This document shows, one piece after another, positions 1 to 64,000 of a stretch of 64,000 nucleotides of DNA. The stretch comes from Boswellia sacra. Its lineage: Eukaryota; Streptophyta; Magnoliopsida; Sapindales; Burseraceae. Position 1 is the first letter of the stretch. The number at the start of each line of letters is the position of its first letter. The position numbers and the translations under genes are program-made. Under the pieces are notes generated by a model. It saw nothing but the letters and a program-made list of their open reading frames with translations. It ran no database searches and was not told the origin of the DNA. The stretch is taken from the NCBI GenBank assembly GCA_013180625.2, contig SNVD02001164.1, forward strand, positions 80,864 to 144,863, given 5' to 3'.

Positions 1-195
1 GTGAAATGAAGACTTTATCCTTGTGTACATGACTTATCCCTCCATAATCATTCCGTTGAAATCTCTTGCTGGACTTAGATTGACAACTTGAGGTCTATGA
101 AGTCATGTATCATCAACAAGATTTTGGTTAGATGTCATAAAATTGCCGACTTAAGGTGTTTAATTGACTATAATTTCTTTCTTTGAAATTTCCAG
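1..195 (+). other. 3' part of an intron
   Basis: No open reading frame is supported here. The stretch ends in a pyrimidine-rich tract and an AG at 194-195, directly before a convincing coding exon, so I read it as the end of an intron of the membrane-protein gene whose earlier exons lie left of the window. Confidence 0.55.
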
Positions 196-306
196 CAAGA
201 AGACTCTGAAATTGGTTTGGCTGGAGGAAATAGCCAGCTATTGACTCTTGGCCTGGGACTATTGTTCACGGCCATAGCTGCAGCTTATGTGACACAACTT
301 GCAAAG
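196..306 (+). CDS. Penultimate coding exon, probable TVP38/TMEM64 (DedA/SNARE-associated Golgi) membrane protein
   Basis: The exon is 111 nt (37 codons). It starts after the AG at 194-195 and ends in AAG before a GTAAAT donor at 307, in phase 0. It encodes a short acidic stretch (QEDSEIGL), then GGNSQLLTLGLGLL and a hydrophobic run to AAAYVTQLAK, which looks like one C-terminal transmembrane helix followed by a basic residue. A 24-nt exon at 6538-6561 completes the frame with DAVKDIE and a stop. A last membrane helix followed by YVT-x-LA-x-DAVKDIE is what I recall for the plant chloroplast-type TVP38/TMEM64 proteins. The identification is from memory of the family and from one helix only; the DedA core motif would lie upstream, outside the window. 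The exon itself is better supported than the name. Confidence 0.6.
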
Positions 307-583
307 GTAAATTTTGAGCTCAGCTTAGAGAAAAATTTGTGTTATTGCCAATGTTATGCAAATCAGTGCAAATACTGTTGGATATGTGAACAGAAAAATA
401 AAACAAGAATGGGAAGTGAGTGGAGTGTAAAAGTGAAGTGAGGAAGGCATTAACTTTATTTGGCCTTTTGTATCTTTTACAAGCACATTAACACCCTATT
501 ATTTGAGCTCGTTGCCAAAATGAGTACTAGTAAGAAGTGGTGGGTAAAAGAATTGTGATGAGTCAAAATATTAACTACCTTTA

Positions 584-985
584 TGATAGATCCAAAGTTC
601 ACCACACGCTTCACACATAAGTGATAACAGATTTTGGGAGGTTGACGGTAAAAGAATAGATTAGAGTTTGTTTTGTAGAAACAATTTGGAAGAAAATGTT
701 AATAGATTGGATAGGTAGCAGGATATTCAAGAGTCCTGCCAGCTTTCCCCGGAGACAAAAATCTCTCCAAAATTCACAAATAGATCATGTTCTCCTCTCT
801 CAATTGTTTCCCCCTTCTTATTCTCTAAGTAACTCCGCACATTTCCCTAGGAAAGATAACTAATTTTCACTACCCCAAGCATAACAGAAAAAATAAAGAG
901 ACATAAGGACAATTCCCAACTCTACCCTCACTCCTTCTTACTCTATTGGCGCCTAACATAGGTGAACCTTATTGAAGGCCTATCA
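584..985 (-). repeat. 3' LTR of the chromovirus
   Basis: A 402-bp direct repeat of 5458-5856 with terminal TGATAG/CTATCA. On the element's own strand this is the downstream LTR. It is preceded on the plus-strand left side by CTTTA (579-583), one half of the target duplication. Confidence 0.93.
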
Positions 986-998
986 TTAACCCTTGCCC
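986..998 (-). other. Polypurine tract of the chromovirus
   Basis: Read on the minus strand, the bases next to the 3' LTR are GGGCAAGGGTTAA, purine-rich and abutting the LTR, the expected position for the plus-strand primer. Confidence 0.55.
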
Positions 999-1004
999 AA
1001 GCAT

Positions 1005-4000
1005 TCACTTGTCCTCAAGGTGAAAATTAGGGAATTGGCGCTTAATCAAGTCAAAGTGCTCCCATGTGGCGTCAAAATCTCGTAGATTATTCCATTTAAC
1101 TAGCACTCCCGTAGCTACTCTAGATCCCTCTGATTTTTGGCGTACACTAATTATATTTTCAGGCTCAACTTCCAACTCTATGGTAGCACTGAGTTGAATA
1201 GGTAGTAGAGGTGAGGCTGGAGAATTTGCTATCATTTTCTTCAATTGGGAAACATGGAAAACCGGATGCCCAGCAGAACCATAATTTTAACTTGTGTGCC
1301 ACCTGGCCAACTTTGCTTTCTATCAGAAAAGGTCTATAGTATCTTGGACTCAACATTTCATTTCTTGTCCTAGCTAGAGATTGTTGCCTATAAGGTTGTA
1401 GTTTGAGATAGACTGGGTCTCCTTCTTATAATTGTACTTCTCGATTCTTCTTATCTGCCACTACTCTTATTTTATCTTGAGCTGTCTTTAGATTCTGTTT
1501 AAGCTCATCTATGATAGCATCTCTTTCTGTAAGTAATTGTTCCACTGTTGAAACACCAATAGAATTCTGACCATATTGAACCAATGGGGGAGGGTCTCTT
1601 CCATAAAGAATCTTGAAAGGGGAGGACTTCGCTGAGGTATGGTAAGTAGTATTGTACCAGTACTCAGCCCACGGAAGCCACTTTACCCACTATTTTGGCT
1701 TCCCCCCCCCCCGGTAAACACTGTAAATAGGTTTCAAGACAGCTGCTCACCACTTCCGATTGGCCATCGATTTGTGGTGATAGGCTGTACTATGCTTCAG
1801 TTGGGTGCCCTGCATTTAAACAATTTAGTCCAAAACAAACAGAGGAAGACGCGATCTCTGTGAGTGATGATGGAGCGTGGAATTCCATGTAGTTTAATAA
1901 CTTATTTAATAAAGAGTGCAGCCACCATTTGAGTGTTAAACGGATGTTTTAGAGGCAGGAAATGCCCATATTTGCTCAATCTGTTGACAACCACCAGGAT
2001 AGTATCATAACCCTCAGATTTAGGCAACCGTTTAATGAAATCCATAGAGATATCTTCCCAAACTTGATTAGGAATGGGTATAGGCTGTAGTAGACCTACC
2101 GGAGAGGGTGCCAAGTACTTGTTTTGCTGACAAATGCCACGAGATTCAACATAAGCTTTTATTTCTTTCTTTATTCTAGGCCAAAAAAATTCCTTAGAAA
2201 TGCGCTGGATGGTATTTAGCAATCTTGAGTGTCCTCCCATACGGCTGTCATGGAACTCTTTGAGCAATCTAGGAATCACCGTAGACTTTTTGCTTAGAAC
2301 TATTCTGCCCTTATACAAAAGCCTTCCTTGAACTACAGCATGACCATCATGGCTAGCATTTCTTGCTGCAATGTCTTCCTTCAATTTCCTCAACTCTTCA
2401 TCCTCTGCCAATTCTCTTGCTAGGATGTCATAATCAAAAGAAGGTGAAATTGGTAGAGCATTGAAATTCGGATGCGTGGACAAAGCATCTGCTGCTTTGT
2501 TTTCCAGATCAAGTTTGTATTGGATTTCAAAATCGAAGCCCAATAATTTTGCTAGCCATTTTTGATGCTCCCCACTTACTAGTCGTTACTCCAAGGGAAA
2601 TTTTAGACTTTTTTGGTCAGTTCGCACTACAAATCTCCTCCCTAAAAGACAGGGTCGCCACTTTTGAACTGCCATTACTATGACAATTAGCTCCCTCTTG
2701 TAAACTGACTTCAACCTTTGATTTGGAGGAAGCATACGACTGTAATAGGTTACTGTTCTGTTTTCTTGCATTAACATAGCACTAATCCCCATTCCTGAAA
2801 CATCGGTATCTATACAGAAAGGTTTAGAAAAATCGAGTAATGCCAAAATGGGGATTGTAGTCATAGCCCTTTGTAACTTGTAAAAAGCCTCATTAGCCTT
2901 TTCATTCCAATCGAAGGCATCTTTCTTAAGTTGCTCAGTTAGCGGGAAAGCCAAAGTACCGTAACCAGCAACAAATTTTCTGTAGTAACCTGCCAACCCG
3001 AGAAATCCCCTTAACTCTTTCAAAGTTTTTAGAACAGGCCACTGCATTATGGCTTAAGTTTTAGAACTGTCAATAGTCACCCCATCAGCAGAAATTATAT
3101 GACCCAAATACTCCAAACTGGTTGGAGCAAACAAACACTTTATTTTATTAGCATACAGTTGTTGATCCACGAGTGTTTGTTTTCAAAACAATTGTCAAGT
3201 GTTGTAAATGCTCCTCCAAATTCTGACTATACACTAGAATATCATCAAAGAAGACCAGAACAAACCGTCTCAAATACTTTCTAAATATTTCATTCATCAA
3301 AGCCTGAGATGTTAACGGGGCATTATTGAGGCTGAAAGGCATTACCAAGAATTCGTAGTGCCCATCATGTGTTCTGAAAGCTGTTTTATGTACATCTTCA
3401 TTTTTGACCCGTATTTGGTGATAGCCTGATTTGAGATCCAACTTGGAGAAAGCACAAGCTCCATGTAACTTATCCAGGAGTTCATCAATTACTGGAATAG
3501 GATACTTGTTTGGAATGTTGGCTTCATTTAGTGCCTGGTAATCTACACAAAACTGCCAACTGCCGTCCTTTTTCTTCACCAATAAAACGAGGCTAGAAAA
3601 TGGGCTGCTCCTTTCTTTAATGATAGCAGCAGCTAGCATCTCCTAGTCCAGTTTCTCTATCTCATCCTTTTGTATCTGCGGGTATCGATAGGGTTGTACA
3701 TTAATTGGTTTGCTTCCTTCCTTAAGAACAATAGCATGTTCTCTTCCCCTTGGACGAGGTAAACTAGGTGGCATTGAAAACACTTCTTGAAACTCAAGGA
3801 GGATATCCTCTATTGTCTTAGGTGTTGCACCAGTAGCAGAATTCGTTATTAAGGAAAGGGTAATAGCCCTTGTCCACCAGCTTGCACTGCCTTTATAGGA
3901 TTCTTTAAGTTCACTTGAGTCCCACATAGACTAGGATCTCCTTGAAGAACCACTGCAACCCCATTCATTCTAAATTCCATGGTTAACTCTTTACAATTAA

Positions 4001-4378
4001 ATTTAATTTCCCCTAAGGTCTGAAGCCGCATCATTCCTAGTACCACATCCGATCCCCCCAATCCAAAGGAAGGAAATCTTCCATCACTTCCACCCGTTGA
4101 ATTGACAAGATCACTCCCTTACACACCCTTGCCCCCACCTCCATACTTTTCTGTGTTGTCCACCAGTAACTCTAGTTTTTTAACCAAAGCTTGTGAGTAG
4201 CTCCAAGATCAATTAAGACAATCACCTCCTCACCTCTAACCATTCCCTGTAGTTTAATGGTTTTGGGAGAAGTCAATCTCACAACTGAGTTCATGGAGAG
4301 TTCCACCACTCCCTGATCAATTTGCATTTTTTTGTTATCCACACATTGAAGGTTCTCCTCTTCGGGCTGAAGTTCCAC
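1005..4378 (-). pseudogene. pol: Broken chromovirus pol: protease, RT, RNase H, integrase, chromodomain
   Basis: Domains in order on the minus strand. Protease at 4172-4378 has LIDLGATH, where an S or T would be expected in place of L. A linker lies at 3643-4061. RT at 3148-3639 has the FFDD active site near 3241-3252. RNase H is at 2586-3047. Integrase begins at 2543. Its zinc finger has an arginine where the third ligand (first Cys) should be, and the second catalytic Asp appears as His near 1861-1863. The integrase C-terminal part (WAEYWYNTTYH, near 1640-1680) and a chromodomain at 1005-1180, ending FHLEDK, follow. In-frame stops occur near 3640, 3050, 2585 and 1900, and frameshifts near 1250 and 1700. 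A C-rich homopolymer lies at about 1702-1711. A functional polyprotein is impossible. Confidence 0.9.
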
Positions 4379-4384
4379 TTCTTC

Positions 4385-5422
4385 CTAAACCACCAGAACT
4401 TGGAACTCTTTGATTCTGCATCTGTGTCCATGTGAAAATTTTTCATCACAATGATAACAGAGGCCTTTGTCCCTCTTCCTCTGTAATTTTGTATTGGTTA
4501 GTCTCTTGAATGGGTGTTCCAGAGTTGGCTTGGTTTGGTTGCTCATGGTTGAAGGAATTGTAGAAGTTAAAGTGCCGTGGGCTTTCAGGTTTTGGGTTGG
4601 ATTCATGGTTACACCTTTTCCAGAATTAAAATTGGCTCCTGATTTAATTTGCTTCAAGGCCAGGTTACGTTCTTCTACTTCCTAGGCCACTTCCAACCTT
4701 CGGGCCAGCCCACTGGGTTGCATCAACCTCACTTCAGCCCTAACATCTGGGTTCAGCCCATTGACAAAAGCCCCCTCTAATATATCATCTGACACATCGG
4801 GAAGAGATGCAGCCATCGTCTTGAACTGTCGGCGATAATCTCTAACCGTGCCGCCTTGCTTCAATGCCAGAAATCTCTCAAAGTTCATTCTGTCTTGCGT
4901 CGATCGAAATCTGTTCAGCAGCAGCACTTTCATCTCCTCCCAGCTGCGTTTCGGATGATGACGATCTTCCCACTGAAACCAGGCTAATGCCTCCCGTTTG
5001 AAACACACAACAGCTGCCTTGTTCTTTTCCGCCTTTGACATGCGATTCAACGTGAAGTAACGCTCTGCCTGAAAGGTCCACCCATCTAGGTTGCTACCAT
5101 CGAACAATGGCATCTCTAATTGACAAGGCCGACCCTCATACCGTCTATCAAAATCGCGAGGGTTTCCCCCTCCCTCGAGGCCACCATGACTGCTCCCATT
5201 GGAATTTCCTTCAGGAGGACTTGTTGTATGTGATGAACCACCAAGTCTGGGCGCCAATCGCTCTAGTTTCTTCAAGACCACTGACAGATTCTTTTCTAGG
5301 GCTGGAAGCCTCTGAAGGTTTGACTTGACTGTTTCCATTTCTTTCCTAAGCTCCTCCTGCACTGACTCCATTCTTTCCTCCACAGAGTCCAGCCTAGAAG
5401 TGGCTGTATTTTTTCCTGCCAT
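4385..5422 (-). pseudogene. gag: Broken chromovirus gag
   Basis: The first ATG after the primer site is at 5422; an in-frame ATG at 5479 lies inside the LTR and is unlikely to be used. The N-terminal part is charged and probably coiled-coil (ERMESVQEELRKEMETV). The retrotransposon capsid domain follows, with RPCQLEMPLFDGSN and later FRSTQDRMNFERFLALKQGG. A TAG at 4682-4684 interrupts the frame. Beyond it the frame continues to a zinc knuckle (CYHCDEKFSHGHRC) near 4420-4460 and stops again at 4385. In this clade the knuckle is often CX2CX7HXC, which this copy still fits. Confidence 0.85.
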
Positions 5423-5440
5423 TCCAGATGGTTGTTTCAC

Positions 5441-5453
5441 GGCTTTGATACCT
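5441..5453 (-). other. Primer binding site, initiator tRNA-Met type
   Basis: Four bases inside the 5' LTR, the minus strand reads AGGTATCAAAGCC. It matches the usual TGGTATCAGAGCC primer site of plant LTR elements at 11 of 13 positions. This fixes 5458-5856 as the 5' LTR. Confidence 0.8.
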
Positions 5454-5457
5454 AAAT

Positions 5458-5856
5458 TGATAGATCCAAACTTCATCACGCACGCTTCACAAATTAGTGA
5501 TAACAGATTTTGGGAGTTTGACGGTTAAAAAATAGATTGGAGTTTGTTTTGTAGAAACAATTTGGAAGAAAATGTTAATAGATTGGATAGGTAGCAGGAT
5601 ATTCGAGTCCTGCCAGCTCTCCCTAGAGACAGAAATCTTTCCAAAATTCACAAATAGATCATGTTCTCCTCTCTCCTTGTTTCCCCCTTCTTATTCTCTA
5701 AGTAATTCCACACATTTCCCTAGGAAAGATAACTAATTTTCACTACCCCAAGCATAACAGAAAAAAATAAACAAACATAAGGACAATTCCCAACTCCACC
5801 CTCACTCCTTACTCTGTTGGCACCTAACATAGGTGAACCTGATTGGAAGCCTATCA
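5458..5856 (-). repeat. 5' LTR of the chromovirus
   Basis: A 399-bp direct repeat of 584-985, bounded by TGATAG and CTATCA. The primer site adjoins its inner edge and CTTTA (5857-5861) its outer edge. Confidence 0.93.
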
Positions 5857-6537
5857 CTTTATAAGTTTTGATTTTGGTAAGATAATTATATTTTACTTTA
5901 CTAAGAAAAAGCCCCATAAAATAAAAACTAAGCAAAAAATTGTAATTATGATGAATCATAAAGTGACATTGGATGTGCTTGAACTCTTTGTTAAAAAACT
6001 AGACAAGGAAACCCAAAGTGATAAAATCTAGTTGAAGGTGAAATACATATATATATATATATAAAATGCACTATGTCCCGCATAACAGTTTGTAAAAGTC
6101 AGAATCTTCCTTATAAAAACTTCCCCTCATTATGGCATAAAATTAAAGGCACTTAGTATCTGAGTTGCCTGCTGAGCTATTATATACCAATGTCATGTAT
6201 CTTTTTTTGCAAATGTTGATGTTGATAATGTACTTATGTTTTAGTGGCTAAGTATGCTAGATTTTCACCAGGATGTGTCGAGTTTTTACTTGATATATCA
6301 CCAAAATTCAATATGTATGAACTTCAGGAAAGTCATAAATCACTGGCAAGCATTTGCCTATTCAATAATTATTTAGGATCAATTTATGAAATGGAGAAAT
6401 TCGATTATTTCTTCCCGCTTCTTTTAAAAGTTTGTCTAAATAGTTTCCTCTTTTCATATGTATTATTTGCGCGGGTACATTTTTTTCATCTCCATTTGTG
6501 ATCACTAATTGAAATCGACTGCTTATTATTGATGCAG

Positions 6538-6561
6538 GATGCTGTAAAAGATATTGAGTAG
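6538..6561 (+). CDS. Last coding exon of the TVP38/TMEM64-like gene
   Basis: A 24-nt exon reading DAVKDIE and TAG, directly after a GATGCAG acceptor. It is too short to stand alone. It is supported by phase agreement with the exon ending at 306 and by the combined end LAK-DAVKDIE, which fits the C-terminus I recall for plant TVP38/TMEM64 proteins. Confidence 0.6.
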   Translation, partial: DAVKDIE

Positions 6562-6730
6562 GCACAGGATCATCGGTTTGCCCAATTAAGTGGACAACAA
6601 TACAGTTGAAAAATTGTAAAATTTATGTGTACCATCAGGATGTAAATTAAAACCGTAAAATTGAACTCTCATTTATATAATTATTTTTTTTCCTATATTA
6701 TCGTTCATAGACTGCATAAATAAAAAAACA
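6562..6730 (+). other. Probable 3' UTR with AATAAA signal
   Basis: A U-rich stretch follows the stop codon. A canonical AATAAA lies at 6719-6724, about 160 bases after the stop, a plausible polyadenylation signal for the membrane-protein gene. Confidence 0.4.
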
Positions 6731-6901
6731 TGCTAAATATGGAGAAGGAACAGAAAATCTCCAGCTTAGGAGGGTGTCTTCACGTATAAATCTCCATAGT
6801 TTTCATGTTCTAGTAGGAGAATTTTTATAGACTCTTGAATTCTAAGCAAAAGTTGGCTTCAACTTTGCCTCGTGTAAATGTCTTATTTGATGTTTTTTAT
6901 A

Positions 6902-7030
6902 GGGTCTGGCTACAATCCACTTGCTGTACACATACAACACTATGTTACAACGTTGGATTGGGTTTTTATTTTTAGCCTCTAATGCAATGGGTCTCATTAA
7001 CTTGACTGTTTTATGCAATTTTTATCTTAT
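6902..7030 (+). repeat. Diverged dispersed repeat, copy A
   Basis: This stretch begins GGGTCTGGCTACAATCC and runs through GATTGGG, TTTTAGCCTCTAAT and ATGCAATTTTTA. It aligns over its length with 40380-40497 in the same orientation, sharing blocks such as ATCCACTT, TTACAA, GATTGG, TTTTAGCC-CTAAT and ATGCAATTTT. The GGGTC start and the GTTGGATTGG-type core recall ends of MULE or hAT miniature elements, but I found no inverted partner or target duplication. Confidence 0.4.
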
Positions 7031-10000
7031 ACCGATTATTCTGGTAGCGTTGAAATTGTAATTGATATTTACATATTTCTCCTTTTGTCATCCTCCAAGA
7101 TTGCCATAGTCTGAGTAGTACTAATCCCCTCGGTCCTCTGATGTTGTCGTAATCTTTCCATTTGTAGTATTTTGCGGACATCGAGGTAGATGACGTGCAG
7201 AAGGGATTGTTTGATTTCAAGTTTGGTTGTCTGGAACATTTGCATTAGCAGATCTATATTGTAGGGGTGGGTTTTGTGGCTTCGGGTCTGAGGCATTACG
7301 TTTGAGGGAGTTGGTATTAATGTATTGGTTTAGCTGCAGTGGCTTTAGTTATTCTTTGATTGACCATCTATCAGCGTAAAAGACGGAAATCGGTTTGGTG
7401 TTAAAGGAGTGGATAGTTCTGATAAGAAGTTTGCATTTATCGACGTTGAGATATTTAATAAGTAATGTAGGCAATTAGTTAGATCCATACCATTTGTATG
7501 CAATCTTGATAGCAAAGCAATGTTATAAAAGGATTATCTGAAAATATAATGGAAATCTCATTAAATTTAATTAAAATTTTTTTGTATTATTTTTATGCTT
7601 ACATACTTCTTTACAATAATAATGTGGTTTTAATGCTAAAATTATTAGCTGCATTTTGAAATTGTTGCATGTGCAACAATTTGAAGGTATATTGTTTGAA
7701 ATTACATAATTATAATACGAAGCATGCCCTAAATTGTATCCTCATTGATCCATATATTTTTAACTTTCTGAAGGAATGTTAGATGATGGGGATCAGAGCA
7801 CTTCTGTTGCTCTATTATCATGACACTTGAATTATGCTTTTTGTTAGTGAACTTTGATTATAGGTATGCTTGAAACCTTTCCTGATGGACTGCATGTCCA
7901 TATCTCTTGGTGGTTATTACTTGGAATTTCATAATAATATTTGATTCACCTACATATGAAATCTTTGTTATTGCAAATTGGTAAGCTAATGGAGTTCATT
8001 TGCACAAAATGCGGTGATATAATGGACGTGAGCAATCCAATGCTTTACTTGGGCATGTTAATTAAATTATGTGTAGGGAAAGGCTTGCATGATGAGCTTT
8101 TCGGTCCATTATTAATGTCTATATGCACTAATAATTAGTTATACAAATATTAAATATGGTGTAACTACATTTGACAACATAATGAGTAAAGTAGCATCAG
8201 TTGTAGCTATGTGAAGTATGGTTATTGTGAATGTGTGGAAGGACTCATCATCTGCGAGGGTATCCTCAGACGTCACAGTGGTAGGTGAAAGGGAAAACTG
8301 TTGAGTTATTGAAAGTTATAAAATATGGGTGTAATGGTTGACTATGCTTTCATATATTTTGCAAAATGATATGCTATTGTGAATACTTCTTCTATCCAAA
8401 AATTTTTCCATTTGTTCTGTTGGCAAGATGGATAAGCCATGTGTATATAAGAAATTAGTGCTGCAGAAAGGACTCGAGGATAGTGTGTTGTTGGAGTAGT
8501 GATGGAGTACGTCTAGTTTTGGATATTCATTTTTGTTGCTGAGTTTAGGTGCATTTTTTGTGTGAGTAACACAACTTTAGAACCTGCTCAATGATGTTGT
8601 AACAGTTGCGTTACAATTTTTTGTACTTTGATATGGAAAATCGTGGAACGGTGAGACAAGTTTACTGGTGAAGGGCACAAATTAAATTTGTTTATCGACA
8701 GACTGTATAGTGTTTGCAATTTTGGCCTCTTAGGGAGCATTCTTACGTTGGACATTTTCACTTGGCGTAACACAATTCCATGTGGTTTTGGAACAGTGGT
8801 AAAAGTAGTATTGAACCATTTGCACAGTTGTGTTGTTTGCAACCATGAGAACCTTTATGACTTGTTATGATGTAGCATAAGCATTTAATTCTATTGACAT
8901 AACCATTTAAATCTGTTGACTTGTGTGTTAATTTTTTCTTATTTTTTGGAGAACGAAGCTGGTGTCATAAAGGTCATTCCTGTCTATCTAGTTCTTGATG
9001 GTTATCACGATGTTTATCATTACAAATAAATTTGTTGTATCTATGTAACACATATGTGAGTTATATGCATGCATATACATGTGGCTTAAGCGTCGAACAA
9101 CAAAGATTTCTTGAGCTGCGGCTTTTCTTTATAGGAATATTACACGATGATGAAGCATGACGAATAGGAATGTATTATGCATATGTTTATGTGGGTTTAA
9201 CCACAAAATTATACCAACGTATATCTGTTGGAACAAATCTGGCATATTAAAGGGTGTAGTCGTAGAGTAAGGTGGGGGTTTGAATTTATTTTTTGAATTT
9301 TGTTTCCTTCGAAGTAGTATTATTATTGTTTTAAATTGTTTATTTAATTTTATAAATGGTGGTTAAATTTTTGTTAATAAATTGTTGTGTATTCGATTGC
9401 ATGGTGCATGGAAATGTTATGCAGGTACATTAATATTCAGAATGGGGATATGAGAACTTCTTCAATTATTGGATATATTGAGTTGTTGAAGACATTATAG
9501 TGGCATTGGAAGTATGTATTTTCGTTTTGTATAATTGGCAATGTCAAGGGTTTATGTCTTTATTTTTCATGTGTAATATTTGTGACAATGGGCACTTATT
9601 TTGATTGTCACCTTGATATAGAAATCGGATGATGCAGTTATTATTAATCATTTTGACCTGTTACACCTTTTCAAGGTTTAAGATGATAACGTAGAATCAG
9701 GGTGTTCCATGTGGGCATAATAAAGTTCCATATGACGGTCACAATACTTAGGTTTCATTCAAATTATTTTTTAATGTGGAGTCAAATATTTTGGTTAAAT
9801 TCATGGACAGATATTAAGTTGGATAAACAGGTAGACATCTTGAAAATCCCATTGCGTTATCTGTATGAAACATGTTTTGTATTTGATTACTTGTTTAGAA
9901 TGAAATAATTGTGGGTCGCAATTCATATATTTCTTTATGTGACACGATATCTTTAGCAGTTAAGATGTTTATGAGAGCTTATAACTTTGGTGCAAGTGCA

Positions 10001-10505
10001 TAAGTTTTTCGTGTGTTAACGCAAAAAAAAAAAAAAAACTCTAATGTTTAGAAATGACGAATATGTTGCATTTAGAGCTATCCTCCCACTATCGAATTCG
10101 ATTAGGAAAAAAAAATATGGTAAACTTTGTCATTGTGTTGCATCGTTTACATGTTGTGGAACCATCATTTCACCTTTCGGCTGTACATAGCCGCCTATAG
10201 TTGTCACCCACTACAATTGAAGTGTTTATACAGTGGCCCATATTGTAAGTTTGTATGGCGCATTGTTTGTGCCGATCGAGTTCGACTCTGTTGGTGAAAC
10301 AGTTGTCACATTAATGGTTAATGGTTTTGACACTTCCTCATTTACACTTCTATAGGATTTCCTTATTTTCTTCTGTCATTTCAGTCAGGTATGTTGAAGG
10401 ACAACATCTATTTTACATAAGCAGTAATGAGTTGGCTATTAAGTGTTAGATAGAACTCGTTAATTAATAAGTGATATAGCATTTGCTCACTACACGTCAG
10501 AACAT
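7031..10505 (+). other. Non-coding, T- and G-rich remnant sequence
   Basis: I see no supportable gene. Short open frames (7069-7296, 7941-8138, 8588-8842, 9702-9908) have no recognisable motif. The plus strand is rich in G and T, as in the Ulp1-like block just downstream, and the stretch may be decayed upstream sequence of that gene. A 17-base A run lies at 10023-10039. Confidence 0.4.
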
Positions 10506-11690
10506 ATGAAGCATATGTCTCGCACTAGGTTTCGCATTTCTCAACACCTATGTGAATTGCAGATGCGTGGAAGTCGTATATCCCAGCCATGTATTAGGAT
10601 GTTTATGAAGGCACGTAGAGGCAGAAAGGCAAAGGCGGTGGTCAATCTGAGCGACACTCGCAAAGGACCTCGTGCAGTAAGTTTAACAAATGCATTTGGT
10701 CATTGTACGTTAATATGTGGTTAATTACTTAAAAGTGCAAAAGCTTACATTATTTGCTCAACTTCAGCTTCATAGCCCTTTTCTTCTCAATATAAGAAAT
10801 GTCTTCTCTTTGTGCATTAAAGTGTTCCCATTCATCCTCAGTGACATTGATGGCAAATTCATTAAAATTATTGTTGAGTTATAACCTCGGGAAATCATTT
10901 TAACCAACAGTTTTTTGGTATGAGACATAATTCAAGTAGTCAATTTCGTCCACAAGATATAACAGACGATGCTCCTAAGCCTCCAGTAAGGGATGGAGTA
11001 GGCCAAGAATTTCATATTGGCAACAATGAACAAGATGTTACGTTGGTTGGGAGAAAATTAAACACGGTATGTAGCCCAGAGCGATTTGTTCGATGTGTTT
11101 CAACTCTTACAAATGTTCAAAAGGAGGCAGTTAGTCGTTTGGACTTTGGGACAATTGTACATACAAACAAGGAAGATTAATGCGATCCTTGTGTTCGAAC
11201 CTCATTGATGATTGGAATTTTGTGATATCTACCTTGTTAGTGAATGGCGTTGATTTCCACATTACCACAAACAACTTCATGGAAACGATAGGCATTGTCG
11301 ATAGAGGGTCTGCAGTTCACTTGTGAGGTCCTGAATGTGACATTGCCGACCTGCGAATCAGGTTCCACTACACACCAAGTGGCATAGTCTAGCATGTCTT
11401 GTAGACATAATGCTTAATTCGGATGGTGCTGATGACGATTTCTTGAGGGCTTTTTTTTTTATTTGCAATGGGAACTTTGCTCTGTCCGACGTCAACAACA
11501 CATGTACGGGTTTTGTATTTGCATGTTTTGAAAGATGTTAGCAACATAAGTCAACAGAATTAGTCCCAGTTTTGTTTCTTAGCACTTCGTCAAAGTGTAA
11601 GAAAGTATAAAAACTTGAAGTCTTCAAACATATGTGGTTGCCTTCTTTTTCTGCAAGTATTTATTCCATAAAACTCTTTATTGTATGTGG
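10506..11690 (+). pseudogene. Broken Ulp1-like gene copy 1 (MULE-associated), N-terminal domain
   Basis: Around 11060-11150 the frame encodes CSPERFVRCVSTL, then SRLDFGTIV. Further segments in shifted frames continue the same domain: LIDDWNFVIST near 11200, DDDFLRAF near 11435, LLCPTSTTHVRVLYLHVLKDV near 11475-11530, and ICGCLLFL near 11630-11660. The same succession occurs at 32.7-33.3 kb in copy 2 (CSPRRFHHCVTKF, GIGFGTLV, EDFIRAFTLYAFATL, MAGCVLFIE). This is the conserved N-terminal region of the large Ulp1-like proteins carried by plant MULEs (Kaonashi-type). Several frameshifts and stops make it a pseudogene. A basic segment at 10570-10680 (KARRGRKAKAVV) may be an upstream exon. I could not find the catalytic C48 part downstream. 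Confidence 0.65.
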
Positions 11691-14600
11691 ACTTATAAAA
11701 CATATATATTGTCCTACTTGTTAGGGTAATTAATAATTTTTTGTAACCGCTAATGTGTGAAGCTATACTATGTACACCAAGTGTCAACGCATCTTGCTCT
11801 TGTAGACAGATCAGTGCCTCCGGTCATGGGATGGGACGATTTGAAGATTCGGAGATGTCTTCAGTAGTTGCATAAGGAACATTGTTGGCAGGCGATTATG
11901 GTATGGTATTGATTCCATTTGCTTGCATGGCATGTTTTATTCTTTTTCTTGATTTCTCGATGCCACATATGCAGCCTAACTATCGTTAATGTTTCCATGT
12001 TATAAATATTAGTTCTGTTTTGCACAGCACAACTATTAGCGCAAACCAAGTTTCCCTCGTCCCATAACATTCTAATAGAAAGTGTAAATTTATATTGGCA
12101 TTCTAGTATAATACAACACATACTTTCGTGTGATGGACGATAAAGACATCCAAGTTCGTGGAGATATGTTTGATGGGAAAAAATTATTTCCTCTAGTTGT
12201 TCTATGTTCATTGTTATTTGAAGCATTATATATGTTTATGGCAGTCTCATATATTGACATGTGGATTCTATGTTTTTTGGTGTGTCACTTTGGCATAATA
12301 CAGTGAATGTGGCCTTTCGTTTTGCTTCCTTTCGTATCTGACCGCCTGTTTTATGTCATCATTAAATGACAAAAAAGCAATTTTATATATTCAATGATAT
12401 ATTCGGTCATTGCATACCATTTGAAATTGAACAAATGTTCGTAGTATCTTTTGTTGTTGGGCTTCAGATGTTGTTAAATATTATGTTCATAATGTTATAT
12501 TTGACCATGTGTGTGTCACCACAAGAGCTTTCTATCATTCATTACCTTCATATTCGGTAACAAGTCATAACTATATTCCGTTTGTTCTTTCATAGTTTTA
12601 TGCATACCCCCTATTTCACATATTGAACATTGACTTTGTCACATTAAAAAGCTAGTGAATTTCACATATTCATTGCAAACAATATCTCAAGATTCAACAG
12701 GTGCCATACTGCAAAAGCTAGAATATTTAATCAGTATCTTTAGTCGTCAAAACAACTAAGTGGTAATTGTTTTCAAATGTCCTACATAAGTATATTAGCA
12801 GGTCATAATGGCCTGCTAATATAGTACAGTGAATAACTGATTTTATCATTGTTGTTATTTTCAGTATCTGATAGACCGAGGCTTATGTCTCTTTAATTTG
12901 CTACACGAAGAGGAAGAGTTGTAATTTGTTAATTTATATACTTCCCACGTAGCTGGTGTGTACTCTTAGTGTGCTTATCATGATTACCGTCTACCAACTT
13001 AATGATCTGGTGTCGTGGACTCCTTTGTTTAATGTTGATTTTTATTTGGATTTATGGATTACTTATGAAGATATTAGTTATGTGAAAGGTACTAAGAGAA
13101 GACGTTGCATCTGCATATCAAAAAATGAGCATAAATTATAAAAATTTTCAGCTGCTTCGTATTTATTGAGCAATCCCTTACAAGCATTAGCAGTCAATGT
13201 TGTAGTTTCTCTATCCCATGTGAAACGCAGAACCTATATCAGCACTGCTATATATTTAGATTCGTATGCATACAATGATGCAAAAAATTTTAACTGCTTT
13301 AAGTAATGCTTAATACACTATTCTCACAACTAAAATATCTGTCTTCAGAATAAATAGACCTTTCATTTTGGTGGCACCCAATTTATAATCTCTACGACTT
13401 GGGTTTTCTGTCATCACTTTTAAAACATTTTTGATTTCTTAGTACTCTTATATGAAACATTTAATGCAAACGACATTGCTTTCCCTAATGGTTAGCATTT
13501 GAAGCGATCAAGAAATTAACTATCTTCCCCCCATAGGTGTTTGAACTCAACATTAGCCGACGTAGCCAGAATAACAATACATTGAAATATACATATATTT
13601 AACATATCTGCTACATTACACTAACTTGACCAAAGACGAAGATGGTGAATAAATATTATAATTTTGTTTACATTACATAACAATTACAATTTTGTTTTCA
13701 TTGCACCTGCTGCAGAAAATGTCAGCTCAAAAAAATTTAACACACAAAAAAATATAGCAAAAAATGATCTCAAACCCGCGACAGGTTGAGGCAGAGTTCA
13801 CAAGCCACCTATCTAGTACATGATCGTGACATGTTCCATCATTTAACAATATTGATAACCATTTCCTTATTGGCGAGGCATGATGTTCCGCATTTACTTT
13901 CATACTTGCACAAATGCAACAACGACTATTGATTGTAAAACTATGCATGTACAAATCATAATACACAATACTAACATTATCTTATGACACTCCATATAGA
14001 CTTTAAACCAACCTTATAATTACATATTACATTCTCACGAGATACAACTATCTTGACAAACTTATCTAATGACATTACACCTACGTACAGGTACCAACAA
14101 CATGGCCTTGGCTTTAACGTCAGACTTTTTTAATGTTATCCTCTTCTTTAATTTATTATTATCCTTATTCATTTTTTACTTGTTTAATTTCAATGCAGCA
14201 AACCAATTTGCTGTCCACCTTTAACTCCCTACACCCATTCCGCTACGTAAAAGACCAATTCCATCCTATCTATAACGACCCTACCTGCTGATAACTATCT
14301 TCTCCATTCGCCAATTCATTTTTGGGACCTACATGGTTTGTGTTTATCTCGAAGTGGTTGTTGCAACCATTGTATTACAAATGCCCCCATGGTTCCACTG
14401 TTGAGTTACAACATTCCCACTTTTAAGCACATTCTGACTCTTTTCCTATTTATGAAGAACTTGGCCTTCACATTGAAATGCAAATAATAATGTTACATAC
14501 ACTGCAAAAATATTAAAATACATCACTGATGGCACCTACCTCTATTACGTCCATACCCAATCCAGCATCAAGAAGTTAGTGGCGTTCTCAGTCAAGCATT

Positions 14601-15090
14601 TCACATCCGTTTGCATTCTCTGCCATTTCAAAAGCTTATAATTATTCTTCCCACGAACACCCCCAATTTATCTATCATAATAATCATAACATTAGTGGTG
14701 TTACATAACTTATACACCTTACGACACATAAGAGCTATTAACTCCAAAAAACAGGTAGATATCAACAAGTAATTTGGATAACTGTTCACTTCTATTCGCA
14801 ACTGAAGTTTAAGTCCCACGATATGTTTTCAGAATGCGAGTTTAAATTACATTAAAGTTGATCGTTTGCTAATATACTTACATATTTTGCTGGTTACAGC
14901 AACCCATGAAGTCATAAAAGGGAATTTGTTCCAGAAAGTCAACATTATTTGACGCTTCCTATGGTATTTTGTCCATTTTCCAAACTGAAAATTTGTCATC
15001 CATCTTCGTTGCGCACATGTGGTTGTATGTATTATGAGTCCCTGTCGTGAGAACACCAACCTTATTTTCTCCAAAAGTCGACGTGGACAA
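11691..15090. other. Intergenic remnant between Ulp1-like copy 1 and the transposase
   Basis: A segment near 11825-11850 (MGWDDLKIRR) may be the next piece of Ulp1-like copy 1. Beyond it no gene is supported. Strand bias switches near 13.3-14 kb from G-rich to C-rich on the plus strand. Open frames at 11861-12226 and 13727-13966 show no family signature. Confidence 0.4.
12791..12823. repeat. Short perfect foldback
   Basis: Two 12-base perfect inverted arms (TATATTAGCAGG and CCTGCTAATATA) surround a 9-base loop. No coding context; purpose unknown. Confidence 0.7.
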
Positions 15091-15096
15091 ATCCTT

Positions 15097-17310
15097 ACCA
15101 TGTACACCACTCTTCTTGACAGAGTTCGATTTCCACCACTGTTGACCCATTCTTTGCATTACAAGTTGTTTTTGTATGCCTGACTTTCCTACAATATCCA
15201 CACTTGTGTCTTTTTTTTCTTCTTAACAACTCTTTCAGGTCTCTATATTCTTTTCCTGTTAACCTTCGGTGGGTCCTTGACCTTTTCCTGATCCTTACAA
15301 CCCTTATGTCCTTCCACATCCCTTTTCTCTCCCTCCTCTATGAGCATCTGTGCCCGTATTGTCATTCTATGTATACATTCCAATGCCTCCTTGTATCCTG
15401 CATCGCTCTGGGATGCGAATTGCCATATCCTCTTACTTGCTACCGCCAATGCTCCAATTCTTGACATTTTGTTTCCTCCCATGGTTGATTTAAGTTCTTG
15501 GACGGCCAATTGTATTTCAACTTAGCTGTCTTCATCCACCATTGCAATATCATGAACTGTGGGATATATCCCACATGTTCTCCCTTCATGACACAGAATA
15601 TATGGCGACATGGTATCCCTGTCTTTTCCATCGCCTTGCAAGAGCACTCCATTTTATCGTTCAGTTGGTGGAATACGATAGACCACGTCCTGTCTCTATC
15701 TTGGAATTTTCCAATGTCGTACACTACACCACCTACATTAACCACTTTCTCATTCATAATTAGCTGAGCCCCATCACTTATCTCCTTATGTACAAAGCGA
15801 AACACGTCGTTTGTATACAACTTGCGTGCTTTATCCTCATACCGCTGTAGATGCATTTGTAGTATGGGTTCATTATAATCACTATCAAAGTTATCTTTGG
15901 CCTCAGTATTCCTCGTTTTATCCACTGCCCTTTCCACTTGGCGAATGAACTCTAGCAATAAGAAATCATTTGTAACATAACGGTTGACAAAGGCATTAAG
16001 CTCTCACACCTCTGTGTACTCTGCATACCACCAAAAAAAGTTGTTTCTGAGGTATGCTTTAGCCCATAATGTCCTCTCCTTTTACAACTTTTGACACTAT
16101 GCATTTCCCTGCAACCATTTTTTCTCCAATAAATTCTTCCACCTACCTTCAAACTCTACAATTGTTACATTCACACCCATTAATCTGGCAAGCTTTTCTA
16201 TGAATATCACATCACGTACCTGCGTTGTTGCATTTCTATCCAAGTGCCAGCAACAAAGGCGGTTTTTCGCCTAGGACATAACATTTTTTATTACCCTCAT
16301 CATTGACTTATCACCATCGGTAATTACTCCAATAGGTTGCTTGTTGTTCATTGCTTTGACGATTGTCATTAGCAACCATGTATATGTTTCCACAGTCTCA
16401 TCCTGAAGTAACCCAACTATAAACAAATTCGTTTTAATGTGGTGGTTAATACCAACAAACATGACCATTGGCTTCATGTATTTATTTGTCTTATACGTTG
16501 CATCAAATGCCAGCACATCACCAAATACTTGATAATCAGCCTGAGCTTTACTGTCACTCCAAAACAAATCTGCCATCCTATTGTCCTAGTCAATCTTGTA
16601 TGTGAAGATTAGTCCCAGGTTAGCCTTCTTTCTGGCGTCAATGTAATAGAGTAATGCCTGAGCATCACCTGTTATTTCTGCTTTCCTTCTTTCTTTGTCC
16701 ATTTTATTCTACAAATCCTTCTTCGTAAACCCAACATTGTCATACCCGTTAGCCATTGCCACCATGTATTCCGTTGCATTTGATGTCTTCACTCCCACCT
16801 GTCTGAACCCTTTACCAAATGCGACATCTTTCTCTTCCACTTTCCTATTTGACCGTAAAAACTGTAGTTGATAGGAACACAACAACGTGTGAGCATGTAT
16901 GTCATTAAACTCCATCACCCCCTACTTCCTACATTTCTTATCCAGCTTCACCTGAAATGCTGCCCTATAATGCACACATGTTAGGCCCTTGGGTTCTCGC
17001 ACTCTATTTGCCCTACTTATCCATTTTTCTCGCCTAAATCCTTCTTTTGCACATACCCACCTCTGTCCGATGTAGTTTCCAGCATTGTCTCTGCGAATCA
17101 CATCCTTTTTAACACTCAACTCGATTTTACGTGCATGCTTCATATAGTAATCCTCAGCTTCTTGTAACGTGTCAAACCAGCACATACGAAATCCCTCCTC
17201 GCCTTCTAACTTACGAACACCTTCATATTTCTGCCTTTCGCAACCAAATTTCTCTCATTTTTGTACGTCGTCATTAGGATCTGCTTCTCTGTCCATGTTG
17301 TCGTCACCAT
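15097..17310 (-). pseudogene. Broken MULE transposase, FAR1-related, with SWIM and CCHC fingers
   Basis: Minus-strand segments give a full FAR1/MuDR-type domain order. A FAR1-type DNA-binding region lies at 16922-17185 (FDTLQEAEDYYMKHARK). The MULE DDE domain spans about 16000-16576, with Asp in LAFDATYKTNKY (codon near 16504), Asp in VITDGDKSM (near 16318) and Glu in STQRCES (near 16005). A SWIM zinc finger CSCKAMEKTGIPCRHIF is near 15600-15646, and a C-terminal CCHC knuckle CGYCRKVRHTKTTC near 15161-15202. D-D and D-E spacings of about 62 and 104 residues suit the family. The frame is broken by stops near 16920, 16710, 16575, 16270, 15955, 15440 and 15320 and by a shift within the catalytic region, so no transposase is made. 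The first ATG is uncertain. I cannot assign its terminal inverted repeats. Confidence 0.88.
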
Positions 17311-19509
17311 TTTCCCCTCTTTGAGCTGCGTGGATGCTCCCTTCCTTTATTTTCCCTCCCATCCGGCCAAACCCATCTATCTACCCACGCGTCTCCCCAA
17401 CCTCTTCCTTGTCAGACATCCCCACCTACCCTTCATTATAATTTTGAAACACACTACACCCTCTCTCAATCCACATGTATCTCCCAATTTGAATGTCATA
17501 AATTTATAATATCATCCCCACTTATATAGTGATACATCAGGTCCCTCACTTCAGCACTATATTCCGCAAATCTTCCACTTTTGTTGCAGTAGTAGGCCTC
17601 AACTTGAGCACTTTCTTTCTGACAATTGCATTACTGTTCAAAAACATTTGCTATTTCAGCCTCTACGCCTGCAAGCAAGGACCCTACTTTACTAACATTC
17701 CAGTAATACACACTTGCTCGAAGTTTCCTCTTGTTTGTACTAACGCAATCCACGCAACATACTATGTAATATAGAACAAATACATTTATACCCTAACCCA
17801 CAAATTTTTATTTTCCCTCTATTTCGTAATAACCCCCCTTCCATTTTCCCGCCATTAGCCTAATATTTGCCACTGTTTGGCTACTGCTACGTCCTCTATT
17901 TCTCATGAGTCAATAATTCCTTGTTTGAATGGTTCAGCTTTAATTGAGGTGGCATACTCTTCAGCAAATACAATATAGTCACATCTGAGTAGATTACCCC
18001 GATATGACCTAGTCTACCCTCAGACGTTTTCATTTCATACCTCGGCCCACACACCTTTTCACATGTTGATAACGATTTTGTCCAACTCCCCTCAATTTCC
18101 TTCCACTCTGGGCCCGATAAGCCTTTACTATTGCCTCTCCAAGTCCCTCATTCAAATTCATACATTAGTAACATTGACGATGGGCCTCGACCAATTCCTT
18201 TACGAGAAGAACATTTATCGTCATTGTATCAACCCAAAGGCTTTGTATTGGACCTATTGTTTCGGTGGTCCCAGCTACAAATTTGTTACAAAATTTGCAT
18301 ATCATTACACTAGATGTAGACAATTCCGAGCCTATATAGCATATCTTCATTTAGTGCTATCTACGCCAGTATTATGGTGCACATTCCACTGCATAAAGGT
18401 TTTCCTCAAACAGCCCTGCCCAACTAACCCATGCAAAAATATATCTCTCTCCTCATTAAATATTCCAATAAATTCCTTTAAACAATTCACATTTATCGTC
18501 TTACTGTCTAAATACCCTAAATTAAATTTTCTTTTTCTGCAAATTGCATAGCAGTAGTGTATCTTCTACTTCTTGGGCATGTTGTGGGTTGTCAAAATCT
18601 CCAACAATCCATCACATGGGATGATCCATTGAATAATGAGGTGACATGAGAAACTGAGGTTGGATTGGTAGGATGTGTTTGAAGCGACAGTTTCACTGCT
18701 TACTTAAGATTGTGGGACATACATTGGCTTGCTATATAAGTTGCTTCTATTAATGTTAAAATCGTGGTCTGATATTTCCTTTTCCAACCTTTCATTGACT
18801 GCTGTAATCTAGCTTTATCCATCAAATTTTTCAATCTTTGGGTGTTACACACTGTTGTAGTTTGGCATTGGGCGGGCAAGAAATCATCGTGCGAAGAAAC
18901 ATAACGATGTGGGTGTTTATATCCGCTCAACTATGCTTGTTAATTGTTTCAATTTGTTTAAGATCAGGATGCCCAAATTTCTTAGTTCAAATATAAAACT
19001 TATGGCCCAACACTGTTACATACACTCTCACCCTCTTTTATTCTCTTACCTTATATTTTTCTTTTTTCCCGCTTTTTTCTTTTAAACTCTATAGATGGAT
19101 GCTGCTCAGTTTTTTTTGCGCTTCTCATTCAAGTGTCTTAGTTACTAACAAAAGACTTAAACATCATTTTAAACTTGCAACGTACTCATAGACGATTTCA
19201 TCCTTATCGATACTCCAAAGGATATATTATTGCACTTTATAATTAAACATGTTTGACAAATAGCTTTTCCCTCAATGTCGATTAATAAGATCTTCTGCAA
19301 CATTTTTTGTTAAGGCCTTCACTTTGGTAACTAACAAATTACAAAATTTCATTGACAATTTAATAAGTTATATCAATTTTCAAACCCTTTTAAGCAATTT
19401 TGTTAATAATCTTTTCCACGTTCAATATTATTTAAATTCGCATTGTTAACTCAATAATGCTGGAGTAAACCTCTTCAAGAATAAGCACACATGGGTTTAT
19501 TTAAGGAGT
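17311..19509. other. C-rich remnant upstream of the transposase
   Basis: No gene is firmly supported. On the minus strand 18165-18350 reads coding-like, including SLWVDTMTINVLL, which could be the Trp-Val-Asp/Ile-Asn region of another Ulp1-like protein, but the similarity is short. Open frames on the plus strand (18063-18551) lack motifs. Confidence 0.35.
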
Positions 19510-19539
19510 TGTGTTAACATGTGCCCACATGTTAACACA
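19510..19539. repeat. Perfect palindrome with 14-base arms
   Basis: TGTGTTAACATGTG and its exact inverse CACATGTTAACACA are separated only by CC. The structure would extrude as a hairpin. It lies 70 bases from a second perfect foldback (19610-19651). Confidence 0.8.
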
Positions 19540-19609
19540 TGGAAAAGTTTGTATTCTGATTCAATAGGTATTACCTTTTTTCAAAATTTGTGTTCATCAT
19601 TGCAAATGA

Positions 19610-19651
19610 ATGAAAATGTGTGTATTTAAACAAAAATACACACATTTTCAT
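19610..19651. repeat. Perfect foldback with 18-base arms
   Basis: Arms ATGAAAATGTGTGTATTT and AAATACACACATTTTCAT are exact inverse complements around a 6-base loop. The neighbouring 19510-19539 palindrome makes a two-hairpin cluster beside the end of the RNase H1-N-like gene. Confidence 0.8.
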
Positions 19652-19736
19652 AGTTTATCATGTAAAGATATAGGGCATGTGTCAAGGCCAACCTTATTTA
19701 AATTACATGAATACACAAATTATGTTGCTTATAAGT

Positions 19737-21742
19737 TTAGTTGACAACGTAGTCATGTAAACTAATGGAATCGAAACTCCCTCCCATGAATTCTCCTATA
19801 TCTTTATAACCCACCAAATGGGCCCGAACCTTAGAAACTGCATCATGTATGTGGCTTGCAATTACGCCAATTCTTTTGGAAATTTCTTTACTTAATAATG
19901 GACTTACTATTCCTATTTTAGTGCCCGTAATTTGAATCCCAATTGCGGCAGTAGGAAGCCTTAAAAATTGCATCATCTATGCGGCTTGCAATTACGCCAA
20001 TTCTTTTGGAAATTTCTTTACTTAATAATGGACTTACTATTCCTATTTTAGTGCTCGTAATTTGAATCCCAATTGCGGCAGTAGGAAGCCTTAAAAAAAA
20101 AAGATTATAAAATGAATAATTATAAGTTAAGTCAACATTTTACCATCAATCACAAGTTCATATACCTCATCAAATAGACCTTAATTGGTGATAACATGCT
20201 AACACATGACATCTTCAGTGCCATAGGGCCAGAACAAATAAGTGTGCTAGACTGGGAAGCATGATGTTCGTAAGTATTTCGCCATTATGTATTATCCCTA
20301 ATAACTAATTACTAATTAACCCCCATTATTATATACAGCTTAATTACCTCAGTCCCCTGTCTTTACTTGGCTATTACTCTAAATTCATTGACTCGTTGTA
20401 CTTATTTAACCACTGGGAGGCACCATTTTATTGTTTCTCATTTAACAATTATCTAATATATGTACACCTGCTGAAATGTTTGCACCGTCCTTGGCGTTCA
20501 AATAATAAGTCCAATTTAAATAACTCCCACCTATTACCTAAAGTTGTTATAGCATTTAACGATCTTTACATCACAAGCTACAGAATCACATAAAATTCGC
20601 CGCTTAGATTTATTGCAACAGTCCTATTGTGGCATCCATGGTGTACCATATACCCTATAACCAAAGAAACATCATTTGTACACTACTTGTGTGGCATTTT
20701 CCCTATTCTAGATTTTCATAACTTGCATTGCGTCATCATGTAGGGATAACCACAAACATGTAGCACCTTTTACGTTACCGTTTACTCATATTGTGGGTAA
20801 CTGGTGATATAATACATTAACTCGCCACTAGCAAGTATACGGTCTTTCCACCATATCTTTGCAATTTCTTACTGTGTCCTTATTTGAAAGTTAGATTTCG
20901 TTGCTCTACTTCTCGCCTGAGGGGCCATAAATTTTGCTGATATCCTTAGCCAGCGACATATATGCCTCCCTAACATTTTTAGCATGTTGTGTACAAATGG
21001 CGTTCAACTCCCCTTGGAACTCTAGTAATCTTTCTTCCAACCCCATATTGGCTTCACTATGTTTCCCACTCCTCTCTGCATTCCCATGTACATGATGTCC
21101 TCCACTCTTGACAATGTCCGCTGCACCCACACATTGTATGAAACAACTAGGTGGGAAAATTATGTCCATAAGGGAACCTCATTGTGGCTACCGACCGTGT
21201 ATCCCTACAGACAAAATACATGCCCAATAATTTTAATATAGACATGCTTCTTACCCCATTCATTAACATGCACCTACGACGAATGCCTACGGGAAAAATA
21301 CTATATAATTTTATCACTTATTTCAACACTTATGCATCCTTGACAACAGCAAGTGGGAAAATTTGTTTATATATATGACAATAAATTTGTCTTTTATTGT
21401 AAAACTCATTAACATACTTGTAGTTGGGTTAGACGAACTCCCACTGTCGGTCGGTGCTATACACAGAGCTTTTTACTCTTCTCTAACTTTTTCACTTCCA
21501 GCTTACCTCCGTCGATATTCCACAAATGCCTTTTTCGCTTCATTTTTGCATTTAAATGACTTGTGTTTAGCGTTCAGGTACCTATCCACTTGCTCCCTTG
21601 CCTCCTCCCAGGTGTCATATATACCAGTTTCCTTACCCTTGAAGACAATGTATGATTTCCCGTACCAACGTACATACGAGTTACTGAAATTTGTTAACTG
21701 AACGTATATCATTTGTAGCAACAACAATGGTAACCATAACAA
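19737..21742 (-). pseudogene. Gene remnant with RNase H1 N-terminal (viroplasmin-type) domain
   Basis: The minus-strand segment 21503-21680 reads YIVFKGKETGIYDTWEEAR, then QVDRYLNAKHKSFK and a final EAKKAFVEY. This is the signature of the RNase H1 N-terminal/viroplasmin fold, which binds RNA-DNA hybrid or dsRNA. Downstream pieces on the same strand are 20906-21169 (MGLEERLLEFQGELNAI, probably helical) and 19737-19976, which repeats at 19961-20090. The pieces are separated by stops and may be exons or a decayed gene. No RNase H catalytic domain is visible. Plants have stand-alone proteins with this domain, some within transposons; its position among MULE remnants suggests capture, which is inference. 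Confidence 0.5.
19831..20090. repeat. Two-copy tandem duplication, 130-bp unit
   Basis: Units 19831-19960 and 19961-20090 are in perfect 130-bp register and differ at only about half a dozen positions. The second unit ends in an A-run. On the minus strand each unit can encode LPTAAIGIQIT-x-TKIGIVSPLL. Because 130 is not a multiple of 3, the duplication shifts frame. Confidence 0.85.
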
Positions 21743-24700
21743 TATGTCCGAAGATCTTATAATGGCGTTGGTTGCCCTCCTCCCAGTTGACCGTCGACCT
21801 GGTTTGTAGGTGAAACCTTATTGAATATGTGTTGAAGGCTATCCAATTACGAATCTGACCATCTATTCATGTGTACCCTGTGTTCTTATTTGGTCAATGT
21901 AGAGGCTGCGAAATATTCTGCTCTCTATTGTTTACCCCTCGAGCTTATCCTCTTATTCCTTCACATTACTCGATAAAGTTTCCTATAGGGGAATATTTCA
22001 AGTTACCTACAATGCACTATAGCTGCAGTAAACAATGGTACACATTCCCTTATATGCTATCTCGCAGACACCATTCTTTGTGCTTAGTTGTAACTGTTGA
22101 CTTGCACCTTATTCACTTCCATCGGTCGATATGAACCGCACTAAAACTTAAACAATGAGATGCCCTAACCACACAAGTAGGTTAGACATGTAGTGCATAT
22201 CTCCATGTGATGCAGTGCATTTGTTTCATTTTGTCAGTTATTATGTTTTTTAAAAACGAATACTTGGTGCCATTTTTTTCCTTCATTATTTAGTAGTCAA
22301 CACCAACACCTAATACAATGTGACCAAAGGACACCCCTAACTTGCTGCTGTTTCCTTTTCAATTACATGACACACATCCCCGTTAGCTGTTATATCTATT
22401 ATGGGTATAAACGTTGTCTATGCATATTTGCCCGGTCAGATTTACCTTGTTTGTGTAAAGCTTACTGACACTGAATTCAATTCACGAGTTTTTATCGTTT
22501 ATCATCGCCCCTCTAGATCACCTACTGCATGGATAAAGCATCCACTCAACTTGTGCAACCTGGTTGTTGAATATGCATATAGGTTGTTTTCTCCCTTGTC
22601 TTAACAAACCAAGGAAAGGTAGTTGCCTTGATGAATACTGGTGTATTTGGCCATTTTACTCCTGCCATGCTTGAGGTTGCCCGGGCGAAAAAGCTTATGT
22701 ACCACTAACCTCCGTTATTCCCTCCCTTGAAACCATTTCACAGGTTTGTAAATTAAATTATTGTATGTGGCTATTGAAAACAGTCACCATGACAACGTCT
22801 AACAAAGTTCTTCTAATTTTGCAAACGCTAAATTTTGCCTTGACTTGGTTCGCCATGTTATTCAACTTTAACATTTTACCCAAACTCTAATCCCCATTGT
22901 TCCAAACCTTAACTACATAGTGGGTATAAATACAAGCACTTAAACCCTTTACCATGAACATTAGCAAAGTGGGATTGAATAGAAATTGGAAGGAATACAG
23001 TTTTTTTACTTCTTTTTTCCCCTGTCTGTAATCGAACTCATATAGTGTGTTTCTGACATAAACCCTTCATTCCATATTGCATTTTAAATTCTACACGCAT
23101 TTACAATTGGTTGCCCTAGATAGTGGAATCAAAAGCTGGCCCATAGAACGAGTTCTACCTTTGTAAAAATGTTGCCTTCTTAACGGCCATAAATCCTGTT
23201 TGCCACATTGAAATTATTTCGCTCATTGTCCCCATTTGCGTGCACTGAGGTATTTAAATATTGCAAGGTGTAGGGTCATAAATATATTTCCATTCATACG
23301 GACGTCCCATAGGGTCAGCATCCTAATCACTAGAGGTGGACAATATTGCTTGCACCATATCATGTTACAGTATTATCACAACCGTTATGGTATGCTCATT
23401 TGTTTACATTTGCAAAATAACACAAACATAGATGCACACCCAAATACAGAAATGTATCCGTACTATACACAATGATCTCCAGTGCCTTCCCTCAACACTG
23501 CAGACTTGGAGTCCAAATCAAAATAATAAGAAACTGAAATATATGTAACTGACGCTACATATTTCATAATAATCACTTGTTTACACTTCAAACATGGTAA
23601 ACGTTGTATAACTCCTAATTCGAGCTCTAGTACTGTAAGCGTTTGTCATATATATTATGTATATTATACTTCTCCAATGCCTTATTCACAGCCTGCATGC
23701 CATAAATTCAAATACATTTGTTCATTTATCAGCATAAGTGTTGCCAAAAGTGAACACAACACGGTTTAACTGCCCATATTCACTAACCTAATAACTAATA
23801 AGTATACAAAATCTTACGTTTATTATCACAAACCTTTTTATCCTTAAACAGATTAGATTTCACACATTCTCAACGGTTTGAGGAAAGTGAGAACGTGACC
23901 ATTATTAGAATACTATGTCTCATTATCATTTACTATATTGAGCAATATGTCCAAATGTTTGAACATATTAATGTCTATGTTAGTTATCTTAACCACTTTA
24001 CATGTGTCACGAACCTAAACCAAACAATCTATCTTGTTAGGATATGAGTCCTACAATTGTTGTTCATTAAAACATAAGTTGCCTTTCAAATAGCATATAT
24101 AGGATGTTCAAACAATATGATTCAATATAATGGTCAAAACATCCATCTTACCTCGACAGTGTGACGTATAAGAAATGACCCTACAATTAAGGTTGTCTGT
24201 GTAGACATTCCATGTTTTGTGTTAGTTTTCATTGTGCAAGATAGGGGATGATACATGCATTCACCCCTATAACGCACTGGTTTCCCAGTTGCTGTCATCA
24301 ACATCATAGAAGGCCTACAATAGTAGTGTATTGGCATCAGTGTAAATCTCTTTTTTCAGGTAGGATGATATGTTTCCTGAGCTTGCCTGGTAGACATATT
24401 ATATCCTCAAATATTATTTTTCCTCTCCAACATCTCACTGGAACAACGTAACAACTTGTACTGTTTCACGGCCACATGGCTTGCATGACCCATTACTCCC
24501 ATGCATCTTACCTTAAGATATCTAAGCTACATAATGAATGCAGAACTGTAGACCGTGGATCGAACTGATGCTTTGCATATAGACAATCGTGTCAGCGATA
24601 TTTAAGCGTCAAAGTCATTGCCTTACTTCATGTACCACTTAATGTTGATCAACTTACTGTGAACAATATAGGTAACCAGAAAGTAAACTGTTATTAAAGT

Positions 24701-27700
24701 TACACCTGTTTTTATGCATGAGACAAACTAGTTGAATGCTCATATTTCATGCTCCAGTCCCTCCTGAAATTGACATGCACGTTCGAAATTGTCTATTACT
24801 CTTGTAAGATTCACTGATGAAAATGGAACGTCTTGACATATGCTTATTATCAACTGACGTGGTTGCTACCCAGTGGGCCATCTAAGCACATACTATAGTA
24901 AATGGGAAGCAACGATGAACCTCTACTGAACGCAAATCCTATCACCACTGGTTACATGTTTGCCAATGAGTTTGTATATGGATACGCAATCTGAAAATGT
25001 GACCCACCAAGATTCAAAGTCTAAAATTGTAATTCATTTAGGCATAAACATCGACAAGAACTTTGGGTGTGATACCATTTTCTTACCCATTGTATTTCAA
25101 AATCGACGGCTTGCAACTGTTACCTATAGGGCTTGAAGCGACGGTATGAGGCTGCCTAGACATTTCATATCTCAAGTACCTTACTCTCTTTACTATGTGG
25201 GAGTATTCAATTACCCCACCACCTGATATTTAGATAACCACTTCTCTCCTACACAATACGATAATGAAGTAGTTAAATTTTTTACTGTGAAATTTCGTTA
25301 ACATACAACATTGCAAAACTCAAAGTCCTTTGTCCATTTAATTTTTTACTAATACATAGTCATTTTAGGTGTTCAACACTCATGATTTTTAAAGTGGGAT
25401 TACTACTATTGCAAATGGTTATGCATGGTACATGGTGCTGCAGTCAACGACACATACATCTATGCACGTACCACGTGAAAATAGTAACTCATGGTCCATT
25501 GGCTAGTAGAATATTTTGAAGTAGGTTTCTGCTGGCTTTTGAATATGATGGATTTGTCATTTATATGCTATGCATCCACTTTGTAACTCCTTCAATATTA
25601 ACGGAGTGAACAAATGTTTCTTTGAACACCACACTTGACTCCAATCAAATACATACATTTTGCAGATCATTCATGATATAATAAACAAGGCTTTTAGGCT
25701 AGCAATAGTTAACTAGTTGCAACTATACACGTTAATGTGTGTATACACACACACACACACATATATACATACATATATTCATAGACATTCATAAATATAT
25801 GTCTATATCCATATACATAGATGTTCACTTACATATATACATTTCGATCCATATATGTGTGTACAGATACATGATGACGAATACAAAAACTAGCAGATGG
25901 GTGGCTTGGACAAGGTCGTATTCGATTTTGTTACCCTTTATTATGTATTATCCCATTTCAAGTATGTCATTATATCCCTGGACAATATTGAAAGATGCCT
26001 CCACATGCAATGGTTCTTTAATAACGATGACCATTCCATGTTTGAGAGTCTCGCGGACCATGGACTTATGTGCAAACTTAAACGGAGTTGGATGTACTGT
26101 AACAACTTGCTTAGCCATAAAGTTTGCAGAGTGCTTTGACTACAAGTGGAAGGGGTAGGATGTGGATGCATACCTTAGAGTATGCGTTGATTATAACTTG
26201 TAGTATGTGTAAATAAAATGATTGTATTACGTATGCCGATCACTTCCATTGATTGCCAACTCCGCCAATACCACATTGCCGATTAGTGCATCATCGGCAA
26301 GTCACAAATCCCCAATAACGATTTCAAAGAAAATAAGCCTACAACAAAATATGAATACAGTAATTAATTGAACAAGTAAAGTAAATGGAAAGTGACCAAA
26401 TTAAAGGACGTTTGTGGATTAGTCTCAAACGGATAAAATACACTAACCAATTAGAGGTAATGTCCTCATGTGAATACTACCATAACGAACCTCCATTCTG
26501 TTGGTAGTGAGGTACGTCTGACTACAGACATTCACGCAGTAAGTGTTAACACACATATTACGAAGACTACGCGAATAATGTAAAATGGATACAAATGCAT
26601 TTTCTCTGATTTTTAATTGGTAATATGCACATGTTGTTAGTACGAAACTCAAATGGAATTGTAATCAGAGGCGGTATACTAACCTTCGTTTCATATATGT
26701 TCCCCGGTGGGAAGTCGCCATGTAAATCAAGTGTAGTTGGAATTGAATAATTTCGAATACAAGGGAGATAGAGACCTCTCCCATATACCGACCCACTATT
26801 ATATTGGACCAGGTTGTACCAAAACAATTGAAGTGGGAATAATAAAATACTCCAAAATAATGCGCTGGGCTGAGACTATTTCTTCACATGTTAGGTACGG
26901 ATGAGGCCCAGTGTTCCCATGATGAGAATGCAATTGTGGCAGCAAATATGTTGCAACGTTGGGTTAAATAATTACATAAGGGGACATACAATGAATGTAG
27001 GCCGAAATGATATGAGAGTATGACGGTCAATGGACCCATGTGGCTTGCAGCCACGAGAACTTGCAACCTATGATATGGTATTATAGAGGACTGAAAAATT
27101 ACAGTCCTACTATTTGGAAGGATATATAGTCTTACGACAAGCAAGCATCTAAACTGTTTGGATTGGTAACAAAAACCATATGTGGATGGAAAATGAAATG
27201 TGTTGTGCATATGCCTTTGGCAAAAATTCTCCAACATGACCATGGCAGCATAGGCTTTTATGATACGCATCTACTTTTTCTCCTCTAATGTGTGAAACTG
27301 AATTTGTTGTGACATGGAAAATGGTGGAAAAAATCATAACAAACATTTGATGATAATGTACCGATTATATGTATTGGGATGATAGGACTGACGAAGAAGC
27401 TATGTATCCTTCAGGATATCCACGCCTGTGTGTCCCAGGGCCATTATGGCAATGACTTTTCATATTAATATTTTTACACTGTGCAAAGCATAGATATTGC
27501 TATTGCACCCAATTACGAAAGGAGGTTCAAAGCTTAGTCAAAACCAAGGGACACATAGGGATAAAAGCGAAGTCTTCTCACATTAAAATTTTAAGTATTG
27601 TAGCTAACATTGCAATTAAATGATTGAGACATTGTGATTTGACTTGTGAACTAACAAGACCATAATGATATGGATGAGTTTCTTTTACATTAAAACTTGT

Positions 27701-28852
27701 CTCCTGTCCAATTGTGGTAGGACGATGACACTTTGTTCATGCATGTATTATAGATAAAGCAAATCACAAACATCGACACAAAACATGAATCGTGAATTAG
27801 CATTGCAATATACATTTTAATGTCAGAGTTCGTTCATGGACGACGTCGTTGGAGGACCGGCGACGAAGGAGGTTGGATGACTTTGTGGCCAAAGCGTAAA
27901 TGCACTTGCCAACTCCGTCCATACCTGGTGAAATATATAGCATATAAAAGACAAGATTAAAGATCTTGCGAACAAGCACACCTCTGAATGGAAAAGATCA
28001 AGGCATACAGAGAGAGTTCTACGTTAATATGGACTATATGGGCTAATATATTTAGTGACCCCAACCCATTGTAGATAGTGTGAAAGTGTTGCCTTGACTG
28101 GTCACCTTGTAGCCATATAATGAATCTAGGTTTATATTTGCACTGACATTGCATGAAGATGAATGAACCATGACATGGACTTCACATGCCACAGTGGTTG
28201 AACAATGATCAGAGGAATATGTGGGAGCCACAATGTGTGCTTCACCCATCAGTGTTCACATGTGAGTAAAAAGGAGGGGAGATATAATGCGCCTGACATA
28301 ACATGGATATAAGTACTCCAAAGAGGTGAAGGGGCCCACTTAATATACAAATCTTTCCCTGCCAATGTCACCGAGCACAGGTATCACCACAATTTGCAGC
28401 TACAATAGCGAAGAAAAATCAACCCAAAGTTGTGCACTCAAATGCCAAAGAAACAAGGTATTGGGATGCAAGGATTGTATCTTAAAAAGAAATTGAGGAA
28501 ACATTTTATGTATATATATGTGGAAAAATGATAAATTTGTGAAGAATAAACCGAAATGGTATTGTAAAATTTACTATGTTCATAGTTTACGAAAGCAAGC
28601 CTTATTTTTTCACGAAGGCTGACAGAAAAGAAAGAGAAAAATGTATACCATTAGCAGTCACTGAGTCAGACGATTGAAGTTGCGTGAAGGAAAATTATAA
28701 TAATATTTTCAAAATGTACATGAAGGGAAATTATAATAGTATTAGGTAGTTAAACATTATGTCAACCGTATATAACATGTATAATAGAGTCATACTCTCC
28801 AAATGATTACTGTAAAAGGAAAATAATGTAACTTAACCCAAAAATAAGTACC

Positions 28853-28854
<2 letters not shown>

Positions 28855-28890
<36 letters not shown>
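28855..28890. repeat. (AT)18 microsatellite
   Basis: Thirty-six bases of pure AT dinucleotide, followed by imperfect TATG repeats to about 28930. Confidence 0.95.
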
Positions 28891-28892
<2 letters not shown>

Positions 28893-30997
28893 GTATATGT
28901 ATGTATGCATGTATGTATATGTATATATATAATTACTTTAAGTTACCACTGAAGTCTTCAATGGTAGTATACACCTCCAATACGAATATAAAGTAATTGA
29001 ATCTAGCTTTCTCTCCAACTTAAATAAGCTACAGCTTGGATTAACTATGAATCCGTAACCATAGTTCAGCTCTGACATTATACAGCAGAAATCGTAGTCT
29101 TCAATAGATTCACATCAGAAGCGAAGATGCCGTAATGTAATGCTTAAAACAGGTGAGATTCAAAAAATTTGATGATAAATTGATGCAACATAATTGCCAT
29201 TATGTAGGGAATGAACCAGACTATCATAGGTAATAATGGCATTGCCAGGACTTGGAATGAGTGGGTGCAACACGCATGCAATAGACCAACTGTATAAGAT
29301 GTCAAAGTTGAACTCTGCAATGTTAAATAATAATATTTCTCATTAATTACACATTTATGTACATATATTAATTTTTCTAATATTGATTACATAACAACTG
29401 AGTACAGATCAATATGAATCTGTCAATAACATTCAAATGTTTTAGAGTTGCACAGTTAAATCGTGAGATAAAAATTATTAGTTTTTTCGTGGACAATAGA
29501 AAATGAAAAAAAAATCTGCATATAGTAAACGTGAATATATCAACTTAATAAGCGTAGACTAATTTAGTTGGAAAACTATACAATAAGAATGCAACTACAG
29601 TTTCCACTAATTTCAAATAATCCTTCATGATTAAAAAATTAATTATGACCAAATGCTTACGTGGTATATAGCAGTAAGTAGATCCCATGCAATGCAGGTA
29701 AATGGTGGAAAATGGTATTACAATTACCAAACATTCCATGGTGTGGTAATTGAAGATTTGTTTGGTCAGGTGGAGCCATAAACATGATACAAACGTTGTA
29801 AAGTAGTAATCATTCCTACCGCAATTAAATGAAATTTTACTGAAAAGTACCAAGTATGATGCAACACCATTTAATATGCAATCATTTTGTTTAGGTTGGA
29901 TTAGAAAAATGATCCAATTAAGTGTGAAAATGCAATGATCAAGTATAGACATGTAAATACTTAGTGGGCGAAACAACCCGTATTCATGCTGTAGTGGCTC
30001 TTGCCTTGCTAGATTATTAGTTTTGCTGTGATTGAATCCACGTGGAAAGACGTTGGCCACAGTGTAATGTCATCGCAAGATATAATTTTTGGTAACAAGG
30101 ATAATAGTGGCGGGGTAGGATGAATAATGACTTTTATTCATTATGAAGACTCCTCATATCTATACTAACAAACGATAGACAATTCAATTAACAAATGATT
30201 TCCCCACATAGCATAATCAGGTGAAGGCATGGGCATGGCCTTGTTTATTCAAGTTACAATTGTGTATTCTATCACGTGTCTTTAAAAACATTCCTAATTA
30301 GCGTAAAACCCAGAACATCAGAAGCTGCCATCCGTTCGACGTTCATCAGCACCTCCAACACTATTGCATTTGGTGTCTATCTTGTGCCCCAACTCAGACT
30401 GAACAATATTCAAACTTGTTGTTGGCATGATTTCATTCCAACAACAAATTATTAATGAAAATATTGCACAATGATATTACAAAGGAATCCCACATCAAAA
30501 CAAGTGATGGATCTAACACCAATGTAAAAAGATTTAAATCTTTAAATCTGCAAAAATGGTGGTTGTTGCCTCTGACTAATGTCCCAATAGATACTCAGCC
30601 ACTAGCAGCCACCTCACTGCTATAGCCACATGCAAAATACACGACAACATCCGAAAACATAGACTATGGCTAGAATGGAGGAAGAAGAAATGAAGAACAA
30701 ACAGAGAGCTTATGGTGGAGAGAGTGTCTCTAGAGAGAGAGAGAGGAGTGATGATATGTGAAGTAACATATTTATTTTAAGATGATTTTGATAGTACAAG
30801 GGAAATTTGATTTTTTCAATTATTGAGTTATGCTGAATTGCTGCATTTTTATATTTGCAAAATTAATTTTGCACTCAAATGCTATGTGTCCTTGTAGTAG
30901 TGGTCAGTTGTACCATATCAACAAGTTGATGTAGACTACCTCCGTCGTAGCATAGACTCTCTCCAAGATTTTTGGTCAAAATACAAACACACACGCA

Positions 30998-31000
<3 letters not shown>

Positions 31001-31027
<27 letters not shown>
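31001..31027. repeat. (TG)13 microsatellite
   Basis: A pure TG run, preceded by an imperfect CA run at 30986-30999, so the pair can fold on itself. Confidence 0.9.
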
Positions 31028-31028
<1 letters not shown>

Positions 31029-32523
31029 TTATTTGGGGGGTGGGGGGTGGTGTTTGGCATTTTAAATGAATTGAAGCATAAATGACTTATCAGCAAATGA
31101 AATTGAATAATTTGTGTAAAAATAAAAAGTTCTATAGCTAGTCTTAACCTCTAAAAATTGAGGAATAATACGGCATAGTCAAACTCAATACATTTATTAA
31201 GGAATATCGAAATTCGATGAGTTGAAAATTAAACGGTGGAATATTTGGTACTTACCATTATTATATTATTGTCAATAAAAACTTGGGATGTATGATTTTA
31301 ATGTTATTAGTAGAAAGGAAATGACGAAAAAAGACACAAAGAGAAGAAGTATAGGGTAGGTGCATGTCCAAAATAGGAAAAGTAAGTCAATGCAATATCT
31401 TGCGGTTCGCCGAGGAGGGAACAAAGGTTTGACATAACGAAGAAGATGTTCTAAGTAAAGGCAGATATGGAAGAGTCGAGGAAAAAAAAGAAGACAAAGG
31501 GATAACAGCGGCAAAAGCGGGATATTGAAGGGTGGCCCATCGTAGAGGACGGAGAAGGAGAATAGTTTTGAGCGAACGATACCTAGATTTGTCCTAATAA
31601 CCCATAAAATGCTGTGTATGATACCCGTTGTAATTAACAATAACAGAATGCACCATCGGTTTGGGGGTTTTGTAGAAAAGATTACTGATTTTTCAACCTA
31701 AATGGGGGATTGTAAGAAAACTAAGTAGTGGTTACGAAAATAGGTGGTAAATGGTTACAAAATAATAGCGAACACGATATAGTAGTCGACGAAATTGGGT
31801 GTCCTCTAAAGAAAGAATGATGGTGTCAATTAAAAGTATGTGTGTGGATTTAGCTTCATACATTGACAGTCCTTCCCTTAAAATATTGTAACCACATTTT
31901 GGTTTCCTATTATAGGTACGATGGGTAAACGAAAGCACAAGTAGGTCAATAAGTTGAAGAACAGGGAAGGTAGGCCACCGATATCACAAAAGCGACAATA
32001 GCGACAACAACGGCGGATGATAGCGGGTTCCAAAATAAGGAGAAATATGGATCAAGGTGGATGAATTTTCGATACGTCTATAGGATGTTCAATGATATAG
32101 TTGGGCAGTTTAGTTTACGAATGTACTAGTATATGCATTCATGACCTTCTTTGGTAGTAAGTGTGTAATTCAGGGGTCAATATTTAAGGATTTAATTAGT
32201 AGGAGGAGATGTTGTCATGGTCTATGTTCATATGAATTCATGAGAGATCCGAGTCATCTGCATTCATATTGATTTATGTTGTTCCTCATCAAATGAAGAA
32301 AGTTATGTATATTTACGTGACATGGAATACATAATAATCCTAGTGTTCATTGAGTAATTTTGCTGCAGGAGAGAACAAATAGCATTAGCTTGGGGAAACG
32401 ACTATAAAGTTATAATAGACGGTGAGGTGAGGTATTAAAGTCCAGACAAAGACAACTATCATCTGCTTCACTGTCAATATTGTTATAAAGCTAAAACCTT
32501 GATAACAGTAATTTGACTGCTTA

Positions 32524-35500
32524 TTGTAGGTCATGAAATGTATGAGGGAGAACTGGTCATCCTTATCGGGTGAGGAGAAGACAACGTATGCCTCGTACCA
32601 GGAGAAACTCAATGTACCTCAAGAAGAAGTCACAAATGAAGGCAATAGTAGCAAAGAACTAATATATGGAAAATTCCAAACTAGGTGTAGCCCAAGAAGG
32701 TTTCACCATTGTGTGACTAAATTTTTGTTGGTGTAAAAGACAGCGGTCGATGGGATTGGGTTTGGCACGCTTGTACAAATACGACCAGGCCAACTCAGAA
32801 TTAGATTTGGCCAAATGTTGTTGGATGCCTTTGATCCAGAGACATGTATTTTAGAGGTAAACGACTACTATATGATCCTAATGCCTATAACTTTTACGAA
32901 AACCCTGGGAATTGCATACGGTAGTTCACTAGTCCCTCGTGCCGGAGACCAAGCAGAAGTGGTAATGTTAAGAGATAATTTCTATAAAGATGGGAGGGGG
33001 ATTTCAATAAGTGCAGTTGCAGAGATGCTAGGGCCAACGGATCATCCAGGGGAGGATTTCATCAGGGCCTTCACATTGTATGCATTCGCAACGTTGTACC
33101 CATCATCAGGTTTAGTGATTGATCTGGAGTTTTTGTTCGCTGTCAAAGATGTGAATCAAATAACGTCGTACAATTGGGATATGCTTTATTTTAGGAAGTT
33201 CATGGATGGGGCTCGAGACTACAAGTCAAATAAATGCAAACAAATGGCTGGGTGCGTACTTTTCATCGAGGTTCGTACATGTGTTAACTGGTTGTTGAAA
33301 CTGCAATAAGAATATATGGTATAAGATTTTGTCCACTAGGATGTAAATGTGCAGCTGGTCATGATACGCAGAATTGGACAGAATTTAAAGAGGTCGAGGC
33401 TGGCTTTGGAGCTTGTGATATCGTGGATAGGAAGGACATCTCAAGCGAGATACGAAAACTAAAGGTGACCGGTCCTAAATGGCCGTTGTAGTTGTAAATT
33501 TATTTATTTGTGGAATTGGTTGCTAAACTGATGAAACTGTTAACTTCTGTACAATGTTATTTTCCTATGTAATGCTTTTGATTTCTGACACAACAATTGA
33601 TGAAAATGTTCACATGAGATGGTGTTGATGTACAGGATATGGGTGATAAGGGTGGATTACAAGGGATTGGAGACAAGGATAGGAAATGTAGATCACAGGT
33701 TGAGGTGGTGGAACATTTAAGAGTAATGGAGAACACCATCAAAGCATTGGTGGACCGACAAATGAGGTGGGAAACCATAATATCATCAACCCATGAAATG
33801 GTGAATGAGTTGCAAAGTCTATTAAGTGAGAAGGCATGTAATAAGGAAGAAGTGGATGTTTTAGCTCGAAGATATGGTAGGAATGAGACTAGAAATTATG
33901 AGAGTGAAAAGGGGTGGATAGGTTCAAAGGTGAGGGGAGAGGGATGAGGAACACAGAACCTAGGAGTTGAAGACAAAGAACAACGGCATGGTCCTATGAC
34001 AAAACCAAGGAAAAGGAATTGAAGAGTGATGAAATAGTAATTACAAGAGAATATAACGATATGGAGAGGACAAAAGAAAGACACACAGAGTAGGAAAATG
34101 TCAAAGATACAACAGTGAAGGCAGTGGCCAGTGATGGCATTAACGTAAAACACGAACAGGCAGGGCTTTCTGATAATAAAAGGACCAAAGCAATAGATGT
34201 CAACAGTAAAAGACAGTAACAAGGTGATTAAGGAATCTGAAAAAATGGAATCAGCCAAATTGTTGGACATTAATTTAAATGTTGCGGTAACCGCCAGCTT
34301 GAATAATGCAGATAAGAGTCTTGAGGACTGTAGAGTGGGAACAGACATAGTGGCTGCAATAGGCAAAGGGTTGCAACAGCTTCGACGTGAAGAGAGGAAA
34401 AATATGCAAAGTAGCACACAAGGAGCTATCAATGATATAGATGCAAAGTGCCGTGAGACAGTTGGGAATGACAGTAGGAAAGGTAAGGCAGCCAATGTGG
34501 GCATGAATCCAACAATTATGTTGCATGAGGGGAATAAGGATAAACAAGTGAGTAACAAGTCCTGTCATCGATATGTTCTTTTTGTTTTTGTGCAATTGTC
34601 TAAGTTCTGGTCCCAATCTATAGAATAGTGAGTAAGAAATTGTTTTAACTGCTTTGAGCTTAATGAATTAATGGGATTTGCCTTATGCTGATATTGGTTT
34701 CAGATGCACATTGATTTGGATGGGAATAGAACAAAGTACGTGGACATTTCATCGATAGACAGAAGTAGTGGCTCGAGAAAGGTGAAGAAAATGCCGCTAG
34801 GTAAAAGGTTCGTGCATAGGGCTAGCCCACAGGTGCGAGCATCTAGTAGTAGAGGGAAGAGGGGTTTTTGGGAAGGGCCATTCATTATCCCATAACCAGT
34901 GACAAAAAATTAGTTGGAGATTATTGAATATGTTATGAACATAGCAAATGAGCTGGCGTGAGTATATTTGCCACAAACACAATATCTTATGACATCGCAT
35001 GGCATACTCGTGCGAATAATCATTTAATAAATTGCAGAGAGATACTTGTTAGATATAATGTCAATCATTTTACGCGATACAACTTGCAGACACTATGGTC
35101 AGAGTCATGGGTTGATAATATTGTATGAAGGACTGAAATTAAATTGTTTTAATTTGTTTGGAATGGGAACTGATAACAACACATGCCATGCAAGTACTTA
35201 ATATATCGTGCATGTAGGAACTGAAAAAAATGTATTGCAGAGAAGTAGAGTAAATAATTGAAAAGTCTAAATGTTTTGCAGGTAATAGATGTATATGGCG
35301 TGCTGATGGCTATCGAAAATAAGAGGCAACGGAGACATGGGAAGACAACTTGGTAACTTTTTAGTAAGTTAGAGTAGGATGTTAGTGAATGTTGTAGTCT
35401 GCCAAGTTTTGAGAAATGAAGTATGAATTCAGAAAATCATTAAACATAGATGAACAAATATGATGACATAGGAAGCAGTTAGGGGAGCAACGACATTGGA

Positions 35501-36263
35501 TGTAATTGGTCTGGAGACAGTTGCACACTATCGCGAGAATTATATGAAGAACCTGCAGAAAGTGACAGAGATAATCTCTATAATTATAAAATGAAATATA
35601 TAGTAGCAGTAGCGGTTACTGACGTATTCGAACTTGATGCTTAATCGTCATTAGACAGGAGAAAAATGGTTACTAAGTAATTATGATTAGTAAAGACCTG
35701 ATATCGATTAATAATGCATAATTCATAGTATTAAATAACTTGTATAACAATGAATGACATAGGGGAATAGTAAATTGGTCCTTATGTACAATGTATTAAA
35801 TGGTGTAACTGGGGGCAGAGTTATGTGCCGATGTATAATGGTCATTCACACTGGTTCACGATGGTGGTTCGGATTAAATAAAAAACGATAGAGATTTGGG
35901 ACTCATTGAGAACAAATAGAAGTGGAAGGTTAATGAAATTGCTAGCCAGAGAATTGTAAGTGTATTCAGTATTGAACTTCTATATTTCAGTTGCAAAATG
36001 TGGGATGGGAAGGGTATGTTTTCAACATGGGAACTCATGCAAACATTTGTTCATGTGCAGCTGAAGGCACTAGATGTAGTGCTGCGGATGAGATAATGCA
36101 AATTCGTGATGGGAAGCTTAGTTTTGCAAAGTTCAACGTTTCAACAAACGAAGACGTAGCAACCCAACAAAATTCGTATGACTGTAGGGTTTATGTTATC
36201 AAGTTTATAGAGTGTCGGGGCTTCCGCACACCAACAGTGAAAGTGGTGAGATGGTCAAAATAA
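32524..36263 (+). pseudogene. Broken Ulp1/C48-like protease gene copy 2 (MULE-associated)
   Basis: The N-terminal domain runs from about 32680 to 33280 (CSPRRFHHCVTKF, GIGFGTLVQIRPG, FTKTLGIAYG, EDFIRAFTLYAFATLYPS, MAGCVLFIEV), interrupted by TAA near 32736. Middle exons at 33639-33947 and 34197-34550 are charged and coiled-coil-like. A basic exon follows at 34704-34895 (KKMPLGKRFVHRASPQV). The C48 catalytic part begins near 35825 with VPMYNGHSHWF (His), then IEIWDSL (Asp, near 35893-35910). After a probable intron, QQNSYDCRVYV (Gln and Cys) lies near 36165-36200. All of His, Asp, Gln and Cys survive, but the Gly after Cys is Arg and an in-frame TAA separates His and Asp. The family removes SUMO-like modifiers; these transposon versions are of unknown target. 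I judge it non-functional. Confidence 0.72.
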
Positions 36264-39200
36264 TAACATTTAAATCAAACATTTGACCAAACTAATGCAG
36301 TGAATGAAATGATAGCATTTTATGGACCTTGTTTTTTGCATGCACAAGCATTCTAATGCCACTCGACTAAAGATGCTATTGAGAATGATAATATCCCTAT
36401 TGAATCGAGCCCGATCGCATGTCATGGTAAAAGCTGAGGAAGAGTTCGAACGCATGTGTTCAATGGATGGCAACTAACTGAGCAAACAAAACATGCATGG
36501 GGAATCCGGCATTGTTGATAGCAAACGAATAATACAGGCCATTAGGCGAAATATGTACAGCACAGTTAGAAAGGTGTGTGCATTACATACGTATGAACAC
36601 CAATCTAGATTTTTGTAAATAGGGAAAATAACTGTTGGATATATATACCATTTTGTTAATGGCATGGAAGGGGATTTGTCCGTAAGCAATGTGGAAGGTC
36701 CATTTCCACCAATTATATAGCATAAGGGCAAGCAAGGAGGCATACAATGACGAAGATGGATGTGCTATTACGGTGGACAGAAGTGTTTTCTTTTATGTAT
36801 GGACCAACAAATGTATGGTCAACGGTTAGGGAAGCAAACAGAAGTATAGTCCTATGCAAAGATCGGAAGTTATGCAAACGTAGTCCATTTCAATCGTTGT
36901 GGCTAACACAATATGTTTATTTCATCCACGTCGGTGTCGACATCAGTGGCATTCCAATGTCCACCATACATGAGTTAGTGGGTTCACACTTACGTAAAGA
37001 CTAATAATTCTTTCGGGCTACCTCAACTGTATAATAATTTAACACTCGATCTATGGCGGCGAGGAAAATTTGCAAGTGTGAAAACAATTGGGAGATTAAA
37101 ATAGACGGGTAGATTGAATAAGACTATATGGACCACTAATGGATAACAAGAATTGAAAATAATGAAATTGTGGTTGACTTTTTACTTTTTATTAAGATTA
37201 CAGGTTAAAGTTATGTAAAAATAATTAGTTACTTTTTACATATTTCCAAACTATTCAAAAATTGAGGCGTTACGGGAATGTTAAGGCAAATCATCCAAGT
37301 TCTATAAAAGAAGCAAATAAGATATTAGAAATTATAGAGATAGTTAAAATGGAGTAACATATAATATTTCTTATGTTTGAAAAGTGATGTTGAATACAAG
37401 TATACACATCTCTTTCACGCACATTCATATACAGATACAATTTATTATTAACAGATATGGAAATAATGGAAGTATAGTACTTTCTTATTAGTTTATAAAC
37501 ATTTATTGTATTTTGATTATTATTATATTAGGATATAAAAAAACTAATGAACATTACACAATATAGATTCTATGTACATATCGTTAAAGTTACCGACAAC
37601 TTTTTAATCTTATAAATACAAGGTTTGCCTAATATTTGGACATTATCTTTTGCCATATCATGTTAACAAATTTAACAATGCTTTATAATGTTAAGTAAGT
37701 AATTTTAAATATATATATTCCAATTACAAGACTTGGGACATATTTATGCATTTGACAATGAATATTGAGTAGCAAATGCATAATTATGGAATAACTACGA
37801 ATGACCCATTTTTTTTGTTATGTATAGAAATTGTATATTGCATATGGGAAAAATTGTTGTAATATTCATGTTTGTGCAACATGAATATTGAAATGGATAA
37901 ACCGTGTATAAATTCCAAAAATATTATGTAAATATTTCACTGCGACATTGCACAAAAGAAGGCGATGTCGAAAAATGATATGAATCGATGGAAGAATACA
38001 TATAGTGATGGAAATTATTTTCTTCTTAATGTAAATTGGAAATCAGTTATTAAATACAATCTGCCAAATTCTGAAGGTATTGCTAGTTATCTATGTTCAG
38101 TATTAGATGTGACACATTCAGTTCACTTCATGAATATACCAAACGAAATTAGTTGCAAAAATGCAAATGCGATATGGATTGCTTAAGCGGGTTCAACAAT
38201 TTTGTAACTGATTGCATTTTTTACGTAAATAATGTAGATCATAAATAGCATGTAACCTCAGGCTAATATATGTCGAAAGAGAAAAACATTTTACTGCTTT
38301 AATTAATTAATTTAAGCATATATGTATAAATATATTTTGAAAAAAAAAGTAGGAAAAACCTACCAATGGGTTATCCTTTGGTATAAAAAATGGTCATAAT
38401 AAATTAAATTGGTCACAGACATGAACTTAGATTAACAGGATACTCAACATTATTTAATTTATGCAATGCTATTGCGTAATTGAGGTGATGAACAACTAAT
38501 AAGATTATTCAAGTAGACAAGAAAGAAGCATAAGATAATCGAAGTGGTTATATAATTCTGGTCCAAACAGGGAATGCCGTAGGGGGAAAGTAAAATAAAA
38601 GCCAAATAATCCCTGATAGAATGCACGCATGGTCCTCAATAAAATGTAACATATGGAATAATGAGAATTGTTCACCTATGGAAGTCATATATGGAGAGAG
38701 CACAAAAGTCCACATATTGAACATAAATTAAATGTAACACTTAGTTCAATTGACAAACGCAAGGATGGTATTAGCTCAAATGTAGCACATTGAAAAATAA
38801 TTACTGTTCTTTAGGGACTCGTATATGGATTAAAATAGAAAGCCCAAATGTAGTATAGAAATTCAAATAGAAACAAAATTAAACAGACGAACACAAGGAT
38901 GGACTCTAGTCAAATATATAAAGTAATACTTTGTTTTTGATACCGACAGAGGGTATAACATGTTAGTTAGTTTTGATACTTACTCAATGATGCATACAAT
39001 TAATATTAATTCTGGTGACTAGTGATTGAATGCCTGAGTTTGAGAAAAAGAGTACGAAGCACTAAAGCAGATATTTTAAGGACGAAAAAGCCCCATTTTA
39101 GATATGCATATAAATATGTGACAAAGATCGAGTTTAGACATGCAATATAAATTTGTGATAATCATTAACTGTCATAGTCAGTGTGTTTAATCCCTGATGC

Positions 39201-39350
39201 TGTTGCTGTCATCGCTGCTAATGACTTCACCATCATGCAATCATTGTTGGTGATCTTGTAGAATACATTTTTCTTTTAGTAAATTTGCCGATGTAGATGC
39301 TGGTGTTGTATTGTATGCTTTGCTTGTCAAAGTTCACGATCTTCGATAGA
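36264..39350. other. A/G-rich then AT-rich remnant sequence, no gene seen
   Basis: An open frame at 36747-37004 follows the Ulp1-like end but has no recognisable motif. From 37.1 to 38.9 kb the sequence is very AT-rich, with nothing supportable on either strand. Confidence 0.4.
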
Positions 39351-39500
39351 CTATTTCTTAAAGTGAAAGATGACTATCTGCTCATCTCTCAGTTGGTAGA
39401 ACCCTAAGAAGTCAAGCAGATCATTGTTTGATTCAATGAACATCGTCTTACCATTCCACAGAAGCCAGACCCAAACCTTCAGTTGCCGGTAGTCATGCGC
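39351..39500 (-). pseudogene. Coding-like exon fragment, unknown family
   Basis: The minus strand reads AHDYRQLKVWVWLLWNG, then a segment ending QIVIFHFKK and TAG, about 49 residues. Regular alternation of hydrophobic and polar residues makes it look coding. I do not recognise the family. Sequence just beyond the stop also looks partly coding, so it may be one exon of a decayed gene. Confidence 0.3.
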
Positions 39501-40379
39501 TCCTAGGGAAGGTATCCTCGATTATATAGCCATGATGACCATATATAAACAAACTGTGTCATCCTTGCTTGTATCAAAGGAAAGTATCCATGGCTATGAA
39601 CATGAATCACGAAGTCAAATGATGCCATTAGAAGCCTCCGTCCTGCAAAACATTACATTTGTATTTACTTTGGGGATAAACAATAATGATTCACTATTTG
39701 GCTCTGAAATGCAGTAAGGAAAATGAAACGGTTTCATAAAAATGAGAAAGCAACAAGTCTTAGAAGTCCGTATATAGCCACAGGTGTTGGACAAGTTTCA
39801 AGTACCTACAACAGGCGATGAAAATGTTGACCATTAAGTATTCAAAAGACAAAAGCATTTTCACCCTAAATAAGAACTCACCAAAACATGTAAATGACAA
39901 TGTCGACATAAATGCTATACGAGTAGGGAGCATTGACAAAAAGATACAGAGGGGAAACTTAGCAAAGTAGTTGAAATCATATATTTTTTATTCAGAAACT
40001 CTTTACATTTGTGTCCATTGAATGTCAACTGCTATCTTATAAGTGTATTGTCAAAGCTTGAATCAGAAATGATACAAATAAAAAGCGTTGTATGAAATAG
40101 TTACAGTAATATGAGGGAGATGAAGAGTTGCACCGAGGGAATGATCAAAATTCGTCCTCCTGAAGGTGGGATTCCACTTGTAGTAATTGAGAACAAATAG
40201 TAACGGCCTGGGTTTGTAAAGGGGATGTATTGACGAGAAGAGTCATCTCAAAAAATGAAAGGACATTGAGAAGATATTTTATTTTTTGTGATCCATAATG
40301 GCATTGGGCACCATTATTTGAACTTTATTACAAATGTTGTAGTTAATGACAGCAGCGGAACGTCGTGCTTAATCCTTTC

Positions 40380-40497
40380 GGGTCATACAACGATCCACTT
40401 ACTGGTCCTATATAGCAGTTTTTACAATCCTCAGATTGGATATATAATTTTAGCCGCTAATCGAATGGCCCTCAATAACTTGGCTATTTAATGCAAT
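40380..40497 (+). repeat. Diverged dispersed repeat, copy B
   Basis: Aligns in direct orientation with 6902-7030 (copy A), starting GGGTCATACAACGATCC and ending ATGCAATTTTAA. Identity is roughly two thirds by eye. Confidence 0.4.
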
Positions 40498-41309
40498 TTT
40501 AACCTTTAACTGGATAATCCCATTGGACTTTATATTTACAATTTTATGTGTTTGATTCTTTATATATCTTCATTCATCAAAATGCCTCTTTGGCATTGAA
40601 TTGTAGTTTCAGTTCTCATTTTAATCCTCGAGATAAAAATGAAATGAAAAGGACAACTAAGATATGTTTGTATGGTAACATGTCTACCCCACACCATAAT
40701 TTTAATATTATACAGTGGAGGAAGAAACCATTTCTCTTAGCATATGAAGATCATGCAATTCCTTTATAACTCGTACCATCAATAATAATTGCCAATAAAA
40801 TGATTACCATTATTTGTTCTTTCTTTATAAAAAAAAATTAGTAATAAGACCAGGGAAAGTATAGGATAATAGGAGAACCCCAAATCTTTGATATCCTTTT
40901 ATAATCATTTCCCTACATTCATCTTCAGTCCTCTATCATGATATGATATACTTTAATTTATTTGTTCCAGCCATCCGTTATCATTAAATGATAGCTAAGT
41001 GTGTCCAAACCTTGATAATCAGAAGCAGAAGAGAGAGAAGAATGAGTAAAATTCAAAGTTAAAAATCACATGAATTTCCATCTCTAATTACTAAAACTGA
41101 AATAAATCATACAGTGAGAAAACAATATATATCTCTTCTTTTGTCTTTTTTAACAATTGACAGTACCCACATATACTTCCAAATTAGACTGAAAAAAGTA
41201 ACATAGTACATTAAGCCCCCTCAAGCATCTTAAATGTGTTGTAGGCATTCGACATCACTGAAGCTTTGGCTCACCTTTATATAATTGTTGTCATCCTCTA
41301 TTAATATAG
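40498..41309. other. AT-rich intergenic stretch
   Basis: No gene, RNA or repeat family is supported between copy B and the end of the EHD pseudogene. Confidence 0.5.
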
Positions 41310-42384
41310 ATTTTCCTAAATTCTTCAAGAGATGCCATATCTCAACATATCATCGACAGATTGTATCGACTTAGGTTTCAGCTTGTCAAAGTTGTAACCA
41401 CCCAAAGTTTCTCTAAAATGCTCTACATTTGAAAAATCCCCTAGAGGTAGATGGAATTACCTCTGCAGTTGCATTAGAAAAAAACTAGTGAAAAATATAC
41501 CATAATCTAAGAATTCTAAGGTAGACAAGTAGGTCGTTTAGATGTCTGTCAAGAGAGTGGGAGAATTTGAACCTTTCCAAATTCTACTGCCAAATGATCA
41601 ATGAGTCTCCCTTGAGTCTTTGCTTTGTCCACCATAGCTAGCATATCCTTTCTAACATGACTGATGACATAGGCATGTATTTTGGCAGCTCAAGCATGTT
41701 TCACAAATCCATTTATCTGTGTGAAACTACAACCTCTTTAAACCATCAATTATTGATGTAACAGAGCACAAAGACACCTGTGAATAGACCAGACAAGACA
41801 CATAAGATAAATATAACAAACCCAGGTACGGATGAAAGAAGAAAAGTAAGAGGTTAAAACTGATGATAAAGAAAAGGATAAAAGACTTCTTATATTGTCC
41901 CCAAATGTGAGTATGGAGATGTTGCATCTGTCCTTTAAATACGATTAATGAAACATTTGATAATCAGAGAAGAAAATAGGGGTGAATTCGTAGCACAACA
42001 TATACTTATGTTAAAAAGGAATATAATTTAAAATTTTTTTGTCAAGCCCAGTAATATGGTACCGAATAATATCGTGTCTACACTAAGCAATTCTTTAACA
42101 CCAATGTGAATCCATGATTCATATCTATGAAGTAGAAGGTCCAAATGATCAGCTCTATGTCCTCTTAGATCCTGAATCCTCTCAAAGACACCACACTATC
42201 TTAATAAAAAGGAATATTCAACCATTGAACTCTATTATCTCCTCGCATGGTGCAACTTATATAAATGTGGATAACTCCAAACCATCTTATAACAAGGGTT
42301 TCAAAAAAAAAAAACAAAAACAAAAACAAATCTAGTAGAAAGAGAACTCCAAACACTTCTGCATAATGGACAATAATTAAACAG

Positions 42385-42435
<51 letters not shown>

Positions 42436-43987
42436 AACAAGAAATTATCAATATACATACAAATGACATCAAGTTCATACATATGAGAAATTGTGCTTAA
42501 CAAATTAAACTTCTCCCAGTATATTTGTGTAGTGCAAAACTCCTGCTGTGCTTGCATAAAATTGTTGTCATCATCGACATCTTCCAAGTGCTGGATATTG
42601 ATGTACGCCATGAGTCATTCCAGTAAAAGAAAGTAATCAAGCCCCTCAAAGTTGGATATTAATTGTAATACAACATGTTTTGGATATATAGCAAGCACAA
42701 AAGTTATTGTCTATTCAAAACATAAGAACTATTTATTAATATCTAGGCACAGTTTTTCACTTAGAAATTAGAACTCGAACCTTCTTTGAGGGTTTTGAAG
42801 AAAACCAAGAACCTGTAAGTGAAGGTTGAGGTTGAGAAATACCTGTGATACTGCCAATTATCACATCTATAATATAAAGCCAGATGTAAAAATCATCGCC
42901 ATTAGTATAATGAGAAACTTCTTACCATTTTTATTAGGATCCTTTATCTTTGATGACCACAATTTCTTCTGAAAAGATTAAATAAAACGATAAGAACTAG
43001 CATAGATGTAAAACAAAAATATAAGTTAGGTAAATAGGACACTTACTACAATTAAAGTATCCAAACCTTCCATTACAGGAAGTCTCAAACTTTGAAAGTC
43101 AACTGCAGTTCATGGAATATTAGTACCAATTGGATGACTATACAAGATATAAATTATAAGGAAACTAACAAAAACAAAATGCTTATCAAAAAATAAATGT
43201 GCAACACAATTCATCAACTTAGAAATATTTAATCCTACAACACAAACTATCTCAAATAGTTTACCATTGCTATTCAAGTGATCATTTGTTATCTCATGTC
43301 CATCTTGTGTTGGAGAAACTAACTACTAAATAAAATAATGCGCTAGTCTATTTCCCAAAAAATGAAGTAATAATCAAAATTTGTGCCGCCTGAAGATACA
43401 GAAAGTGTAACCTCCATAGCAGTGATGAACTCTTCTAGACCAAAATATCCATGCCGCTTTGAATATGCAATTGCCCAAACCTTTGAAGCAACAGCAACAA
43501 AAACAATGAAGTGAAGACACAATACTAGAACCAAGAAAGAAGACGAGAACCAAAACTTCAACATTAAAGCAAGATCAAACAATAAGCAAAAATAAATGAA
43601 AACAACAAAATTATACGCTTGAGATCTTGTCAACATAAATTTTACAACGTAAAGAAACTTCGTTGCTTCATTTCCTGTAATTCAACCATCACCACCTAAA
43701 TTTACAAGCAATCGCAAACGAAGTACAAAAATGTAATTTTCATATAAATTTATAGTAATTTTTGTAATAAGACCTATCACTAATACATCTCAAGCTTCTT
43801 AAATTCTTAGTAACCATATAAAAACCAAATTTTTTTGCTGAAATGGAAACAAACATGCATCTTCACATCCGAAATTAAATTCTCAACCAAAATGGATGAA
43901 AGCACCTGAATTAGCAAAACCGAACCACTCTTGGTAGATCTTCTGGTGCCCCTTTGAACACGAAGCGATTGGACTCGATATCTCCAT
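41310..43987 (-). pseudogene. EHD1: EHD1-type EH-domain protein pseudogene lacking the GTPase domain
   Basis: On the minus strand, successive exon-sized pieces match plant EHD endocytic-recycling ATPases. The start MEISSPIASCSKGHQKIYQ is at 43987-43906 with a GT donor. EF-hand and helix remnants (ITGNEATKF) lie near 43690, VWAIAYSKRHGYFGLEEF at 43480-43410, and HEITNDHLNS near 43290. Then come PVMEGLDTL near 43070, KIKDPNKNG near 42930, SWFSSKPSKK near 42790 and VTSIIDGLKRL at 41763-41731. Immediately after, at 41717, comes AAKIHAYVISHV of the region following the G domain, then GDFSNVEHFRETLGG near 41400 and YNFDKLKPK near 41370. The whole P-loop GTPase part, some 250 residues, is missing between 41731 and 41717. 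Stops interrupt several exons. An AT-rich insertion of about 1 kb (41.8-42.75 kb) separates two normally adjacent pieces. Confidence 0.85.
42387..42431. repeat. (AT)22 microsatellite
   Basis: Forty-five bases of pure AT dinucleotide inside the insertion that interrupts the EHD pseudogene. Confidence 0.95.
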
Positions 43988-45374
43988 CCCTGCAAAGAAT
44001 GATGAAGAACGAAAATCATTTCCTGGATTGTGTTTCTTTTATAAGGATCATTCAAAAATATGGGTGAATGTGTTGGCTTCCATTAAAGGTTTTGAAATGA
44101 ATCAACAGAGAAGGCTGGTGGCTCATGGTTTGGGTTAGGGTTAGAATTAAACTCTATATTTCCATTGATGTAGGTAGGAAGGAAGAGAATTATGGGTTTA
44201 CGACTTTTATAAGGGGTCTTTTATTAGTGTTTACGAAATTTATAATGAATTAATAGTTTATGGTCATTTTGGTCATTTTACCAAATATAAATAATGATTT
44301 AGCTGTAAAAGCAATCAATGAAATACATAATATATGACTACATACATATCATTTACAAGCATTATAGATAATTGTACGAATTTCACACACTTTGTTACGT
44401 CTTCTGAAAATTTTAGTTTTGCACCTTTCGATAGAACAGTAACTTAGTTTACATTTTTTTTATTTTAGGTTAACAATTTTTACAAGTTGGTTTACGAGTT
44501 TCATTTGTTGTTTACGACTTTTACACTATATCATGAAGGGGCATTTTTGACAAATATGTACAGTTATTTCGGTCATTTTAATGACGAAACAAAATAGTGT
44601 ATTAACCACTTTTTATAAGTTATTTACTATTTTTACAAGAAAGTTAACTATTTTAATAGCCTCGTTTACATCTATTAGAAAATTTGGTTTTTATTTAACT
44701 ATCGCGAACAATATTGATATTTTCTACTTTTTATTTTCGATTTTCGACTTTTACAAGTTTATTTACGATTTTTTTTTGTTGTTTACAATTTTTACACGAA
44801 TAGGTTTATGGTTATTTTTAGAAAACTAAACAGTGATTTGCCTTACTAAAAGGTCAAATAGAATAGTAAATTAACAACTTCTTTTACCTTCTTTTCGACA
44901 TTTGCTACCTCTTTTATTACTTTTACATATTCATTTACAGTTATTAGAAATTTTGGATTTATCCCCCTGATGTAAATAGTAACATCGATTACGACTTTTT
45001 ATTTAAACTTATGATTTTTACGCGTTAGACAACGATGCTTGTTTGCGCATTACGATTTTTACACTATATAAAACTGGTCATTTTTACAAATTTGAACAGT
45101 ATTCTAGGTTTGAAATTTATTGAACAAAAAAGTAGTCTTTACGTCTTTTTATAAGTCATTTACAAATTTTACATATAAATTATCAGTTTTTACATACACA
45201 ATTACGAGTTTAAGATATTTTAGTGTTGTCCTCCTCTGTGTGAACTGAAATTTTGTTTTCCACTTTTGCTATGAGGTTTACAACTTTTATGCAAGGGCTT
45301 TTATTTTTTATTTGTTGTGTACAACTTTTACATGAAAATGATAATAGTTAAAATATTATAAATGGTTTGGCGAG
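43988..45374. other. AT-rich stretch with a recurring TTTACGA-TTTTACA motif
   Basis: After the pseudogene's upstream region (to about 44.2 kb), no gene is seen. From about 44.2 to 45.35 kb a degenerate motif like TTTACGACTTTTACA recurs more than twenty times at irregular spacing, for example near 44198, 44483, 44506, 44747, 44780, 45047 and 45290. No fixed period is evident. Confidence 0.5.
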
Positions 45375-47165
45375 AATGACCTAAATTACCCTCATCCCTT
45401 TAGCGATGAGTTCAGGAAGTTAGGTACGAGTCATTTAAACCATCCGGATCAAAATCCGACGTCTACTAGGACATACCAAATGAAAATAACTAATGTTGTT
45501 ATATAGTCCACTTAAATTGTTCATTTTATGCATACATTTCTATTTTTATCTTCATTAGGACATGTGAGGCGATTATTCAAGCATAGCAGTGGTATATTCA
45601 TACATAGAAAGAGGGAGGAGAATAAATTACATTTTTGTCATACATAGGGAAAGGGGAAAAGGATTAAAATAACTTGTTTTTCAACAATAAAACAAATTTG
45701 TACAAAATATACATTTGTTCACAATATAAATTCAAATATTAAATATAAATGGTGCATCGATTCGAGACCCAATAGATGATGAATTCCTCACCACCATATA
45801 TGACTCTATTCAATATCTATTAAGCCTCCATAAGTATATTTATACATTAAATCAATTATTCGAAGGGATGGTCCCTCACCACCAATGTGAGTCTACCACC
45901 ACTCCATAGCATCATTCAATAACACTTCTTATCATAATATATTCAAAGCATATTCATACTTTCAATTAATTAAAATCCAAACAAAGTCATAATTTAAGAT
46001 CATGATATTATAGCCTAGATTTGATAATTCTATCATAGCATTCTAACCTATTGCTCTTTTAGCATAATTCATATTAATTCATAAGAAATCATGGCATTTC
46101 TAGCCTAAGCATGGTTATGATGGCATATTCTAGCTGAAACATCGCATTTCTAGTCTAATTCAAGCAAACAAAGTTAATCAAAGCTATTCTTGCTCATTCC
46201 AAACATTCAAAGGGCAGTATGATAATTCTTATCTATTCTATACTATTTCTTAGCATACATCAAAACAAATATAAGTTCTTCCTAGCATGATTCTAATCAT
46301 GTGCTCCTAAACATGTTTCTAATCATCCGTTAAAAAAAAATCCTACACATGATTCTAATAAAGAAGGGATAGCAAACTGACCTCGACACATTTATCCATC
46401 TCGTAAAACAAATGAGGGTTAGAACAATTCACAATAACCCTAGCATTCTTCTAAACATCAAATTAAATTCTAAACATGCTTATTCTAAGCATAAACAAAC
46501 TTAATCATACTTAATTCTAAGCAAGGAAGGTAAATAAGAAAGGAGGAGGAAGAAGCGAGGACTACTCTCAAGACGTACCCATTCTGGGTTTAGAGCAATA
46601 GGATGCCTAAAAACTTTGAGCTAGAAAAGACTTCTCAAATTCTTGAGCATGTCTTCGAAAGAAAGAAGAGCAAATTGTTCAATATTCGATATGTCTTACA
46701 AAGTGAGGAGAGGGGGTGCTTATATAGAAGAGGAGTAAAGCTGAAAAAAGAAGAAAGAAACAAAAAAGGAAGGTTTCTATTGAAATTTTCGTAAAATACA
46801 TGACCAAGAGTCGCCCGACCATTGGTAGATTGACGACCGACCATCAAACAGACGAGCAGCTGTCTGATAGTCATCCTTTGTCTGTTTGATCATGCATAAC
46901 TTTTTAAGTTCAACTTCAATTTGTAATCTATAAATTTTTATGAAAACTAGACATCTTTAGCTTTGCAATGGTATATGACTCATCAACAGATTCCTTCTGA
47001 TTAATTTAAGTGAATTTTTGAAGTCACATGTTAGTTTTTAAGACCTTTTGGCTGATTCCTTTTCACCTTTCTTTTTTGGACTTTCAAGGGCACTATCATT
47101 TCCTTTGCTTAACGTTCATCATTATTTTATTATCGAGCCTAAAAAAGCTAGTGTCTATAGCATGC
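45375..47165 (-). repeat. LTR-like repeat, left arm of a 1.8-kb inverted repeat
   Basis: The reverse complement of this stretch aligns almost end to end with 47750-49530, through shared blocks such as CGTACCTAACTTCC, GAATAATCACCTCACATG-like sequence, TATATAAG and GATGTCTAGTTTT. Diverged but clear. On the minus strand a TATA box (46721-46726) and an ACCTAACTTCC end suggest an LTR of a Ty3/gypsy element, possibly Tat lineage. No internal coding domain is attached. Confidence 0.7.
46721..46726 (-). promoter_or_regulatory. TATA box of the left LTR-like copy
   Basis: The minus strand reads CTTCTATATAAGC, at the same place as TATAAATA in the right arm (48231). Conservation of position supports a U3 promoter. 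Confidence 0.5.
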
Positions 47166-47332
47166 CCCCTACTTTGGAGAGATTTGTGAGACACAAAGGT
47201 CGACAAAGTACTTCTTACCTCATCTTTCCTTCTTCCATCTCGACATCTTCATCTTCATCTCTATCCTCATCCCACCAGGCTTCTCATCATCTTTCTCTTA
47301 TTCTATCTCTTTCAAAGAGGTGTTCTTATTTG

Positions 47333-47563
47333 AGGGTCAAGTGCCCGTTAAAGAGTTGATGTGCCTATTCAAAGGCTAAGGAGCCCGTTCAAGGGCTGAT
47401 GTGCCCTTCTAAGGATACACATGCCCATCTAAGGGCTAATATGTCTATCCACGGGCCAAGGTGCCCTCCTAAGGGCTAATAAGCCACTTAAGGGCTAGCG
47501 TGCCCCTATAAGGGCTGATATGCCCATTCAAGGGCCAATGTGCCTTCTCAAGGGCTGGTAAGC
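47333..47563 (+). repeat. 20-bp minisatellite, about 11 units
   Basis: Consensus GCTGATGTGCCCTTCTAAGG repeats with an almost exact 20-bp period; units diverge by a few bases each. It sits in the spacer between the two inverted LTR-like arms. Confidence 0.85.
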
Positions 47564-47584
47564 ATCTTTATGATGCTTATGATA

Positions 47585-47755
47585 AAACACTCTTCAGTGC
47601 ACCTACTTCTTAGGGTTTTCAACATTCTTCAGTGCACCTACTTCTTATGGTTTGGTAATAATCTTCAGTGCGCCTATTCTAAGGGCTTTAAACACTCTTA
47701 AATGCACCTACTTCTTAGGGTATTCAATACTCTTCGATGCGCCTCTTATAGGCAC
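47585..47755 (+). repeat. Repeat of about 35 bp, about 5 units
   Basis: Units of the form CACTCTTCAGTGCACCTACT plus TCTTAGGGTTTTC follow each other. The same unit recurs at 49690-49835, on the far side of the right LTR-like arm. Confidence 0.8.
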
Positions 47756-49530
47756 TGAATTTTGAGACTCGATAAAGAAATGAAGATAAATGTCGTGAGG
47801 TACAAATTATCAAAATACCCTTGGAGGCCAAGAAGAGAAAGGTGAGATGGAATCGATGAAAGGTCTAAAAACTGACATATGACTGCAAAAAATCATAAAA
47901 ATTAATCCAAGAGGAATTTGATGATGAATCATATAACATTGCGAAGCTATGAATGTCTAGTTTTTATAAAAATTTACATATTGCAAAACGGAGTTGAATT
48001 CAAAAGTTGCGTGAGATCGAACAGGTAAAGGTCAGGAGGGACTACATTACAAGGTGACAAAACAAGGGGACTGAGGTGAAATAGCCGACCAACAGCCGAC
48101 TATCTGTCTGACAGTCGCCCGACTGTTAGCCCACAGCTACTCGGCTATTGGTGGTATAATTTTGAAAATTTGCATAAAAAACCTTCCTTTTTTAGATTCT
48201 TCTTCCTTTTTCAACTTCACCCCTCTTCTATATAAATAGCCCCTCCTTACTATGCAACACATATCGAATTTTGAACAATTCTCTCTTCTTTCTCTTGAAA
48301 ATACGCTCAAAAATTTGAGAAGTCTTTTCTAGTCTAAAGTTTTTCAGGTGTTCTATTGCTCTAAACTTGGAGATGGTACGTCTTGAGAGTAGAATTCTCT
48401 CCTCCCTCTTATGATTCTTCTTTATTTTATTCCTTAGAATTAAGCATGTTTAGATTGTTTAAAGCTTAGAATAAGCATGATTAGAATTTATTTTTATGCT
48501 TAAAAGTATGTTAGGGTTATTATGAGTTGTTCTAACCCTTGTTTGTCTTGCGAGATAGATAAGTGTGTCGAGCTAAGTTTGTTATCCCTTCTTTATTAGA
48601 ATCATGGTTAGGAATTTAATATCTTTGCGAATGCTTAGAAACATGCTTATAAGTACATGATTAGAATCATGCTAGGAGAACTTATATTCACTTTTATTTA
48701 TGCTAGGAAATAGCATAGAATAGGTAAGAATTATCATTTTGTCCTTGGATGTCTTATTTGAGCTAGAATAGCTATGATTGATTGAATTAGGCTAGAAATG
48801 CCATGTCTAGGCTAGAATATGCCATGATAATTATGATTATGCAAGAAATTTCATGAAGTAATATTGAATTATGCTAGGATACCGATTGCCATGATAGAAT
48901 TATCGAATCTAGGTTGAAGTGCCATGATACTAGATTATGGACTTGTTTGATTTATAATTTATTATTTATGAATCTATGAATGTTTGTACTATGGTAGAAG
49001 TATTACTGGATGATACCATGAAGTGGTGGTGGACTCACATTGATGGTGAGGGACCATCACTAAGAATGAATGACTTAATGTATGAATAGAGGTTCAATAG
49101 ACATTGAATGGACTCATATGGTGGTGAAGAATTCATCATCTATTGGGTCTCAAATTAACCATTTTTACTCAATATTTGAACTCATGATGAATAGATGAAT
49201 GTAATATTTTAATTGTTGAAAAACAAAATGATGTAATCCTCTTCCCTTTCTCTTATGTTTAAAGACAATGTAATATATTCTCCTCCCTTTTTCTATAGAT
49301 GTTTAAAATTGCCATTGATTGAATAATCACCTCACATGTCTAATAAAGATAAAAATGAAAATGTGTGCATAAAATGAACCACTTAAGTGGACTAAGTAAC
49401 AATACGAGCTATTCCAATTTAGTATTTCCTAAGTAAAGGTCAGATTTACATCCAAGAGGGTCAAATGACTCGTACCTAACTTCCCGAACCCATCTTTAAA
49501 ATGATGATGGTAGTTTAGGTCCCGAAATGA
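47750..49530 (+). repeat. LTR-like repeat, right arm of the 1.8-kb inverted repeat
   Basis: Plus-strand counterpart of 45375-47165. It carries TATAAATA at 48231 and ends with CGTACCTAACTTCCCGAACC near 49477. The following 49565-49590 reads GGGTGGCAACTCCATT, close to the GGTGGCGACTCC seen after LTRs of some plant Tat-type elements. The LTR assignment is inference from these marks. Confidence 0.65.
48231..48238 (+). promoter_or_regulatory. TATA box of the right LTR-like copy
   Basis: TATAAATA follows a pyrimidine-rich stretch and precedes CATATCGAATTTTGAAC, which is also conserved downstream of the TATA box in the left copy. Confidence 0.55.
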
Positions 49531-50344
49531 GGGATCGGATTACCCTCATTCATTCCCAATTGAAGAATTGGGTGGCAACTCCATTCTCTATATGTGCCTA
49601 TGGCTCGTTTATGTTTCCTTATACAGTGTCATGGTCGCAAGCACTCTGGTGGGATGAAAGCCTCGCTCACACCTCTTATTAGGGCTTGTGCCTAGTCTAA
49701 GGGCTTAAAACACTCTTTAAGTGTACCTACTTCTTAGGATTTTTAGCACTCTTCAGTGTGCCTCTTCTTAGGGCTTATGCCTATTCTAAGCATTTAAAAC
49801 ACTCTTAAGTGCATCTACTTCTTAGGGTTTCTTTCCAATGCATGCCCACTAGGAAAACATCTTTCATGCCCTCCTCGTGGTCTTTAGACCTTTTCATCCT
49901 TCATGCCTTCGGGTAAGTATTTTTCATTTTTTTATTGATCTCTTTAGATGTTGCATTCGTTGGGTTTCATGTCCTTCTTATAGGTATTCTTCATGCTTCT
50001 TTGATCTTCTCTTATCTACTAAAGAAAATTCTTCATTTGATATTTTTAGATTTTGCGTTCGTCTTCCTTGCTTCTTTTGCATTGGTCATGCTCCTCATTG
50101 AGGAACTCTCATTATGTCGTTGATTCTCTGACTCACTGGGGATTTCTCCATTGTTCCTGTAAAATGTTAAACATCTTGATGGTTTCAAATTAATTAAAAA
50201 TTTTACCTCATAATTTACAAGTTCTCTCGAGTGAATACTAATTCAAACAGATATAAACACAATTCATGCATGATCATAACCTCTCATACGTAAATAAAAT
50301 ACTCTGAAAACATAATCAACAAAGCATTCTAATTTTCTGTGTTG
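49531..50344 (+). other. Repeat-derived spacer
   Basis: Contains three more copies of the 35-bp unit (49690-49835) and then CT-rich sequence with recurring TTCATGC-CTTC blocks (49865-50110). Open frames at 49877-50123 arise from this bias. No gene. Confidence 0.5.
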
Positions 50345-51700
50345 AAGCTCTAACTACTCATCACCCCTTCAGAGATGAGTTTGAGAAGTTAGGTACAGGT
50401 CACACCCGTTCGGACGTTATTCCGACCTACTTTCTGGGTTTACTAAGATCTAGGTTCTAGGTCACAAATGTTATCCTCTCTAAATCCTAAGTTTTGTTAT
50501 ACACACAACCTTTTTTATCCATTTATCACACATGAGGAGTTGATAGTTTATATACATACACAGAAAGAGGGAGGAGAATTACATTGCCATCAAACATGAG
50601 AGAAGGGATTGAGAATTACAACAATTTCTCATAATAATTGCGGTAAAATAAATTGAATAATCATAAACAAAAGAAGTTTCTAGCTTGTTTTTCCATCGTT
50701 AAATAGGGGCATTAATAGTAATAGGTATGATTAAAATATATATTAATCTAAATGTGCGGTTTCTGTACTAATTATGACACCATAAATCATTAATCAACAA
50801 CACTAAACATGCCTAATTATCATCTAAACATCACATAATTAACCACTAATTGATAACATAATTAACTACAAATTAATAAATAATTATTTACTAATCATGC
50901 ATAATTAACTACTAATTAATGACAAATTATCAACTGATTAACTATGTAATTAATCTACAAAACATGCTTAATTAAACCTCTAATACTAAAATAAACATGA
51001 CAATTAACTACTAATTAACTAAACTAATCCTAAACTAAGCATGGCATAATCATTTCAAATTATGCTTAAACATGGCAAACTAAACTAAATAGAATATTTA
51101 AACTAAAGAGAATGCCCTCAAAAAACTTACCAAATTCCAAATTTAATCGAAATCCGAATCTTTGACTAGCACCAATGCCCTAGAATTCCTCAAAGGATGC
51201 TAAAGAGACTAAAAAAATACTGAAGGATCTTTACACTGAAGAAAGTCTCTAAAAATTATTTAGAATCCCTCAATATATGAGTTTTTTGGTATTTTTTCAC
51301 CAAAATTGCTTACCAAGAACCAACGGTTGGGTTTTTTTATATAGGCTCTCAAGAGCTTGAAAATGAGCTATTTTCTTGATATGGGATTATAGCCACAGGC
51401 GCGCGCCTTAAGGTTATAGGCATGCACCTTAACAAGTGGTGTCACTAGGGTTTCAGAGGTTACAAACGTCACATCTGCCTAACGGCGTGCACTTGTAATG
51501 TTAGAGGCACACGCCTAAAATGCTAGAGGCACTAGCCCTAGCTTACAGGTACCAACCCTAATTCTGACACTTACCATTTCAAGTCAGGGGCGGTAAACCT
51601 AATTTTGATGCTTACTATTTCAAGTCAGGGGCGTTGCCTCCGCACCCCTAAGGATAGGGCCTCCTACCCCCTTTCCAACCCTTCGGTGACCTTACTGTGA
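50345..51700 (-). repeat. Third, diverged LTR-like copy
   Basis: The reverse complement shares CTGTACCTAACTTCTC (50385-50400) and the GAGGAGAATTACATTG block (50568-50583) with the inverted pair, in the same orientation as the left arm. On the minus strand a TATATAA box lies near 51338-51345, preceded by GC-rich short palindromes such as GGCGCGCGCC (51398-51407). The middle contains many AATTAACTA-like repeats (50770-51020) absent from the other copies. Confidence 0.5.
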
Positions 51701-53217
51701 ATGTTTATCCATGATATGTTAAGCAAACATAATTCATAGGGTCTCAACCACTACCTTTCTAACACCCCAAGCGCCCCCACCAATAAACAAAAAGAACTCA
51801 TACTGCATCGATCCTAAACCTACTTGGCTTTTCTACCCCATTCTTGGTGTTTGATTGTCGGTGTCCATGTAAGTTAGGAAAAGCTTTTGATTGTTGTCTT
51901 TGGCTATCATCACTAGGGCATAAAACCATAAGAAAAATTCCAATACTCACATTACCTCCTCATCAAACTTCAAGTGGTAGGATTGTCCATTCCATGAAAA
52001 TATGATATGAAGGCTGACATTTTCGTTCTCCTCTATCACTGCACTCAGTCTAGCCTTCACTTTAGCCCTAGATAATATGGAGACTAGATTGCATTCATCA
52101 AGATCAAAGAAAGCTAGATTATGATCCTCTCCTAATATATGAACTTTAGCTAGTAAAGGCAACATTGTCACTTCATTGAATAAATAAAGAAATACGAAAT
52201 TTGTTAAAATTAATATGAAAAGCCTCGTAATAGTATCTATAGAGATTTAAATTTGACTAGCCATGCAACAATGTACAACTTATTGATTCAAACTCCACAT
52301 GCAAACTATTACGAAGACATAAAGTTTACATGACGTATAGAAATATAAACTTTTGTGGCTATCGCCCATTGGTACAAAACTACAAAAAATTATTCAACCA
52401 AACACAAATGCATACCAAAATTAATACTTCCCACAGTATATCACTAAATCACCCTAAAATACATACCCACTACAATGTTAAAAATGAAAAAGCATACAAC
52501 ATCAAATAAATGCAGAAAACTTTCCATTCTCTATGACAAACCCATTACTTGGACATCCGTACTACATCTTAAAACGAATAAGCAAGCAAAAATGAAACCA
52601 ACACCAATAACATGGAATAATTCAAACTAACTATTGTCAATAACTATATCGCTATCAAATACATACGAACAACATGTTTAAACAACAAACCATTCATGGG
52701 TTTTTGAATCAGTTGCAACTCTAAAAAAATGTGTAAAGATATAAACTTTCTACTGCTCATGACTTAATCACCATCAACTAGTAAAGAATTATGAAATCTG
52801 AGCACATACCTTACTACTCATGACACGTACAACGACTCAAACACTCACTTTCCAAAAATACCCACACAATCCAATTCAAAGAAAATAATAAAGTTTACAC
52901 ATGCAAAGTCTTCATAATGACTTCTGTAACATTTAAAGACATTCTAGTTTCATAACAACCAAAAATAACAAAAAAAAAAGAGCTTATAAATAAGTGTAAG
53001 CAAACAAAAAAACAAGACAAGAAGCCAACCTGTTGTCATTCTCAACAGCATTGCACGCAATCTCTCTCCCTACTTGTCGACTAAGAGAAACAAATTTCAG
53101 AGACCTTTCATCTACCCTTCTTCCTGCTTAAAAGCTCATTAATAGGTCAGAATGGAAGTCGTGCAGGATAAGAAAGCCATAGAACAAATCCTTCTTCAAC
53201 ACTCACATATTGCTACA
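51701..53217. other. Intergenic stretch with possible exon remnants
   Basis: Mostly AT-rich. Two short minus-strand segments look coding: 51956-52171 (listed separately) and about 53036-53120 (SLKFVSLSRQVGREIACNAV). They could be exons of one decayed minus-strand gene, but I recognise no family. Confidence 0.35.
51956..52171 (-). pseudogene. Exon-like fragment, unknown family
   Basis: Seventy-two codons on the minus strand, from an ATG at 52171 to GAGGAG followed by a GTAATG donor at 51955. Segments such as VHILGEDHNLAFFDLDE and LHIIFSWNGQSYHLKFDE look like a globular beta-rich domain. I do not recognise it. It may equally be a chance frame. Confidence 0.3.
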
Positions 53218-54746
53218 TGATGAACACTTAAATATGCATGTTTAATAAGAGTTTAGTTCATCATATTGCATTAATAGTGTCATTAAATTCCTCAACTTAA
53301 GCATATTTGTAGCATTTGCATCTTTGGAATTAATTCCTCTTAATTTTGGTTTTGTTACAGGTTCGGTAAAATGGGCATAACTCTCTATTTATAGATCAGA
53401 ATGGTGCAATTCTTAATGTTTTGGAAAGCTGATTTAATTGTCTACAAGATTGCATTTCACAAGCATCATCAAATTCGGGCTCTTAGTGGACCAAAATTGG
53501 GCTTGAAGTGAACCCATCTACAGTCTCAGCCCAGTCTGACCAGGCCTCAGTATTTGGACCGTATCTCTCAAAATACGTATCCAAATTGTGCAAATCAATA
53601 TGTTCTAGAAATATGAGAGAAATATCTACAACTTTCATGAAGACATGTGATTAAAATTCACAACATTTCGATGTCAAAATTGATGGTCAAAGTCGGTGCC
53701 TAATGATCCCAATTGTCAAAGATATTTACAACTAATATTTGACAATTATGCCCTTGTAATTTGACAAGTTTGCCCCTGGATGTATCTATAAATAGAGGTG
53801 CCTTGTGACCCATTAGGGCATCTTGGCCTTGGCTGGAACATTTTGGCTTTGGCTAGGATCTTGTATTGTGTTTTGTGTGTTTATGTTATTAATGAATTTC
53901 CTTTTTCTTGCATTTTATTTTCTTTCTATTATAATGTTCTTCTAATTTCTCTTTTGCTAAGGTGAAAGGGTGAAACCCTTGATATGAGAATAAGGATTCT
54001 CTAACCCTTAATATGTGCTTAATAATCTTAATCTTATAATGTTTATTCAATATGATTTATATTTAATTTCTTAATCAATCTTGACACCACTCGTAAAGTG
54101 GAGGTCTTGATCCATTGTCGACAATCCTTGGCACATCAAATGCTTGGATCCTTTCTAGATGATGTATGGTTCTTCCTTACCGACACGAATCTAGTTAGGA
54201 ACCTTGATTTGTTGTAGACATATGGTGATTGGCACATTGGATGCTTGAACCCATTTACAAGAAGTGGTATAAATATTGGTAATGAAACAAATATAATTCA
54301 TATAACTAAAATGGGTTAATTATCCTTATTTGAAATATCAAGGGCGGATCCCCTAACCTTAGCCTTCATTGTTATTGTGTTAATTCCTCTTGTATTTTAA
54401 TTATTCTATTGTTTATGAACTTTTTATTTTATTTACTATGGTAGGTTCTACCACCTTATGAAATTGTTCTTTAATTTACTATGGTTGGTTATACCACCTA
54501 TTTCCATGGATGGTTTTACCTCCTCTTGCTTTTTGTTTTATATTTGAATGGTCGGTAATACCACCTACCATCTTACATACTTGTTGATATTATCTTGTCA
54601 CCTCTTTGAATCATCCATATCATATTTGCTTTAGCTTATAATTTGTAACGCTAAAATCTCCTTCCTCGTGGATCGACCCCGGTCTCACCGGGTTTATTAC
54701 TTCGACACTCCTATACTTGGGAGACAATCCTTTTTCGGATGTGTCA
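53218..54746 (+). repeat. 5' LTR of the Athila element
   Basis: About 1.53 kb ending GGATGTGTCA. It carries a TATA box at 53786-53795. The inverse complement of 53433-54746 is present at 62687-64000, with roughly 96-97% identity in the part compared. Confidence 0.85.
53786..53795 (+). promoter_or_regulatory. TATA box of the Athila LTR
   Basis: CTATAAATAG, about 960 bases before the LTR end, in a suitable place for the U3 promoter. The inverted LTR has the same box near 63638-63647. Confidence 0.6.
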
Positions 54747-54752
54747 AGTTTT

Positions 54753-54770
54753 TGGCGCCGTTGCCGGGGA
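54753..54770 (+). other. Primer binding site, Athila type (tRNA-Asp)
   Basis: TGGCGCCGTTGCCGGGGA lies six bases after the LTR end. This is the characteristic primer site of Athila elements, usually matched to tRNA-Asp. Confidence 0.85.
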
Positions 54771-54881
54771 AGGTAAAAATTGGCGTGCAAAATTGTAAGT
54801 ATTCTCTTTTCTCATCTTAGATCTAAATTTTTTATTTTTTGTGTGTTCATCTTTTCCTCTCTTTTCTTCTCTCTTTCTTGC

Positions 54882-56317
54882 ATGAAAATTTGGTCACGAA
54901 CATCTAGTGGTAGACTTGTTAGAAAAACATCATCTTCCTTAGAAAACATGGCCGACAATCATGAGGAAATATTCACGGATGAAGGGGACAACCGTTCGCA
55001 ACAAAATGATCAAAACCAACGAAGAACCCTCAAAGACTACATGAATCCGGTAAGGACTAGTGCACCATCTTGTGTAGTTTCTCCTCCAGATTCAATCCAT
55101 TTCAATTTCAAACCAAGTTTTGTTCGACTTCTACCCACTTTTCATGGCCTTGACATGGAGAACCCATATTCGCACTTGAAACTCTTTGAAGAGGTATGTA
55201 GCTCCTACACTGACCCAAATTGTAGCATAAACACCATTAGATTAAAGCTTTTTCCTTTTTCTTAAAAGATAAAGCTAGAACATGGCTACAAAATTTGAGG
55301 TCGAATTCCATCAGTTCATGGGATGAGATGAAACAACAATTTTTTAAAAAAATTTTTCCTACCCATAGAACAAATTCTCTTAAAAGACAAATTTCTGATT
55401 TCTCTCAAAAACAAGGGGAAACCCTTTACCAATGTTGGGATAGGTATAAGGAACTACTTAATACCTGTCCTCACCATGGTTTTGAAACTTGGAGAATAGT
55501 TGCACACTTCTATGAAGGGTTAACACCTCAAGATAGGCAACTAGTGGAATTAATGTGTAATGGAGAATTTAAAGAAAAAGATCCTGAGGAAGCACTTGAC
55601 TTCCTAGATTCCTTGGCAGAAAAGGCACAAAATTGGGACACTGCTGGCACCTATGAGGTACCAAGCAAGGCCCAAACCTCGACATCCAATAGAGGTATTT
55701 ACAACCTTAGGGAAGACCATGACCTTCAAGCCAAATTTGCATCCCTAGCTAGAAAAGTCGAGGCTTTAGAGATGAAAAAGAGTGGTCAATTGAAATCTAT
55801 TCAAGAAAATGTCTGTAACATTTGTGATGACAATGACCATTCTACTGATGATTGCCCAACTTTGCCTGCCTTTAGGGAATGTCTCCATGAAGAAGCCAAT
55901 GCCTTGAATACTTTCAAAAGGCCAAATCACAATCCATATTCACAAACCTACAATCCTGGTTGGAGAAATCATCCAAATTTTAGTTGGAAAAATGACAATC
56001 ATGCACAATCTTCACAAGTCCCTTTTCAAACACGACAAAATTTTCAAAATTCTCATGATCATGCATATGCTCCTCTTCCTAGGAATGACTTTGAAGAAAC
56101 ATTGCATTCATTCATTACAAAGCAAGAGACTTTCAATAGTCAAACTGCTCAAACACTAGCAAATTTGTCAGAAACTCTTGCAAAATTTACATTTACATTT
56201 AGCATGCAAGAGAAGGGAAAATTTCCTTCTCAAACATTGCAAAACCCCAAAGATCAATCTAACTCAAATGCAGGAGTTCAAATAACCATTATTTTGATCA
56301 AGCTAAGTCAGTCATGA
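54882..56317 (+). pseudogene. gag: Athila gag, frame broken
   Basis: Likely start at 54882 (MKIWSRTSS) or 54948 (MADNHEE). The first part runs to a TAA at 55262-55264. The retrotransposon gag domain then continues in another frame from ARTWLQNLR (near 55270) through LYQCWDRYKELLNTCPHHG. A CCHC zinc knuckle (CNICDDNDHSTDDC) lies at 55813-55854, followed by a Gln/Asn-rich tail. The first break is a one-base change in a T-rich run near 55258-55263. The gag frame ends at 56317; upstream of the pol ATG the pol frame reads NNHYFDQAKSV, so a second one-base frame change lies near 56275. No other stop interrupts the frame. Confidence 0.85.
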
Positions 56318-59300
56318 CCCTTCGCAATGGTAAGGTTGTTGAAAAACATATTCCTAACCCTTGTGAGAAAGAAGAAGAATCGATCTCTAAAGGGCAGAAA
56401 GATGTTGCCAAACCAACACCGAGCGAAGAGGAAACCAAATCCTCATCTGTGCCTCCATTTCCTCAAGCATTAGCCACACAAAAGAAGCCAACTCACAATT
56501 CTGAAATCTTTGAAATTTTCAAACAGGTAAAGGTCAACATTCCCTTGCTTGATGTGATCAAACAGGTACCTTCTTATGCAAAATTTTTGAAAGACTTGTG
56601 CACTGTGAAAAGAAAACTGAATGTGAAAAAGAAGGCCTTTCTAGCCGAGCAAGTAAGTGTTATTCTTCAAAATAATAATATAGTGAAATATAAGGATCCA
56701 GGTTGTCCTACAATTTCATGTGTTATTGGAGACCATAAAATTGAACAAGCTTTACTTGATCTTGGTGCTAGTGTGAATTTGCTTCCATACTCGGTTTTTC
56801 AAAAACTCAATCTAGGTGAGTTAAAACCAACTTCTGTGACACTTTTGCTTGCTGATAGATCAATTAAAGTACCAAGAGGAATAGTAGAAGATGTGTTAGT
56901 TCAAGTCGATAAATTCATTTACCCAGTGGATTTTATCATCTTGGACACACAACCAGTGGAAGTAAGCAATTCAATTCCTGTTATTTTAGGGCGTCCATTT
57001 CTAGCTACTTCTAATGCTTTGATTAATTGCAGGAATGGAGTCATGAAGCTATCATTTGGGAACATGACATTAGAACTTAATGTTTTTAATATGTGCAAAC
57101 AACCAAATGAAGAAGAAGATGAAGTTGATGAAGCCAATGTAATTGAATCTATTGTGGAAGATCACATCCAAAAAGGGAGTTCTTCTGACCCTTTGGAAAC
57201 TTCTCTAGTGAATTCATTAGAATCAAGCATGGAACTAGAGTCTGATCTTTCTGATATATGCTCTTTATTGGATTGTGCACAGGTGATGGAAAAAGGCTCA
57301 AAATCAAGATTTGAAGAATTGGGGCAGATGAATGAAAGCAAGGAAGATGAAGCTCCCAAGCTAGAATTGAAGCCCTTACCTGAAGGACTGAAATATGCAT
57401 ATCTTGGGGAGAATCAGACATATCCGGTGGTAATTTCTTCATCCCTCACATGCGAGCAACAAGGTAAGTTGATAGAAGTGCTTAAAAGGCATAAAAATGC
57501 AATTGGGTGGACTTTAAAAGATATAAAAGGCATTAACCCTTTAATTTGCACACATAGAATACATTTAGAGGAAAATGCCAAAACATCTCAACAACCTCAA
57601 AGGAGATTAAATCCACACATGAAAGAGGTCATTAGGGCTGAAGTTCTCAAACTACTTGATGTGGGAATTATCTATCCTATTTCTGATAGTAAGTGGGTAA
57701 GCCCTACACAAGTAGTACCTAAGAAATCTGGCATTACAGTAGTTAAAAATGAAAAGGGTGAATTATTGCCAACTCGTGTCTCATCTAGTTGGAGGATGTG
57801 CATTGATTATAGAAAATTAAATGCTGTCACTAGAAAAGACCATTTTCCCTTACCTTTCCTTGACCAAATTCTTGAAAGAGTAGCAGGACACCCTTACTAC
57901 TGCTTTCTTGATGGATACTCAGGCTACTATCAATTCCCTATTGCACTTGAAGACCAAGAAAAGACCACATTCACGTGCCCCTTTGGCACTTTTGCATTTA
58001 GGAGAATGCCTTTTGGACTTTGTAATGCCCCAGCCACTTTTCAAAGATGCATGTTAAGCATTTTCAGTGACATGGTTGAGCATTGTTTAGAAGTTTTCAT
58101 GGATGATTTAACTGTCTTTGGAAACTCTTTTGATAATTGTCTTGAAAATTTAGAAAAAGTCCTAAAAAGGTGTGTAGAAAAAGGTCTTATTTTGAATTGG
58201 GAAAAATGTCATTATATGGTCACTTCAGGAATTGTTTTAGGTCATGTGGTGTCTTTTAAAGGAATTGAAGTGGATAAAGCAAAAGTGGAATTAATTTCCC
58301 ATTTACCTCCACCAAAAACAGTTAAAGAGGTCCGTTCATTCTCAGGGCATGCTGGATTTTATAGGAGGTTCATAAGAAATTTCAGTGCTATATCTAAACC
58401 TCTTTGTAACCTCTTAATAAAAGATACTTCCTTTGAATGGACTCAAGAATGTCAAATTGCCTTTGATACATTAATTGGGCTTTTAACAACTGCTCCAATT
58501 ATGCAATCTCCTGATTGGTCCTTGCCTTTTGAATTGATGTGTGATGCAAGTGATTATGCCGTTGGTGCTGTCTTAGGACAAAGAAAAGAAGGTAAGCCTT
58601 ATGTAATATACTATGCAAGTAGGACTTTAAATGATGCACAAATGAATTACACAACAACTGAGAAAGAACTACTTGCAGTAGTATTTGCATTGGACAAATT
58701 TCGATCTTATTTAATTGGCTCTCCAACAATTGTTTACACTGACCATGCAGCTGTGAGATATTTAATGACTAAACAGGATGCAAAACCTAGATTGATACGG
58801 TGGATCTTATTGCTCCAAGAATTCAACATCACAATAAAGGATAAGAAAGGAGCCGAAAATGTCGTTGCTGATCATCTTTCAAGACTAACGACAGAGACAT
58901 TAATTGAAACTTCACCTATCAATGATTCTTTTCCTGATGAATTTTTATTTTCTGTTGCTACTGTACCTTGGTTTGCTAACATTGTAAATTTTCTTGCGAC
59001 AGGGAAAATGCCACCTCATTGGAATGCTCAAGACAAAAGAAAATTTTTAACCGAGGTGAAAAAATTTTACTGGGATGACTCATATCTGTTCAAATATTGT
59101 CCAGACCAAATAATGAGAAGATGCATACCCGACAATGAGGTAAGTAGTGTCATTAACTTTTGTCATTCTGAAGCATGTGGAGGACATTTTTCATCTAGAA
59201 AAACAGCTGCTAAGATCTTACAATGTGGATTTTATTGGCCCACCTTATTTAAAGATGCACATGCATTTTGCAAAACGTGTGAAAATTGTCAAAAATTGGG

Positions 59301-60257
59301 ATCCATTTCAAAAAGAAACATGATGCCTTTGAATCCCATTCTTGTTGTTGAAATCTTTGATTGTTGGGGTATTGATTTTATGGGACCCTTTCCACCGTCA
59401 TTTGGTTTTGTGTATATCCTTGTTGCAGTAGACTATGTTTCAAAATGGGTCGAGGCAACTCCATGTCGAAACAATGACCACAAAACAGTTGTCAAATTCT
59501 TGAAAGAGAATATCTTGAGTAGATTTGGAATTCCTCGAGCCATTATTAGTGATGGGGGTACGCATTTTTGTAATAAACATTTGAAACCTTAATGAAGAAA
59601 TATGGAATAACCCATAAAATTTCTACACCTTATCACCCACAAACAAGTGGACAAGTTGAATTAGCTAATAGGGAGATAAAACAGATCTTAGAAAAAACGG
59701 TTAACCCAAATCGTAAAGATTGGTCTTTAAGACTTAGTGATGCACTTTGGGCTTACCGAAATGCTTTTAAAACATCATTAGGAATGTCTCCTTATAGACT
59801 AGTTTATGGAAAACCTTGTCACTTGCCTGTGGAACTTGAGCATAAAGCTTATTGGGCTATTAAAACATTCAACACAAATTTGAATGATGCTTGCAAGTTA
59901 CGTAAACTCCAACTGAGTGAACTTGAAGAAATCAGGAATGAGGCTTATGAAAATTCTAAAATCTACAAAGAAAAAATGAAGGTTTTTCATGACAAATCCA
60001 TTGTTAGAAAATCTTTTGAACCTTCACAAAAAGTTCTTTTGTATGATTCAAGATTGCATTTGTTTCCTGGTAAACTTCGGTCTCGTTGGACTGGGCCTTT
60101 CATTGTTAAAAATGTTTTCCCTCATGGAGCAGTTGAAATTGAGAACCAAAAGAATGGTAATGTGTTTAAAGTTAATGGACAACGGTTAAAACCATTCTTT
60201 GAAAATTTTGACCAAAACGAAGAGTCCATTGCTTTAATCGATCCTTTTAAGGATTGA
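56314..60257 (+). pseudogene. pol: Athila pol: protease, RT, RNase H, integrase; one frame break
   Basis: The first part is 1092 codons. Protease Asp is at residue 149 in LLDLGASVNLLP (DLGA is usual in Athila). The RT active site FMDD lies at about 595-598. The first RNase H Asp is at 744 (MCDASDYAVG). The integrase HHCC finger runs HSEACGGHF to CENCQKLG, and catalytic Asp residues are at 1021 (GIDFMGP) and 1080 (SDGGTHF). The frame stops at 59592 and continues from an overlapping ATG at 59590-59592, with the integrase Glu in GQVELANRE (residue 23) and the C-terminal domain to 60257. The break is one base short in a T run near 59581. All catalytic residues are present. No chromodomain. Confidence 0.92.
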
Positions 60258-60478
60258 TTTTTCCCGGTCAAGTGGCGGATACGGTACTCCGTGACATTTA
60301 AAGTCGGTTTTTCAGTTCCCTAAAAACTGTTGCTCACTTTGCATCCATTTTCTTTTCTTCTCTCTCATTTTCTTCACATGGATACCATTCTCTCAAAATT
60401 GCACAAACATTTCCCTCTCTTCCTCAAAATGATTTGCTTAAAATTTATAAAGCTCGTGCAGAAAGACTAAGGTTGTTG

Positions 60479-60925
60479 ATGCGTAAGGGTATTCCTGCTG
60501 ATTTAAGATGGTTAATTGAAGCCAAGGTTCTGTCTCTTTGTGAGTTTTTAGATAATCTTGTTTCCCATATGCCAGGTTTGGGAAAAAACTCTTATGCCAA
60601 AAAGCGAAGAGCAAAAAGGTTACAAGTTTGTCACAAATGTGCAAGATGGACTTGTAACCAGCGTTGCCGCTCCTTGGGATATTTGTCTAACAATCGAGAG
60701 AATAAGCTACAGTTCATCAAGGATGGACTGAGTAAGGAGTCCTTGGATGATATCCGAGTGACTCTTGAGATGCATTCTTGTGGACTTGTGCAGCGTGAAA
60801 TTTTTAATTTGTGGACACAATTCCGAGATGAGCAGGAACGCTATAGTCTTGGAAATCTGACTCAAAACGACCCCGTTTGCCAGTTTATAAGAAAACTAGA
60901 TGGGAAGCATATCCCTAACTCATAG
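60479..60925 (+). CDS. Small basic Cys-rich protein, viral nucleic-acid-binding (carlavirus NABP)-like
   Basis: From the first in-frame ATG the protein has 148 residues. The frame stays open upstream to a TAA at 60299-60301 without any ATG, so a spliced or non-AUG start is possible (a TTTTTCAG acceptor-like site is at 60308-60315). Order of parts: helical N-terminus RKGIPADLRWLIEAK (2-16), a glycine turn and basic stretch SYAKKRRAKRL (38-48), four cysteines at 51, 54, 59 and 63 (CX2CX4CX3C), then NKLQFIKDGLSKE (75-87) and an acidic C-terminal part with Cys101 and Cys134. The RKGIP motif, basic stretch, cysteine cluster and following QFI-x-x-G match, in order, the Cys-rich Viral_NABP family of carlaviruses, which bind RNA and can suppress silencing. 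The C-terminal half is not in that family as I know it. The ORF is complete, just after pol. Confidence 0.6.
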   Translation: MRKGIPADLRWLIEAKVLSLCEFLDNLVSHMPGLGKNSYAKKRRAKRLQVCHKCARWTCNQRCRSLGYLSNNRENKLQFIKDGLSKESLDDIRVTLEMHSCGLVQREIFNLWTQFRDEQERYSLGNLTQNDPVCQFIRKLDGKHIPNS

Positions 60926-61239
60926 AAGGTGTTTAAGCCATTTCTGGACGTAAAACCAGAGGAAGATGTGAGCCACAGTCACAACTATCTGTACATATGC
61001 ATGCGTGCCATCATTTTTGAATTTTAATACCTCATAGCTGTCATTTTTGAATTTGTATCTTTTGTTTGACTTATGTGTCTTATTTCATCATCTTTTGAAT
61101 TTTTATGCATTATTGTCAAATTTTTCGACAAACAACCGAGCTACCTAGATAGATATCATCATTAGCATACCTTTTTGCACTCCATAAATACTACATCTCT
61201 TGTTCTCTTCTTCACACATAGTTAGAGAGCTGCATAGAC
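60926..61239 (+). other. Spacer before LOG with promoter-like TATA
   Basis: No ORF. A TATA-like CATAAATA lies at 61183-61190, 50 bases before the LOG start, followed by a CT-rich leader, so the LOG gene may have brought or gained its own promoter. This is inference. Confidence 0.35.
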
Positions 61240-61890
61240 ATGGAGGGAACTTCAAAACGTCAAATCCAAAGGATATGTGTATTCTGTGGATCCCAACCGG
61301 GTAAAAGTGAGGAGTTTATAGAAGTAGCAAATTACCTTGGTAGACTACTAGCTGAAAGAAAGATTCATGTGGTTTATGGGGGAGGTAGCCTTGGGTTAAT
61401 GGGTTGCGTATCAACAGCTGCACATGTAGGAGGTAGTCAAGTGTTAGGAGTTATTCCTAAAGCTTTGGCTGTAAAAAGCATTGTTGGAAAAACGGTTGGG
61501 AAGGAGTTACAGGTCTCCTCTATGCATGAACGCATGGCACATATGCTCATCAATTCAGATGCCTTTATTGCTTTATCAGGTGGCTTTGGCACTCTTGAAG
61601 AAATTTTTCAAATTGCCTCTTGGGCCCAACTGAATCTCCATCAAAAACCCATAGGTTTGTTGAATGTTAACAATTTCTTTGATCCTTTAATAAGTTTTGT
61701 TGATGCAGCTGTAGAACAAAATTTTATCCCATATTGGGCGAGACAGATCCTTGTTTCTGCCACTTCTGCTGGTGAGTTACTTGACAAATTACAAGAAGTT
61801 GAGTATGAACCTGACCAAGCTAGTACTCAAATTAATTGGGCAGGAGGGCAAAACAAAAAGTGCAAATTGGATCTGAATCTCCGTTTGTAA
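61240..61890 (+). CDS. LOG: Intronless LONELY GUY (LOG) cytokinin riboside 5'-monophosphate phosphoribohydrolase
   Basis: The ORF is 216 residues from ATG to TAA, the usual LOG length. LOG enzymes remove ribose phosphate from cytokinin nucleotides in the cytosol or nucleus, giving free active cytokinin. Visible marks: RICVFCGS (11-18), VVYGGGSLGLMG (44-55), MHER with Arg98 (95-98), SGGFGTLEE (113-121) with Glu121, and WAQL and KPIGLLN (128-142). The signature is normally PGG-x-GT-x-x-E, so Pro113 is Ser here, and Lys after Arg98 is Met. The catalytic Arg and Glu remain. The C-terminus LDLNLRL also fits an EAR-type LxLxL pattern, though such tails occur in some LOGs. Angiosperm LOG genes normally have several introns; none is here, so this is a retrocopy. 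It lies between pol and the Athila 3' region. Activity is unproven. Confidence 0.93.
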   Translation: MEGTSKRQIQRICVFCGSQPGKSEEFIEVANYLGRLLAERKIHVVYGGGSLGLMGCVSTAAHVGGSQVLGVIPKALAVKSIVGKTVGKELQVSSMHERMAHMLINSDAFIALSGGFGTLEEIFQIASWAQLNLHQKPIGLLNVNNFFDPLISFVDAAVEQNFIPYWARQILVSATSAGELLDKLQEVEYEPDQASTQINWAGGQNKKCKLDLNLRL

Positions 61891-62686
61891 TTTTTTTTGT
61901 CTTTTATTTTATTTTATTTTTAGCATGTTATTTTATGAGTCTTTCAGGTCATCTCTCTTTAATAACAGAAGCTTCAGGTAATGTCTCCTATACTTTATCT
62001 CTCTACATTTAAACATTGAGGACAATGTTTCATTTGGTTGGGGGGAAGGATAGTAGACATAAGTGTGTCTTAAAATTTTATTTTTTCTTGCGAAAAAAAA
62101 AAGCGAGTTAGTAATTAAATTCAGAGTGCGGTGTAAGGAGTTCAAATCCTCTTGAGACGCATTCTGGGTCAGGAATGGCAGAGTATGGAGGGCCAGTTTG
62201 AACTCTTGAAACCCATTCTAACCAATTTGTAATTTTATTTTGATCTTATGAACTCATTTTCGCTAACTTGATATTATTTAGACTTGATTTTTGAATTTTA
62301 TAACAAGGAGGTCTTATTCATTTCACTTTGAATTATTCAAATCTATGAACTCTCACAACCTTATCATTTAAATAAAAAAAAATTGTGTGCTTATGTACTC
62401 ATTAGGCAAGTATTCATGAACCTTTCTTCACACACACACACATACCTTGATGCATGATTGTGGGTGGCGAAATGAAATATTGTAATATTTGAGTTCTTTG
62501 TTTTGTTTAGGATAACAACACAAAGGAAGGAGAAAGTTAAAAAAAAAAGTGAAAAAAAAGAAAAAAAAAAGAGAAAGCAAATGTGGATACGTTTGGTCTC
62601 GTAGCCTCCTTAATTCGATAATTAAGCTCAGAGGGGTGCCTTAAACACCTAATACCCTAAGACCCAAACTGGTTTGGGAGCTATTT
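61891..62686 (+). other. Athila 3' untranslated region
   Basis: T-rich then A-rich, no ORF. It includes the conserved Athila block at 62013-62049, a purine-rich run at 62519-62578, and ends CCAAACTGGTTTGGGAGCTA before the inverted LTR. Its presence downstream of LOG places LOG inside the element. Confidence 0.7.
62013..62049 (+). promoter_or_regulatory. Conserved Athila 3' motif with G-rich tract
   Basis: ACATTGAGGACAATGTTTC followed by TTGGTTGGGGGGAAGG. The CATTGAGGACAATG palindrome-like core followed by GGGGGGA is a well-known feature of Athila 3' regions; its function (secondary plus-strand primer or RNA signal) is not established. Confidence 0.65.
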
Positions 62687-64000
62687 TGACACATCCGAAA
62701 AAGGATGGTCTCCCAAGTATAGGAGTGTCGAAGTAATAAAACCCGGTGAGACCGGGGTCAATCCACGAGGAAGGGAATTTAAGCGTTACAAATTATAAGC
62801 TAAAAAAATGTGATATGGATGATTCAAAGAGGTGACATGATAATATCAACAAGTATGTAAGATGGTAGGCGGTATTACCGACCATTCAAATATAAAACAA
62901 AAAGCAGGAGGAGGTAAAACCATCCATGGAAATAGGTGGTATAACCAACCATAGTAGATTAAAGAACAATTTCATAAGGTGGTAGAACCTACCATAGTAA
63001 ATAAAATAAAAAGTTCATAAATAATAGAATAATTAAAATACAAGAGGAATTAACACAATAACAATGAAGGCTAAGGTTAGGGGATCCGCCCTTCATATTT
63101 CAAATAAGGATAATTAACCCATTTTAGTTATATGAATTATATTTGTTTCATTACCAATATTATACCACTTCTTGTAAATGGGTTCAAGCATCCAATGTGC
63201 CAATCATCATATGTCTACAACAAATCAAGGTTCCTAACTAGATTCGTGTCGGTAAGGAAGAACCATACATCATCTAGAAAGGATCCAAGCATTTGATGTG
63301 CCAAGATTGTCGACAATGGATCAAGACCTCCACTTTACGAGTGGTGTCAAAATTGATTAAGAAATTAAATATAAATCATATTGAATAAACATTATAAGAT
63401 TAAGATTATTAAGCACATATTAAGGTTAGAGAATCCTTATTCTCATATCAAGGGTTTCACCCTTTCACCTTAGCAAAAGAGAAATTAGAAGAACATTATA
63501 ATAGAAAGAAAATAAAATGCAAGAAAAAGGAAATTCATTAAAAACATAAACACACAAAACACAATACAAGATCCTAGCCAAAGCCAAAATGTTCCAGCCA
63601 AGGCCAAGATGCCCTAATGGGTCACAAGGCACCTCTATTTATAGATACATCCAAGGGCAAACTTGTCAAATTAAAAGGGCATAATTGTCAAATATTAGTT
63701 GTAAATATCTTTGACAATTGGGATCATTAGGCACCGACTTTGACCATCAATTTTGACATCAAAATGTTGTGAATTTTAATCACATGTCTTCATGAAAGTT
63801 GTAGATATTTTTCTCAGCTTTCTAGAACATATTGATTTGCACAATTTGGATACGTATTTTGAGATATACGGTCAAAATACTGAGGCCTGGTCAGACTGGG
63901 CCGAGACTGTAGATGGGTTCACTTCAAGCCCAATTTTGGTCCACTAAGAGCACGAATTTGATGATTCTTGTGAAATGCAATCTTGTAGACAATTGAATCA
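62687..64000 (-). repeat. Oppositely oriented Athila LTR, truncated by the window end
   Basis: Starts TGACACATCC, the exact inverse of the 5' LTR end, and matches the inverse of 54746 down to about 53433. No primer site adjoins its left edge, so it is the 3' LTR of a minus-strand element, or a solo LTR. Differences from 53218-54746 are about 14 in the first 430 bases compared. Confidence 0.9.

What the first reader, a model, noticed from the sequence alone, without database searches (positions are those of the whole stretch)
60258..62049. Two-gene cargo module between pol and the Athila 3' region
The NABP-like ORF and LOG stand next to each other in sense orientation, in the slot usually used for env-like genes. 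One candidate suppresses silencing, the other modifies hormone state. Together they look like a host-manipulation module, and I know of no described retrotransposon with this pair.
Basis: inference. Interest (0 to 1): 0.9.

Follow-up and report, generated by a model that had tools for sequence, protein, structure and literature searches.

The report
Retrotransposon carrying cytokinin and virus-like genes
A plant jumping gene carries, behind its own copying genes, a gene of the cytokinin-activating LOG family that shares with its relatives an extra tail predicted to dock on the plant's TOPLESS repressor, next to a zinc-finger gene related to nucleic-acid-binding proteins of plant RNA viruses, and the pair would likely help the element by steering the host cell.

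Summary
Both ORFs are real and lie in sense behind pol of an Athila-type LTR element. NABP ORF 60434-60925 passes Pfam cut-offs for Viral_NABP and Carla_C4; LOG ORF 61240-61890 is uninterrupted (216 aa). In this copy gag and pol are split and NABP's usual start codon is out of frame, so LOG is the only complete gene. The two were probably not acquired together: a relative (L001) has NABP but no LOG, and LOG sits in about 0.9 kb that L001 lacks. NABP has 462 relatives (named ones are plants). LOG proteins of this type form one clade (100/99) apart from the host LOG1/3-type and LOG8 proteins sampled. New here: they end in a basic patch plus LxLxL (EAR-type) motif, in 95 of 102 full-length relatives and in the window copy, against 0 of 120 host LOG1/3-type proteins. 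Best reading: NABP likely protects element RNA from silencing; LOG likely activates cytokinin and docks on TOPLESS. Neither was tested. A LOG (YgdH) domain in Citrus and Populus Gypsy elements is already in print; ten searches of an open-access library found no report of NABP in a retrotransposon, of the pair or of the tail. Evidence that the pair recurs elsewhere is thin.

The parts
53430..54746 (+). 5' LTR, 3' part (true start lies upstream, not fixed)
   Evidence: 97.5% identical to the reverse complement of 62686-64000; ends just before the primer binding site
54753..54769 (+). primer binding site TGGCGCCGTTGCCGGGG
   Evidence: sequence; assignment to Athila/Tat-type elements is recalled
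54780..56317 (+). gag, split into two frames
   Evidence: ORFs 54780-55265 and 55295-56317; Retrotrans_gag 50.2 bits on the second
56314..60257 (+). pol: protease, RT, RNase H, integrase; split by a stop at 59590-59592 in the integrase core
   Evidence: protease hit just under its cut-off (23.8 of 24.3 bits); no chromodomain hit in the C-terminal piece
60260..60297 (+). conserved noncoding block before NABP
   Evidence: 36 of 40 columns identical to L001 1666-1704
60378..60925 (+). NABP: flexivirus-type nucleic-acid-binding zinc-finger gene; open frame 60434-60925, homologous ATG 60378 out of frame
   Evidence: Pfam, 462 relatives, alignment A1, dN/dS 0.174 against L001
60926..60994 (+). conserved noncoding block after NABP; the same three hairpins are predicted in window and L001
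   Evidence: 60 of 69 columns identical, against 60 of 101 fourfold sites in NABP and integrase; folds
60999..61887 (+). DNA absent from L001 that holds LOG (right edge uncertain, up to about 61972)
   Evidence: alignment breaks at 60998 and resumes firmly at 61973
61240..61890 (+). LOG-type gene, one uninterrupted ORF of 216 aa
61855..61887 (+). codons of the C-terminal basic patch plus LxLxL motif (KKCKLDLNLRL)
61973..62049 (+). conserved 3' stretch with CATTGAGGACAATG and a G run (polypurine-tract-like)
   Evidence: aligned to L001 2534-2613, 75.6%
62687..64000 (-). reverse-strand LTR of a second copy of the family; no primer binding site beside it, so a 3' LTR or solo LTR
   Evidence: sequence

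Best explanation
The two ORFs are accessory genes of an Athila-type plant LTR retrotransposon, a zinc-finger gene related to flexivirus nucleic-acid-binding proteins and a LOG gene likely added later, and the first would shield element RNA from silencing while the LOG protein likely makes active cytokinin and is predicted to dock on the TOPLESS co-repressor through its LxLxL tail. Shown: gene order, family membership, one LOG clade among the proteins sampled, conserved active-site positions and tail, low dN/dS of NABP in one comparison. Inferred: that a host LOG mRNA was copied into an ancestral element by template switching during reverse transcription; that the captured enzyme is still active in intact relatives; that the basic patch takes it to the nucleus; that cytokinin plus TOPLESS recruitment keeps the expressing cell dividing and its silencing or defence programme low, so that new copies reach the germ line. 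How LOG is translated (own promoter or spliced RNA) is open.
For: Pfam hits for both genes. The pol-NABP order recurs in L001 and in a Rhamnella gene model that fuses integrase to NABP (P0034). LOG is joined to pol of this type in a Xanthoceras gene model (P0121); NABP P0003 and LOG P0125 both list a contig of 8723 bases. LOG lies in DNA that L001 lacks. 29 LOGs of this type form one clade, 100/99, 100/100 with the tail cut off. LxLxL within the last 9 residues in 98 of 120 listed relatives and 95 of 102 of length 214-222; basic patch in 96 of 102; 0 and 0 of 120 host LOG1/3-type proteins; shuffled tails give a mean of 7.2, at most 14, of 102. The leucines at -1, -3 and -5 are kept in 100, 97 and 101 of 102, while no residue at -11 to -25 reaches 70 of 102. 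Arg98 in 97 and Glu121 in 98 of 102 (both in 93); this Glu is the residue that differs between PDB chains 5zbj and 5zbk. NABP dN/dS 0.174 between window and L001. Fold search: 21 of the best 23 viral matches have names, 19 of them labelled nucleic-acid-binding, RNA-binding or RNA silencing suppressor, all of plant viruses that I know as flexiviruses, though none has E <= 0.001. LxLxL EAR motifs bind TOPLESS (PMC10942257, passages); viral proteins of the NABP type suppress RNA silencing, and one acts as a transcription factor that causes hyperplasia (PMC12172455, abstract and introduction).
Against: No function, transcript or binding was tested. In this copy gag, pol and the NABP start are damaged, and the LOG motif PGGxGT reads SGGFGT; but Pro113 is also replaced in 9 of 102 relatives and in 6 of 120 host proteins, so the change need not kill the enzyme. 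Nine of 102 full-length relatives lack Arg98 or Glu121, and none of 120 host proteins does, so some element copies are decayed or less constrained. Recurrence of the pair outside the window rests on one contig length; a second shared length (2128) is within chance, since 15 of 120 shifted lists gave two or more matches. LOG relatives come largely from few genomes (47 of 120 Reevesia) and were not each shown to lie in an element. The host comparison covers LOG1/3-type proteins and LOG8 only; a host LOG subfamily with such a tail cannot be excluded. Without DNA of other LOG copies no dN/dS for LOG could be made. Seven of 102 full-length relatives lack LxLxL.
Confidence: 0.5

Rival explanations
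1. LOG is kept only as an enzyme: the element gains from free cytokinin (cell division, delayed senescence), and the C-terminal tail merely serves nuclear import, stability or oligomer packing, with no TOPLESS contact.
For: Active-site residues Arg98 and Glu121 are both kept in 93 of 102 full-length relatives.
Against: The tail keeps leucines at -1, -3 and -5 in 97 or more of 102 and a basic patch, while the linker before it varies, which fits a peptide docking motif better than packing.
Confidence: 0.25
2. LOG is now a non-enzymatic TOPLESS decoy or recruiter: the tail is the useful part and the enzyme fold only its carrier.
For: Nine of 102 relatives lack Arg98 or Glu121 while 0 of 120 host proteins do; the tail leucines are as uniform as the active site.
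Against: 93 of 102 keep both residues, so activity seems selected in most.
Confidence: 0.12
3. LOG is a passenger: a processed host gene inserted by chance into one element family and carried along without use.
For: The window copy lies in a decayed element.
Against: One clade, 102 of 120 listed relatives of normal length (214-222 aa), and a shared tail in Populus, Reevesia, Diplodiscus and Melia; a passenger would decay.
Confidence: 0.08
4. NABP is an RNA-packaging or RNA-export factor of the element (acting on the conserved blocks on either side of it) and not a silencing suppressor.
For: Noncoding blocks beside NABP are more conserved than fourfold sites (96 of 109 columns against 60 of 101), and the same three hairpins are predicted behind NABP in both sequences.
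Against: Fold z-scores are modest (-1.17 and -1.41 after NABP, -0.45 and -0.22 before it); the two sequences' minimum-energy folds before NABP are not the same; only two sequences were available.
Confidence: 0.35

Closest known systems
Gypsy elements of Citrus and Populus with a YgdH (LOG-type) domain (Alvarado-Marchena et al. 2022, PMC9289625, section on the domain screen read; citing Steinbauerova et al. 2011, not held)
   Same: LOG-type domain in plant Gypsy elements; Populus proteins appear in my LOG clade
   Different: The main text holds no NABP or carlavirus term; the section read mentions no EAR-like tail, single origin or insertion site
Phalaenopsis Gypsy elements with an AlkB-type RNA demethylase (PMC9289625, abstract and passages)
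   Same: A plant Gypsy element with an added ORF of a kind also known from flexiviruses; activity shown in vitro there
   Different: Ogre-like giants of 25 kb, another enzyme, no hormone gene
Nucleic-acid-binding cysteine-rich proteins of carlaviruses and allied flexiviruses (Pfam Viral_NABP, Carla_C4)
   Same: Basic stretch plus four-Cys motif; Pfam cut-offs passed
   Different: Encoded in an LTR element; the Pfam match covers residues 16-101 of 163 at most, and the conserved C-terminal part is shared only with the plant relatives seen
Plant LOG1/LOG3/LOG8 cytokinin-activating enzymes
   Same: Whole enzyme domain and active-site positions
   Different: 47-48% identity to four host LOG1/3-type proteins; separate clade; none of 120 host LOG1/3-type proteins has the basic LxLxL tail
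EAR-motif repressors such as RABBIT EARS (PMC10942257, passages) and LsAP2 (PMC8408249, passages)
   Same: EAR motif (LxLxL type in RABBIT EARS; C-terminal in LsAP2)
   Different: Those are transcription regulators with shown TOPLESS binding; this is an enzyme in a mobile element, binding untested

Membership tests
LOG (cytokinin riboside 5'-monophosphate phosphoribohydrolase) | Lysine_decarbox/LOG domain over its full profile | tested here: met
   125.9 bits, profile 1-131 of 131; 212 bits to 2a33
LOG (cytokinin riboside 5'-monophosphate phosphoribohydrolase) | Motif PGGxGTxxE (name recalled) | tested here: inconclusive
   Window reads SGGFGTLEE; the rest of the motif, Arg98 and Glu121 kept; Pro113 also replaced in 6 of 120 host proteins
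LOG (cytokinin riboside 5'-monophosphate phosphoribohydrolase) | Releases free cytokinin from the nucleotide | not testable with these tools
   No assay
Viral_NABP / Carla_C4 | Profile score above curated cut-off | tested here: met
   31.4 and 26.7 bits against 23 and 20.9
Viral_NABP / Carla_C4 | Basic stretch followed by a Cys-rich zinc-finger motif | tested here: met
   KKRRAK, then C66, C69, C74 invariant and C78 nearly so in 22 sequences
Viral_NABP / Carla_C4 | Same fold as the viral proteins | tested here: inconclusive
   Model pLDDT 76.8; best BFVD matches are flexivirus proteins but E >= 0.036 and TM mostly 0.15-0.35; no PDB match of note
EAR-motif (TOPLESS-binding) proteins | LxLxL peptide | tested here: met
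   At the very C-terminus in 95 of 102 full-length relatives and in the window copy; exposure not tested
EAR-motif (TOPLESS-binding) proteins | Binds TOPLESS/TPR | not testable with these tools
   No binding assay
Athila lineage of Ty3/gypsy | pol order protease-RT-RNase H-integrase, no chromodomain hit, sense ORF(s) behind pol | tested here: met
Athila lineage of Ty3/gypsy | RT groups with Athila reference elements | not tested
   No reference RT set used; the Athila label rests on anatomy and recall
Athila lineage of Ty3/gypsy | ATHILA ORF-1 (PF03078) env-like domain behind pol | tested here: not met
   No such hit in any of the six ORFs scanned; that many Athila elements lack it is recalled, so this is not taken as exclusion

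The most novel reading that the evidence does not exclude
A lineage of plant LTR retrotransposons has built a virus-style host-control kit: a zinc-finger silencing suppressor shared with plant RNA viruses, plus a rebuilt LOG enzyme that carries a nuclear signal and a TOPLESS-recruiting EAR tail, so that one transposon protein both raises cytokinin and recruits the plant's main co-repressor. It would be the first mobile element that I know of to act on hormone state and chromatin repression with a single captured enzyme.
Probability: 0.3. Interest if true: 0.92.

Novelty: new variant of a known kind. Interest (0 to 1): 0.72.

Why it matters
Extra ORFs of plant LTR elements mostly lack known domains. 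Here are two with recognisable biochemistry and relatives in several plant orders, each testable at the bench: a hormone enzyme with a possible repressor-docking tail, and a relative of viral nucleic-acid-binding proteins. If the tail binds TOPLESS, a retrotransposon would be shown to use the plant's central co-repressor, and some annotated 'LOGL10' genes of Populus would turn out to be transposon genes. It also hints at gene exchange between flexiviruses and LTR elements, as the AlkB case does.

Tried and rejected
Viral contigs: three protein or alignment scans and two DNA patterns of the conserved blocks found no relative. Genome contigs: one scan with the NABP alignment found one locus, L001, in a bacterial MAG record. 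Rfam on 60200-62700: only a SAM riboswitch match far below its cut-off, 19.4 against 44.4 bits, on the other strand inside LOG: rejected as chance. NABP structure from 22 sequences was too poor (pLDDT 50.3) and not used; 101 sequences gave 76.8. Considered and rejected: that the two genes arrived together (L001 has NABP alone); that LOG is a host gene between elements (it lies between NABP and the element's 3' stretch); that contig length 2128 proves linkage (within chance). No other copy of NABP or LOG in the window at E <= 1e-3. Literature: ten searches (listings seen) gave no title or abstract start that reports NABP in a retrotransposon, the pair, or an EAR-like tail on LOG; most listed papers were not opened, most subscription papers are not held, and Steinbauerova 2011 is not held.
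Full report
What is there. The window holds one LTR retrotransposon on the + strand from its 5' LTR (ending at 54746) and primer binding site (54753) through gag, pol and two further ORFs. pol carries RT, RNase H and integrase hits above their cut-offs, a protease hit just below its cut-off (23.8 of 24.3 bits) and no chromodomain hit. Behind pol lie ORF 60434-60925, which passes the Pfam cut-offs of Viral_NABP and Carla_C4, and ORF 61240-61890, a complete LOG-type protein. The Athila label rests on anatomy and recall; no RT tree was made. At 62687 a reverse-strand LTR starts, 97.5% identical to the element's 5' LTR over the part in the window. It has no primer binding site beside it, so it is a 3' or solo LTR of another copy of the same family; the first element's own 3' LTR was not found in the window.

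State of this copy. gag lies in two frames, pol is cut by a stop in the integrase core, and the ATG at 60378 that matches the NABP start of L001 is out of frame with the NABP ORF. Unbroken NABP copies exist in relatives. LOG is the only complete gene here, with Pro113 of PGGxGT replaced by Ser.

NABP is a wide family. 462 of 480 candidates scored E <= 0.01; the 120 best are listed, and by eye every listed row bears the Carla_C4 accession; named hosts are Xanthoceras, Rhamnella, Populus, Acer and Orobanche, and most rows have no name. In 22 aligned members three cysteines of the zinc finger are invariant and the fourth nearly so. L001, a 3330-base contig filed in a Candidatus Nomurabacteria MAG (that it is plant contamination is my inference), reads pol end, NABP, conserved noncoding block, 3' purine stretch, and has no LOG. 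Window and L001 NABP differ with dN/dS 0.174 (dS 1.09, 163 codons); two pieces of pol give 0.087 (dS 1.52) and 0.071 (dS 2.35), so dS is near saturation and the ratios are rough. A Rhamnella gene model fuses integrase to NABP (P0034). A model of P0003 (pLDDT 76.8, pTM 0.48) found no viral structure at E <= 0.001; of the top 23 of 43 weak matches 21 are named, 19 of them as nucleic-acid-binding, RNA-binding or RNA silencing suppressor proteins and two as '15kDa protein' and 'HP', all from viruses that I know as flexiviruses. PDB gave 3 weak matches, none of note.

LOG sits behind NABP in extra DNA. The alignment with L001 runs to window 60998 and resumes firmly at 61973; LOG lies between. A T-rich 26-base match at 61888 is too weak to fix the right edge. 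That LOG was gained here, and not lost from L001, is inferred; one relative cannot prove the direction. The LOG search gave 5337 proteins; of the 120 listed, 47 are from Reevesia, 9 Diplodiscus, 5 Populus, 3 Xanthoceras, 1 Melia, 55 unnamed. Forty-seven separate 90% clusters from one Reevesia species point to transposon amplification (inference). In Xanthoceras P0121 a piece of pol of this type lies between two LOG pieces of one gene model. P0003 (NABP) and P0125 (LOG) both list an 8723-base contig; of 59 NABP and 30 LOG contigs of 1300-20000 bases two lengths coincide, and shifted lists gave two or more coincidences in 15 of 120 shifts, so the count alone is not significant; the long contig is the better evidence.

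One clade. 29 LOGs of this type (28 chosen from the 120, plus the window) against 11 host LOG1/3-type proteins (chosen from 120), Arabidopsis LOG8 and two bacterial proteins form one side of a branch with 100/99 support, and 100/100 with the rows cut at residue 185-188 (the LOG8 segment whole) and the bacterial rows left out. The first tree warns of long branches meeting the bacterial outgroup. Other host LOG subfamilies were not sampled, so the donor is unknown.

The tail. LxLxL lies within the last 9 residues in 98 of 120 listed relatives, and in 95 of 102 of length 214-222; three or more K/R in the eight residues before the last six in 96 of 102. The window copy ends KKCKLDLNLRL. By source, full-length only: unnamed 47 of 49, Diplodiscus 8 of 9, Reevesia 34 of 38, Populus 5 of 5, Melia 1 of 1; the 3 Xanthoceras models are longer fusions without it. 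None of 120 host LOG1/3-type proteins has either feature; shuffling the last 14 residues gives a mean of 7.2 and a maximum of 14 of 102. Leucine stands at -1, -3 and -5 in 100, 97 and 101 of 102, and Lys at -10 in 99, while no residue at -11 to -25 reaches 70 of 102. LxLxL is the EAR motif that binds TOPLESS (PMC10942257, passages; for EAR motifs at large PMC8408249, passages). For this protein the binding is a prediction.

Activity. In alignment A2 (24 of this type, 4 host) Glu120, Glu121 and the GG-GT residues are invariant and Arg98 nearly so. In the wider set of 102 full-length relatives Arg98 is kept in 97, Glu121 in 98 and both in 93; in 120 host proteins both are always kept. So constraint is strong but looser than in host genes. 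Pro113 is replaced in 9 of 102 relatives (Ser in 3) and in 6 of 120 host proteins. The chains 5zbj and 5zbk differ, in the part shown, at the Glu that aligns with Glu121, which suggests a designed mutant; that this Glu is catalytic is recalled.

Noncoding blocks. Before and behind NABP lie blocks with 36 of 40 and 60 of 69 columns identical to L001, while fourfold sites agree in 60 of 101. Folded alone, window and L001 give the same three hairpins behind NABP, with z -1.17 and -1.41; the block before NABP gives -0.45 and -0.22 and no common fold. One stem has a change on both sides (CTGG/CCAG against CTAG/CTAG). Two sequences cannot prove a structure.

How it likely works. Shown: order, families, conservation. 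Inferred: reverse transcription with template switching brought a host LOG message into an element that already had NABP. NABP binds element RNA and blunts silencing, as viral proteins of this type do (PMC12172455, abstract and two sections; p12 of chrysanthemum virus B is described there as a weak suppressor and a transcription factor that induces hyperplasia). LOG raises active cytokinin and its tail recruits TOPLESS in the nucleus. Together they would hold the cell in a dividing, permissive state.

Compared with what is known. PMC9289625 (abstract, passages and its section on the domain screen read) reports a YgdH (LOG-type) domain in Gypsy consensuses of two Citrus species and, unfiltered, of Populus trichocarpa, and cites Steinbauerova et al. 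2011, which is not held. Its main text has no NABP or carlavirus term; its supplement was not seen. PMC7264820 (passages) and PMC11728184 (passages) describe other extra ORFs. PMC12596083 (passages) did not bear on this. I therefore call it a new variant of a known kind.

Noticed in passing
window 584-985 and 5458-5856, with RT-like frames on the minus strand at 1863-3585: A second LTR-type element: direct repeats 91.9% alike around a minus-strand RT-like stretch.
   Followed up: no
window 45378-49521: Large imperfect fold-back: about 1.4 kb arms in inverted order, 76.7% alike.
   Followed up: no
window 60260-60297 and 60926-60994: Noncoding blocks on both sides of NABP more conserved than fourfold sites; the second folds into the same three hairpins in window and L001.
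   Followed up: partly
L001 1641-1661: A pyrimidine-rich tract ending in TGCAG stands just before the conserved 5' block in L001 and looks like a 3' splice site; the window copy lacks it.
   Followed up: no
window 61183-61240: CATAAATAC about 50 bases before the LOG start, followed by a pyrimidine-rich stretch: resembles a plant core promoter or a splice acceptor.
   Followed up: no
L001 1-3330 (DAIEQH010000041.1): A plant-type retrotransposon contig lies in a bacterial (Nomurabacteria) MAG record, probably contamination.
   Followed up: no
P0170, P0191, P0218 (Populus, named LOGL10): Annotated cytokinin genes of Populus carry the element-type tail; P0170 and P0191 fall in the element clade, P0218 was not in the tree. 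Likely transposon genes.
   Followed up: partly
window 44457-45350 and 19829-20097: Short tandem arrays: roughly 270-base units at 44457-45350 and a pair of 130-base-spaced copies at 19829-20097.
   Followed up: no
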